DNA of 42,248 nt from Candidatus Zhuqueibacterota bacterium. GTDB lineage: Bacteria > Zhuqueibacterota > Zhuqueibacteria > Residuimicrobiales > Oceaniaggregativiventaceae. Location of the stretch: NCBI GenBank assembly GCA_014728085.1, contig WJMF01000083.1:1-42248 (forward strand), in the 5' to 3' direction. A program made the position numbers and the translations under genes. Every line of letters begins with the position of its first letter. Within the stretch, counting starts at the first letter, position 1. The notes below the pieces were generated by a model. That model was not told the origin of the DNA and made no database searches. It saw nothing but the letters and a program-made list of their open reading frames with translations. Positions 1-42,248 of the stretch are shown in pieces.

Positions 1-9
1 ATGTAATGA

Positions 10-42
10 CTTTTCTCAGTGGCCTGGCGGCTTTGTGCGAGA
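10..42. repeat. possible dispersed intergenic repeat fragment
   Basis: On the minus strand this reads roughly as 'TCTCGCACAAAGCCGCC...'. It resembles the short 'ctcgcaaagccgccaag' type intergenic repeat that I recall as scattered through many environmental bacterial genomes. There is only one copy in this window, so the repeat call rests on memory of the motif, not on repetition seen here. Nothing else is recognisable between positions 1 and 232. The short ORFs there have no homology-like features. Confidence 0.25.
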
Positions 43-232
43 TTGCTTGAAAAAGGGTTTAAATGATGCTCTATCAACCACTGCGGAATTTAATAACTTT
101 TCCTTTGCGCATACACCAAACCCCTGAATTTGCTCAAATCTATGTTATTGTCATATTTTTTTTCTATAGAACAGCTGAAACGCCTGCTCTATTTCATTCT
201 GTACGCGGCGAAATTACGCCTTGTTTTCCTCT

Positions 233-1321
233 TCACCGCCGGTAGCATCTTGATATTGCGGTTACACTATCTTTTTCAACTGATCCAAAATATTTCTTCC
301 GAAAACATAAAGCTACATTCACAAGGCCGATTAATACCGGCACTTCCACCAGCGGACCAATCACTGCTGCAAAGGCGGCTCCCGATTTGATGCCGAACAC
401 TGCAACCGCCACAGCAATCGCCAGTTCAAAATTATTCGACGCAGCCGTAAAGGACAATGTTGCCGTTTTTGAATAGTCTGCGCCGACCTTATAGCCCATA
501 TAAAACGATACCAAAAACATTACTACAAAATAAATCAACAACGGAATGGCTATACGGATAACATCCATAGGAATCTTGACAATGATCTCACCTTTAAGCG
601 AGAACATTACAAAAATCGTGAACAACAATGCAATCAGGGTGATGGGACTGATTTTGGGGATAAGCGTTTGTTCGTACCACTCCCTGCCTTTAAGTTTTAT
701 ACCGACAAACCGTGTGAGCATACCGCCAATGAATGGAATGCCAAGATAAATAAAGACACTTTCCGCAATTTGTCCAATCGTAATATCAACTGTAAAACGA
801 CTTAATCCTAGCCAGGATGGTACCAATGTCAAAAAGATATAAGCATACACCGAATAGAAAAACACCTGAAAAATTGAATTGAACGCCACCAGCCCAGCGG
901 CATATTCCGTATCACCCCTGGCAAGTTCGTTCCATACTATTACCATCGCAATGCAGCGAGCCAGGCCGATCATGATCAATCCGGCCATATATTCCGGATA
1001 GCCACGCAAGAATATAACCGCAAGTATAAACATCAGAACCGGCCCGATGACCCAGTTTTGTACCAGAGATAGCCCAAGCACTTTGACGTTGCGAAAAACA
1101 TCACCAAGCTCTTCATATTTCACCTTCGCCAGTGGCGGATACATCATTAAAATTAATCCGATGGCAATTGGAATATTTGTTGTTCCCGCCTGAAAATAAT
1201 TCCAGAACGATGCTATTCCGGGTACCAAATAACCGCCAAAAACTCCGGCCAGCATGGCTAGAAATATCCATAGCGTTAAATAGCGATCTATTAGTGATAA
1301 TCGTTTTGTAATATCGGCCAT
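233..1321 (-). CDS. acr3: ACR3-family arsenite efflux permease
   Basis: Integral inner-membrane transporter that extrudes arsenite, using the proton motive force. The 362-aa protein has about ten hydrophobic segments. It carries the ACR3 signature around the fourth helix ('[17 protein letters not shown]'), whose cysteine is the conserved essential residue of the family, and a later '[19 protein letters not shown]' segment typical of ACR3. A longer reading begins at a TTG at 1348. The ATG at 1321 is preferred because AAAGGGA sits about nine bases upstream and the protein then begins MADITKR. It is the last gene of the ars operon, 189 bp after ccdA, so it could also have its own promoter. ACR3 is distinct from the ArsB antiporter family, and the sequence clearly supports ACR3. 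Confidence 0.95.
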
Positions 1322-1510
1322 GGTCGATTTTCCCTTTGATTTGTGCAAGTCACTTCTTTTTTATTACCTGTCAAATCTCTCTTTTTCTGATTTATCAAGC
1401 GGATTTACCGGAATCCGCTCACGAACCAGTATATAGGATGATAAACCGCTACCATACAACAGCTCTCATTTGTGTTGTCAATTAAAAAACCGTTTGATGT
1501 ATCTGAATGA

Positions 1511-2209
1511 TTAAAGTGTATTGACCAGTAAATAGATGCCGGCAGCGATGACCAGAATACCGCTGGCTTTTTTCGCCCACAGTATGGTCTTGCTTTTATC
1601 CGTTCGATCCAGATATTTCTGGGCTTTTTGTGCCAGGGTTCCAAAAAATACGATCACACTGCAATGTCCCAGACCGAATAACAGGATCAATGCAAAAGCA
1701 GAAATAAAGGATGTTTGCGCCCGGGTAAAGGCAATGCCGAGAACCGGAGCCACAAATGCAAAGGTACAGGGACCCAGGGCAATGCCGAAAATCAGACCCA
1801 GCATCAGGGCTGAGAGCAAACCGCCCCGTCTGGCCGGATTGAGACCAAAAGACCAGTTTAGCGTAATTACATCAAGGAGATATAGACCGACGATGAAAAA
1901 GATAGCGACCACAAACAGATTGCCCGTGCGTCCGAGATCGCCCATCAACCGGCCCAGCGATGAGGTAATGATGCCGATCAGGGCGATGGAAAAAAGGATG
2001 CCCAGAGAGAAAATCAGGGAAAAGAAAAAGGCGCGCGATGTGGTTTTCTTTTCCTGCTGCATAACGAATCCGATGACCAATGGAATACTGGACAAATGAC
2101 AGGGACTGAGAAGAATGCTTAGCACCCCCCAAACAAAAGCCCCGAAAAGCGCGATCCACAGGGATTGCGTCAAGGAATCCGATAACAGGGAAAAGATCTC
2201 CCCAATCAT
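1511..2209 (-). CDS. ccdA: CcdA/DsbD-type transmembrane thiol electron carrier
   Basis: Six-helix inner-membrane protein of the CcdA / DsbD beta-domain family, which moves reducing equivalents from cytoplasmic thioredoxin to extracytoplasmic thiol proteins. The two membrane cysteines that form the transfer disulfide are visible in 'LSPCHLSSIPLV' (about residue 36) and 'GPCTFAFVAPV' (about residue 147). Length (232 aa) is normal for CcdA. Its ATG overlaps the stop of the upstream thioredoxin-like gene by four bases (ATGA), implying translational coupling, so that lipoprotein-like thioredoxin is its probable partner. In this operon it most plausibly supplies electrons for redox steps linked to arsenic resistance rather than for cytochrome c maturation, since no ccm or res genes are nearby. 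That role is inferred from context. Confidence 0.92.
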   Translation of the reverse strand: MIGEIFSLLSDSLTQSLWIALFGAFVWGVLSILLSPCHLSSIPLVIGFVMQQEKKTTSRAFFFSLIFSLGILFSIALIGIITSSLGRLMGDLGRTGNLFVVAIFFIVGLYLLDVITLNWSFGLNPARRGGLLSALMLGLIFGIALGPCTFAFVAPVLGIAFTRAQTSFISAFALILLFGLGHCSVIVFFGTLAQKAQKYLDRTDKSKTILWAKKASGILVIAAGIYLLVNTL

Positions 2210-2616
2210 GATGAGGTTTCCTCTTTCGGGGTTAACCCTTGCTTCTGCAAAAAGGTATCGATCTTTTTTTCGGCAAAAAATCCCTCATGGCGCATGATTT
2301 CATTGCCGTTCTCGTCCAGAAAAACCTGGGTGGGGATCAGCTTGATGTTGTATTGCTGCGCGTATTTTTTTTGATCTGGCTGCCAGACATCGTAAAAGAT
2401 CACCTCGATTTGATCACCGTATTTTTCTTCTATCGATTCCATTACCGGCTGCATCGCCTTGCAGGGAATGCATTTTACCGAGCCTAGCTCGACAAAGGTA
2501 ATTTTTGCACGTTCTGTTCTTACCGTTATATCCGTTTGTTTTTCATGATTCGTATTGGACTGACAATTGATCAAAGCCAAAAAACATAGAACACCAGCGA
2601 AAAATCCTGTTTTCAT
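2206..2616 (-). CDS. exported thioredoxin-fold protein, probable lipoprotein
   Basis: A 136-aa protein with an N-terminal hydrophobic signal (about residues 3-19) ending at a cysteine in 'FLALINCQSN', which would be a slightly non-standard lipobox (Asn at -1). The mature part is a thioredoxin fold with the active-site 'VKCIPCKAMQPVME' (CIPC, about residues 49-52) and the cis-proline region 'KLIPTQVFLDENG'. It is therefore an extracytoplasmic, probably membrane-anchored, disulfide reductase. It is translationally coupled to ccdA (four-base overlap), which would keep it reduced. The start ATG has a GGGAGAAACAGG ribosome-binding region. The substrate is unknown; the operon suggests an arsenic-related thiol protein, but this is not proven by sequence. 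Confidence 0.88.
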   Translation of the reverse strand: MKTGFFAGVLCFLALINCQSNTNHEKQTDITVRTERAKITFVELGSVKCIPCKAMQPVMESIEEKYGDQIEVIFYDVWQPDQKKYAQQYNIKLIPTQVFLDENGNEIMRHEGFFAEKKIDTFLQKQGLTPKEETSS

Positions 2617-2684
2617 CCTGTTTCTCCCGGTTTTACGTTTGGTCCGGACGCCATATCCGGCGACCGGAATTTGTTTTTGATGAT

Positions 2685-2918
2685 CTATTCAAGCCAGGAC
2701 AGTATGTCTTCGTCTGCCGGCAGCTTGCCGGCGCTCTTTACCTCGCCATCGATAACCAGTCCCGGGGTTACCATAACGTCATATTTGAGGATTTCGTTGA
2801 TTTTGGTGACCTTTTCCAGGTCTATAGAGATATCATTTTCCTCAGCCACATTTTTAACCCGTTTTTCCAGTTCATTGCACTTGGGGCAGCCTGTCCCCAG
2901 TATCTTCACATTCTTCAT
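2685..2918 (-). CDS. small redox-active disulfide (thioredoxin-like) protein
   Basis: A 77-aa cytoplasmic protein with the compact thioredoxin/glutaredoxin fold. The active site 'GTGCPKCNELEKRV' (CPKC, residues 10-13) lies at the end of the first strand and 'VMVTPGLVIDGEV' holds the cis-proline. Members of this 'redox-active disulfide protein 2' / small thioredoxin family are about 75-80 aa and are often encoded beside DUF318 permeases and arsenic or mercury genes. GGAGG lies a few bases upstream of the ATG. It sits 36 bp after arsC and is a candidate reductant for ArsC or for the permease cassette. No thioredoxin reductase gene is in the operon, so its electron source is outside the window. 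Confidence 0.88.
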   Translation of the reverse strand: MKNVKILGTGCPKCNELEKRVKNVAEENDISIDLEKVTKINEILKYDVMVTPGLVIDGEVKSAGKLPADEDILSWLE

Positions 2919-2954
2919 CTGTGCCTCCTGAATCCTGTTAATGTCCTTTTACAA

Positions 2955-3380
2955 TTATTCCTGGATCTTTTCTCTATAAAATTGTTCAAATCTGTCTTTG
3001 ATTTCATCTCTCACCCGCCTGAATACCACCATAATCTCTTCCTCACTGCCGCTTGCATCAGCCGGATCGTCAAAGCCGATATGCAGCTGTTCCCTGACAT
3101 CACCAGGAAACATGGGACAACTCTCTTTGGCGTGGTCACAGACAGTGATGACATAATCAAATGACTGGTCCAGGTATTGGCCGACATCCTCGGGTTTACC
3201 GTCAGAGATGTCAATGTCCACTTCAAGCATCGCTTTAATGGCAAATGGATTCACTCGGTCTGACGGTGCTGTACCGGCAGAATGAACTTCAAGTTGTGGA
3301 TTAAAGGATTTCAGAAATCCCTGTGCCATCTGGCTTCGGCAGGAATTGCCGGTGCAGAGAATGAGTATTTTTATAGTCAT
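2955..3380 (-). CDS. arsC: arsenate reductase, thioredoxin-coupled (LMW-PTP fold)
   Basis: Cytoplasmic enzyme that reduces arsenate to arsenite. The P-loop 'ILCTGNSCRSQM' supplies nucleophile Cys9 and Arg15. The relay cysteines are Cys81 and Cys88 in 'VITVCDHAKESCPMFPG', matching the C10/C82/C89 triad of the Staphylococcus aureus pI258 enzyme with a one-residue shift. 'FDDPADA' provides the usual general-acid aspartate region. Length (141 aa) is typical. Two adjacent ATGs exist (3383 and 3380). The second is chosen because GAGG is only two bases from the first. This is the thioredoxin-dependent class, not the glutaredoxin-dependent E. coli type, which fits the two thioredoxin-like genes immediately downstream. 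Confidence 0.95.
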   Translation of the reverse strand: MTIKILILCTGNSCRSQMAQGFLKSFNPQLEVHSAGTAPSDRVNPFAIKAMLEVDIDISDGKPEDVGQYLDQSFDYVITVCDHAKESCPMFPGDVREQLHIGFDDPADASGSEEEIMVVFRRVRDEIKDRFEQFYREKIQE

Positions 3381-3434
3381 CATGACCTCTATTCATGAAT
3401 TTATATTGATTCGGTTTCGTTCAACAGTACAGGC

Positions 3435-4730
3435 TTACAGCATACCGTATATCAGGCCGGTCAGCGTGGCAATGATTACCACGAGCAAAACAAAGACAAT
3501 CGTCTTTTTGCTGCCCATGACGCTGCGGATGACCAGCATATTGGGCAGCGATAACGCCGGTCCGGCCAGCAACAGGGCCAGGGCCGGACCTTTGCCCATG
3601 CCGTTGGCGATCAGGCCCTGCAGTATCGGTATTTCGGTCAGGGTGGCAAAGTACATAAACGCGCCGACAACCGAGGCGAAGAAATTGGCAAAAAGCGAAT
3701 TCCCGCCGACAAGTCCTGAAATCCAGTCTGCTGGAATAATGCCGTTTCCGCCTTCCGGTGAACCGAGCAAGAATCCGGCAACGACAACACCGGCGGCGAG
3801 CAACGGTAAAATCTGTTTGGTGAATGCCCAGGTCGCCTGCATCCACTCCTGAGGTTCACCTTTGCGGCGTGAAATAAGAGTGCTGGTAATAATCACTGCC
3901 GTGATAAACGGAACCAGCGGTTGCTGATCAAAAATCAACGCCATCGCTGCCGTCAATCCGGTTCCCAGCAATACCGGTATCACATTTAATTCGAGGACCA
4001 CAACCAGAGAAAGGGCAAATAAAAGCCCCAAAAATGCGGTGATCCACCATTTATAGTGATACAAAAGCATCCAAACGCTGCTGCCATCAGCCGGTTTTCC
4101 CCAGTTGGCAAAGACGAGAATGCCGACCAGGACGAAAAAATGAAAAGCGGTTTGCCATAGAGGTTTGCTTTCGTCACTTTGGGGTAGTGGCAAATTTTGT
4201 TCTTTATTTTTATTCTCATGTCTGAACAAAAATTGCATCATCAGGCCAATTACAATACTAAACGAAACGGCACCGACAACGCGTGCAATACCGAGGCTGG
4301 GTCCGAGGATGCGTGCGGTCAGGATAATGGCGAGAATATTGATGGCCGGACCACTGTAGAGAAAAGCCACTGCCGGGCCCAGACCCGCACCGCGTTTGTA
4401 AATGCTGGCAAACAAGGGTAATACTGTGCAGGAACAAACAGCAAGAATGGTACCGGAAACCGATGCCATCGAATAGGAACCCCATTTTTTCGCCTTTGAA
4501 CCGAGGTATTTAATGATTGCTTGTTGACTGATAAAGACGCTGATGACGCCGGCGATAAAAAAAGCCGGAATCAGGCAGAGAATAACGTGTTCGCGGGCAT
4601 ACCATTTGGCCAGTGTGAAGGCATCGATAACGGCATAGCGAAAGGTTTCAGCGTCCGTCGGTAAAAAATAGGCCAGCAGAAACAACCCGGTTATCCACAA
4701 GAGCTTTTTGTATTCATGACGCCAATTCAT
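3435..4730 (-). CDS. DUF318 / ArsP-type permease
   Basis: A 431-aa polytopic inner-membrane protein of the DUF318 (PF03773, ArsP_1) family, with about ten membrane segments in two homologous halves separated by a charged loop (about residues 175-200, rich in K, E, N and Q). The family hallmark 'VCSCTVLPLFASIYKRGAGLGPAVAFLYSGPAIN' stretch is present around residues 95-130, with the CxC metal- or arsenical-binding pair, and a second-half counterpart 'GKGPALALLLAGPALSLPN' is near residue 390. ArsP members export trivalent organoarsenicals; SO_0444-type relatives have been linked to Cu/Zn efflux. The exact substrate is not decided by sequence, but position between arsR and arsC favours arsenicals. 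ATG at 4730 is preferred over the longer reading because AAAGGGA precedes it by nine bases. Confidence 0.88.
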   Translation of the reverse strand: MNWRHEYKKLLWITGLFLLAYFLPTDAETFRYAVIDAFTLAKWYAREHVILCLIPAFFIAGVISVFISQQAIIKYLGSKAKKWGSYSMASVSGTILAVCSCTVLPLFASIYKRGAGLGPAVAFLYSGPAINILAIILTARILGPSLGIARVVGAVSFSIVIGLMMQFLFRHENKNKEQNLPLPQSDESKPLWQTAFHFFVLVGILVFANWGKPADGSSVWMLLYHYKWWITAFLGLLFALSLVVVLELNVIPVLLGTGLTAAMALIFDQQPLVPFITAVIITSTLISRRKGEPQEWMQATWAFTKQILPLLAAGVVVAGFLLGSPEGGNGIIPADWISGLVGGNSLFANFFASVVGAFMYFATLTEIPILQGLIANGMGKGPALALLLAGPALSLPNMLVIRSVMGSKKTIVFVLLVVIIATLTGLIYGML

Positions 4731-4786
4731 TGTACATATCCCTTTGTCATTTGGCAAAATAACGAATTGTTAATTCTAAAAATTTT

Positions 4787-5128
4787 TCAGAGCCGGCATA
4801 ACGCATTACGGTCGACAGTGCGTACCTCAGCGGCATCTTTTTTATAAATGTCATCATCCAGGGCGTTGCTGAGAATGACCTGCAAAAGCGAGTGCACCAT
4901 GGTATCATTGCTCTGCCGGTTCAGATGGTAATCGACCCATTTATTGTCCTTGATATCATAGATAAAGCCGGCATGGCGCAGTAACGCCAGATGTTGCGAT
5001 ACCGTTGATGTCGCCAGACCGAGGATCTCGCGGATCTCGCATACGCATAACGGTCGAATGTTGAGCATTCTCAAGATACGCAGGCGGCTCCTGTCGGCCA
5101 GGGCTTTGAAGATTTGGGCGTTATCCAT
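4787..5128 (-). CDS. arsR: ArsR/SmtB-family metalloregulator
   Basis: Winged-helix repressor that leaves DNA when arsenite binds. In the reading starting at 5128 (MDNAQIFKALADRSR) the protein is 113 aa, normal for ArsR. The recognition helix region is 'GLATSTVSQHLALLRHAG'. The metal-sensing pair Cys28/Cys30 lies in 'RPLCVCEIREIL', equivalent to the ELCVCDL motif of classical ArsR. A longer reading would start at a TTG at 5170 or an ATG at 5143, but those lie on or next to the promoter and palindrome at 5142-5187, so the shorter start is favoured. No strong Shine-Dalgarno is visible; GAAAG lies about eight bases upstream. First gene of the ars operon and probably autoregulated. Confidence 0.93.
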   Translation of the reverse strand: MDNAQIFKALADRSRLRILRMLNIRPLCVCEIREILGLATSTVSQHLALLRHAGFIYDIKDNKWVDYHLNRQSNDTMVHSLLQVILSNALDDDIYKKDAAEVRTVDRNALCRL

Positions 5129-5141
5129 TTTCGCATCTTTC

Positions 5142-5161
5142 ATTTCGTTGTTCAACGAAAT
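5142..5161 (-). promoter_or_regulatory. putative ArsR operator (perfect palindrome)
   Basis: A perfect nine-base inverted repeat (ATTTCGTTG / CAACGAAAT) with a two-base centre. It overlaps the end of the -10 element and the predicted transcription start of the ars promoter, where repressor binding would block initiation. The operator role is inferred from position and symmetry. Confidence 0.65.
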
Positions 5162-5187
5162 ATAAGACAATCATTTTGTAATGTCAA
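5159..5187 (-). promoter_or_regulatory. sigma-70-type promoter of the ars operon
   Basis: On the minus strand TTGACA (5187-5182, six of six consensus) is followed by a 17-base spacer and TATATT (5164-5159, five of six). The predicted start of transcription is near 5152, inside the palindrome at 5142-5161. It is the clearest promoter in the window. Confidence 0.75.
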
Positions 5188-5643
5188 GGCTAAAAATATT
5201 GTTTTCCTGGTTTTCCCCGAAAGTTATTCATAATGCTACAGAATCAATATTTCAAATCATTCCGGAGTCCTGTTATCAGTAAACTTTATTTTATGACTGT
5301 TATGCCGCCGTGGTACATACATAGTCCAATAAAACCCGGTTGATAGAATGACGCCGTTTTTAGTCTCTTCGGCCTGGAATGCATCAGAACGGCTCTGCTG
5401 CCTGACTCGTAATTCACAAATTGTAGTAGTCGGTTTTAGACATTAAATAAATTTTTGATCGATTGGAGGGTGTGCCGTCGGACATGGATGTTCATCAAAG
5501 CGGCTTAACCAGGGTATGCAGCAATTTAAATAGTTGTTCCTCGATTGAAATACCATCATGCGCTTTTCATCTGGAAAAGTGCTGCGGGTTATAATGAAAG
5601 ACCCTCTGCCCTGCTATCCTATTTCCGTTTAGGTCATATGGCC
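5188..5643. other. gene-free region between the ars promoter and the propeller gene
   Basis: No ORF with coding character, no tRNA-like fold and no convincing terminator were found. It separates the start of the ars operon from the 3' end of the T9SS repeat protein, both of which read leftward. An additional promoter element could be hidden here, but none stands out. Confidence 0.5.
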
Positions 5644-7911
5644 TTATTTCAGCAACAACATTTTACGGGTCAAAAGTTCTCTGCTAGTTGACAGCGTGTA
5701 GAAATAGATCCCGTTGGCCATGCCGGCGGCATCGAAGAGGAACCGGTGTCTGCCCGCAGCCTGTCTTCCGGAAACCGGGGTGGCTATCCATTGTCCCCTA
5801 ACATTGAAAACATTCAATTCGACATGAGTGGATTTTGGCAAGTAGTACGGAATGGTTGTTTTCGGGTTGAAGGGATTGGGATAGTTTTGTTCGAGCGAGA
5901 ACCGCTTCGGAGTAAATCTCTTGTTGGTTTCAACGTTGGTGACCACGTTTTCTTCACATGCCGTAAAGCGAAAGGTATCGTCGACGGTCAACGGGCGTTT
6001 GGTATAGACAAACACTGTATCCCCTGCCCCGGGAAGAGTTACATCGTTTTCAGACGGAAGGACAGCAATTTCGACATGTGAATCAGAAGCGCGTTTCCGA
6101 TACGGTGGCGGTGTGATGATGCGGAATTTTTCATTCACATCCCAACGCTTGTTTTTGCTGTCGCTCTCTTCAATGACCCAGATATCCAGAGCCTGATCCT
6201 GGGTCAGATCCCATGCTTTAAACGGAATTTTGACATCAAACAACGCCGTGTCCGAAGGAGAGCTGTACTTGCCGCTTGCCAGCGTATCGCTGCTGCCCCA
6301 AATAATGGCGACATCGACAGGCGCGACATTTTTGCGCGAATCGATGATCTTTTCAATGTTGATGCTAACGTTGCTACCGCTGTTGTTGATGAAACAGGAT
6401 TGCTCCAGATCAATTTCGAGCTCAAAGACGGGAATGATCTCGACTGCGAGTCCCTCGAATGGCGGCGTCAGATATAAAAAGCCGCTCCCCCGGTTCAAAG
6501 GGAAATCGCTGACCAACCGTTGTTGTGTGATGAGGTTGACGATATCCCCTCGCAATTCCGAGTTTTCATCCCTGTGAAAAGAGAGTTGGTAAAGATCCCC
6601 TGTCAATGAACTATGATCCATCACATGGACGATCACCTGGCTGGTGGAGAGTCCGTTTTCGTTACTGACCGCTTTCGGGTCCAGCGCTCCCATAGGCATA
6701 GGCGGCGAAAAAATTCTTCCAATAATGTCGTAATTCTCGCTGAACTGTCCCCACGCCGACCAAACCGCTGCGATTTCATTCTCGCCGGTGGCGACCATAA
6801 CCGGTTCCCACTGATAACTCTCCGTTGTCAAATTGATTCGCGTTTCGAATGATTTTGCATCGCCGCGGCGGTTAAAAAAGCGGCTATAAACGCCTTCGCG
6901 GCTGCCGTCCTGTTTCCAGCTCGACCAGATCACAGCAAAATCGTCATCAGCGGTTTTTGCGATGCGCGGCAGCCACTGATAATGTTGTGTCGTCTTGTTG
7001 ACCGGGATTTCAACGCCCACCCTGTTGGCTGCAGCATTGAAAAGCTGCAGATAGATGCCGCCGTCATCGCCGTCCTGTTCCCAGCTGCACCAAACCACGC
7101 CAAAGCCGCCGTCGTCAAAAGCTACGACATCGCCGAACCATTGATAGTCGTTGCTATAGGTATTGATGCGAAACTCCTTTCCCAGCTTTTGCGCCTCGGC
7201 ATCGAACAACTGACCAAAGACGCCATAACCGGAGGGTGTGGCGCTATCCTGATTCCAGGACTCCCAGATAACCACAAATTTACCTTCTTCTGTATAGGCC
7301 ACCCGTGGTCTTGCCTGGCTAAAAGCGGTGGTGCTGTTGATGCGGAACTCGTCGCCGACCCGGTTGGCGTTGGCATCAAAGCGCTGACCGTAAATACCGC
7401 GGTCGCCATCGTCCTGGAACCAGGACTCCCAAACCACGATAAACCTGCCATCCGCTGCCATAGCAACCGAGGGTGCGGTCTGTGAGTGGCTGATATGGGA
7501 ATTGACGAGGAAATTATCGCCGACAGGCCCTGCAGCGGAATACAGTTGTCCCATTATATCATACATAGAATCGGGATGGCTGTAATGGGCCCATATCACC
7601 ACCGTGTTACCGCTGCGATTCATGGCCACAACCGGACTTTCCTGATTCCCGGCGGAAACGACATTCACCCGTTGCACGTCGTCCTGGGTATCGAGCGAGG
7701 CATTCAACCGCTGCAAACAGATATCCTTTTGTGTGGTAGCCAAAACCGAATCCTCCCGGGTCCAGACGACAATGATATGTCCATTGCCATCGGTAGCAAT
7801 CGCCGGGTTGCGCTGGTTTTTCTCCATTTGAGAATTGATCAAAACTTCTTCCCCTGCCGGCAGGAATGAAAATGAAATCAATATAAAATAAAATATCAGG
7901 AATCTAGGCAT
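5644..7911 (-). CDS. secreted beta-propeller-like repeat protein with T9SS sorting tail
   Basis: A 755-aa exported protein. Starting at ATG 7911 (GAGGA five bases upstream) gives a signal peptide 'MPRFLIFYFILISFSFLPAG'. The first two thirds hold at least six repeats of roughly 50-55 residues with the pattern 'VNS..S.....P.VA...DG.FVVVWES...DGD..GIYGQ.F', the type of beta-sheet repeat that builds propellers. A beta-rich stretch follows, then a C-terminal FlgD-like / type A sorting domain beginning 'LEQNYPNPFNPKTTIPYYLP' and ending '..RKMLLLK'. It is therefore probably exported by the type IX system and anchored or released at the surface. It follows the VanX-like gene by seven bases, so the two are co-transcribed. 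Ligand and function are not recognisable. A longer reading from 8013 runs into the upstream gene and lacks the signal at its N-terminus. Confidence 0.85.
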   Translation of the reverse strand: MPRFLIFYFILISFSFLPAGEEVLINSQMEKNQRNPAIATDGNGHIIVVWTREDSVLATTQKDICLQRLNASLDTQDDVQRVNVVSAGNQESPVVAMNRSGNTVVIWAHYSHPDSMYDIMGQLYSAAGPVGDNFLVNSHISHSQTAPSVAMAADGRFIVVWESWFQDDGDRGIYGQRFDANANRVGDEFRINSTTAFSQARPRVAYTEEGKFVVIWESWNQDSATPSGYGVFGQLFDAEAQKLGKEFRINTYSNDYQWFGDVVAFDDGGFGVVWCSWEQDGDDGGIYLQLFNAAANRVGVEIPVNKTTQHYQWLPRIAKTADDDFAVIWSSWKQDGSREGVYSRFFNRRGDAKSFETRINLTTESYQWEPVMVATGENEIAAVWSAWGQFSENYDIIGRIFSPPMPMGALDPKAVSNENGLSTSQVIVHVMDHSSLTGDLYQLSFHRDENSELRGDIVNLITQQRLVSDFPLNRGSGFLYLTPPFEGLAVEIIPVFELEIDLEQSCFINNSGSNVSINIEKIIDSRKNVAPVDVAIIWGSSDTLASGKYSSPSDTALFDVKIPFKAWDLTQDQALDIWVIEESDSKNKRWDVNEKFRIITPPPYRKRASDSHVEIAVLPSENDVTLPGAGDTVFVYTKRPLTVDDTFRFTACEENVVTNVETNKRFTPKRFSLEQNYPNPFNPKTTIPYYLPKSTHVELNVFNVRGQWIATPVSGRQAAGRHRFLFDAAGMANGIYFYTLSTSRELLTRKMLLLK

Positions 7912-7918
7912 GACATCC

Positions 7919-8554
7919 TCACTTTGGTTGAAAGTCCAGTAACGGAAACGCTGCTGCCGCCGGTAGCGAATAATGCCACCATTCAGCGGAATAGATAACA
8001 AATCCCCCCACATCGACCATGATGCTTTCTAAAAGTTCTCTGTTGGCGAGAATATTTGCCGGCAGATTCGAATAGGAATGAGAGGCACGTTCGGAAAAAT
8101 CATCAAAACAGGTCGGCATCTCGAGCTCTTCTCCGGTGGCCCGGTCGACCAGGGTCACATCGACGGCGGCGCCGCGGTTGTGTGAAGAGCCTGTGGCGGG
8201 ATCGGCGACAAAGGTCGGATCGGGAAGGATTTCCCACATAAGGTATTGTACGGCGCGCGGACGGTAACCGTCCCAGATTTTCAGTCCCAACCCCTGCGGA
8301 TAGCTGGTGCCATTATGCTGCCTGAACATGCGCAAACTGTCCTGAACCAGCTTTAATTGCTTAACAACGTTCAGAGCCAAAAAACATTCATCGGTCGAAT
8401 AGAGCTTTTGCTCAGCAAAGTTATCCGAGGTATTGTACTTGAGATCCAGTACAATATCGGGAATAAAGGCTTTAACCTTTACCAGCTCGTCATCCGCGGA
8501 TTGTGCAGAAACGATGAGCGGCAAAAGCATCAGCCATAAAGCGAGTTTTCGCAT
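7919..8554 (-). CDS. exported D-alanyl-D-alanine dipeptidase, VanX/DdpX type (M15D)
   Basis: Zinc peptidase that cleaves D-Ala-D-Ala. A signal peptide (MRKLALWLMLLPLIVSAQS) precedes the catalytic domain. Zinc ligands are visible as His125 and Asp132 in 'SSHNRGAAVDVTL' and His194 in 'EWWH', with the catalytic Glu191. The 'DGYRPRAVQ' arginine region that contacts substrate is at about residue 95. Length (211 aa) is standard. With a signal peptide and no vanH, vanA or two-component genes, it more likely recycles or modifies peptidoglycan-derived D-Ala-D-Ala in the periplasm than confers glycopeptide resistance. It leads a two-gene operon with the T9SS repeat protein. Confidence 0.93.
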   Translation of the reverse strand: MRKLALWLMLLPLIVSAQSADDELVKVKAFIPDIVLDLKYNTSDNFAEQKLYSTDECFLALNVVKQLKLVQDSLRMFRQHNGTSYPQGLGLKIWDGYRPRAVQYLMWEILPDPTFVADPATGSSHNRGAAVDVTLVDRATGEELEMPTCFDDFSERASHSYSNLPANILANRELLESIMVDVGGFVIYSAEWWHYSLPAAAAFPLLDFQPK

Positions 8555-9008
8555 ATCAATTCCTTTTTTTTATTCATGTGAAATTTATGCCTTTTGACAC
8601 AAGAATTCAAGAACAAATCTATAAAAATGATATTCTTGTATATCCAAACTGCTGACAAGCCTCCTTCAATATAAATAAAAGCCATTTCAAGGAGAATTTT
8701 ATACATGTCTGGACAAACATTCATTACAGATTCGCATCGCGATACGATTTTATCACATGAATCTTTTGTTCATGGTTCTTTTTGGTACAATGTTTGAATG
8801 ATCGTGATCGTAACGATCTTTGGCAAAATTCAAGCCGTAATGTCACCAATTTTGTGACAGTTAATCGTTATGTGTGGCACAAAGGGGGCAACTGAGGGAC
8901 GGAAATTTACAAAACAGCCCGGAGAGACTCTGAATTCATCAACAGACCCATTGCCATGTGTCACAAACCCATTAAGTAGTCGTTCAACTGAACATCAAGG
9001 TGGTCGTG
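8555..9008. other. divergent intergenic region
   Basis: This AT-rich stretch separates the leftward VanX operon from the rightward GEVED operon and should contain promoters for both. It holds a 30-codon ORF at 8705-8797 with a good AAGGAG ribosome-binding sequence but no recognisable features, an inverted repeat GATCGT-A-ACGATC (8806-8818), and another inverted repeat at 8841-8859. Confidence 0.5.
8841..8859. promoter_or_regulatory. inverted repeat, possible operator
   Basis: TGTCAC and GTGACA arms separated by seven bases, about 150 bp upstream of the GEVED gene. The half-site recurs imperfectly as 'TGTCACA' near 8958. It could be a regulator-binding site, but no cognate regulator gene is in the neighbourhood, so this remains a weak call. 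Confidence 0.25.
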
Positions 9009-10850
9009 ATGAAAAATCTAAATTTAATCTTTCTGGTGGGCCTGTTCATTATGGTTTGTAATGCGCAGGCGCAGGATAGTGAATTCGGAGATGCTCCGGA
9101 CGGAGCCCTGGCTTATCCTTCCCTTTCTATCGTTGGTAATTTTCCCACGTGTTCTTCAGTCCCTGCTACCTCCTGGGTACAGCACTATGGAACCGCGATG
9201 TGGTTTGGCCCTTCCTGGGATCATGAGCCGGACGGCAATGCCGGCGGATGTCCGGCTTTTACCAATCAATATGATCTGGATGAATGTTTTTCCGACAATG
9301 ACGCCGGTCTGCTCTTTCCACCGTCCTATACCATCACCGGACCTGCCGGTTCGGAATCCGTCATCCCCTGCAGCGCCCAATCCGGCGGTCTGGGTGTGAT
9401 TTGTAACACCGCTGCCTGGGGTTTGAATATCGATATTTCAATTACCAATTCTTGGCAGGATATCGGAGGCTATGTCAATGTCCTGATCGATTGGGATCAA
9501 AACGGCGTATGGGGTGGGTCTGCGAGCTGTGCCACAGCCGCCGCGCCCGAGCACGTTCTCGTCGATTTTTACATTCCTCCGGGTTTCAATGGCGCACTCT
9601 CCTCGCTTGCACCCCCTGCTTTCTTAATTGGCCCTAATGCCGGCTATGTCTGGGCCAGGTTTACCATTACCGGGCAACCCGTCAATACCAGCGACTGGAA
9701 CGGTGCCGGCATTTTTGAAGACGGAGAGAGCGAGGATTATCTGCTGTTAATCGATGAAGAACAAGTGGACTGGGGTGATGCGCCCGATCCCACCTATCCC
9801 ACGCGTATAGCCAACAATGGCGCCAGTCACTTTATTTTACCTGGGTTTATGCTGGGTACCTCAATCGATGCCGAGCCGGACGGACAGCCGGACGGCACAG
9901 CCACGGGAGATGATGTCGGCGATGGTAACGACGATGAAGACGGCGTTATCTTTACCACGCCTCTGACCGCCGGCAGTCCGGCAACCGTACAGGTTACTCT
10001 GACGACCTCTGTCGGCCAGGGGATGCTGGACGCCTGGTTCGATTTTAATAACGACGGCGATTGGCTGGATGCCAATGAACAGATATTTGCCTCCCAGGTC
10101 CTGAATGCAGGGGCTAATAATCTCAATTTTAACGTTCCGCTCAATGCCGTGACCGGCAACTGCTTTGCCCGGTTTCGGCTCAGCATCAATGGCGGACTCT
10201 TACCAGGCGGCGGAGCTGTAGATGGGGAAGTCGAGGATTATCAGACCAGTATCCTGGTGCCCATTGAACTTTCCTCTTTTGAAGTAAAATCGGTTCCCGA
10301 AGGTGTACTGCTGCAATGGATCACCCAATCAGAAACCGAGAATATGGGATTTCATATCTACCGCTCTAATACCAAATCGAGTGACTATAAAAAAATCACA
10401 GATAATATGATTGCCGGAGTGGGAAATAGCCTGAGCAAAACGCAATATGAATATACCGATACCCGGGTTGTGGAAGGAGAACTTTATTATTACAAGCTCG
10501 CGGATATCAGCTATAACGGTGTTACCACCATGCACGGTCCCAAAAAAATAAAATTTGCTGAAAAACAGCCGCATGCTTATCAATTAAAACAGAATTTTCC
10601 CAATCCCTTCAATCCTGAAACCCGAGTCGAATTTAGCCTTGGAGAAGAAGGAATGGTGTCATTGAACATCTATAATATCCAGGGACAATTGGTTCGCTCT
10701 CTGGTGAACAATTCGTTGCACGCCGGATTTCATTCGATAAAGTGGGATGGCCGCAACCAAAATGGTAAAGTGGTGCCGGCAGGAATATATCTCTACACCC
10801 TGAAATGCAATGGTTTTCTCGATACCAAAAAAATGAATTTATTAAAATAA
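9009..10850 (+). CDS. secreted GEVED-domain protein with T9SS sorting tail
   Basis: A 613-aa exported protein. ATG 9009 gives a clean signal peptide 'MKNLNLIFLVGLFIMVCNAQAQ' with AAGGTGG upstream; a GTG nine bases earlier adds nothing. Two GEVED-type beta-sandwich domains are visible. The first ends in 'GIFEDGESEDYLLLI' (about residue 245), the second contains 'WFDFNNDGDWLDANE' and ends 'GAVDGEVEDYQTSI' (about residue 415). Each is preceded by an Asp-rich 'GDAPD' module that is probably calcium binding. After these comes a fibronectin-like segment ('ELSSFEVKSVPEGVLLQW') and a C-terminal type A sorting domain starting 'QLKQNFPNPFNPETRVEF' and ending '..KKMNLLK'. GEVED domains occur in surface adhesins and secreted enzymes; no catalytic domain is seen, so an adhesin or matrix role is likely. 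Confidence 0.88.
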   Translation: MKNLNLIFLVGLFIMVCNAQAQDSEFGDAPDGALAYPSLSIVGNFPTCSSVPATSWVQHYGTAMWFGPSWDHEPDGNAGGCPAFTNQYDLDECFSDNDAGLLFPPSYTITGPAGSESVIPCSAQSGGLGVICNTAAWGLNIDISITNSWQDIGGYVNVLIDWDQNGVWGGSASCATAAAPEHVLVDFYIPPGFNGALSSLAPPAFLIGPNAGYVWARFTITGQPVNTSDWNGAGIFEDGESEDYLLLIDEEQVDWGDAPDPTYPTRIANNGASHFILPGFMLGTSIDAEPDGQPDGTATGDDVGDGNDDEDGVIFTTPLTAGSPATVQVTLTTSVGQGMLDAWFDFNNDGDWLDANEQIFASQVLNAGANNLNFNVPLNAVTGNCFARFRLSINGGLLPGGGAVDGEVEDYQTSILVPIELSSFEVKSVPEGVLLQWITQSETENMGFHIYRSNTKSSDYKKITDNMIAGVGNSLSKTQYEYTDTRVVEGELYYYKLADISYNGVTTMHGPKKIKFAEKQPHAYQLKQNFPNPFNPETRVEFSLGEEGMVSLNIYNIQGQLVRSLVNNSLHAGFHSIKWDGRNQNGKVVPAGIYLYTLKCNGFLDTKKMNLLK

Positions 10851-10937
10851 AATTGTCAACTTGGCCTCTGGCTCGCAGGGTTACCGGCCGATGTCCGGCT
10901 AATGTTTCCTGCGATAGTAATCATCGAAAGTAATCAA

Positions 10938-12041
10938 ATGATGAAAGACGATCTGAAAATTGTAATAGTGTTGTTGCTCTCTGTAGGCGTGTCGTTTTCC
11001 CAGTTTATCGTAAAAAATAGCAGTGACGACGATATCCTCTATATCAACAACAAGGGAAGCGTGGGAATCAATCAAACACCCGGTGAGGTACGACTTGACG
11101 TTCTCGACCCCGATGTCAGCAGTACAATGGATCTGATGCGGGTGCAGGAAACCGTATCAGATGGTGTCTCTTCTGTTGTGATGCCCCGCCTCATCCTAAA
11201 AGATGAAGGCCGGTTCGGTGTGGGAACCGATTCTCCTGTCAGTTTTGCTGATTTTATAGATATGGATGAAAACAGTACGGCTGATCTCTTTACTGTTCGT
11301 GAAGCCACCCCCGGCAGTCCCTTTCCGATTCTCAGAACCCGAATGATCGTCAAGAATGACGGTTATATCGGAATAAACACCGTCAATCCACGGGAATTTT
11401 TGCATGTTGAAGGTGCCATACTGGTAGGGAATACCATGAACAGCAATGAAGGTGCGATTCGCTATTCCGGAACAGATTTTGAAGGCTATGACGGTACCAG
11501 CTGGAAATCTCTGACCGCCACAGGCGGAAGCTCGCTCTGGAGTCAGAACGGCAGTGATATTTATTACAACAGCGGTTTTGTCGGTGTCGGTACCAGCGCA
11601 CCCACTTATTTGCTCCATGTTCACGACACCGATCCGCTCTCTCCAAATAACCTCTTTACGATCGAGGAGACCAGAGCCGGCTCTCCCTTTAACATCACCT
11701 TTCAGCGTATGGTGGTTAAAGACGGCGGTCTGATCGGTATACATGATCCCAACACCGATTACAGATTTTCCGTCGGCTCGGCGCTTATGCTCAAGGATGC
11801 TTCGGCTCCGAAATACACAAATAACTATTCTGGCCTCTATTCCAATACCGGTGAGCTCTATGCCATAGACGGCAGCGGTAATACCACCCTTCTCTCCCCG
11901 CATGATCGCAAAACAGGTGAATGGATTTTTTACTCGAAAAATATCAAGACCGGTCGCGTTGTCAGGGTAGATATGGAACAAATGATCCGGGATATCGAAG
12001 AATTGACCGGAAACGCCTATCTGCAGGAATGGACGGAATGA
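10938..12041 (+). CDS. exported fibre-like repeat protein (tail-fibre/S74-like)
   Basis: A 367-aa protein with an N-terminal signal (MMKDDLKIVIVLLLSVGVSFSQ), which argues against the longer reading from 10902. The body contains repeated 'GxxGIxTxxPxxxLHV' type motifs ('VGINQTPGEVRLDV', 'IGINTVNPREFLHV', 'VGVGTSAPTYLLHV'). These are characteristic of trimeric beta-helical fibre proteins that commonly carry a C-terminal endosialidase-type chaperone. Here the C-terminus is short ('WIFYSKNIKTGRVVRVDMEQMIRDIEELTG') and lacks a recognisable S74 catalytic Ser/Lys dyad, so autocleavage is doubtful. There is no T9SS tail. It follows the GEVED gene by 87 bp in the same direction and ends before a strong terminator, so the two probably form a surface-structure operon. 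Confidence 0.75.
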   Translation: MMKDDLKIVIVLLLSVGVSFSQFIVKNSSDDDILYINNKGSVGINQTPGEVRLDVLDPDVSSTMDLMRVQETVSDGVSSVVMPRLILKDEGRFGVGTDSPVSFADFIDMDENSTADLFTVREATPGSPFPILRTRMIVKNDGYIGINTVNPREFLHVEGAILVGNTMNSNEGAIRYSGTDFEGYDGTSWKSLTATGGSSLWSQNGSDIYYNSGFVGVGTSAPTYLLHVHDTDPLSPNNLFTIEETRAGSPFNITFQRMVVKDGGLIGIHDPNTDYRFSVGSALMLKDASAPKYTNNYSGLYSNTGELYAIDGSGNTTLLSPHDRKTGEWIFYSKNIKTGRVVRVDMEQMIRDIEELTGNAYLQEWTE

Positions 12042-12384
12042 TGTTCATCAACTTATTAACGTTATTCTCGAATATCTCCTGGATTCATTCATTACCCAGG
12101 GAACGCTACTATTAGCTGAATTTTTGACCTTCCAACTTGCCGGGTTCGCAGAGAAATGCTGCGAATCCGGCGGTTTTAACCATCCTTCATTCTCAAATGA
12201 CCTTTTAGGCAAAAAAAAATTTTGATATTATCAATATTTTTTCCCATAGATTTATAATACCTTCTTTATAGTGCATGTTGAGGCAACGGGTAAAAATTGA
12301 TTCATTTTTATTTGATCTTGAGCGCAGAGATGTGTAAGTTTGGATACTGTATTTTTACCGGCAAAACGCCCTGTGGAGGAACCG
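12042..12384. other. intergenic region with terminator, otherwise empty
   Basis: Apart from the hairpin at 12139-12177 this is AT-rich sequence with no coding character. The promoter of the DUF6599 operon should lie in 12200-12370, where several TATAAT-like hexamers occur, but no paired -35/-10 could be assigned with confidence. Confidence 0.5.
12139..12177 (+). terminator. rho-independent terminator
   Basis: A 13-bp stem (GCCGGGTTCGCAG / CTGCGAATCCGGC, one G-U pair) around a seven-base loop, followed by GGTTTT. It lies about 100 bp after the fibre-like gene and would end the GEVED/fibre operon. The T-run is short but the stem is strong. Confidence 0.7.
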
Positions 12385-13245
12385 ATGAAAGCAAAAACGT
12401 TAGCATCCCTCCTGCCGCAAAATCTGCCCGGCTGGCAGCAGGATGGCCCGGATTATCTCTACGGGCCGAAAAATCTCTATGATTATATCGACGGAGGTGC
12501 CGAGCTTTATCTCTCCTATGGATTTGTGCAGGTGCTGAACCGGATCTACACAGCTTCAGACCAACCCGATATTCTTGTCGATATTTTTGATATGATCAAT
12601 TCCAGAAATGCCTATGGCGTTTTTTCCCATTCCCGTGAAAAAGAAAATATATCCATCGGCCAGGGTGGGCAATATGTGCCCGGTTTGCTGTTGTTCTGGA
12701 AGGATCGCTATTTCATTTCCATTCTGGCAACCCCTGAAACGCCCAAAGCCAAAACCGCAGTGTTCGAGCTTGCTCGACATATCGACAACCATATCGATGA
12801 TACAGGCCCCCTGCCGCTGGTTCTCGACTATTTACCGTCCCAGAACTTGATCGAACCCTCGATACGCTACTTTCGCCATTATATCTGGCTCAATTCCTAT
12901 TATTATATTTCACCGGAAAATATTTTGCACATGAACGACGACACCGAGGCGGTCATGGCAAAGTATGCATTCAGCAGTGATGACCGTTCACTATTGCTTG
13001 TTATTCAATATCCTGATAAAAAACAGCGTCTGGAGGCGCAAAAAACATTCACGCAAACCTATTACAAAAGCCAAAATCCCGGTCCCTTTTTAATTGCAGA
13101 GAACCAGTGGAGTGGTTTTTCTGCTCATGGAGATGTTTTGGCCATCGTATTCAATGCCAGTCAAAAAGTACAAATCGATCAGCTGCTTCAACTCGCTGCT
13201 GGTCAAATTGAAGCTGCAAAGGCGGCAGCTGAGGAGTCCTTATGA
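12385..13245 (+). CDS. DUF6599 family protein
   Basis: A 286-aa protein without a clear signal peptide. ATG 12385 is chosen because GGAGGA stands four bases upstream; the longer ORF from 12340 lacks such a site. The motif 'YLYGPKNLYDYIDGGAELYLSYGF' near residue 27 is the hallmark of the uncharacterised DUF6599 family. The body continues with alternating strands ('VDIFDMINSRNAYGVFSHSRE', 'FWKDRYFISILA'). No catalytic residues are assignable and the family has no established function that I know of. Its stop overlaps the next start (ATGA), so it is translationally coupled to the Tat-exported DUF362 protein. Confidence 0.8.
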   Translation: MKAKTLASLLPQNLPGWQQDGPDYLYGPKNLYDYIDGGAELYLSYGFVQVLNRIYTASDQPDILVDIFDMINSRNAYGVFSHSREKENISIGQGGQYVPGLLLFWKDRYFISILATPETPKAKTAVFELARHIDNHIDDTGPLPLVLDYLPSQNLIEPSIRYFRHYIWLNSYYYISPENILHMNDDTEAVMAKYAFSSDDRSLLLVIQYPDKKQRLEAQKTFTQTYYKSQNPGPFLIAENQWSGFSAHGDVLAIVFNASQKVQIDQLLQLAAGQIEAAKAAAEESL

Positions 13246-14123
13246 AAAATCTCAACAGAAGAACATTTATCAAAAATACGGCCCTTGCCGGTGCGGTAAC
13301 CTTTTTGGGATCCACCCGCTGTAACCGGGCTGAAAGCATTCCGTCAAACCGGGTCATCCTTATTCGTGATAAAAATCTGCTAGACGATCTGCACAGGCCG
13401 CGTGCCGGCCGCGCCGAGAGAATGCTGGACCAGGCGGTGACAACGCTGCTTAACGATGACGATCCGGTTTCCTGTTGGAAAAGGTTGGTCAATGCCGATG
13501 ATATGGTAGGGGTAAAATCGAATGAATGGCGATTTTTACCCACACCGGCAGAACTGGAAGCCGCAATTGAAAAGCGGCTGATGAACGCTGGTGTTCCCGG
13601 CAAAAACATATCCATCGACGATCGCGGTATCCGGTCGAACCCCGTATTCCAAAATGCCACTGCACTGATCAATGTGCGGCCGATGCGCACACATCACTGG
13701 TCCGGTCTGGGCACATTATTGAAAAACTATATCATGTTTGTCAAACGGCCATATGAATACCATTCCGATTCCTGCGCCGATTTAGCCACCATATGGAAAC
13801 GGCCGGACGTTGCCGGTAAAACGCGACTGAACATACTGGTCATGTTTACACCTCTGTTTCACGGTATCGGACCACATCATTACAATCCGGAGTATGTTTG
13901 GGCTTACAAAGGCATGATCGTCGGTTTTGATCCGGTTGCTGTCGATTCCGTTGGTATGCGGATTATGCAGGCCAAACGCACGGTCCATTTCGGCGAAGAA
14001 AGACCGCTCAATCCCCCGGCAAAGCACATCGAGCTGGCGGATACGCGTCACCATCTCGGCACGGCAGATGCAGCGAAAATCGATCTGATCAAGCTGGGCT
14101 GGAAAGAGGATATTCTCATTTGA
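13242..14123 (+). CDS. Tat-exported DUF362 domain protein
   Basis: A 293-aa protein with a twin-arginine signal 'NLNRRTFIKNTALAGAVTFLG', implying folded export, often with a bound cofactor. The rest matches the DUF362 pattern: 'DMVGVKSNEW', 'INVRPMRTHHWSGLGTLLKNYIMFV' and 'GFDPVAVDSVGMRIMQ' are typical conserved segments (about residues 88, 145 and 225). DUF362 proteins are often fused to ferredoxin domains, but no 4Fe-4S cysteine set is present here. Only scattered cysteines occur (Cys26, and about 77 and 173). The function is unknown. It overlaps the DUF6599 stop by four bases and is followed after 33 bp by an SDR gene. Confidence 0.83.
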   Translation: MKNLNRRTFIKNTALAGAVTFLGSTRCNRAESIPSNRVILIRDKNLLDDLHRPRAGRAERMLDQAVTTLLNDDDPVSCWKRLVNADDMVGVKSNEWRFLPTPAELEAAIEKRLMNAGVPGKNISIDDRGIRSNPVFQNATALINVRPMRTHHWSGLGTLLKNYIMFVKRPYEYHSDSCADLATIWKRPDVAGKTRLNILVMFTPLFHGIGPHHYNPEYVWAYKGMIVGFDPVAVDSVGMRIMQAKRTVHFGEERPLNPPAKHIELADTRHHLGTADAAKIDLIKLGWKEDILI

Positions 14124-14156
14124 CCGTAAATCGCTCATTAACCAAAGGTAAAACGC

Positions 14157-14963
14157 TTGAAAGATAAAATTGTTCTTATCACCGGCGGCAGCCGCGGAAT
14201 CGGCAAGGCGGTTGCCGAAACACTGGCCACGGCGGGCGCTTTGGTTGTCATTACCGCGCGTACACAAAACGAACTCGATCAAACCGCGAAGGAAATCCGG
14301 GCAAAAAACGGTCGCGTTCTGGCTTTGGCCGCTGATGTGACAGATTATGATCAGCTACTGGAACTAAAACAAACAGTGCACCAGCAGTTGGGGAAACTGG
14401 ACATCGCCGTCATTAATGCCGGTGTCATCGAACCAGTAAATCCGGGCTGGAAATGCGATGCCAGAACCTGGCAAAAAAATATCGATATCAACCTCAGCGG
14501 TGCCTTTTTGACAACACATGTCGCCCTTAACGATATGGTGGAAAAAGGATCAGGAACGATTATTTTTATATCGAGCGGCGCTGCTTCGCACCCGGTAGCC
14601 GGATGGAGCGCTTATTGTGCGGCAAAAGCAGGAGTGGATCACCTGAACCGCACGCTGGCACATGAACTGAGCCAGGCTGACCTGGATATCAAAACCTATT
14701 CCGTCTACCCGGGCATCGTTTCGACTGCCATGCAGGAGGTTATACGAACAAAAACCAGGGAAGAATTTCCTTCTGTGGAGCGGTTTCGCGGCTATTATGA
14801 AAACGATATGCTGCGTTCGCCACAGGATCCGGCAAACCTGATTCTGTGGCTGTGCAAAACGAATCCCGATCACCTGAATGGCCAGGTCGTCAGCATTGAC
14901 GAAGACAGCATTCGCACGCAAATGGCAAAAGATCTGGGTATTGAAAAGCCGCAAAGCAGATGA
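14157..14963 (+). CDS. short-chain dehydrogenase/reductase (classical SDR)
   Basis: A 268-aa cytoplasmic NAD(P)-dependent oxidoreductase. The Rossmann glycine motif 'LITGGSRGIGKAV' is at residues 7-19, 'NAGV' at about 88, and the catalytic Ser/Tyr/Lys set is in 'IFISSGAASHPVAGWSAYCAAKAG' (Tyr and Lys of YxxxK near residues 158-162). An Arg after the beta-2 strand ('VVITARTQNEL') favours NADP(H). It uses a TTG start, since there is no ATG near the beginning of the Rossmann fold; AAAGGT lies upstream. It is probably the third gene of the DUF6599-DUF362 operon. The substrate is unknown. Confidence 0.9.
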   Translation: MKDKIVLITGGSRGIGKAVAETLATAGALVVITARTQNELDQTAKEIRAKNGRVLALAADVTDYDQLLELKQTVHQQLGKLDIAVINAGVIEPVNPGWKCDARTWQKNIDINLSGAFLTTHVALNDMVEKGSGTIIFISSGAASHPVAGWSAYCAAKAGVDHLNRTLAHELSQADLDIKTYSVYPGIVSTAMQEVIRTKTREEFPSVERFRGYYENDMLRSPQDPANLILWLCKTNPDHLNGQVVSIDEDSIRTQMAKDLGIEKPQSR

Positions 14964-15027
14964 TAAATCATGGAAACAAGCTAAATCATGCCGTTACCAA
15001 AAAAAGCAAACCGATGGTCATACCAGA

Positions 15028-18021
15028 CTATCTGACCAGCAATAACTTTTTTTGCAATATGGCATCCGCTGTCGATAAACAATAAAAATAAACTCCGCTC
15101 GCCATTGAGGAGGCATCGAACTGAATGCGGTGTTTTCCTCTCTCTTTTTCTTCTTCAACCAGCACTTTAACCAATTGTCCTGAGGCATTAAAGACAGATA
15201 GATTGACATATTCTGAAGCGGGTAATGAATACTCGATTGTCGTACTGTTGTTGAATGGATTGGGGTGATTTTGCTTCAGCTGATAATCGGACGGTATTTT
15301 GTCCTCTTCGCTTGCTGTCACCTCGGTCTGTGGTCGCTGTCCCTGTCGTATCCAGAGCGGATAGATGGCATTGACCAGAAATTGCTGAAAATTATTATCG
15401 CCATTGAGACCATCGTTCTGTAATCCGGTCACATAGATGTAATCCTTGGATCCGTCGTTGTATTGAAAGATAATGGCGTCATCATTCGGGGAAAAATCAG
15501 GATAAGAAAGCGTCGTGCCGTTATAATTGACCTGTCCGGTTTCTCCGGTTTCCAGGTTAGCGGTTCGGGTAAAAACAGTGCCGTATTCATCGACATAATC
15601 ATAGGCGATAATAAAATTATTATTTGAGGCAAGCGCCGGATTACCGATATTTATCAGTGTTGACTGTGCCGGAAAAATACGTTCGACAGCCCCGTCAGAA
15701 ACGCGTATGAGGTTAATGTCCCAGTAACCGAAACCGCTTTGCCCTGAGGAAATTTCATTATATGCATCATAAAGAATATAGCGGTTGTCCAGGGTCCAGT
15801 CCAGAGCATCGGCATACCGCACAACCGGACTTTGCACGCCCTCGGTATACGTTTTGGCATAGAGCTGATAGGTTTTGACCTCCTCGTTTTCGCCGATACC
15901 GACGATGTAGAGGTTATTATCGTATTGACTGGAAATGGCTGCCAGGGTTGCGCCATCGGGTGAAACCGAAATGTTTCGGAACAGGCTGCTTTCATCAAGA
16001 ATTTCCTCCTGGCTGCCATCAAGGGCGAGAATTCGGGGATTATAGTTCATATCAACATAGAGGATGTAAGAGCCGTCATCCGGAACCGATGGTTTGCTGA
16101 GTATCTGACCGCTGGAAATCGGTTCAATGATACTGGCATCCAGATTAACGCGGTGCAATATGCGACTCTGCGAATCGACGGCTAAAATCCAGTCTTCGCC
16201 CTGCACTTCGGGTATGTTCTGCGGGGGCGGGGTCGGTTCATCTGCAGTAATGCCGACCTGATCAAAGGCTGTTTTAATAGCATTTTGTTCAACCGAATTT
16301 ACGCCATAAATCTCTCCGGCAACCCTTACCATTGCCAGCCTGGCGTCGATAAACTGCGAGCTGCGGGTAATATAATTGGTCAGAGCCTGATAATAGATAC
16401 GTTCGGTTTTATTGATTCCGATGGCATTGGAAGCCAGGGCAAAAGCGCGGTTGGGAATACCGACATTGATATGTACACCGCCCCAGTCACCCTCCTCTGT
16501 GTTGGGCAGGTCGCGGTATTCATTCATGTGTCCGGGTAATTTGGAAACCGCTTTTGGACCGGATGGATTTTGCATGTCCCGCAGCGCGTCTCCGGGAATA
16601 TTGGGGGTGGTCACATCTTCGCCGATCAGCCAGTCAGCGTTTGCACCCTCATAATAAAATTCCACGGCTGTTCCAAAAACATCGGCAAAGCATTCATTCA
16701 AAGCGCCGGATTGGAATTCGTAGATCAGATTGGCACTGAATTCTACCACACCATGGGTCATTTCATGTGCCGTTACGTCGAGGGCACCGGCGATATCGCT
16801 AAAACGTTCATTATCTCCGTTGCCGAAAACAATCAGTTTGCCATTCCAAAAGGCATTGTTATAGTTTTCCTTGTAATTGACGACAACGTATATGCTTCCC
16901 CCTTCATCATCTATACTGTTGCGGTTGTGCACCTCGTGATAATAATCATAAACAACATTGCCATGAACAGAAGCGCTGACACCATTCTCAAACCCGCCCC
17001 ATACATCGCGGCTGTTTGAAATAATATAATACAAATCTTCATTTGCGTTTTCAGCGCTCAGAACGAGTATACCACCCACCAGCACATCCGGCAATTGCGA
17101 TCTTGCGGCATCGAACATATCTTTTGCCGCATTGAGCAAATAATATTGGCCATCGAGTTGATAGGTTGAAAAGGTTTTTGGTTCACCGCTCAGATCCATT
17201 GCCGTGGAAGTGACCGGTCCGTCAAAAGCGGTTCTGTTACCGGCATGTAATATCTCTCCCGAGTTGGCATCTACGAAAATTTCCCATCGCTGGTCCAGCG
17301 CCGGCGAAGCGGTGACCAGGTAGGATAAAACCTGACGGTTGGAGTCCCGGTGTGGATAGATCAGCAATTGACTGCTGCTTTCTTTAGAGTCGATTTTAAG
17401 AAAAGCCGCCGCCTGCCTTTTCGCCTCTTCAGCGGTAATCGCTGGATTTACATCGATGCGATGATCGATGGGGTCGACCCTGCCGTTGATGCAGCGAAGA
17501 CGATTGTGGGTATCGATATGCAGGTAAAGTTCATGACCGTATACCGGTAAGTTGGCATACAACTGCTGCAAGCGAACATGCGTCATACCCGTTTTATCCG
17601 TTCTGCTCTCATAGGGAACAAGTCGGTCATCTTCGTGTTTCAGGTTCCAATATAGTTTGGCCCGATCGATAAAAGCCCGTAGACGATCACCCGGCGATTT
17701 TGAGCTTTCTATACCGGCATTCAAATTTTCTCCTTCCACCAGCAGCAGGGATTGATCCTGATGAGAGCGGTATTGCTGCAAACCATCCTGTTTCAACGCA
17801 AAAAGTTGGCTTTTTGTACTGCGAAAAACCGGAGCAGCGCTTTGTTTTCGATAGAGGAATCTGTTTATTTTATGCTGAATATCCATGAGAACATCGTTTG
17901 ACAAAGGTTTCTGATGATCAGGGGGGGCGGAACCGGCAGTGCGGTGTGGTTGTTTTTGATAGGCTATGCCCGAAACGGATACAATCAGAAAAAGGATAAT
18001 AAAAATAGGGATTGTTTTCAT
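15028..18021 (-). CDS. secreted M4 (thermolysin-family) metalloprotease with T9SS tail
   Basis: A 997-aa exported zinc endopeptidase. The start at 18021 (GGAG upstream) gives signal 'MKTIPIFIILFLIVSVSG'. An FTP/PepSY-type propeptide follows (about 85-265), then the M4 catalytic domain (about 270-595) with zinc motif 'HEMTH' (His419, catalytic Glu420, His423), third ligand Glu443 in 'GALNECFADVFG', and the transition-state His517 in 'GGVHINVGIPN'. Residues about 605-900 form a TolB/PD40-like propeller ('SVSPDGATLAAISS', 'FSPNDDAIIFQYN'). The C-terminus is a type A sorting domain beginning 'LKQNHPNPFNNSTTIEYSLP' and ending '..QKKLLLVR'. It is probably surface-exposed or released for protein degradation. 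It lies 13 bp after the small lipoprotein gene. Confidence 0.95.
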   Translation of the reverse strand: MKTIPIFIILFLIVSVSGIAYQKQPHRTAGSAPPDHQKPLSNDVLMDIQHKINRFLYRKQSAAPVFRSTKSQLFALKQDGLQQYRSHQDQSLLLVEGENLNAGIESSKSPGDRLRAFIDRAKLYWNLKHEDDRLVPYESRTDKTGMTHVRLQQLYANLPVYGHELYLHIDTHNRLRCINGRVDPIDHRIDVNPAITAEEAKRQAAAFLKIDSKESSSQLLIYPHRDSNRQVLSYLVTASPALDQRWEIFVDANSGEILHAGNRTAFDGPVTSTAMDLSGEPKTFSTYQLDGQYYLLNAAKDMFDAARSQLPDVLVGGILVLSAENANEDLYYIISNSRDVWGGFENGVSASVHGNVVYDYYHEVHNRNSIDDEGGSIYVVVNYKENYNNAFWNGKLIVFGNGDNERFSDIAGALDVTAHEMTHGVVEFSANLIYEFQSGALNECFADVFGTAVEFYYEGANADWLIGEDVTTPNIPGDALRDMQNPSGPKAVSKLPGHMNEYRDLPNTEEGDWGGVHINVGIPNRAFALASNAIGINKTERIYYQALTNYITRSSQFIDARLAMVRVAGEIYGVNSVEQNAIKTAFDQVGITADEPTPPPQNIPEVQGEDWILAVDSQSRILHRVNLDASIIEPISSGQILSKPSVPDDGSYILYVDMNYNPRILALDGSQEEILDESSLFRNISVSPDGATLAAISSQYDNNLYIVGIGENEEVKTYQLYAKTYTEGVQSPVVRYADALDWTLDNRYILYDAYNEISSGQSGFGYWDINLIRVSDGAVERIFPAQSTLINIGNPALASNNNFIIAYDYVDEYGTVFTRTANLETGETGQVNYNGTTLSYPDFSPNDDAIIFQYNDGSKDYIYVTGLQNDGLNGDNNFQQFLVNAIYPLWIRQGQRPQTEVTASEEDKIPSDYQLKQNHPNPFNNSTTIEYSLPASEYVNLSVFNASGQLVKVLVEEEKERGKHRIQFDASSMASGVYFYCLSTADAILQKKLLLVR

Positions 18022-18034
18022 AAATTCTCCTGTC

Positions 18035-18517
18035 TCAATCAATGGAACGATTCAATTCAACCAAATCAAAAAACCAGGATTTTAAATCGGCAGGCACCTG
18101 AGCGTTTTTTCCTGCTCCGGGCCAGCGCCAGGTATACGTCGTGTCTGTGGTGCTGAGATAAACGGATGTGGTGATGTTTCCTTTTTGACGATAGATTTTA
18201 CCGGATTGAGCTGATTTTAACATTTGATGATAAAGCGTTCTCAGCCGGGAGCTGTCTACAGTTCCGCTTGATATTTTTTTATCTTTGCTGCCGGGCATGG
18301 TGTCATAAACAGCGTATCGGCCGTTGCTTTTAAAGACATAGCGGCTGGTGCCGCCGCTGATCCCTCCTGTCTCTGAAAGCGTGATGGTAAAAGTCGGTTC
18401 CGCAGCAGAGTCCTGTAAGGATTGAGAGACCTTTTCTTCTGTGCAACCCGCCAAAAGCAACAGCAGCACCGTCAAAACAGCACAGAGTTTATTTGCGGTT
18501 GAATTCCTTAATTGCAT
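18035..18517 (-). CDS. small putative lipoprotein
   Basis: A 160-aa protein that begins at ATG 18517 with a typical lipoprotein signal 'LCAVLTVLLLLLAGC' (Cys about residue 24). The longer ORF from 18610 would place a charged extension before the signal and overlap the upstream gene, so it is rejected. The mature part is beta-rich ('FTITLSETGGISGGTSRYVFKSNGRYAVYDTMPG', 'TTSVYLSTTDTTYTWRWPG') and resembles generic small lipoproteins with a conserved GG-rich strand followed by a Trp-containing strand. I do not recognise a named family. It overlaps the end of the uroporphyrinogen-decarboxylase-like gene by 29 bases and precedes the M4 protease, so it might be a protease inhibitor or chaperone; that is speculation from position. 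Confidence 0.75.
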   Translation of the reverse strand: MQLRNSTANKLCAVLTVLLLLLAGCTEEKVSQSLQDSAAEPTFTITLSETGGISGGTSRYVFKSNGRYAVYDTMPGSKDKKISSGTVDSSRLRTLYHQMLKSAQSGKIYRQKGNITTSVYLSTTDTTYTWRWPGAGKNAQVPADLKSWFFDLVELNRSID

Positions 18518-19742
18518 TGAACATGGCAACCAGGTTCTCAACCGGCGTATTGGCCTGTATATTGTGTACCGTGTTAAAGACAAAACCCCCTCCTTTATTA
18601 AAGATTTCACAGTGTTTTAACACCTGATCTCTGACTTTTGCGGGTGTTTCAAAGGGCAGGGTGGATTGCGTATCAATACCGCCTCCCCAAAAAACAATAT
18701 CTTTTCCATATTCCTGTTTGAGGTGCTCCGGTTCCATGCCGGCGGCGGAAATCTGTACCGGATTGAGGATATCAAAACCGCTCTCGATAAAGCGGGGAAT
18801 CAGATTTTCGACAGCTCCACAGGAATGCTTGAAGGTCTTCCAGGAGGTGTGATCGTGAATCCAGTCATTGATTTTTTTATAGTAAGGATGATACAAAGAG
18901 TGATAGGTATCCGGACTGCAAAACGTGGAATGCTGCGTACCGAAATCGGTTCCACAGATAAAGACAACATCGACATCATCATAGACACCGGCTAGTCTGG
19001 CCATATTTTCCAGCGCATAGTCGGTTTGTTTGCTGAAAATCTTGTGTATATAATCCTGTCTTGCCACGGTTGATACATACCATTCTTCGATATCGCGAAT
19101 GCCTTTGGGGTGTTTCATAAAAGGTGCCGGAACCAGGGCAATATCCCCGAGTCCGGTACCGGGTATTGCCGCAATGACAGCCCGGCCGGTTTGCGCTGCT
19201 CTCTCGGCCTCATGGGCGTAAAACTGCAGTTCCTCATCCGAAATCAGGCCAAACTCTTCGAGATTATCCTGAGGATCCAGTTTTTCTTCGTCGACGGGCT
19301 CTTGTCTCACAATCGTATCGAAAAAAAAACCACCCTTCGGCATGCGGCCGCTGGGAGGGGCTGCAACATCTCCTTCCGGATAAATCAGCGTATCACCCTT
19401 TTCGTCAATGGTAACATTAAAATGGCCGGAGACCAGAACGTCGAGTCCATTTTCAAGTTTCCAGGATTTCCAGTTTTCATTTTTAAAGCCGAACAGGGTT
19501 TTATAGCCAAAAACGCCTTCGACATCAACACCAATTGCTTCCTGTAAATCTTCCTCGATCAGTCCGAGGAGCTGATAGGGCTCGTGAATTTTAACGGGAC
19601 GTTTTTCAAGGCCATAATAATCGCGCAAAGCTGCCACGCAGGTCACATGCATACCGGTGACGCCGGTGGCGCCGATATCTACGGGAACGGCGTCCGGTTC
19701 CTTATGATCTAAAGAGGTCAATACCCGTTCTCTGGATGTCAT
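18489..19742 (-). CDS. uroporphyrinogen decarboxylase superfamily protein (MtaA/CmuA-like)
   Basis: A 417-aa TIM-barrel protein of the URO-D superfamily. The N-terminus 'MTSRERVLTSLDHKEPDAVPVDIG' is the usual opening of the methyltransferase-like branch. 'TFKHSCGAVENLIPRFIESGFDILNPVQ' (about residues 305-330) carries the HxCG motif that binds zinc and activates thiol acceptors in corrinoid methyltransferases such as MtaA, and 'FWGGGIDTQSTLPF' follows. This branch, widespread in anaerobes and FCB bacteria, is not a haem-synthesis HemE. No corrinoid protein gene is adjacent, so the methyl donor or acceptor is unknown. GGAG lies a suitable distance before the ATG. The 3' end overlaps the lipoprotein gene. 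Confidence 0.88.
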   Translation of the reverse strand: MTSRERVLTSLDHKEPDAVPVDIGATGVTGMHVTCVAALRDYYGLEKRPVKIHEPYQLLGLIEEDLQEAIGVDVEGVFGYKTLFGFKNENWKSWKLENGLDVLVSGHFNVTIDEKGDTLIYPEGDVAAPPSGRMPKGGFFFDTIVRQEPVDEEKLDPQDNLEEFGLISDEELQFYAHEAERAAQTGRAVIAAIPGTGLGDIALVPAPFMKHPKGIRDIEEWYVSTVARQDYIHKIFSKQTDYALENMARLAGVYDDVDVVFICGTDFGTQHSTFCSPDTYHSLYHPYYKKINDWIHDHTSWKTFKHSCGAVENLIPRFIESGFDILNPVQISAAGMEPEHLKQEYGKDIVFWGGGIDTQSTLPFETPAKVRDQVLKHCEIFNKGGGFVFNTVHNIQANTPVENLVAMFNAIKEFNRK

Positions 19743-19934
19743 TTTTCGCTCCGTATTGATTCCGTGATAAGGCTATTTAGTATTATGATACGTTTTTACG
19801 ACTCTATGCACAAGTCTTTTTTTAATGGAAGGGGTAAAAACCACAGCAAAATGATTGAAGCGGTTGTTTATTTGATCAAATTTTAGTAGATTGGGTCAAA
19901 TGCAACTCGTTGCCGGCCTGTGATTATTTTTCCC

Positions 19935-19963
19935 TTGTAATTTTTTTCAAGAGCTTTTATATT
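19935..19963 (+). promoter_or_regulatory. putative promoter of the acyl-CoA dehydrogenase/ETF operon
   Basis: TTGTAA, a 17-base spacer and TATATT, which is the same -10 hexamer as the ars promoter. Predicted transcription starts about 50 bases before the acyl-CoA dehydrogenase ATG. The -35 matches only four of six consensus positions. Confidence 0.4.
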
Positions 19964-20019
19964 GTCTGAATTATATTCATTTTTTTCTTTTAACGCATTT
20001 AAGGGAAAGGATTTTTTGC

Positions 20020-22044
20020 ATGTATACGCTTGCAACCCTCCCGGGTGATGATATTCGAAGTATAATGTGGCGTTTTGCTGACAGATTTGAATTGCAGATG
20101 CTGGTTCAATCCGTCAGAGCTGTGGCACGCGGACCCGTAGCGCGTGCCGTGGCGGAAGGTGCCAGAAACAGTCATGAATGGACGACAAAAAAATCACAAC
20201 TGTTAAAAGCATTCGATGAATCCGGTATCACTGCTGTGTTTATGGATCCCGAATATGGCGGTTTCATTGAAGGCCCCAAGAACTTTGCCCTTGCCCTGAC
20301 TGCGTACGAATTGTCCTGGGTCGACGCTGGTGCCGCCACCGGTAGTCTGGCTGGAAATCTTGCTCTGGAACCGATTCATGAGCGCGGTACAGAAGAACAA
20401 AAGCGAACTTATATGGGCGGTGCAGTGCCGCCGCAGCAGGGCGAGGATCGCATTCAGTATCGCGGTGCGTTTGGGCTGACGGAACCCCTCCCCTATGTCG
20501 GGGTCGAAACCGGTATGCTCGGCGGTAAGGTTCGCGTTGCCGACTGGTCTGCTGACAAGGAACCCGTTCTGCAGGTTGAAAAACGCGGTCGCTTTATCAC
20601 CAATATGGACTTTGCCAATTTTGTCTGTGTCGCTGTCGAAAGCGATGATGACCGTATCAAGGGCAGCTGTATGATTATTTTGGAGGAAACCGATCCCGGT
20701 ACGTTTGACCGAGGTGCCCCCACCCTCAAGCTGGTACACCAGCTCTCCTCTACCCGCGATCCGGTATTTAATATGAAGGTCCCCGCCAGCCGCATTATCG
20801 GCGGTTATACCGTTAAAGACGGTGTCATTCTTCCCAATTTCAGCCACGCAGAGATTATCGATCCGGTTTTCAAACATACACGGGTTACGGTTGGTTTGAT
20901 GACGGCAGCCAAACTGGTCTCTGCCGTCGAGCCCGTCATTCGATATCAGCGCGGTCGCTTTCGCGGCGGTAGTCTAGAACCCGAATCGCCCCGCTATAAA
21001 CTGGGAATACAGCAAAAAGAAGATGCTTTACACCGAACTGCAGCTGTCTGGGCTGCGGGAGAAGCGGCATCTTCACTCGGGTTTGCTGCCGCCAGACTTT
21101 TCGATGAGCTCGATCCGATGGAAAAAGAAAAAGAAAAATACTTTCGGGAACAAGGCATCAATAAAGGTCGTGCCGAATTTAAAGCCCTGATGAAGATTCA
21201 ACAAGATGCTGTCAACCATCTCGAAAACGATGACGACGCCCCCATTGGCGATCCGATGATTCAATACGTCATCACCGATTCACTGGCCAATGTGCTCTGT
21301 CCAGCCACCAAATTGTGGAATACCGGCGAAGGGGCAACCGTAATGCGCGAGGCGGTTTCGCTGATGGGTGGTTATGGCATTACAGAAGACTGCCCCGGTT
21401 TTCTCGGGCAAAAATGGATGGATTCACAGCTCGAAGCCACTTATGAGGGGCCGGAAGCGGTGCAAAGGCGCCAGCTTTCCATTACCATGACCAACAAGGT
21501 CTTTTTGACCCAATTCGGTAACTGGATACAGCGGCTTGAAAATCTGTCCTTAACCCATAGCGACATGGGAATAAAGTCACTGGTCAGCGGAATGAAAATC
21601 TGGCTGGAAACACTCGATTATCTGCAAACACATCGCGATGAAAATAATACAAAACTGTATAGCAGCTCCCGGCAGGGCGTTACCTTTGCAATGGCCGATG
21701 CCCTCTGCTGGTTGCTGTCCTCCTATTATCAAATGGAGGATGTGCTGCAATTACTACAAAAGGGTCCTGAAAACGCAGCGGTGGCGCCCAATCTGGAGGG
21801 GTATGTCGCTTTTTTCAAGGATCTTTGCTTTATTCAGGCTTCGCGTGCTGCGCATCAGGTGGCACAAATTTGTTCAGAGCTCTATTACGGCAGTGCCTCC
21901 ACCCTGCCCGAGTCCGGCGATATCCTGACACCGTTGCTGCAGGAGCTCAACGCCAATATTGCCGGTGTGCATCTGGCAAAGGACCGCGCTGCTGAAGCGC
22001 TGACAATGGTCATGATACCAGAAGCCCTGGATTATCCGCAATAA
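20020..22044 (+). CDS. acyl-CoA dehydrogenase family flavoprotein, long form
   Basis: A 674-aa FAD enzyme that oxidises an acyl-CoA to enoyl-CoA and passes electrons to ETF. Core features are 'FDESGITAVFMDPEYGGFIEGPKNFALALTAYELSWVDA' (helical N-domain), 'GAFGLTEP' (FAD/substrate strand, about residue 150), 'LMGGYGITED' (about 450) and the catalytic base Glu476 in 'ATYEGPEAVQRRQ'. It is longer than the usual 380-400 aa because of a C-terminal helical region of about 180 residues after the base, as in very-long-chain or AidB-like members, plus an unusual N-terminus 'MYTLATLPGDDIRSIMWRFADRF'. It is first in an operon with its ETF-quinone oxidoreductase and both ETF subunits, 83 bp before the next gene. 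The substrate is not predictable; the family assignment is firm. Confidence 0.9.
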   Translation: MYTLATLPGDDIRSIMWRFADRFELQMLVQSVRAVARGPVARAVAEGARNSHEWTTKKSQLLKAFDESGITAVFMDPEYGGFIEGPKNFALALTAYELSWVDAGAATGSLAGNLALEPIHERGTEEQKRTYMGGAVPPQQGEDRIQYRGAFGLTEPLPYVGVETGMLGGKVRVADWSADKEPVLQVEKRGRFITNMDFANFVCVAVESDDDRIKGSCMIILEETDPGTFDRGAPTLKLVHQLSSTRDPVFNMKVPASRIIGGYTVKDGVILPNFSHAEIIDPVFKHTRVTVGLMTAAKLVSAVEPVIRYQRGRFRGGSLEPESPRYKLGIQQKEDALHRTAAVWAAGEAASSLGFAAARLFDELDPMEKEKEKYFREQGINKGRAEFKALMKIQQDAVNHLENDDDAPIGDPMIQYVITDSLANVLCPATKLWNTGEGATVMREAVSLMGGYGITEDCPGFLGQKWMDSQLEATYEGPEAVQRRQLSITMTNKVFLTQFGNWIQRLENLSLTHSDMGIKSLVSGMKIWLETLDYLQTHRDENNTKLYSSSRQGVTFAMADALCWLLSSYYQMEDVLQLLQKGPENAAVAPNLEGYVAFFKDLCFIQASRAAHQVAQICSELYYGSASTLPESGDILTPLLQELNANIAGVHLAKDRAAEALTMVMIPEALDYPQ

Positions 22045-22127
22045 ATCCGGATTTAAAAATGATATATATGGCCTTTTGTGACTACCAACAGCAAAAAGCA
22101 AAATAGTGTAAAGCGAGTACTTGAATC

Positions 22128-23978
22128 ATGTCAAACAATGAACGACAATCCATGAAAGTGGATATTGTATGTGTCGGTTTTGGACCGGCAACTGCAGGAT
22201 TTTTATCGGAAATCAGCAAAAACCTGACTTACGATGACGGCTCGGTCAAGCTGTCGAGCCGTGCCATGCCCGGCATGCCGTTACAGATTATCTGTTATGA
22301 ACGATCCGATGATATCGGCTTTGGGGTTTCCGGGGTGGTTTCAAAAGCACATTCGATCCGGCAATCCTATCCGGACCTCAATGGGTCTGAAATTCCGTTG
22401 ACCATTGACGTTAAGAAAGAAAAACTGGTTTATCTGCTCGATCCGCATGGTGCCAGCTCGCGCTCTGCAGGATTGAAAATTACCGACAAAATACTCAAGC
22501 TTGGCAAATGGCTGCCCTGGTATAAAAAGGAAGCGCTGGAGTTGCCCGTTATACCCTCGTTTTTGCAAAAACACGACGGTTTGATTTTTTCTATGGGCCA
22601 ATTCAGCCAGTGGGCGGCATCGCGAATTCTCGGTAGCGGCATGGTGCAATTGTGGCCCGGCATGCCGGTCGATAAAGCCCTCTTTTTCGAAAACAAAATG
22701 ATCGGCGTGCAAATGGTGGATCAGGGAACTGATAAAAAAGGAGAACCGGCTGACGGCTATATGCCAGGCATGCAGATTGAAGCTGACCTTACTGTTTTGG
22801 GCGATGGCCCGGTTGGCAATATCAGCAGACAGCTGGATGAAAAGTTTGGGCTGCCGGATGATCACCAGCAAAAAGACTGGGCAGTGGGTATGAAAATGGT
22901 CATCGAACTGCCCGCTCATACGAACCTGAAAGCCGGGACTGTTTTCCATACTTTCGGCTATCCCGAACCCGAAATTTTCGGATTTCTCTATGTTCATCCT
23001 GAAAATATCGTTTCTGTGGGTATTTTTGTGCCTTCCTGGTATGAAAATCCTGTACGCACCGCCTACCGATACCTGCAGCAGTACATCAAACATCCCTATT
23101 TCCGGGATGATATCAAGGGCGGCAAGCTCAAATCATGGGGCGCGAAATCGATACAGGAATCCGGTAAACGCGGTGAACCGCATCTCGCAGGCAACGGATG
23201 GGCCCGTATTGGAGAAGGTTCTGCGAGTACCAACATACTGACAAATTCCGGTGTGGACGAAGCCTGGGAAACCGGAGTATTATTGGCACAAGCAGTCGAA
23301 AAGCTGGCTGCTGCGAACCAGCCCTTTACACAGGAAAATCTGGAAAAGACCTATGTCAATATGCGCCGTAAAAGCCATATTGAAGAAGAAGCTGAACAGG
23401 CCAGACACAGCCGCGACGGATTTCATCGTGGATTTATTCGTGGCCTGATCGGCATGGGATTGACAGGATTGAGCAAGGGAAAGTTGAATGTAAAAACAGA
23501 GCCCAAATCGACTCATCAAATTCTCAAACAGCCGGAAGATTATTTCAAAGGCAGAATATCTAAAGAAAGAATCGCAGAGCTTAAGCAACAGGCTTTTAGC
23601 AAAGGCCTGGCTCTTAATGATTTGCTCATGCAAGAGCTGGGATGGCCGGAGATCGAATACGATGGGCAACTGTTTATGTCGCATCAGGATGCATTGCTGG
23701 TCGGCGGTAAAGTTCAGGCACCCAACGGTTACCGAGACCACGTTGTATTTCTGCACCCGCACCTGTGCAAGGAATGCGATAACAAAATTTGTATAGAAAT
23801 GTGCTCGGGCCAGGCGATTACACCGGGCGAAGACGGCGTTCCCAATTTTGACAATGACCGCTGTATCCATTGCGGCGCCTGTATGTGGAACTGCGTCAAA
23901 CCCGTTGAAAGTAAAGTGGATAAAATTAATATCGATTTTCAAGCCGGGGCCGGAGGCTTGCATTCGGCTGAAAACTAG
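22128..23978 (+). CDS. ETF-quinone oxidoreductase-like flavoprotein fused to a ferredoxin domain (FixC-FixX type)
   Basis: A 616-aa protein expected to take electrons from ETF and reduce membrane quinone. The N-terminal dinucleotide fold 'VDIVCVGFGPATAGFLSEI' (residues 11-29) binds FAD. The segment 'GFGVSGVVSKAHSIRQSYP' and the later 'GWARIGEGSASTNILTNSGVDEAWETGVLLAQAV' match the FixC/ETF-QO architecture. The C-terminus is a ferredoxin domain with eight cysteines: 547, 550, 555, 559 and 579, 582, 585, 589. This allows two 4Fe-4S clusters, whereas mitochondrial ETF-QO has one. A helical insertion 'RDGFHRGFIRGLIGMGLTGLSKG' before it could be the membrane-association segment. It lies between the acyl-CoA dehydrogenase and etfB. 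A second ATG at 22152 is possible; neither start has a strong ribosome-binding site. Confidence 0.85.
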   Translation: MSNNERQSMKVDIVCVGFGPATAGFLSEISKNLTYDDGSVKLSSRAMPGMPLQIICYERSDDIGFGVSGVVSKAHSIRQSYPDLNGSEIPLTIDVKKEKLVYLLDPHGASSRSAGLKITDKILKLGKWLPWYKKEALELPVIPSFLQKHDGLIFSMGQFSQWAASRILGSGMVQLWPGMPVDKALFFENKMIGVQMVDQGTDKKGEPADGYMPGMQIEADLTVLGDGPVGNISRQLDEKFGLPDDHQQKDWAVGMKMVIELPAHTNLKAGTVFHTFGYPEPEIFGFLYVHPENIVSVGIFVPSWYENPVRTAYRYLQQYIKHPYFRDDIKGGKLKSWGAKSIQESGKRGEPHLAGNGWARIGEGSASTNILTNSGVDEAWETGVLLAQAVEKLAAANQPFTQENLEKTYVNMRRKSHIEEEAEQARHSRDGFHRGFIRGLIGMGLTGLSKGKLNVKTEPKSTHQILKQPEDYFKGRISKERIAELKQQAFSKGLALNDLLMQELGWPEIEYDGQLFMSHQDALLVGGKVQAPNGYRDHVVFLHPHLCKECDNKICIEMCSGQAITPGEDGVPNFDNDRCIHCGACMWNCVKPVESKVDKINIDFQAGAGGLHSAEN

Positions 23979-24007
23979 AGACAAGCTTACAACCGTGGAG
24001 TAAAACA

Positions 24008-24814
24008 ATGACGAATCTTAATGTCGTGGTCTGTGCCGGAATCGTGCCGGATCCTTTACAAACCCTTGACCCTGTGCAAACAGGAGAAAAACCGGGGTTG
24101 CGCAACGAAATGATGCTCCCCCATGTCCTCGATCCCTGGGCCGGCCATGCTCTTTATGAAGCAGCCGAACTGGTCAAAGAAACAGGGGGAAAATTATATG
24201 TGGTCAGCATCGGCCCAAAAGCAAAGTTACAGCAAGTCATGATGACAATCGCGCAAAAAGTACCGTTTCAGCTCATCGCCGCAGACGCTGCTGCGGGTGG
24301 GTTTTCCGATTCAAAGCAAATTGCTGTACAGCTCGCAGAGCTTGTTAAACAAATCGACGGACTTGATTTATCAAATACATTGTTATTCGGAGGCTGGGAA
24401 TCTGCTTCCAGAGGGGCCGGGACAACGCTGCAAATGGTCGGGGAAATACTCGGTGTTACGGATCAGTTTCAGGGGGTTGACAAAATCAGCCTGAATGACG
24501 ATGGCTCTTTTAAAGTGCTGGAACGCATCGAAGGGGGGAAACATCTGCATTCCAGCTGCAGCGGCGCGCCGGCTGTGCTGGGCTGGGCGACCGGTTATCT
24601 GCCGGAACCTCCGAACAATCCTCAAATCGGTATGACCAATATGCGCACCATTATGCCGGCACTGCAACAGGCAAAACCCGCTGATCTTGAAAACCCGGAA
24701 TTGACATTCACTGCTGTTGAATTGCCAAAACAAAAACGGGATACAAAAATTGTCAAGGATATATCTGCAGATGAAATCGCACAGGAAATCATTGATTGGA
24801 TAAAAAGTAAATAG
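24008..24814 (+). CDS. divergent electron-transfer flavoprotein beta subunit
   Basis: A 268-aa cytoplasmic protein with the EtfB/UspA-like alpha/beta fold: 'NVVVCAGIVPDP' replaces the usual 'vlVaVKrVPD', 'LDPWAGHALYEAAELVKETGGKLYVVSIGPKAKLQQVMM' follows the family pattern, and 'LERIEGGKHLHSSCSGAPAVLGWATGYLPEPP' occupies the position of 'REvDGGletv..lPavvt'. The canonical nucleotide-binding 'DgDsnQtG' is not present; 'GWESASRGAGTTLQM' stands in its place. GGAG precedes the ATG by seven bases. Identity as an ETF subunit is supported by the neighbouring etfA-like gene six bases downstream and the ETF-QO upstream. It is a distant branch, so its nucleotide and partner may differ. Confidence 0.78.
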   Translation: MTNLNVVVCAGIVPDPLQTLDPVQTGEKPGLRNEMMLPHVLDPWAGHALYEAAELVKETGGKLYVVSIGPKAKLQQVMMTIAQKVPFQLIAADAAAGGFSDSKQIAVQLAELVKQIDGLDLSNTLLFGGWESASRGAGTTLQMVGEILGVTDQFQGVDKISLNDDGSFKVLERIEGGKHLHSSCSGAPAVLGWATGYLPEPPNNPQIGMTNMRTIMPALQQAKPADLENPELTFTAVELPKQKRDTKIVKDISADEIAQEIIDWIKSK

Positions 24815-24820
24815 GAAAAT

Positions 24821-25855
24821 ATGATGAGCAAAATACTTGTCGTTACACCGGTTGAATCAGATGGCACCCTGCCACAGGCAGCCGGAGAAGCCCTGGGTGC
24901 CGCTATAACCCTGAAAGAGATGCTCGAGGCAGAATTATGCATAGGAATATGGGGCCAGGATGTGGATATGGCGATCGAGAATCTGGGAACGGACGCCGTC
25001 TCCAGTGGTTTTAAGGTTGAAGGAGAAGCGTTCACCGTTTCCCGTTATGCCAGCGATGCAGCCGCCTGTGAAGCAATTTGCCGTCAAGCTAAAGCCGATA
25101 TCGTCATCACTCCCGATTCTGTGCGCACGAATCGGACAATCGCAGGCGTTGCCTTTCGTCTCAATGGCGTTAGCGATACACATATAACCGAATTCAAGAT
25201 AGAAAATGGAGATTTGGTGGTGAGCCGCTGGCACTATCGTCAGCGCATACTGGCCCACCTTAAACGCAGCCAAAGACCGTGGTTTATATCGATTGAATCC
25301 GGTGTTTTCATCCCCCCACAGGGTGACAGTAAAGTACCGTCAACAGAAGCTCTCTCTGTCGATGTCAATGACGCTTTGACCCGCACGACGGTCAAGGGTA
25401 TCGAAACACCTGCCGGCGACGAACAAACCATTCGCCCGGATGCCGAGCTCTTGTTTGTCGCCGGAGCCGGCTGGACCAAAAAACAGCCTGATGGTGAGGT
25501 CAAAGCCGCTCAGGCCGCTGATATTATACTCGAATTTTTAAAGGAGAGCAAGTCTTCTCTCGGCAGCACAAAATCACTGGTGGATTTGAGCAGCGAAGGT
25601 GCAGCTGTTCTGCCGTTTATGACCCAGCTCAACCAGGTCGGTCAAACCGGTTCGACTCCCCGTCATGACAAGGGTTTGGCCACATGTTGTCACGGTGAAG
25701 AACCTCACGTGGTTGGATGGCGCTTTGTCAATGAGCGCCGCGTGATCAATCTCGATCCCAATTGTGGTTGGGCGCATGGCAAAGCCGATGTGCTCTATGT
25801 CGCCGACGCCTTTACGGTCATGCAAAAGGTGAACGAGCTGCTGGGTAACCAGTAG
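24821..25855 (+). CDS. divergent electron-transfer flavoprotein alpha subunit
   Basis: A 344-aa protein with the two-domain EtfA layout. The N-terminal Rossmann-like domain starts 'SKILVVTPVESDGTLPQAAGEALGAA', and the C-terminal FAD domain starts 'AELLFVAGAGWTKKQPDG' (about residue 208). 'QLNQVGQTGSTPRHDKGLATCCHG' (about 269-292) corresponds to the conserved 'QVGqTGk.v.P.lYia.GisGa.qH' FAD region: QVGQTG is retained but the rest is replaced, including an unusual Cys-Cys pair. 'RRVINLDPNCGWAHGKADVLYVADAF' replaces 'INkDp.ApIF..aDyg'. The usual GRG and GSR motifs are GAG and GST. FAD binding is likely but altered. ATG 24821 or 24824 could start; both follow AGGA. Confidence 0.75.
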   Translation: MMSKILVVTPVESDGTLPQAAGEALGAAITLKEMLEAELCIGIWGQDVDMAIENLGTDAVSSGFKVEGEAFTVSRYASDAAACEAICRQAKADIVITPDSVRTNRTIAGVAFRLNGVSDTHITEFKIENGDLVVSRWHYRQRILAHLKRSQRPWFISIESGVFIPPQGDSKVPSTEALSVDVNDALTRTTVKGIETPAGDEQTIRPDAELLFVAGAGWTKKQPDGEVKAAQAADIILEFLKESKSSLGSTKSLVDLSSEGAAVLPFMTQLNQVGQTGSTPRHDKGLATCCHGEEPHVVGWRFVNERRVINLDPNCGWAHGKADVLYVADAFTVMQKVNELLGNQ

Positions 25856-26565
25856 ACATAATGCTGCTCTTGTATACGAACCCCGGGATCCGGTTTCGAT
25901 TTGCGAAAATTTTCTTTCGGATTATTTGTGCGTAAAACCCTGTCGCCCCCTGGCGGGGGCTTGATGTTGTGTGGTAGATTCCACGGGCTCACGCCCGAGG
26001 CTGAGTCCTTGCGCCCCCTGGCGGGGGCTTGTTGTGGTGACGCTAATTTCACGAGCTCACGCCTGAGGCTGAACTCTTGCGCCCTCCTGGCGGGGGCTTG
26101 CAGCAGTTTAAAATAGAATGCCCTGAAAAGTACACCAAATAGTCTTCTCTAAACCAAAGGTTGCTCCTCCCATTGCAGCGCAGGCAGCATGACGTCAATT
26201 CCTTTATCAGCTTGTATTCAAACATCACTCCAGGAACACAATACCGATTTATGGGTATTAATCAGCTCCCCATTCAACCCTTGCACCACAGGCGGCTCCT
26301 GTTTTTATGGCGTACGATCTTTGCTATGGCCCTGATTATGTCACAGAGTTTTAACAAAAGACTCTATTTAAACCACTGATACACGTTCACAGAGACTGCG
26401 TAAAAACAAAAAAGGTGCGGCGCAGCCGATTTACGCTACTCAATATGATTCATTAAAATTGATTCATTTACGTAAACGTGGTGCGCCTCACCTGTATGCG
26501 ATAATTTGTTTTTTCCGGGTCTCTCTGGCTGTGAACCCGAAAAACAATAAAAATAAAAGAAAAAT
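25856..26565. other. gene-free region between convergent operons, contains tandem repeat
   Basis: About 710 bp between the end of etfA and the end of the toroid protein gene, both pointing into it. It holds the 68-bp tandem repeat at 25944-26100. The remaining 450 bp contains a 72-codon ORF (26161-26379) with no coding character, direct repeats of TGATTCATT near 26449 and 26460, and a 10-base palindrome TTTACGTAAA at 26467-26476. No convincing terminator for either operon was found. Confidence 0.55.
25944..26100. repeat. 68-bp tandem repeat with internal palindromes, 2.3 copies
   Basis: Copies start at 25944, 26012 and 26080 (the last partial), an exact 68-base period. Each begins with a GC-rich inverted repeat (gccccc-TGGC-gggggc followed by TTG) and carries mid-unit a second inverted repeat (GGGC-TCAC-GCCC in copy 1, degenerating in copy 2). 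The unit is not open in all copies and is not protein-coding. It resembles REP-type or attenuator-like palindromic elements, and no transposase is associated in the window. Confidence 0.85.
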
Positions 26566-29214
26566 CTATTTCAACACCGCAATTTTACCTATCGCCTTGT
26601 CTCCGTTTTCGGGTTCGATGACGTAAAAATAGACACCGTTGGCGACCAGGTCGCCCTGATCGTTAAGGCCGTTCCAGGACAATTCTACCTGTTGACCCCC
26701 CATCTGAAACTGACTGTCCATAAGCGTGGTAACCAAATCACTGGCAGCATCATAGAGTTTTACGGTGATATTGCCGGATGCACTCAGCTCAAAATGAATC
26801 GTTCCCATTCCCTGAGAAAAGTTGATTGGATTGGGATAAAAATAGTGATTGCTGATTTGTGCGCCACCTCCTGTCGCCATAACGCCGGTGGTTACCGGAA
26901 TGGCCCGGGTTTGGCTTGAACTCTGTACCGTGATTAATCCCTCAAACAATCCGGAGGTGGTAAAATCTACCGTACTCTGAGGCGGTGCGGTAAAATAACC
27001 GGTAATGTTTTGCGACCCTCCTGCCGGTATGGCCACAATGGAATTCGGCACGAATTGAAAAGCAGACGATGGAATGGTATTGCCGAATTGATCCGCCATT
27101 TCGGTCGCGAACACATCAACACTCAGCAAATTGGTGGAATCACCGGTTTCGTAAACGATGAGGTTAAAGGTATAGGTGCTGTCGTTTATCGGATTGGCGA
27201 TTTGAACCCGCTCCGGTTCTATCGTCATTTGAGCGAAAATAAAGGGTTTTGGCGCATATACCGTCAAACCGCCGATGGCGTTTACGCTTGCCGAGGTTCC
27301 AAATACCTGCTTGCCCTTAACGATTCCGGAAAAGTGTTTGGAGCTGACCGGGTTGGGATTATCGCCCTGATAGGCTTCGAGATAGAGGTCATAGGCGAGA
27401 TCGTTTACATTGCCGTTATGAAGTTCGATTGAAAACGCGGATGCGGAGAGCAGATCGATTTGAAAATGGTTATCGGTGACCCAGGAAGATAGCGGAATAT
27501 CAGTCATAAAGCTGCCGCTGTTATCCGGTCCGGCAAAGCGGCCCTCGGTATCATACAAGTTTAAATAAAGTCCGTTAAGCGCATTCGCCGGCGGTGTATA
27601 GGGACTGCCATCCACAGAGCCGGGAATCAGACGGATGACAAAGCGGGAATCTTCAGGAACCGTACCGGTCTGCATCGATAACACGGCCATAGCAGTGCTG
27701 CCATGGTCACCGAGGTGGGAAGACGCAATGGTATATCCGTCTGGTGCCGTCCAGCCGGTTGTCCAGTAATAATTTCGCATTTCATCCTGTTGATGCTGAA
27801 TTTTAATTTTATTATAAAGGAGATTATACCAGTCTTCGCCGATGAATTTGCTTTTACCGCCCAACGCCATCGCTTTGGCAAATTCATAAACATAATAGTA
27901 ATAACCGCCGCCGGAATAGACATAGTTATCGAGCCAGTCCGGGCATATCACATCGGTCAAATTACCGCCATCACCGATATAGTTGTACATGCTGTCCGCC
28001 AGCTCGATGGTGTTTTTGACCCCATAATTGTTGGCCAGGATTAATCCCCAGATGGCGGCCAGGGTGTTGCCCCGTTCTCTCGTACCGCCACGGTAATAAC
28101 CGATCCAGGCTTTATCCGCTTCCGTCCGGCGCCAGGTCTGAATGTAATTGAATATCTTTTGCCAGATATCTTTTTGCGTATACTCCATCGCATTGAGAGC
28201 GAGATAGGCCCACTGGTTGGCGGACATGTCTCCGTTATCTTCACTGATATAACTGCGATCGTAACGCCAGCTGACGCGATTCCAGGATTCATCGACATCA
28301 GCCGTGTAATAGGCCAGAGCGGATTGTAACGCATTTTCGACGTCGGTTCTGATCGGATCTGATAAACCGCTCTTTAGAGCCGATTTTAGAGCCACAACGG
28401 CCATGGCGGATTCATAACCGGCTGAATAATTATAGATGGCACCGGCGTGATACCCCTCTGTGCTTTGTGTTTCCAATAGATACCGTATCGCCCGCTCTAT
28501 TGTTGGGCCGAACCCGCTACTTTCAATCGTATACCCCTGTGCCAGAAAGGACTGAAGGGCCAGGGCGGTAATACCGGCATTTGGGTTGCCGGAGTAATTC
28601 CAGGAACCGAGTTCATCCACAGTGGTGCCGGTACTTTTCCTCAAAGCAGGGCGTTCACTCCCCCCCATTTCATCCTGAACAATAGCCCGCTGCAGGCTGG
28701 TAATGTTTTGCTCTGATTTTAACCAGGCTAATCCTTTTTCAACGAGTAGATCTTCCGTATAGAGAATGGCATTCGCCTCGCTGTCGGAAAGCGACTGGTT
28801 GTTATAGGCCGCTGTAACGCTGACAGGGTAAAAACCAGGTTGCGCAACAGAGGGTGGCTGAATGGATAAATAGTAGTGGTCGAACATCTCCTGGAGAATG
28901 AGAACGGTTGCCTGATTAACGCCAATAGCAACCTGAAAATTTTCTTTTTGCAGTCCTGATATAAACTGACCGTCATTACTGTTTACAGCCACTTTGATTC
29001 GAAGCGTATCGGACAGCAGATCCGAAAACAGATTCACAATATGTTTGGATTCAGTCGGATAGACGAGATCGATAATAAAGGCATCCTGTTGAATCTCTGC
29101 AATGGTTGTTTCCGATTTTTGGACACTCTGGGACTGCAAGAGGCTCGGCATCGACAGAATTGTAATCAGCATTAAGAAGACATAAAATGAGAAAAACCGA
29201 ATTCCCCTTTTCAT
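26566..29214 (-). CDS. secreted terpenoid-cyclase-fold (alpha/alpha toroid) protein with T9SS/FlgD-like tail
   Basis: An 882-aa exported protein. Signal peptide 'RFFSFYVFLMLITILSMPSLLQSQS' follows an AGGAG site. An Ig-like strand region (about 45-150) precedes a long helical repeat region (about 155-530) of the prenyltransferase/squalene-oxidase-repeat type: 'VEKGLAWLKSEQ', 'NAGITALALQSFLAQGY', 'AIRYLLETQSTEGYHAGAIYNYSAGYESAMAVVALKSA', 'MSANQWAYLALNAMEY', 'GSTAMAVLSMQTG'. The DxDD or QW catalytic motifs of real squalene cyclases are not evident, so it may bind rather than cyclise. Beta domains follow, and the C-terminus 'YFYPNPINFSQGMGTIHFELS...IAVLK' is FlgD/type A sorting-like. Last gene of a four-gene operon with another toroid protein. 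Confidence 0.83.
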   Translation of the reverse strand: MKRGIRFFSFYVFLMLITILSMPSLLQSQSVQKSETTIAEIQQDAFIIDLVYPTESKHIVNLFSDLLSDTLRIKVAVNSNDGQFISGLQKENFQVAIGVNQATVLILQEMFDHYYLSIQPPSVAQPGFYPVSVTAAYNNQSLSDSEANAILYTEDLLVEKGLAWLKSEQNITSLQRAIVQDEMGGSERPALRKSTGTTVDELGSWNYSGNPNAGITALALQSFLAQGYTIESSGFGPTIERAIRYLLETQSTEGYHAGAIYNYSAGYESAMAVVALKSALKSGLSDPIRTDVENALQSALAYYTADVDESWNRVSWRYDRSYISEDNGDMSANQWAYLALNAMEYTQKDIWQKIFNYIQTWRRTEADKAWIGYYRGGTRERGNTLAAIWGLILANNYGVKNTIELADSMYNYIGDGGNLTDVICPDWLDNYVYSGGGYYYYVYEFAKAMALGGKSKFIGEDWYNLLYNKIKIQHQQDEMRNYYWTTGWTAPDGYTIASSHLGDHGSTAMAVLSMQTGTVPEDSRFVIRLIPGSVDGSPYTPPANALNGLYLNLYDTEGRFAGPDNSGSFMTDIPLSSWVTDNHFQIDLLSASAFSIELHNGNVNDLAYDLYLEAYQGDNPNPVSSKHFSGIVKGKQVFGTSASVNAIGGLTVYAPKPFIFAQMTIEPERVQIANPINDSTYTFNLIVYETGDSTNLLSVDVFATEMADQFGNTIPSSAFQFVPNSIVAIPAGGSQNITGYFTAPPQSTVDFTTSGLFEGLITVQSSSQTRAIPVTTGVMATGGGAQISNHYFYPNPINFSQGMGTIHFELSASGNITVKLYDAASDLVTTLMDSQFQMGGQQVELSWNGLNDQGDLVANGVYFYVIEPENGDKAIGKIAVLK

Positions 29215-29245
29215 ATTTTCTCCTTCCCTGGTATTTTACTAGTCC

Positions 29246-30388
29246 TCAGCGTTGATCCGGCAATAACGATGAGGTATTAAACGGCTCTAAAACCTGTTCT
29301 AGAGATAACACAACATAGGCTGTCACCAAAACCGGATTGTTCTCCCACCAGCGGCCGTTTGAATTGACCCAGCTGCCATCGGCGTTTTGAATTTGGAGTA
29401 ATTGATCGGCCAATTCATGACGCCAGTAATGATTTTTTTGCTTTGCCGTGGTAATCACATCTATGTCGGCCACGCTCAGGGCTTTGGCCATAGTGTGATA
29501 ATAGTAATATAATCCCTGCATTCCCATAGCGGGATTTTCTTTGACGGTATAATGTTTTTGCAGCCATTCCAGAGCCGCCTGGACTCTGGGATCCGATCGG
29601 GATACAGAAGCGTGGATAAAGCTCTTCAATCCGGCGTACGTCATGCTGCCGTAGGAATGCGTTTCACCCGCTTTGCTGGTACCGGGACTGTACATAAATC
29701 CGCCATCATCGACACTACAGGATTGATCGTTATAAGCTTTGAGGTTCTGGCACCTCTGTAAAAATTGAATGGCGCGGTCGAAAAAGAGTGTCCGTTTTTC
29801 TTCAAACTTTTTTTCTGCAAGATTTAAATGCAACGTATCATCCGGGGCCTGCTCTTCGCTCGCCACAGCTTCCAGAGCCCATTGTAAATTGGACAGGTTG
29901 CAGGGCTTGTCATCTTTGCCGTAACTGACGCCGCCATAGTTGATGCTGTCCGGCGGCACGTCATTTTCTTCAGATTTCTGCATACTTATAATAAAAGACT
30001 GGGCATTTCTGATGATTGGATCGTAGAGAAAATTATCGGCGTCCTTGAAGGCCATAATGCAGATCGAGGTGCTATAGGTCTGCATATCATCATTGTAGAT
30101 ACCGCCATTATCATGAATACAGGATTTCAAAAAATTGAATCCTCTGGCGATGATGGAATCTTGTTCAGAAATAGCCGGATGCGCCCGTAAAAAAGAAGAT
30201 AATACCAAACCGGTAATCGCCGTATGCTGTTGCCAGCTGCCGTTTTTGTCCTGTTGATCGTGTAGATACTCCAGCCCGCGAATAATGGCATGTTCGATCT
30301 CTTTTTGCATGGAAAGATCGATACGCTGCTGTGGTGTAACAAGCGATGAAAAAATAAAGAGGGGAATAATCAAGAGTCGATGCATCAT
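29246..30388 (-). CDS. secreted prenyltransferase/squalene-oxidase-repeat protein
   Basis: A 380-aa exported protein with signal 'MMHRLLIIPLFIFSSLVTPQQ'. The body is an alpha/alpha toroid of squalene-cyclase-like repeats: 'AIIRGLEYLHDQQDKNGSWQQHTAITGLVLSSFL', 'GFNFLKSCIHDNGGIYNDDMQTYSTSICIMAF', 'VDDGGFMYSPGTSKAGETHSYGSMTYAGLKSFI' and 'LADQLLQIQNADGSWVNSNGRWWENNPVLVTAYVVLSL'. The arrangement matches the secreted prenyltransferase/squalene-oxidase-repeat proteins common in Planctomycetes and related groups, whose function is not established. No catalytic DxDD is seen. There is no sorting tail, so it is probably periplasmic or outer-membrane associated. Its start overlaps the YdjY gene stop by four bases (translational coupling), and it is followed 31 bp later by the second toroid gene. 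Confidence 0.85.
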   Translation of the reverse strand: MMHRLLIIPLFIFSSLVTPQQRIDLSMQKEIEHAIIRGLEYLHDQQDKNGSWQQHTAITGLVLSSFLRAHPAISEQDSIIARGFNFLKSCIHDNGGIYNDDMQTYSTSICIMAFKDADNFLYDPIIRNAQSFIISMQKSEENDVPPDSINYGGVSYGKDDKPCNLSNLQWALEAVASEEQAPDDTLHLNLAEKKFEEKRTLFFDRAIQFLQRCQNLKAYNDQSCSVDDGGFMYSPGTSKAGETHSYGSMTYAGLKSFIHASVSRSDPRVQAALEWLQKHYTVKENPAMGMQGLYYYYHTMAKALSVADIDVITTAKQKNHYWRHELADQLLQIQNADGSWVNSNGRWWENNPVLVTAYVVLSLEQVLEPFNTSSLLPDQR

Positions 30389-31032
30389 GGGGGTTGCTTC
30401 TCCTCGTTTATAGGTTGAATAAAAATCCGCGCAGTTGTTCCTTTGGGCGGCACAGTTGTTTCATTAACTCGGTAAACCGTATCATCATGGCGTGTCTCAA
30501 GACCATTTGCCAGGATACAGGAGAGATTATAGGTGGCGATCAAGGTCTGCTCGAATTCGGCGGCGAGTTCGCCGGTCGGGTATATCGGTGACCCGACAAA
30601 TGTCCAGGGTATATCCGAAACCGGTTGGTCGAGTTGCTGATTCCAAAGCAGTTTTCCGGCGCCAAAACGTTTTCCATCCAATTCGATCTCAATGGAAAAG
30701 CTAGCGGGAGTCACCTTTTGGCCACCTGGATTATTAAGCGGAATATATCCCATGGTCATCAGGGCCGTCTGCAGTACCAAAGGCCGAACCGGGGTAACCA
30801 GCAGACTTTCATGTACCTTGCCCTTTGGGGTACAGAGTAAAACTTCAATCAACCCCTTTGACATGTTGATCTTCGCCGGGATTTCGATGAGCTGTTGTTC
30901 CGCGTCCAGAATCAGTTGTTCGATACGATAGCGATTTTTATCGATTTTTTCGACAATCGCCCGATCGTCTTTCAGGGCAAATAGCAGTTGAGCACTCATC
31001 AAAATGCAGAAGAAATACCGGGTAATACGCAT
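30385..31032 (-). CDS. YdjY-domain exported protein
   Basis: A 215-aa protein whose best start is ATG 31032 (GAGGA eight bases upstream; an alternative ATG at 31038 is too close to it). The signal peptide is 'MRITRYFFCILMSAQLLFA'. The middle matches the YdjY domain pattern: 'IEIPAKINMSKGLIEVLLCTPKGKVHESLLVTPVRPLVLQTALMTMGYIPL' (about residues 48-98), with the conserved 'LLCTPxGKxHESLLVT' core, followed by 'FVGSPIYPTG' and a final strand region. YdjY-domain proteins are small and of unknown function. The coupling to a downstream toroid gene (ATGA overlap) and the PorV-like gene upstream suggests a shared envelope process. Confidence 0.8.
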   Translation of the reverse strand: MRITRYFFCILMSAQLLFALKDDRAIVEKIDKNRYRIEQLILDAEQQLIEIPAKINMSKGLIEVLLCTPKGKVHESLLVTPVRPLVLQTALMTMGYIPLNNPGGQKVTPASFSIEIELDGKRFGAGKLLWNQQLDQPVSDIPWTFVGSPIYPTGELAAEFEQTLIATYNLSCILANGLETRHDDTVYRVNETTVPPKGTTARIFIQPINEEKQPP

Positions 31033-31085
31033 ATTCATTTTCCTCTTATGCTGCCTTTGGCAGATCAATTGCCGCAAAACGCCTT

Positions 31086-32288
31086 CTAGTTGGCCGGACG
31101 GACCAGATCCCCGACCTCTATCTGCACACCTTCATTTACACTCTGTAATTCGATGGCGGCAACGCGCGTTTTTACCCGAATTGCCCGTCCCTGGCCGATA
31201 AACGCGAGTTGTCCATTTCGCATTCTTCGAAAGATATTAAGCGTCTGGTTTTGATAGATACCTGAATTGCTGCCAATATCAATATAGGCAAAGTCTCGCA
31301 GCAAAGCTCTGATTTTTCCCTGTATAACCGGTTTTGCCTCGATCTTTGCAGCTTTTTTCTCTTGTGGTGCCAGCGTCAGACATGAAGAGAACTGGTGGTG
31401 TACGGCGTCGATCTGATCGTCAAAGAGCGCATAAGAAAAGTCAAAATTTTGTGAATTGGAACGACTCAAGGGTAACTGTAAAGAAAAACCGGCGGTAAAA
31501 GAGTTATGATTGAAACCGATCCGGAAACCGAGCTGTTTTAAAAAAAAGTATTCGGCACCGAGATGAATCCGGGTGCTCTGTTTTTCATTTTTTTCGATAT
31601 CCAGGGCAACCACCAACGGCATGGTTGACGGCATCAGGGCAATACCTGCCCGAACCGTTGCCGGAATGGTTTCCCTGGTGTGGGAATGGGTATCCCATTT
31701 GATATGATTATCAAAATCGTGATAGGCAAGACCAACGGATAAAAAAGGTACCGGCCTGACGAGCAGGCCGATATCGCCGCTGATCCCCGTGGCGTTGTGC
31801 TCAGCCAGATTGTGGGTCAGGTACTTGACGTTGGCGCCGATATATAGAAGATCAGCGATCGATTTACCGACAGCAACGTAAAAGGCGTTTTCAGAATTGG
31901 AAAAGGTTCCGGTCGAGTTGCCGAGAAGATCGCGGCCATCGATATCATTGACGGAGAGATTGATCCAGCTAAAGCTGATCGTACCCAGTACGCTTCCCGG
32001 AAAAGCAGCCCCGACGTAATACTGCTTTCGGGCAAGGCTGGATGTCGAGTAAATACCCATAAACTGAATGGCATTTAATTGACCGAGACCGGCAGGATTC
32101 CAGTAAGAAGCGGTAATATCATCCGAAATGGCGGCAAAAGCACCTCCCATACTCGTTCCGCGTACACCCGCTCCAAGCCGTAAAAACGCACCGGCATAGC
32201 CTCCGTCTCCTTCTTCCGCTTCCAGATTTGCAGACAGTCCACAACAGATTACAATAGCAAAGCTCAAAAGAAAAGCTTTTGATTTCAT
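31086..32288 (-). CDS. PorV/PorQ-family outer-membrane beta-barrel with C-terminal extension
   Basis: A 400-aa exported protein. Signal peptide 'KSKAFLLSFAIVICCGLSANLEAEE' follows ATG 32288 (GGGGTG upstream; a GTG at 32297 is less likely). 'GDGGYAGAFLRLGAGVRGTSMGGAFAAISDDITASYWNPAGLGQL' is the diagnostic N-terminal motif of the PorV/PorQ (UPF0164) FadL-like barrels that serve T9SS secretion. The barrel extends to about residue 310 with alternating strands. After a Lys/Glu-rich linker, residues about 325-400 ('GKIRALLRDFAYIDIGSNSGIYQNQTLNIFRR...GVQIEVGDLVRP') look like an SH3-like / FlgT C-terminal-type beta domain, not usual in PorV. First gene of the four-gene operon. Confidence 0.85.
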   Translation of the reverse strand: MKSKAFLLSFAIVICCGLSANLEAEEGDGGYAGAFLRLGAGVRGTSMGGAFAAISDDITASYWNPAGLGQLNAIQFMGIYSTSSLARKQYYVGAAFPGSVLGTISFSWINLSVNDIDGRDLLGNSTGTFSNSENAFYVAVGKSIADLLYIGANVKYLTHNLAEHNATGISGDIGLLVRPVPFLSVGLAYHDFDNHIKWDTHSHTRETIPATVRAGIALMPSTMPLVVALDIEKNEKQSTRIHLGAEYFFLKQLGFRIGFNHNSFTAGFSLQLPLSRSNSQNFDFSYALFDDQIDAVHHQFSSCLTLAPQEKKAAKIEAKPVIQGKIRALLRDFAYIDIGSNSGIYQNQTLNIFRRMRNGQLAFIGQGRAIRVKTRVAAIELQSVNEGVQIEVGDLVRPAN

Positions 32289-32488
32289 TTTTAGCACCCC
32301 GTTTAAGTTACCCTTCTATTGGCGAGAAACCGAGAGCCATAAATTTTCTGCATGGAAAGATTCTCATAATATATACAGGCTTGGTGCTTAAAATGCAAAA
32401 AATATCTTGACTTTACAAACATTATTTTCGTTTTTTAAAGATATATGATTTTTTTCTTTGCACAAGATACAAGAACGCTGGTTTTGAG

Positions 32489-33214
32489 ATGAAAAAGCAG
32501 TTGATTGATATTTTATTTGACGATGACCATTTGCTGGTGGTCAATAAACCGGCCGAGCTGGCGACCATCCCGGAACGGCGGAATGAAAACAGCTGCCTGT
32601 ATGACCTTCTCAAGATTCACCATCCGCTCTATACCGTTCACCGACTCGATAAGGAAACCAGCGGCGTGGTTATGTTTGCCCGTACCCCCAATGATCATGC
32701 TGCTGTGAATGAGCAGTTCAGAGAACAAAAGGTTGAGAAAATCTATTTTGCTCTGGTGAGAGGACAGTTTCCCCGAAAAGAGACAAGCATCCGCTATCAT
32801 CTGCAACCGGATGCCGACCGCAAACACCGTACACGTGTTCGCACTGATGGTAATGGCAAATATGCCCTGACCGACGTTGAATTGCAGTGCCGTTACCGCC
32901 GGTTTTCCCTTCTTTGCGTCCGCCCCAAAACCGGCCGTACGCACCAGATTAGAACACACCTCGCCCAAGTCGGGTTTCCGGTGGCGGCCGATACGCTATA
33001 TGGCGATGGTAAAGCTGTTTTTCTGTCTGAATTTAAGAAAAAGTACAGGGCCGGCACTCATAGCGAACGACCGTTGATCGGCAGACTCGCGCTTCACGCT
33101 TATTCGATAAGCTTTATGCATCCCGGCAGCGGAAGACTGGAAAAAATAATCGCCCCCTACCCAAAGGATTTTAAAGCCACGATAAATCAACTGGAGAAAT
33201 GGGATAACATTTAG
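32489..33214 (+). CDS. RluA-family RNA pseudouridine synthase
   Basis: A 241-aa enzyme that isomerises uridine to pseudouridine in rRNA or tRNA. The catalytic Asp54 is in 'YTVHRLDKETSGVVMFARTP'. 'KIYFALVRGQF' and 'RPKTGRTHQIRTHLAQVGFPVAADTLYG' are family motifs II and III. There is no S4 domain at the N-terminus; the protein begins directly with 'IDILFDDDHLLVVNKPAELATIP'. This resembles the TruC/RluA-like single-domain members, but the exact target base cannot be read from sequence. No strong Shine-Dalgarno precedes the ATG. It is transcribed divergently from the PorV operon. Confidence 0.93.
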   Translation: MKKQLIDILFDDDHLLVVNKPAELATIPERRNENSCLYDLLKIHHPLYTVHRLDKETSGVVMFARTPNDHAAVNEQFREQKVEKIYFALVRGQFPRKETSIRYHLQPDADRKHRTRVRTDGNGKYALTDVELQCRYRRFSLLCVRPKTGRTHQIRTHLAQVGFPVAADTLYGDGKAVFLSEFKKKYRAGTHSERPLIGRLALHAYSISFMHPGSGRLEKIIAPYPKDFKATINQLEKWDNI

Positions 33215-33254
33215 TATATTAAAATTGATCATCAATCAATGAAAGGAAAATAGC

Positions 33255-34097
33255 ATGCAACCAAACAGAAGAGAATTCTTCAAAAAATCAGCTATGGGAA
33301 TTGCTGCCGGTGGAGTTGCCTATTCTGCCGGTTGTGCACCTGAAGTGGTGCAAAAGCCGGATGGCGTTGATCGTCTGAAACTCGGCGTGGCGTCATATAG
33401 CTTTCGTGCTTTTGACCTGGAAAAAACCATTGAAATGACCGACAAACTCGGTGTCGGTTATCTGGCACTAAAAAGCATGCATATGCCTCTGGACTTGACC
33501 GAAGAAGAGATCAAATCCAGAGCCGCCCGGGTTCGCGCCTCGGGACTGGCTCTCTATGGAGCAGGCGTTATTTATATGAAAAGCAAACAAGAGGTCGAAC
33601 AGGCATTCCAATACGCTGCCTGGGCAGGACTGGATACCATCATCGGTGTGCCGGCTCATGAATTATTGCCTTTGGTTGAAACCAAAGTCCGGGATTACGA
33701 TATCAAAGTAGCGATTCATAATCACGGTCCGGGTGATGACCTATATCCGACACCTGAATCGGTCATGGAGAAAATCATCGGTCTGGATGAGCGTATTGGG
33801 CTTTGCATCGATATCGGCCATACACAGCGAAGCGGTGTCTCTCCGGCAGAATCGATAAAATTGTATGCCGATCGTCTGCACGACGTCCATATCAAAGATG
33901 TCGATCAGGCTACAAAAGAGGGCGAAACCGTTGAAATCGGTCGCGGCGTCATCGATATCGTCGCCGCTTTACAAGCTCTGTTAACCATTCAGTACAAAGG
34001 CGTGGCTTCTCTTGAATATGAAAAAGATAAAGCGGATCCTTTGGCCGGAGCCGCGGAATCAATCGGTTTTGTAAAGGGCTTGTTAACCGTTATTTAA
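33255..34097 (+). CDS. Tat-exported sugar phosphate isomerase/epimerase-like TIM barrel
   Basis: A 280-aa protein with a twin-arginine signal 'PNRREFFKKSAMGIAAGGVAYSAGCAP' that may also be lipidated at Cys27. The AP-endonuclease-2-like TIM barrel follows: 'LGVASYSFRAFDLEKTIEMTDKLG', 'VAIHNHGPGDDLYPTPESVMEKI', 'GLCIDIGHTQRSGVSPAESIKLYADRLHDVHIKD' and 'GVASLEYEKDKADPLAGAAESIGFVKG'. The His/Glu/Asp metal ligands of the family are in NHG, DIGHT, HDVHIKD and LEYE. Such exported isomerases are common in Planctomycetes and Bacteroidetes catabolic clusters for unusual sugars. GGAAAA precedes the ATG. It lies 11 bp before the Gfo/Idh/MocA gene, so the two are co-transcribed and probably act on the same substrate. 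Confidence 0.9.
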   Translation: MQPNRREFFKKSAMGIAAGGVAYSAGCAPEVVQKPDGVDRLKLGVASYSFRAFDLEKTIEMTDKLGVGYLALKSMHMPLDLTEEEIKSRAARVRASGLALYGAGVIYMKSKQEVEQAFQYAAWAGLDTIIGVPAHELLPLVETKVRDYDIKVAIHNHGPGDDLYPTPESVMEKIIGLDERIGLCIDIGHTQRSGVSPAESIKLYADRLHDVHIKDVDQATKEGETVEIGRGVIDIVAALQALLTIQYKGVASLEYEKDKADPLAGAAESIGFVKGLLTVI

Positions 34098-34108
34098 CGG
34101 AGGATCGA

Positions 34109-35482
34109 ATGCGTTTACTATTGATTGTTATATGTTTATCTGCCTTTATACTTATGTGTGCGCAAAAAAAAGATGTTACAGGTGGTGTGGACAAGGTTGA
34201 ATTGATGGTTGTCAATCCGGGACACTTTCATGCCGGATTGGTACAGAAAAAGATGTATAAACAAGTCTCACCCGTCGTACACGTCTATGCGCCTGAAGGC
34301 CCGGATGTTGAAAATTATCTCAACCAAATTAAAATATATAACCAGCGGGAACAAAATCCAACCACCTGGGAAACCGTCACCTATCGTGGTACTGACTATT
34401 TAGAGCAAATGCTGGCGGAAAAGCCCGGAAATGTAATGGTAACCTCAGGAAAAAACCGAAATAAAACCCGCTATATCAAAGCTGCTGTTGATTCCGGCAT
34501 CCATGTACTGGCTGATAAACCCATGTGCATCGATAAGGCCGGCTTTGAACTCCTGAAAGAGGCGTTCGAAACCGCTGAAGAGAATAATATATTGCTCTAT
34601 GATATCATGACAGAGCGATATCAGGCGAGCACAATATTACAAAAAGAGTTATCGCGAAATCCTCAGGTATTTGGTGAGCTTTTATCGGGAAGCATGGAGA
34701 AACCGGCTGTGGTTAAGGAGAGCGTGCATCATTTTTACAAGATGGTCAGCGGTTCTCCCATCAGGCGTCCGGTATGGTATTTTGATGTCGACCAGCAGGG
34801 CGAAGGCATTGTTGATGTTACCACCCATCTGGTCGATCTTATACAGTGGGAGTGTTTTCCCAACGAGATCATCGATTATCAAAGCGACATAGAAATGCTG
34901 TCGGCCCGGCACTGGCCGACGGAAATCACCAGGGCCGAGTTCATCAAGGTGACACGCCAGCCCGATTTTCCCGATTTTTTGCAAAAAAACATTGAAAATG
35001 GCGTCCTCAACGTCTTTTGCAATGGCGAGATGCACTATAAAATCAAGGATATTCATGCCAAAGTGTCGGTTATATGGCGTTATGAAGCGCCCGAAGGTGC
35101 CGGTGACACCCATTATTCCATCATGTGCGGAACAAAATCCGATTTGATCATTCGCCAGGGCGATGAACAGGGTTACAGACCTGAATTATATGTTGAACCG
35201 GTTGTTGAGATGACAGATAGGGAACTGGAATCCGTGATTGAAGCAGCGCTTGAGAATCTCTCCTCGCCCTATCCCGATCTTGGCTATCAAAAAACGGAAA
35301 AAGGGGTGCAAATCCTCATCCCGGACAATTATAGAATCGGTCACGAGGCCCACTTTGCCCAGGTGACGGAAAAATATCTGAAATTTTTGAAACAGGGTGC
35401 ATTACCGGACTGGGAAGTGCCCAATATGCTGGCTAAATACTATACCACCACCAGCGCCCTGGAAATGGCACGGACGGATTGA
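34109..35482 (+). CDS. Gfo/Idh/MocA-family putative oxidoreductase, exported
   Basis: A 457-aa protein with an N-terminal signal 'RLLLIVICLSAFILMCAQKK' that could be lipidated. A Rossmann-like domain ('ELMVVNPGHFHAGLVQK', 'PGNVMVTSGKNRNKTRYIKAAVDSGIHVLADKPMCID') carries the DKP motif, usually EKP in this family. The C-terminal part ('HFYKMVSGSPIRRPVWYFDVDQQGEGIVDVTTHLVDLIQWECFP') matches the 'putative oxidoreductase C-terminal' (PF16490) layout. The glycine motif that binds NAD is not canonical (NPGHFHAG), as in that branch. GGAGG precedes the ATG. Its stop overlaps the ATG of a decayed methyltransferase by one base. Confidence 0.85.
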   Translation: MRLLLIVICLSAFILMCAQKKDVTGGVDKVELMVVNPGHFHAGLVQKKMYKQVSPVVHVYAPEGPDVENYLNQIKIYNQREQNPTTWETVTYRGTDYLEQMLAEKPGNVMVTSGKNRNKTRYIKAAVDSGIHVLADKPMCIDKAGFELLKEAFETAEENNILLYDIMTERYQASTILQKELSRNPQVFGELLSGSMEKPAVVKESVHHFYKMVSGSPIRRPVWYFDVDQQGEGIVDVTTHLVDLIQWECFPNEIIDYQSDIEMLSARHWPTEITRAEFIKVTRQPDFPDFLQKNIENGVLNVFCNGEMHYKIKDIHAKVSVIWRYEAPEGAGDTHYSIMCGTKSDLIIRQGDEQGYRPELYVEPVVEMTDRELESVIEAALENLSSPYPDLGYQKTEKGVQILIPDNYRIGHEAHFAQVTEKYLKFLKQGALPDWEVPNMLAKYYTTTSALEMARTD

Positions 35483-35637
35483 TGAGCGATTCCCTGGAAA
35501 TTCTCTTTAAATGGTTCGAAGAGATGCAGCACCAGGGACCGGGAACCGCGGAATAAACAAAGAAAGCGTTTGCAAAGCTCAAAAATCTGTAGCCGCGTCT
35601 CCGGATTTTGGATATTGGATGCAGTGGCGTTGCTTAA
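35482..35637 (+). pseudogene. decayed N-terminus of a SAM-dependent methyltransferase
   Basis: Reading from the ATG that overlaps the previous stop (TGATG), one frame gives MSDSLEILFKWFEEMQ...GPG, then stops at 35554-35556 and 35590-35592, yet in the same frame continues 'KKAFAKLKNL' and 'PRLRILDIGCSG' before a third stop at 35635. The QGPG element and the 'ILDIGCxxG' SAM-binding motif are the normal start of class I methyltransferases of about 250 aa. Three in-frame stops and loss of everything after motif I make it a pseudogene. It ends just before a bidirectional terminator. It was probably the third gene of the isomerase-oxidoreductase operon. Confidence 0.72.
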
Positions 35638-35651
35638 ACCTTTATTCCGAC

Positions 35652-35690
35652 TAGAAAAACGGCGGTGATGTCACCGCCGTTGATATTTTT
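35652..35690. terminator. bidirectional rho-independent terminator
   Basis: A perfect 11-bp stem (AACGGCGGTGA / TCACCGCCGTT) with a two-base centre at 35658-35681. The plus-strand side is followed by GATATTTTT and the minus-strand side by TTTTTC. It can end the isomerase/oxidoreductase operon from the left and the sulfatase gene from the right, about 100 bp past the sulfatase stop. Confidence 0.85.
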
Positions 35691-35787
35691 AAAGCCGGGA
35701 ATGATGCCTGAGCCGACGGGATTTATCCTGCGTTTCAGGAATGTTGCCGTAGAACCCTCAAAAAACCTGACGGCGTTGTACGTTTCT

Positions 35788-37365
35788 TCAAAAATTCAGA
35801 TTATATTTTCCCCGTTCTTTAAATCCTGCAAAGTCGCGCATTCTGCTATAACGCGGATAACTTTCGAAAATCTCATAACCAAACGCACGCGGATCATTTT
35901 GCTGCCGCAACGCTGTCATCAGTTTTTCTTTGAATGCTGCTTTGATATCCGCAAAAGCCTTGTCCAAAGCCAGATTGTGAATACAGTATGGATCTTTGAC
36001 AATATCATAAAGCTCTTCTTCAGATCGTTTTGCAAACGCGAGTTCATAAAATGGTTTAATATCCGTTTTGTTCTTGTTCTCCAGAATAAGTGATTTTGTC
36101 GGTGAGGCATCAACGTCGTGAAAGCCTTCGGCTTCTCCCGAGCCGGTGGGATTTCCTGCCGGCCAACGGTCGGGTTTTATGTTGTGAATATAGAGAAAGC
36201 GGTAATCGCGTATCGCTCTGATTGGGTATCCCAGATTGTCCGGGCGGGCATGGGTGTGGCGCTCTCTGCCGGCGAGCAGAACATCTCTGGCAGCATCCAC
36301 CCTGCCGTTTTTAGTACCGCTCAGGGCATGCCAAATGCTTCTGCCAGTCATTTCTGTGGGGATTTTGATTCCCGCTGCGTCTAAAAATGTCGGTGCAAGG
36401 TCAATAGCAGCGGTCAAGTCATCTATGGTCCTGCCGCCTGTGATCTTTTGTGGCCACCGTATCGCCAAAGGAACATGAGTTCCATATTCATAGAGATTGG
36501 CTTTTGCCCTGGGAAATGGCATACCATTGTCCGAGGTAACAACGATGATGGTATTCTCCAATTCACCATAGTCTTCGAGAATCTGCAGCATTTTTTGCAA
36601 ATGTTGATCAAAATAGTCGATTTCCAGCATATAATCCAGTATATCGTTGCGGATCTCTTCCGTATCCGGGAGAAAATAGGGAACCTGTACATCATCGATT
36701 CGCTTTCCGGCGCGGCGTCCTGACCCTTGTGCGTAACGACGATGGGGTTCCTTGCTGCCATACCAGAAATGGAAGGGTTTGGCAGAATCCCGCCGGGTTA
36801 AAAATTGACGCAAATTTTCTGCGTAATCAATATTGCTTATCGATAAATAGCCTCTCTTATCAGTAGTTCCTTTTTTTGCATCAAAAGCAGGCCCTGCCGG
36901 ATTCATCTCGCGACCGTTATACTGCCAATTTCCGGGCCCCCAGCCTTTACCCGTATACCCCAGCTCATACCCACTCTCTTGCAACAATTCGGTATAAACG
37001 GTGAATTTTTTGGGGAAATTGCTGGCATGCGTTCCGGCCTCTTCCAGTTGCCAGATGTTTCTCCCTGTCAAAATTGCAGCACGGTTGGGTGAGCACTGTG
37101 GTGCAGCCGTAAAAGCATTGGTGAACAAGACCCCTTCTTCTGCAATTCGATCAAATGCTGGTGTATTGACGGGCCGGCATCCATAAGCGCCGGCATGCGG
37201 CCAGGATTGATCGTCTGCAATGGCAAAGAGGATATTGGGACGGTTTGAACGAACCATTTTTTCCCCGGACATTTTTTCTTCCTGAGACCAAACGGACATA
37301 GCCCCCGCAGCCATACTGCCGGCTATGGTGGTTTGCAAGAATTCTCTTCTGTTTTTCATTTGCAT
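35788..37365 (-). CDS. Tat-exported sulfatase (formylglycine type S1)
   Basis: A 525-aa sulfuric ester hydrolase. Twin-arginine signal 'KNRREFLQTTIAGSMAAGAMSV' at the N-terminus, then the alkaline-phosphatase fold. Metal-binding Asp51-Asp52 is in 'NILFAIADDQSWPHAGAYG', and Cys91 in 'CSPNRAAILTG' fits the CxPxR signature converted to formylglycine. 'VVTSDNGMPFPRAKANLYEYGTHVPLAIRWP' holds the second metal and the active-site Lys/His region. Length and order are normal. AGGGA lies eight bases before ATG 37365. A sulfatase-activating enzyme is not in the window. The substrate is probably a sulfated polysaccharide or monosaccharide, given the nearby lyase, isomerase and oxidoreductases; this is inferred from context. 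Confidence 0.95.
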   Translation of the reverse strand: MQMKNRREFLQTTIAGSMAAGAMSVWSQEEKMSGEKMVRSNRPNILFAIADDQSWPHAGAYGCRPVNTPAFDRIAEEGVLFTNAFTAAPQCSPNRAAILTGRNIWQLEEAGTHASNFPKKFTVYTELLQESGYELGYTGKGWGPGNWQYNGREMNPAGPAFDAKKGTTDKRGYLSISNIDYAENLRQFLTRRDSAKPFHFWYGSKEPHRRYAQGSGRRAGKRIDDVQVPYFLPDTEEIRNDILDYMLEIDYFDQHLQKMLQILEDYGELENTIIVVTSDNGMPFPRAKANLYEYGTHVPLAIRWPQKITGGRTIDDLTAAIDLAPTFLDAAGIKIPTEMTGRSIWHALSGTKNGRVDAARDVLLAGRERHTHARPDNLGYPIRAIRDYRFLYIHNIKPDRWPAGNPTGSGEAEGFHDVDASPTKSLILENKNKTDIKPFYELAFAKRSEEELYDIVKDPYCIHNLALDKAFADIKAAFKEKLMTALRQQNDPRAFGYEIFESYPRYSRMRDFAGFKERGKYNLNF

Positions 37366-37743
37366 GGATAAATTCCCTAATTTAATTTGCTTTGTTATAT
37401 CATTAAAACCTCTTCAGCCACATATTTTCTGAAAAAACCGGAAGGCGGTTTATCGAGTCTGCCGGATGCCGACAGCAATGACTGAATCGGGTTTCATCCC
37501 GCCCAGAGCAGCGGTGCTACAGGAAATTATCGCGGTTTTCCCAATGTAGTGCATCAACAGGCTGGCAATTACGTTCATCCTAAAAAGAGCGCCATGGATT
37601 CTTCAAATACGCAACTCACAACTGAAAATGATGATCTTGTTTCTCCCTGTTCTGGCGATGAACAAAACGCTCCAACTCTTGTTGACCTATACCTGAAAGG
37701 CCCCGAGATTGGATGTCTGGCTATAGCAACAGCCTTGATTTTA
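37366..37743. other. intergenic region, no gene recognised
   Basis: This 378-bp stretch lies between the sulfatase start and the end of the SDR gene. ORFs of 77 codons (minus, 37575-37808) and 113 codons (plus, 37549-37890) occur, but both run into the SDR gene on its wrong frame or strand and show low-complexity, non-globular composition. No terminator or promoter could be assigned. It may be degenerate sequence. Confidence 0.45.
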
Positions 37744-38472
37744 TCAGTCGACCGGTTCATTGTAAATGACGGGCATCTGCCCTTTCCATTTAGTCCAGAT
37801 ATCGTCATCGCTAATCAGATCCGCCATAAAATGCGCGACATTGATGCGACTGGTTTGACCAGGATTAAACAATGCGCTTCGGGTCGGTGAAGGATGCAAA
37901 CTATAGTCGGTTACCTCGTCTTCATTGATTAGCGTATCCGGGCGAACAGCGACCCATTCTATGGTTTCATCGTTACGGCCATTTTGCAAACGAAGGTAAT
38001 CGGCTGCTTTTTCATTATCACCCTGAGGGGGAATGAGCAGCCGTAAAAGCCCCATCGCAATCTTTTCACCGAATGAGACCGACTCGTGTATATTGCGGTT
38101 TCTGTTGCCCGTCGTATTCATGAGAACATACTTGACCGGAGATGCCGGCTGGTTTGCCCGTATGGCACTGCACAGACGGCGTGTGGCATCGGTAACGAGC
38201 CTGCGTGGTTTTCCGAAAACGCCTTGAAAGGTCAGATTGTGCCCCAGACAAGAAGCCACAGCATCACAACCCTTCACATAGTCACGCATCTCTGTATCCC
38301 CTAGGTCCAGAACATTGGCATGAATGATAACCAGATTTGGATGTTTTTTAACAGTTGTTGAAAGCTTGACCGGGGATCGTACAATAACCTTGACCTGCTG
38401 TTGCCGGTCGAGCAGTTGTTCTACGAGCAGCCGTCCAGTGGCTCCGCTGGCGCCGACGATTAGCGTTGTCAT
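37744..38472 (-). CDS. atypical SDR NAD(P)-binding protein
   Basis: A 242-aa cytoplasmic protein of the NmrA-like / SDR_a5 type. 'TTLIVGASGATGRLLVEQLLDRQQQVKVIVRSP' is the GxxGxxG NAD(P)-binding strand, with Arg after beta-2 suggesting NADP(H). 'ANVLDLGDTEMRDYVKGCDAVASCLGHN' and 'YVLMNTTGNRNR' follow the family. The YxxxK of classical SDRs is not seen in its usual place; 'EKAADYLRLQNGRNDETIEWVAVRPDTLINE' is the atypical-SDR pattern. AGGAG lies five bases before the ATG. No operon partner is close on either side. Role unknown, possibly quinone or flavin reductase-like. Confidence 0.9.
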   Translation of the reverse strand: MTTLIVGASGATGRLLVEQLLDRQQQVKVIVRSPVKLSTTVKKHPNLVIIHANVLDLGDTEMRDYVKGCDAVASCLGHNLTFQGVFGKPRRLVTDATRRLCSAIRANQPASPVKYVLMNTTGNRNRNIHESVSFGEKIAMGLLRLLIPPQGDNEKAADYLRLQNGRNDETIEWVAVRPDTLINEDEVTDYSLHPSPTRSALFNPGQTSRINVAHFMADLISDDDIWTKWKGQMPVIYNEPVD

Positions 38473-38735
38473 CTCTACTCCTCTGTATTTAAAAGTGATA
38501 TTCCCATATTGGCGAGTCCACTTGGCCTCTCTCTTGCCGGATGGATTAATGATAGAGTTAATAGAATTTTAAATCAATAGAACACCTTTTTATTTTTTTA
38601 GACTAAGACAAGGGAATAGATAACGCACATCTTTTTGTCGATGATTTGACCGGTCCTGTCGAACTTGATGTGTGCTCTAACAAAAATTGTATAGCTCTAT
38701 CTGTCTCTCGCTAATATTAATTCATCCATCAAAAA

Positions 38736-40328
38736 TCATATCGACAAATAAAAAAACAAAGTATTAAATCCCCGGTACCTCCCAAACCCTTCCGGCCGAT
38801 AGCCGGGTGCCTGGAGAATTTTCTCTGTATAATGCATCTCATACCCTTCGCGGTTGTGGTAATGGTTGTACATCGATTCCCATATCGGCAAACGCCGGTG
38901 CTCTGTCTCCAGGACCCGCTTTGCTGTGCCCTCAACGCCTCTCAATAGTCTGTTATTCTTCGTAGAATAGAGGTCAATGCCCTGGTTCCATGCGATTTCG
39001 GCAATTCCGGCCAGAGCACCAATGCCCATCTGTTCATGCCCCTGGTCCCGCAGCGTTTCCTGGGTTGTGCTGTCTCTTCTGACATAATAGGACATTTTGC
39101 CATTGCCGATGCCGTTCAGATAGTAATTGACCGCGTGGTCGAAGATAAAGGAATCATCCAGATAAATCCCCATGGAAACCAGGCCCTGTCCGATGACCGC
39201 ATCCCAGTTGCCGTTATAAGCCGGGATAAAGTCCCGCAACAGCGGCCAGAAAATCTTGCGCAGCCAGGTTTCGAATAGCTGTTGATCTTTCAGGCTCCAT
39301 CCCGAATCGCTATGTTTCAGCAGCTCAGCTGCATTGCAGAACTGGATACAGGCGGTTCCGCCGGTCAGTTTGTCGTTGCCCCCGGTGATGGCTTTGTTGC
39401 CTGCTGACCAGGCATTGATGATATTGATGGCGTTTTGCGCATAGTCCAGGTTGTCGGTCAAGGCCCATAGCTGCGCATTAATAAACACAGCCCGGGCATC
39501 TGCGGACAATTCTCTATATCCCCTGCTGATGCTTTTGCTGTAAAAACCGGTTCTGGTCAGGGTGTCGACGGGTGACGGCCGGTATCTGCCCTGTGCATAT
39601 TCGTGTTGTTGTGCCTTTTGAAAGGCCTCTTTCCAGGGCGGTTTACCGAATTGAATTTTTGCCCGGACAAAATCAATCTGATCCTGTGTGATCAGAATGC
39701 CGGGATGATTGAACGCAGCAGGGGCATAGACAGGTGGAGGCGGTGGTACATAGGTCATCCCGCTGACCATAAAGCGAGGTTTTAAATTATCATAATCCTC
39801 GACGCTGGCAAAGGAGAGATTGGTGTTTTCCCGATCGGCTTTGAAACAGAGACAAATATAAAAATTTCCATCCCTCAGGTTTTGTCTGACAAAATTTGTC
39901 AGATCAAACTTGTAAATTTTGTTGGTTTCATCAATCGAAACGGTTAGAAGAGGGGTCGAGCCGATATCCGGGTGTTTATTCCACGTTATCTGCGTTTCAT
40001 CCCAATCGCTGTTTAAAACCTTATAAACAGAAACCGGTCCGGCGGAACGAACCGTTTTGGTCTGCATTGCCAAAACCGCGCTCTCCACCTGTGAAAATCC
40101 GGGCATGAAAAATTTGATAAAGGACATGGCACCACCGTGCTCAACGCTCAGCGTTTTGTCCTGGGCAAAATGAATCGACGCCTCTACTCCACCCTTAACC
40201 GGGGCATCATCGTTGGGCTCGATACCGATACGGGTTGGCGATGGCTGCCACATTTTTCGCTGCTCCCGACAGAAACAGAAAAGAGTTGCGGCTGCAATAA
40301 TCAGAACGTAAATTAACTTTTTACACAT
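38736..40328 (-). CDS. alginate-lyase-like lipoprotein with N-terminal DNRLRE/CBM96-like domain
   Basis: A 530-aa exported protein with signal 'LIYVLIIAAATLFCFC' that looks like a lipoprotein. Residues about 40-190 form a DNRLRE-type beta-sandwich ('SFIKFFMPGFSQVESAVLAMQTKTVRSAGPVSVYKVLNSDWDETQITWNKHP', 'YKFDLTNFVRQNLRDG'), a carbohydrate-binding-like module. After a proline spacer ('VPPPPPVYAPAAF') the alginate_lyase (PF05426)-like alpha/alpha toroid follows: 'LITQDQIDFVRAKIQFGKPPWKEAF', 'YNGNWDAVIGQGLVSMGIYLDD' and 'LRDQGHEQMGIGALAGIAEIAWNQG', the last with the RDQGH motif holding the catalytic His. Probably degrades uronate polysaccharides at the outer membrane. An AAGGA site precedes the ATG. 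Confidence 0.88.
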   Translation of the reverse strand: MCKKLIYVLIIAAATLFCFCREQRKMWQPSPTRIGIEPNDDAPVKGGVEASIHFAQDKTLSVEHGGAMSFIKFFMPGFSQVESAVLAMQTKTVRSAGPVSVYKVLNSDWDETQITWNKHPDIGSTPLLTVSIDETNKIYKFDLTNFVRQNLRDGNFYICLCFKADRENTNLSFASVEDYDNLKPRFMVSGMTYVPPPPPVYAPAAFNHPGILITQDQIDFVRAKIQFGKPPWKEAFQKAQQHEYAQGRYRPSPVDTLTRTGFYSKSISRGYRELSADARAVFINAQLWALTDNLDYAQNAINIINAWSAGNKAITGGNDKLTGGTACIQFCNAAELLKHSDSGWSLKDQQLFETWLRKIFWPLLRDFIPAYNGNWDAVIGQGLVSMGIYLDDSFIFDHAVNYYLNGIGNGKMSYYVRRDSTTQETLRDQGHEQMGIGALAGIAEIAWNQGIDLYSTKNNRLLRGVEGTAKRVLETEHRRLPIWESMYNHYHNREGYEMHYTEKILQAPGYRPEGFGRYRGFNTLFFYLSI

Positions 40329-40422
40329 AGGGCAAATTTTCCTTCGAGTGTTTAAACCGGTTTTTTATTTCACAGTTCTTACCACTGTTCAAATAGAGTT
40401 TTCAAAAAAACTTGCCACCCCG

Positions 40423-40761
40423 TTATGATAAAGCGGTTTGGAACAAACGAACGGAAGACATGCCACCGTTGACCTGAAAAATCTGATCGCTCATCCATTT
40501 AAAAGTATCCTTTAAAAGAAATGTCGCCATGGCGGCAATATTCGATGGTTGCCCATATGTTTTCAGTGAATGTCTTTCAGCAACGGCTTGCTGTCGATCC
40601 GGGGACGACAGGAATCGTTGCGCAAGCCTGGTATCGATCATGGATGGCGCAATGGCGTTTACTCGAATGGTGGGAGCAAGTTTTGCAGCCAAATTTCTAA
40701 AACAAGTCAGTTTACACCGCGCTCCAAGACCCAGCCTGGCTCTTTTTTCCAATAGAGGCAA
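40423..40761 (-). pseudogene. truncated SDR (FabG-like) C-terminal remnant
   Basis: Only the last ~100 residues of a classical SDR remain: 'RNLAAKLAPTIRVNAIAPSMIDTRLAQRFLSSPDRQQAVAERHSL' and 'GQPSNIAAMATFLLKDTFKWMSDQIFQVNGGMSSVR', which are the standard helix-alpha-F to C-terminus of the family. The Rossmann motif, the NAG strand and the catalytic Ser/Tyr/Lys are absent. The reading before 'NLAAKLAP' is degraded and opens at a TTG with no ribosome-binding site. Upstream DNA to 40982 contains no missing N-terminal half. Not expected to be functional. Confidence 0.75.
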
Positions 40762-40982
40762 GTGATTCCAATAGCAGAACCCTTTAGTTTATCCATCCTG
40801 AGACTAAAATTCAAGCAAAAAAGGAAAAATGTTAGCGTTCTATTCGAAAAGGATGATTGGATCTACCAATATCATAAAACCGGCAAATAAATAATTCTTG
40901 CCTGTCTTGGGTTCATTACTTATTTTGGTCAGAGGTTTCCAGTCGATTGAGCATATGATATCCTTTTTTAACAGGTGTTACG

Positions 40983-42248
40983 ATGACAATAATACAACGA
41001 AGAAATTTTCTGTCATTATGTTTCTCCGCAAGCAGCGCAACATTGTTAGCAGGGCAGTCCGGTTTTAGTAAAATTCCATTCGCCCGTTCATCAAATCTTG
41101 AACATAAAACAGATGAATTGGCTGCCGATCTCGTTATTGCCGGTGGCGGCCTTGGCGGCTGTGCCGCTGCGCTGGCTGCCTGCCGCAATGGCCTGAAGAT
41201 TATTCTGACCGAAGAAACCGACTGGATTGGTGGACAGGTTTCGCAGCAGGGCGTGCCGCCGGATGAACATCCCTGGATCGAAACCCGCGGTGCGCCGGCC
41301 TCTTATCGCCGCTACCGTAACCGGATTCGGGACTATTACCGACGGAATTATCCGCTGAGCAAAAATGCCCGAAACCGGAAACACCTCAATCCCGGTGATG
41401 GCTCTGTGTCGCGAATCTGTCACGAGCCACGCGTCTCTGTGGCCGTGCTCTACGAAATGCTGGCCCCGTTTATCAGTTCGGGAAAACTGAGCATTTTATT
41501 AAATACCAAAATCATCGCTGCAGATACAGATGGTGATCTGGTAAAAGCCTTGCAGGCGTGCGATGCCATAACCGGCAATAAAACCGTATTAAATGCATCC
41601 TGTTTTATCGATGCGACCGAATGCGGCGACCTGTTACCGCTGAGCGGCACCGAATACATTACCGGTACCGAGTCGAAACGTCAAACCAACGAGCTACACG
41701 CGCCTGATATTGCCGACTCGCAAAATAACCAGGCGTTCACGTTCTGTTTTGCCATGGATTACCAGCCCGGGGCAAACAATGTAATTGACAAGCCCAAAAA
41801 ATACGGGTTTTGGCGCTCCTACGTGCCGCAACTGCAACCGCCATGGCCCGGGCGCTTGCTGCAACTTCACTATTCCAATCCCCGCACCCTCCAACCTAAA
41901 AGGCTTGGCTTTCACCCGGAGGGTAAAGAGTCCGGAGATTTGCTGAACCTCTGGCTTTACCGGCGTCTTATCAACAAAGACAATTTTCTTCCGGGAACGT
42001 ACGACGGCGACATTACTCTTGTCAACTGGCCACAAAATGACTATTTCTTAGGCAATCTGATCGATGTCAGCGAAAAGGAATTTAATCACCACGTTGAAAA
42101 CGCCCGGCAACTGAGTCTTTCGCTGTTCTATTGGCTGCAAACCGAAGTACCGCGACCGGATGGTAAACAGGGTTGGCCCGGTTTGCGTTTGCGCGGCGAT
42201 ATTATGGGCACGCAGGATGGCATGGCCAAGTATCCCTATATTCGCGAA
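40983..42248 (+). CDS. Tat-exported FAD-dependent oxidoreductase, 3' end beyond window
   Basis: An open frame of 422 codons that runs off the right edge, read directly from the DNA. N-terminus 'MTIIQRRNFLSLCFSASSATLLAG' is a twin-arginine-like signal. 'ADLVIAGGGLGGCAAALAACRNGLKIILTEETDWIGGQVSQQGVPPDEH' (about residues 42-90) is the GxGxxG FAD-binding fold of the PF12831 FAD-dependent oxidoreductase family, and 'NASCFIDATECGDLLPLSG' is its conserved second segment. Such exported enzymes occur in Planctomycetes and Bacteroidetes polysaccharide clusters. AGGTG lies eight bases before the ATG. The C-terminal part, which often carries an extra binding domain, is outside the window. Confidence 0.9.
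   Translation, partial: MTIIQRRNFLSLCFSASSATLLAGQSGFSKIPFARSSNLEHKTDELAADLVIAGGGLGGCAAALAACRNGLKIILTEETDWIGGQVSQQGVPPDEHPWIETRGAPASYRRYRNRIRDYYRRNYPLSKNARNRKHLNPGDGSVSRICHEPRVSVAVLYEMLAPFISSGKLSILLNTKIIAADTDGDLVKALQACDAITGNKTVLNASCFIDATECGDLLPLSGTEYITGTESKRQTNELHAPDIADSQNNQAFTFCFAMDYQPGANNVIDKPKKYGFWRSYVPQLQPPWPGRLLQLHYSNPRTLQPKRLGFHPEGKESGDLLNLWLYRRLINKDNFLPGTYDGDITLVNWPQNDYFLGNLIDVSEKEFNHHVENARQLSLSLFYWLQTEVPRPDGKQGWPGLRLRGDIMGTQDGMAKYPYIRE

Follow-up and report, generated by a model that had tools for sequence, protein, structure and literature searches.

The window, a 42,248-nucleotide stretch of DNA, contains four intact, co-directional open reading frames on the + strand in the order acyl-CoA dehydrogenase (ACD), ETF-quinone oxidoreductase (QO), EtfB and EtfA, separated by intergenic gaps of 83, 29 and 6 bp:

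20020..22044, + strand: ACD, acyl-CoA dehydrogenase of FadE/VLCAD-type architecture, 674 aa (Acyl-CoA_dh_N 47.2 bits, Acyl-CoA_dh_1 38.6 bits, both above cut-off)
21445..21447, + strand: codon of the catalytic Glu476 of ACD, in LEATYEGP (from alignments)
22128..23978, + strand: QO, ETF-quinone oxidoreductase with a fused ferredoxin-like C-terminal part, 616 aa (ETFQO_UQ-bd 47.7 bits, above cut-off)
23766..23894, + strand: two predicted 4Fe-4S sites of QO, C547 C550 C555 C559 and C579 C582 C585 C589
24008..24814, + strand: EtfB, divergent beta subunit, 268 aa (PF01012 38.0 bits, above cut-off)
24821..25855, + strand: EtfA, divergent alpha subunit, 344 aa (PF01012 58.2 bits, above cut-off; ETF_alpha 14.2 bits, below cut-off)

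These frames and their Pfam domains confirm the four-gene operon described in the first-pass annotation. None of the four proteins is matched by an NCBIfam model at or above its cut-off. ACD contains the N- and C-terminal domains, the catalytic Glu and the whole fold of the acyl-CoA dehydrogenase (ACAD) superfamily. The retention of the catalytic Glu, claimed earlier, is borne out by E476, the LEATYEG motif being present in 46 of 47 relatives. The unusual N- and C-terminal extensions attributed to the enzyme were not recovered: residues 15-666 of the AF2 model (pLDDT 87) align with FadE/VLCAD-type enzymes of 580-600 aa (Z about 28), the C-terminal part included, and the N-terminus is not truly extended. 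What does set the enzyme apart is an insert at about residues 365-420, which is helical, charged and variable. ACD thus shares its whole-length fold (Z about 27-28) and catalytic Glu with 3owa, 2z1q and FadE5, but is only 14-19% identical to them and differs in this insert and in having its own ETF partner.

QO resembles the classical ETF-ubiquinone oxidoreductase 2gmh (phmmer E 2.7e-27) in its FAD and UQ-binding domains, the latter scoring 47.7 bits against a cut-off of 27.7 (PF21162). However, where ETF-QO has a single cluster with four cysteines, QO has eight invariant cysteines in two motifs (55 of 55 sequences). The cysteines of this ferredoxin part correspond to two predicted 4Fe-4S sites, a feature absent from the first-pass annotation.

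Both ETF subunits carry the ETF domain PF01012 (38.0 bits for EtfB and 58.2 for EtfA, cut-off 26.7), and the AF2 model of EtfB (pLDDT 89) matches the Geobacter metallireducens ETF (5ow0_B) with a Z of 23.2. The following motifs were located by alignment:

24386..24433, + strand: EtfB loop FGGWESASRGAGTTLQ, residues 127-142, replacing the AMP / bifurcating-FAD motif (alignment with DDDNxQVGP- and DGDTAQVGP-type ETFs)
24605..24625, + strand: EtfB insert EPPNNPQ, within the segment where known ETFs have their dehydrogenase recognition loop
25571..25573, + strand: EtfA Lys251, at the position of the flavin-side Arg (GASR) of canonical ETFs
25634..25651, + strand: EtfA QVGQTG, retained flavin motif
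25688..25720, + strand: EtfA CHGEEPHVVGW, family signature replacing SGAIQHLAGM

In place of the acidic AMP motif of canonical, group 1 type EtfB (DD[DG]NxQ[VI]GP in the ordinary ETFs compared), the cassette protein has WESASRGAGTTLQ. The loop is also the part of the EtfB model with the lowest confidence, falling under 50 at residues 133-135. The DGDTAQVGP sequence, by which bifurcating (group 2) ETFs are recognized (PMC9232219), is missing from EtfB of all members compared, and no alternative b-FAD motif was recognized in it. In EtfA, the FAD-binding domain (ETF_alpha, PF00766; cut-off 27) reaches 14.2 bits, with QVGQTG and the partner His conserved. The earlier view that both subunits depart from the canonical nucleotide motifs therefore holds for EtfB, whose motif is lost, but only in part for EtfA, which retains a portion of its FAD motif, including QVGQTG and the flavin-side His. 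The EPPNNPQ insert is invariant or nearly so in A1/A6 and, from its position, may contribute to dehydrogenase recognition.

A search with the EtfA signature CHGEEPHVVGW as pattern recovered relatives of the cassette in at least 421 genome contigs from about a dozen phyla, which rules out a genome-specific oddity. The proteins are about 48-69% identical across phyla, mostly 50-69%, and the divergence noted at first is true of the whole cassette family rather than peculiar to the source genome. At the 84 loci with the cassette genes together on the EtfA strand, the order of the four is identical in all; genes were placed by tblastn, since simple ORF calling produced antisense ORFs in GC-rich loci. 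Synteny outside the source genome is thus present, with the same genes in the same order across phyla, and together with the correlated divergence of the proteins (r = 0.76-0.79) it supports the proposal of a dedicated, coevolved unit. Cassette EtfA and EtfB each fall into one clade (support 100/100) on a very long stem, separate from all other ETFs in a tree that covered bifurcating-type, FixAB/YdiQR-type and ordinary ETFs, in line with the suggestion of a possibly distinct ETF group. Carriage is patchy, at 6 of 146 Desulfuromonadia, 9 of 297 Acidobacteriota and 9 of 82 genomes of the source phylum (3-11%), which marks the cassette as accessory rather than a core lipid step, and it has apparently spread horizontally. 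Some genomes carry the cassette ETF alongside ordinary ETFs, and a search of plasmids for it returned distant ordinary ETFs and nothing else. ETF is usually seen as a hub that gathers electrons from many dehydrogenases; the cassette represents a deep ETF branch, unnamed in NCBIfam, that in about a dozen phyla would serve a single dehydrogenase and a single quinone reductase. As a natural ETF devoid of the EtfB nucleotide motif, it also offers a test case for the purpose of that nucleotide. No description of the cassette was found in a literature search whose reach did not extend to the main ETF classification.

Several known systems share parts of this arrangement. In the E. coli ydiO-ydiQRST region, one ACAD likewise lies close to an ETF pair, an ETF-QO and a ferredoxin, but there the QO (FixC-like) and ferredoxin (FixX-like) are separate genes, the ferredoxin shows a single cluster motif (CPAG + CLECGTC) instead of two, the YdiQR-type ETF lies outside the cassette clade, and fadK and a CoA transferase adjoin. 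In E. coli caiTABCDE-fixABCX, an ACAD is similarly found close to its own ETF, FixC and FixX, although this system runs in the reductive direction, is accompanied by substrate genes and uses an ETF of another clade with other motifs. The bifurcating EtfABCX of Thermotoga maritima is a group 2 ETF whose EtfX carries two 4Fe-4S clusters (PMC10734219). It thus shares with the cassette an EtfAB, a quinone-reducing flavoprotein and two 4Fe-4S clusters, whereas the cassette includes an ACAD, has QO and ferredoxin joined in one protein and encodes an EtfB with no b-FAD motif.

The genomic context of the carriers bears on the metabolic role. In the source genome (G000, 98% complete), the cassette supplies the sole detected ACAD (one ACAD-N), ETF pair and ETF-QO. 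Enoyl-CoA hydratase (ECH) gave no match there, and 3-hydroxyacyl-CoA dehydrogenase (3HCDH) and thiolase matched only at a weak Rossmann/ketosynthase level. Without a convincing hydratase, hydroxyacyl dehydrogenase or thiolase, a general beta-oxidation role is ruled out for this genome; the three enzymes do occur together in other carriers. A single ACAD and no 3HCDH are likewise found in, e.g., Solidesulfovibrio alcoholivorans (G085), G096, G100, G103, G042 and G047; this ETF branch is present in genomes with no detectable beta-oxidation. However, beta-oxidation is complete in many other carriers (Geobacter-like, acidobacterial), which argues against a link to fatty acid synthesis.

The sole recurrent and functionally telling neighbour of the cassette is an enoyl-ACP reductase, found within 1.5 kb at 12 of about 90 loci in five phyla and drawn from several subfamilies: FabI in Acidobacteriota (L057, L100, L223), PRK06300-type FabI in Gemmatimonadota (L085; 470.7 bits, cut-off 356), FabL-like proteins scoring below the FabL cut-off in KSB1 and Omnitrophota (L034, L035, L037, L090) and FabMG in Desulfuromonadia (L041, L046, L060, L074). 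Beside ordinary ETFs, none was found at 58 loci (1.5 kb flanks). The chance of such a neighbour in 5 lineages is roughly 5e-5 to 1e-11 per family, depending on the assumptions; corrected for the number of Pfam families, it ranges from 1 down to 3e-7, so that significance is lost under the least favourable ones. Against a link to fatty acid synthesis, about 87% of the loci, the source window included, have no adjoining enoyl-ACP reductase. Recurrent GFO/IDH/MocA and response-regulator neighbours were set aside because each family has many copies per genome, and genes inserted within cassettes (alpha-acetolactate-decarboxylase-like, radical SAM and membrane proteins, with names assigned by eye) show no recurrence between lineages.

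Taken together, the cassette is tentatively read as a dedicated acyl-thioester : quinone circuit acting on the 2,3-bond and tied to fatty acid synthesis rather than degradation, with a probability of roughly 0.45. ACD would exchange a pair of hydrogens at the 2,3-bond of an acyl thioester and pass electrons to, or receive them from, a dedicated, non-bifurcating EtfAB. QO, by way of its FAD and two 4Fe-4S clusters, would link EtfAB to the quinone pool, all four proteins presumably working jointly. The substrate is probably an acyl chain of medium or long length from the fatty acid synthesis pool, bound to ACP or CoA, which would narrow the "unknown acyl-CoA" proposed at first to a thioester linked to that pathway. 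The net direction would be oxidation to the 2-enoyl thioester, opposite to that of the neighbouring enoyl-ACP reductase. With menaquinone (-74 mV, against about -10 mV for enoyl/acyl-CoA), this direction is uphill, which, like the patchy carriage, tells against the reading.

The same potentials make electron flow from menaquinol to enoyl-CoA downhill under standard conditions and thereby favour the reverse circuit, in which quinol electrons reach ACD via EtfAB and ACD serves as an enoyl-thioester reductase, either as electron sink or as back-up enoyl reductase. The neighbouring enoyl reductases act on the same substrate class, and E. coli caiA/fixABCX, with CaiA annotated as "crotonobetainyl-CoA reductase", provides a precedent. 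However, loci with an adjoining enoyl-ACP reductase already possess an NAD(P)H-driven enzyme, and no respiratory or substrate-uptake genes recur among the neighbours examined, which leaves this reading unlikely. A catabolic circuit, in which ACD oxidizes the acyl-CoA of one imported substrate and delivers electrons to quinone without the remainder of beta-oxidation, would suit a patchy, self-contained, accessory and apparently horizontally spread cassette whose dehydrogenase has the FadE/VLCAD-like fold of known beta-oxidation enzymes. It is nevertheless considered rather unlikely, as no CoA ligase, transporter, hydratase or thiolase is conserved among the neighbours examined, hydratase and hydroxyacyl-CoA dehydrogenase are wholly missing from several carriers, and the rare recurrent neighbour is an enzyme of fatty acid synthesis.

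Two further explanations concern the ETF itself. The two 4Fe-4S motifs of the fused QO, matching the two clusters of T. maritima EtfX, and a gene set like EtfAB plus FixCX could indicate a new bifurcating or confurcating ETF that involves NADH or ferredoxin as in EtfABCX, with QO as a fused FixCX; the missing b-FAD motif, for which no substitute was recognized, renders this very improbable. Every fold tested is of the ordinary type, as expected of an ordinary ETF/ACAD/ETF-QO set for branched-chain amino acid or fatty acid breakdown that evolves fast in some lineages. Yet the cassette forms one deep clade with such high identity across phyla that it is not fast-evolving within the clade, and it coexists with ordinary ETFs within genomes, so that hardly any weight falls on this explanation.

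A more specific form of the link to fatty acid synthesis can be formulated, though it is quite doubtful: an O2-independent, quinone-linked dehydrogenase of type II fatty acid synthesis that converts mid-length acyl-ACP or acyl-CoA to the 2-enoyl form and so seeds unsaturated or modified chains, with a one-flavin ETF and a nucleotide-free EtfB. By analogy, it would be the ACAD-ETF-QO counterpart of Helicobacter pylori FabX, an acyl-ACP dehydrogenase/isomerase of unsaturated fatty acid synthesis that uses O2 (PMC8626469). The likeness lies solely in the proposed reaction, a 2,3-dehydrogenation of an acyl chain within fatty acid synthesis; FabX belongs to an unrelated protein family and uses O2. 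For the cassette, an ACP substrate and an isomerase activity would be putative, and it is the neighbouring genes that hint at acyl-ACP use and a supply of unsaturated chains. FabA was found above its cut-off in none of 41 genomes checked, cassette-positive and -negative; because cassette-negative relatives also have no FabA, its absence does not discriminate and was dropped as an argument for a role in unsaturated fatty acids. If true, the link to fatty acid synthesis would couple the building of membrane lipids to the respiratory quinone pool, and it could bear on how some anaerobes modify acyl chains without FabA.

Elsewhere in the window, an SDR at 14157-14960, considered as an enoyl reductase, proved to be FabG/glucose-dehydrogenase-like instead and lies 5 kb from the operon. 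An MtaA-like URO-D methyltransferase gene (18489-19742) is oriented divergently from the operon and recurs at one other locus only (L037).

The cassette under study consists of four intact open reading frames, all co-directional and separated by gaps of 83, 29 and 6 bp, for which Pfam gives the following assignments:

20020-22044, + strand, acyl-CoA dehydrogenase (ACD)
22128-23978, + strand, ETF-quinone oxidoreductase (QO)
24008-24814, + strand, ETF-domain protein (EtfB)
24821-25855, + strand, ETF-domain protein (EtfA)

The FAD-binding domain of EtfA scores below its Pfam cut-off, and no NCBIfam model exceeded its own cut-off for any of the four proteins. Sequence matches to solved structures are weak, with butyryl-CoA dehydrogenase for ACD (E 8e-12), ETF-QO for QO (E 3e-27) and E values of 0.004 and 2e-6 for EtfB and EtfA, respectively. 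AlphaFold2 models built with family alignments (pLDDT 89 for EtfB, 87 for ACD) place EtfB in the ordinary EtfB fold (Z 23.2, 233 residues, rmsd 3.9 against the Geobacter metallireducens ETF), the altered loop at residues 133-135 being the part modelled with the lowest certainty. The ACD model aligns over its whole length with FadE/VLCAD-type enzymes (3owa, Z 28.3, 530 residues, rmsd 3.5), so the unusual dehydrogenase extensions reported in the first-pass annotation turn out to be largely the C-terminal domain already known for this type.

The ETF subunits are marked by a distinct set of motifs. EtfB carries FGGWESASRGAGTTLQ in place of the GKQA[IV]DD[DG]NxQVGP region of ordinary ETFs, and in the alignment this likewise stands where bifurcating ETFs carry DGDTAQVGP (PMC9232219). 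Its residues S132, A133 and R135 are invariant in 53 sequences. A conserved insert, EPPNNPQ, falls within the stretch where known ETFs have their dehydrogenase recognition loop. EtfA retains QVGQTG and the flavin-side His, has a Lys (LGSxKS) in place of the usual Arg, and shows GAGWTK for GGRG and CHGEEPHVVGW for SGAIQHLAGM. Eight Cys of QO (CxxCx4CxxxC and CxxCxxCxxxC), invariant in 55 of 55 sequences, correspond by their motifs to two 4Fe-4S sites; classical ETF-QO has one such site, and E. coli FixX/YdiT carries one cluster motif, in contrast to the two of the cassette.

An EtfA tree of 21 cassette and 47 other sequences (ordinary ETFs from the phylum and from carrier genomes, bifurcating-motif ETFs, E. 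coli FixB/YdiR and two plasmid ETFs) separates the cassette sequences from all others with 100/100 branch support. A stem of several substitutions per site leads to a shallow, star-like clade that spans phyla. EtfB gave the same split in a quick tree that carries a long-branch warning.

Cassette-type EtfA occurs in 9 of 82 genomes of the phylum, the source genome included; the other eight are at 51-58% identity, the gene order is identical in all, with two families represented, and the next-best matches in the phylum drop to 22-27% and are ordinary ETFs. A scan of GTDB species genomes yielded at least 421 confirmed loci. The 80 retained, on which the taxa named here rest, derive from Desulfovibrionaceae and Geobacter-like Desulfuromonadia as well as Acidobacteriota, Omnitrophota, Verrucomicrobiota, Planctomycetota, Sumerlaeota, Hydrogenedentota, Gemmatimonadota, Methylomirabilota and KSB1. 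Conserved synteny outside the source genome, a point raised by the first-pass annotation, was borne out by tblastn mapping of 84 loci across many phyla, in which the order ACD-QO-EtfB-EtfA is constant wherever the genes sit on the EtfA strand. All four genes are present in 49 of the 84, the window among them, and many of the remainder stop at a contig edge. EtfBA is separated, with long upstream sequence, in a few loci (e.g. L052, L054, L066, L080, L109); the three split-locus genomes checked (G101, G102, G103) encode a cassette-type ACD elsewhere. Identity to the window proteins is mostly 56-68% for ACD (45% in one partial copy), 49-61% for QO, 57-69% for EtfB and 51-58% for EtfA. Pairwise divergences of the four proteins correlate (r 0.76-0.79; 0 of 500 permutations as high), which supports co-inheritance and is by itself no proof of physical co-evolution. 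The patchy occurrence (e.g. 6 of 146 Desulfuromonadia, 9 of 297 Acidobacteriota) and the shallow clade together suggest horizontal spread.

The window's genome is 97.9% complete with 0.03% contamination, and the cassette's ETF pair, ACAD N-domain and ETF-QO are the only ones detected in it. Cassette-free order-mates have one ordinary ACAD together with an ordinary ETF, and an ETF-QO of the cassette kind was not found in them; the two sets are thus nearly mutually exclusive within the order, G046 having both ETFs. Family chemistry gives an electron path from acyl thioester through ACD, EtfAB and QO to quinone, and because the gene set is closed and exclusive, electrons in the cassette are predicted to take this route.

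As to the acyl substrate, a role as entry step of beta-oxidation was ruled out for this organism, since no convincing beta-oxidation genes were detected in its genome: no enoyl-CoA hydratase was found, and 3-hydroxyacyl-CoA dehydrogenase and thiolase matches score no better than other Rossmann and ketosynthase proteins do. Much the same pattern is seen in several distant carriers (e.g. G085, G096, G100, G103; G085, Solidesulfovibrio alcoholivorans, has one weak-family hydratase), most carriers being metagenome bins, where the absence of a gene counts for less than it does in the window's genome. Geobacter-like and acidobacterial carriers encode ordinary ETFs and beta-oxidation alongside the cassette. 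Cassette flanks vary, and enoyl-ACP reductase is the sole rare gene type recurring beside it in independent lineages:

FabI, 55-276 bp downstream of EtfA, co-directional, Acidobacteriota (L223, L100, L057)
PRK06300-type FabI, downstream of EtfA, Gemmatimonadota (L085; 470.7 bits, cut-off 356)
FabL-like SDR, 39 bp downstream, Omnitrophota (L090)
FabL-like SDR, upstream and divergent, three KSB1 genomes of the window's own family (L034, L035, L037)
FabMG (PF22046), adjoining, Desulfuromonadia (L041, L046, L060, L074; 675 bits in L074)
FabMG, 2.3 kb away, Desulfuromonadia (L038)

FabMG is an enoyl-ACP reductase with experimental support (PMC9260719). The window's cassette has no such neighbour, nor does any of 58 ordinary-ETF loci within 1.5 kb flanks. 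A rough binomial estimate over five lineages gives 5e-5 to 1e-11 per family; corrected for all Pfam families, the range becomes 1 to 3e-7. Both ranges reflect how many independent lineages and reductase copies, and what genome size, are assumed. The recurrence is a good hint of a link, not proof.

Taken together, the missing beta-oxidation and the reductase neighbours suggest that the substrate belongs to the acyl pool of type II fatty acid synthesis, and we give a probability of roughly 0.45 to a circuit in which the cassette exchanges electrons between an acyl thioester of this pathway and quinone. With menaquinone at -74 mV (PMC10734219) and crotonyl-CoA/butyryl-CoA at -10 mV (PMC9232219), enoyl-thioester reduction would be downhill, and oxidation would need a pull from later steps. 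Oxidative backtracking within fatty acid synthesis does exist in H. pylori FabX (PMC8626469). Oxidation is slightly favoured, because wherever an enoyl reductase adjoins the cassette, the cell already has one that runs on NAD(P)H.

Two carriers, G093 (Verrucomicrobia) and G097 (Kutchimonas), also encode giant single-ORF proteins in which the whole acyl-to-quinone chain is naturally fused and which, unlike the cassette, have ordinary ETF motifs:

L232, 2010-9464, - strand, 2484-aa fusion of ETF-QO, ferredoxin, ACAD, EtfB and EtfA
L231, 2091-7367, + strand, 1758-aa fusion of ACAD, EtfB and EtfA

Geobacter-like carriers G082, G084 and G088 have ORFs of 2320-2360 aa with repeated FabA-like dehydratase domains, resembling polyunsaturated-acyl synthases. 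Three Omnitrophota loci carry a second, ordinary ETF-QO and an ETF with a DGDTAHVP-type motif downstream of EtfA (ORFs of 676 aa in L062 and 674 aa in L082; truncated at the contig edge in L091).

Just past EtfA in the window (25939-26100) lies a 68-nt tandem element, in 2 copies at 79%, whose core CCCCCTGGCGGGGGCTTG occurs three times at a spacing of 68-69 nt and which may act as a terminator or be a mobile palindromic repeat. The operon is flanked by a divergent URO-D/MtaA-like methyltransferase (18489-19742, - strand) and, at 26566-31077 (- strand), by genes for proteins of 882 aa (prenyltransferase/terpene-cyclase-like repeats, by eye), 380 aa (SQHop_cyclase_C match) and 230 aa. Several proteins at 5644-8013, 9000-10850 and 15028-18042, among them a thermolysin-type protease, bear type IX secretion C-terminal sorting tails.
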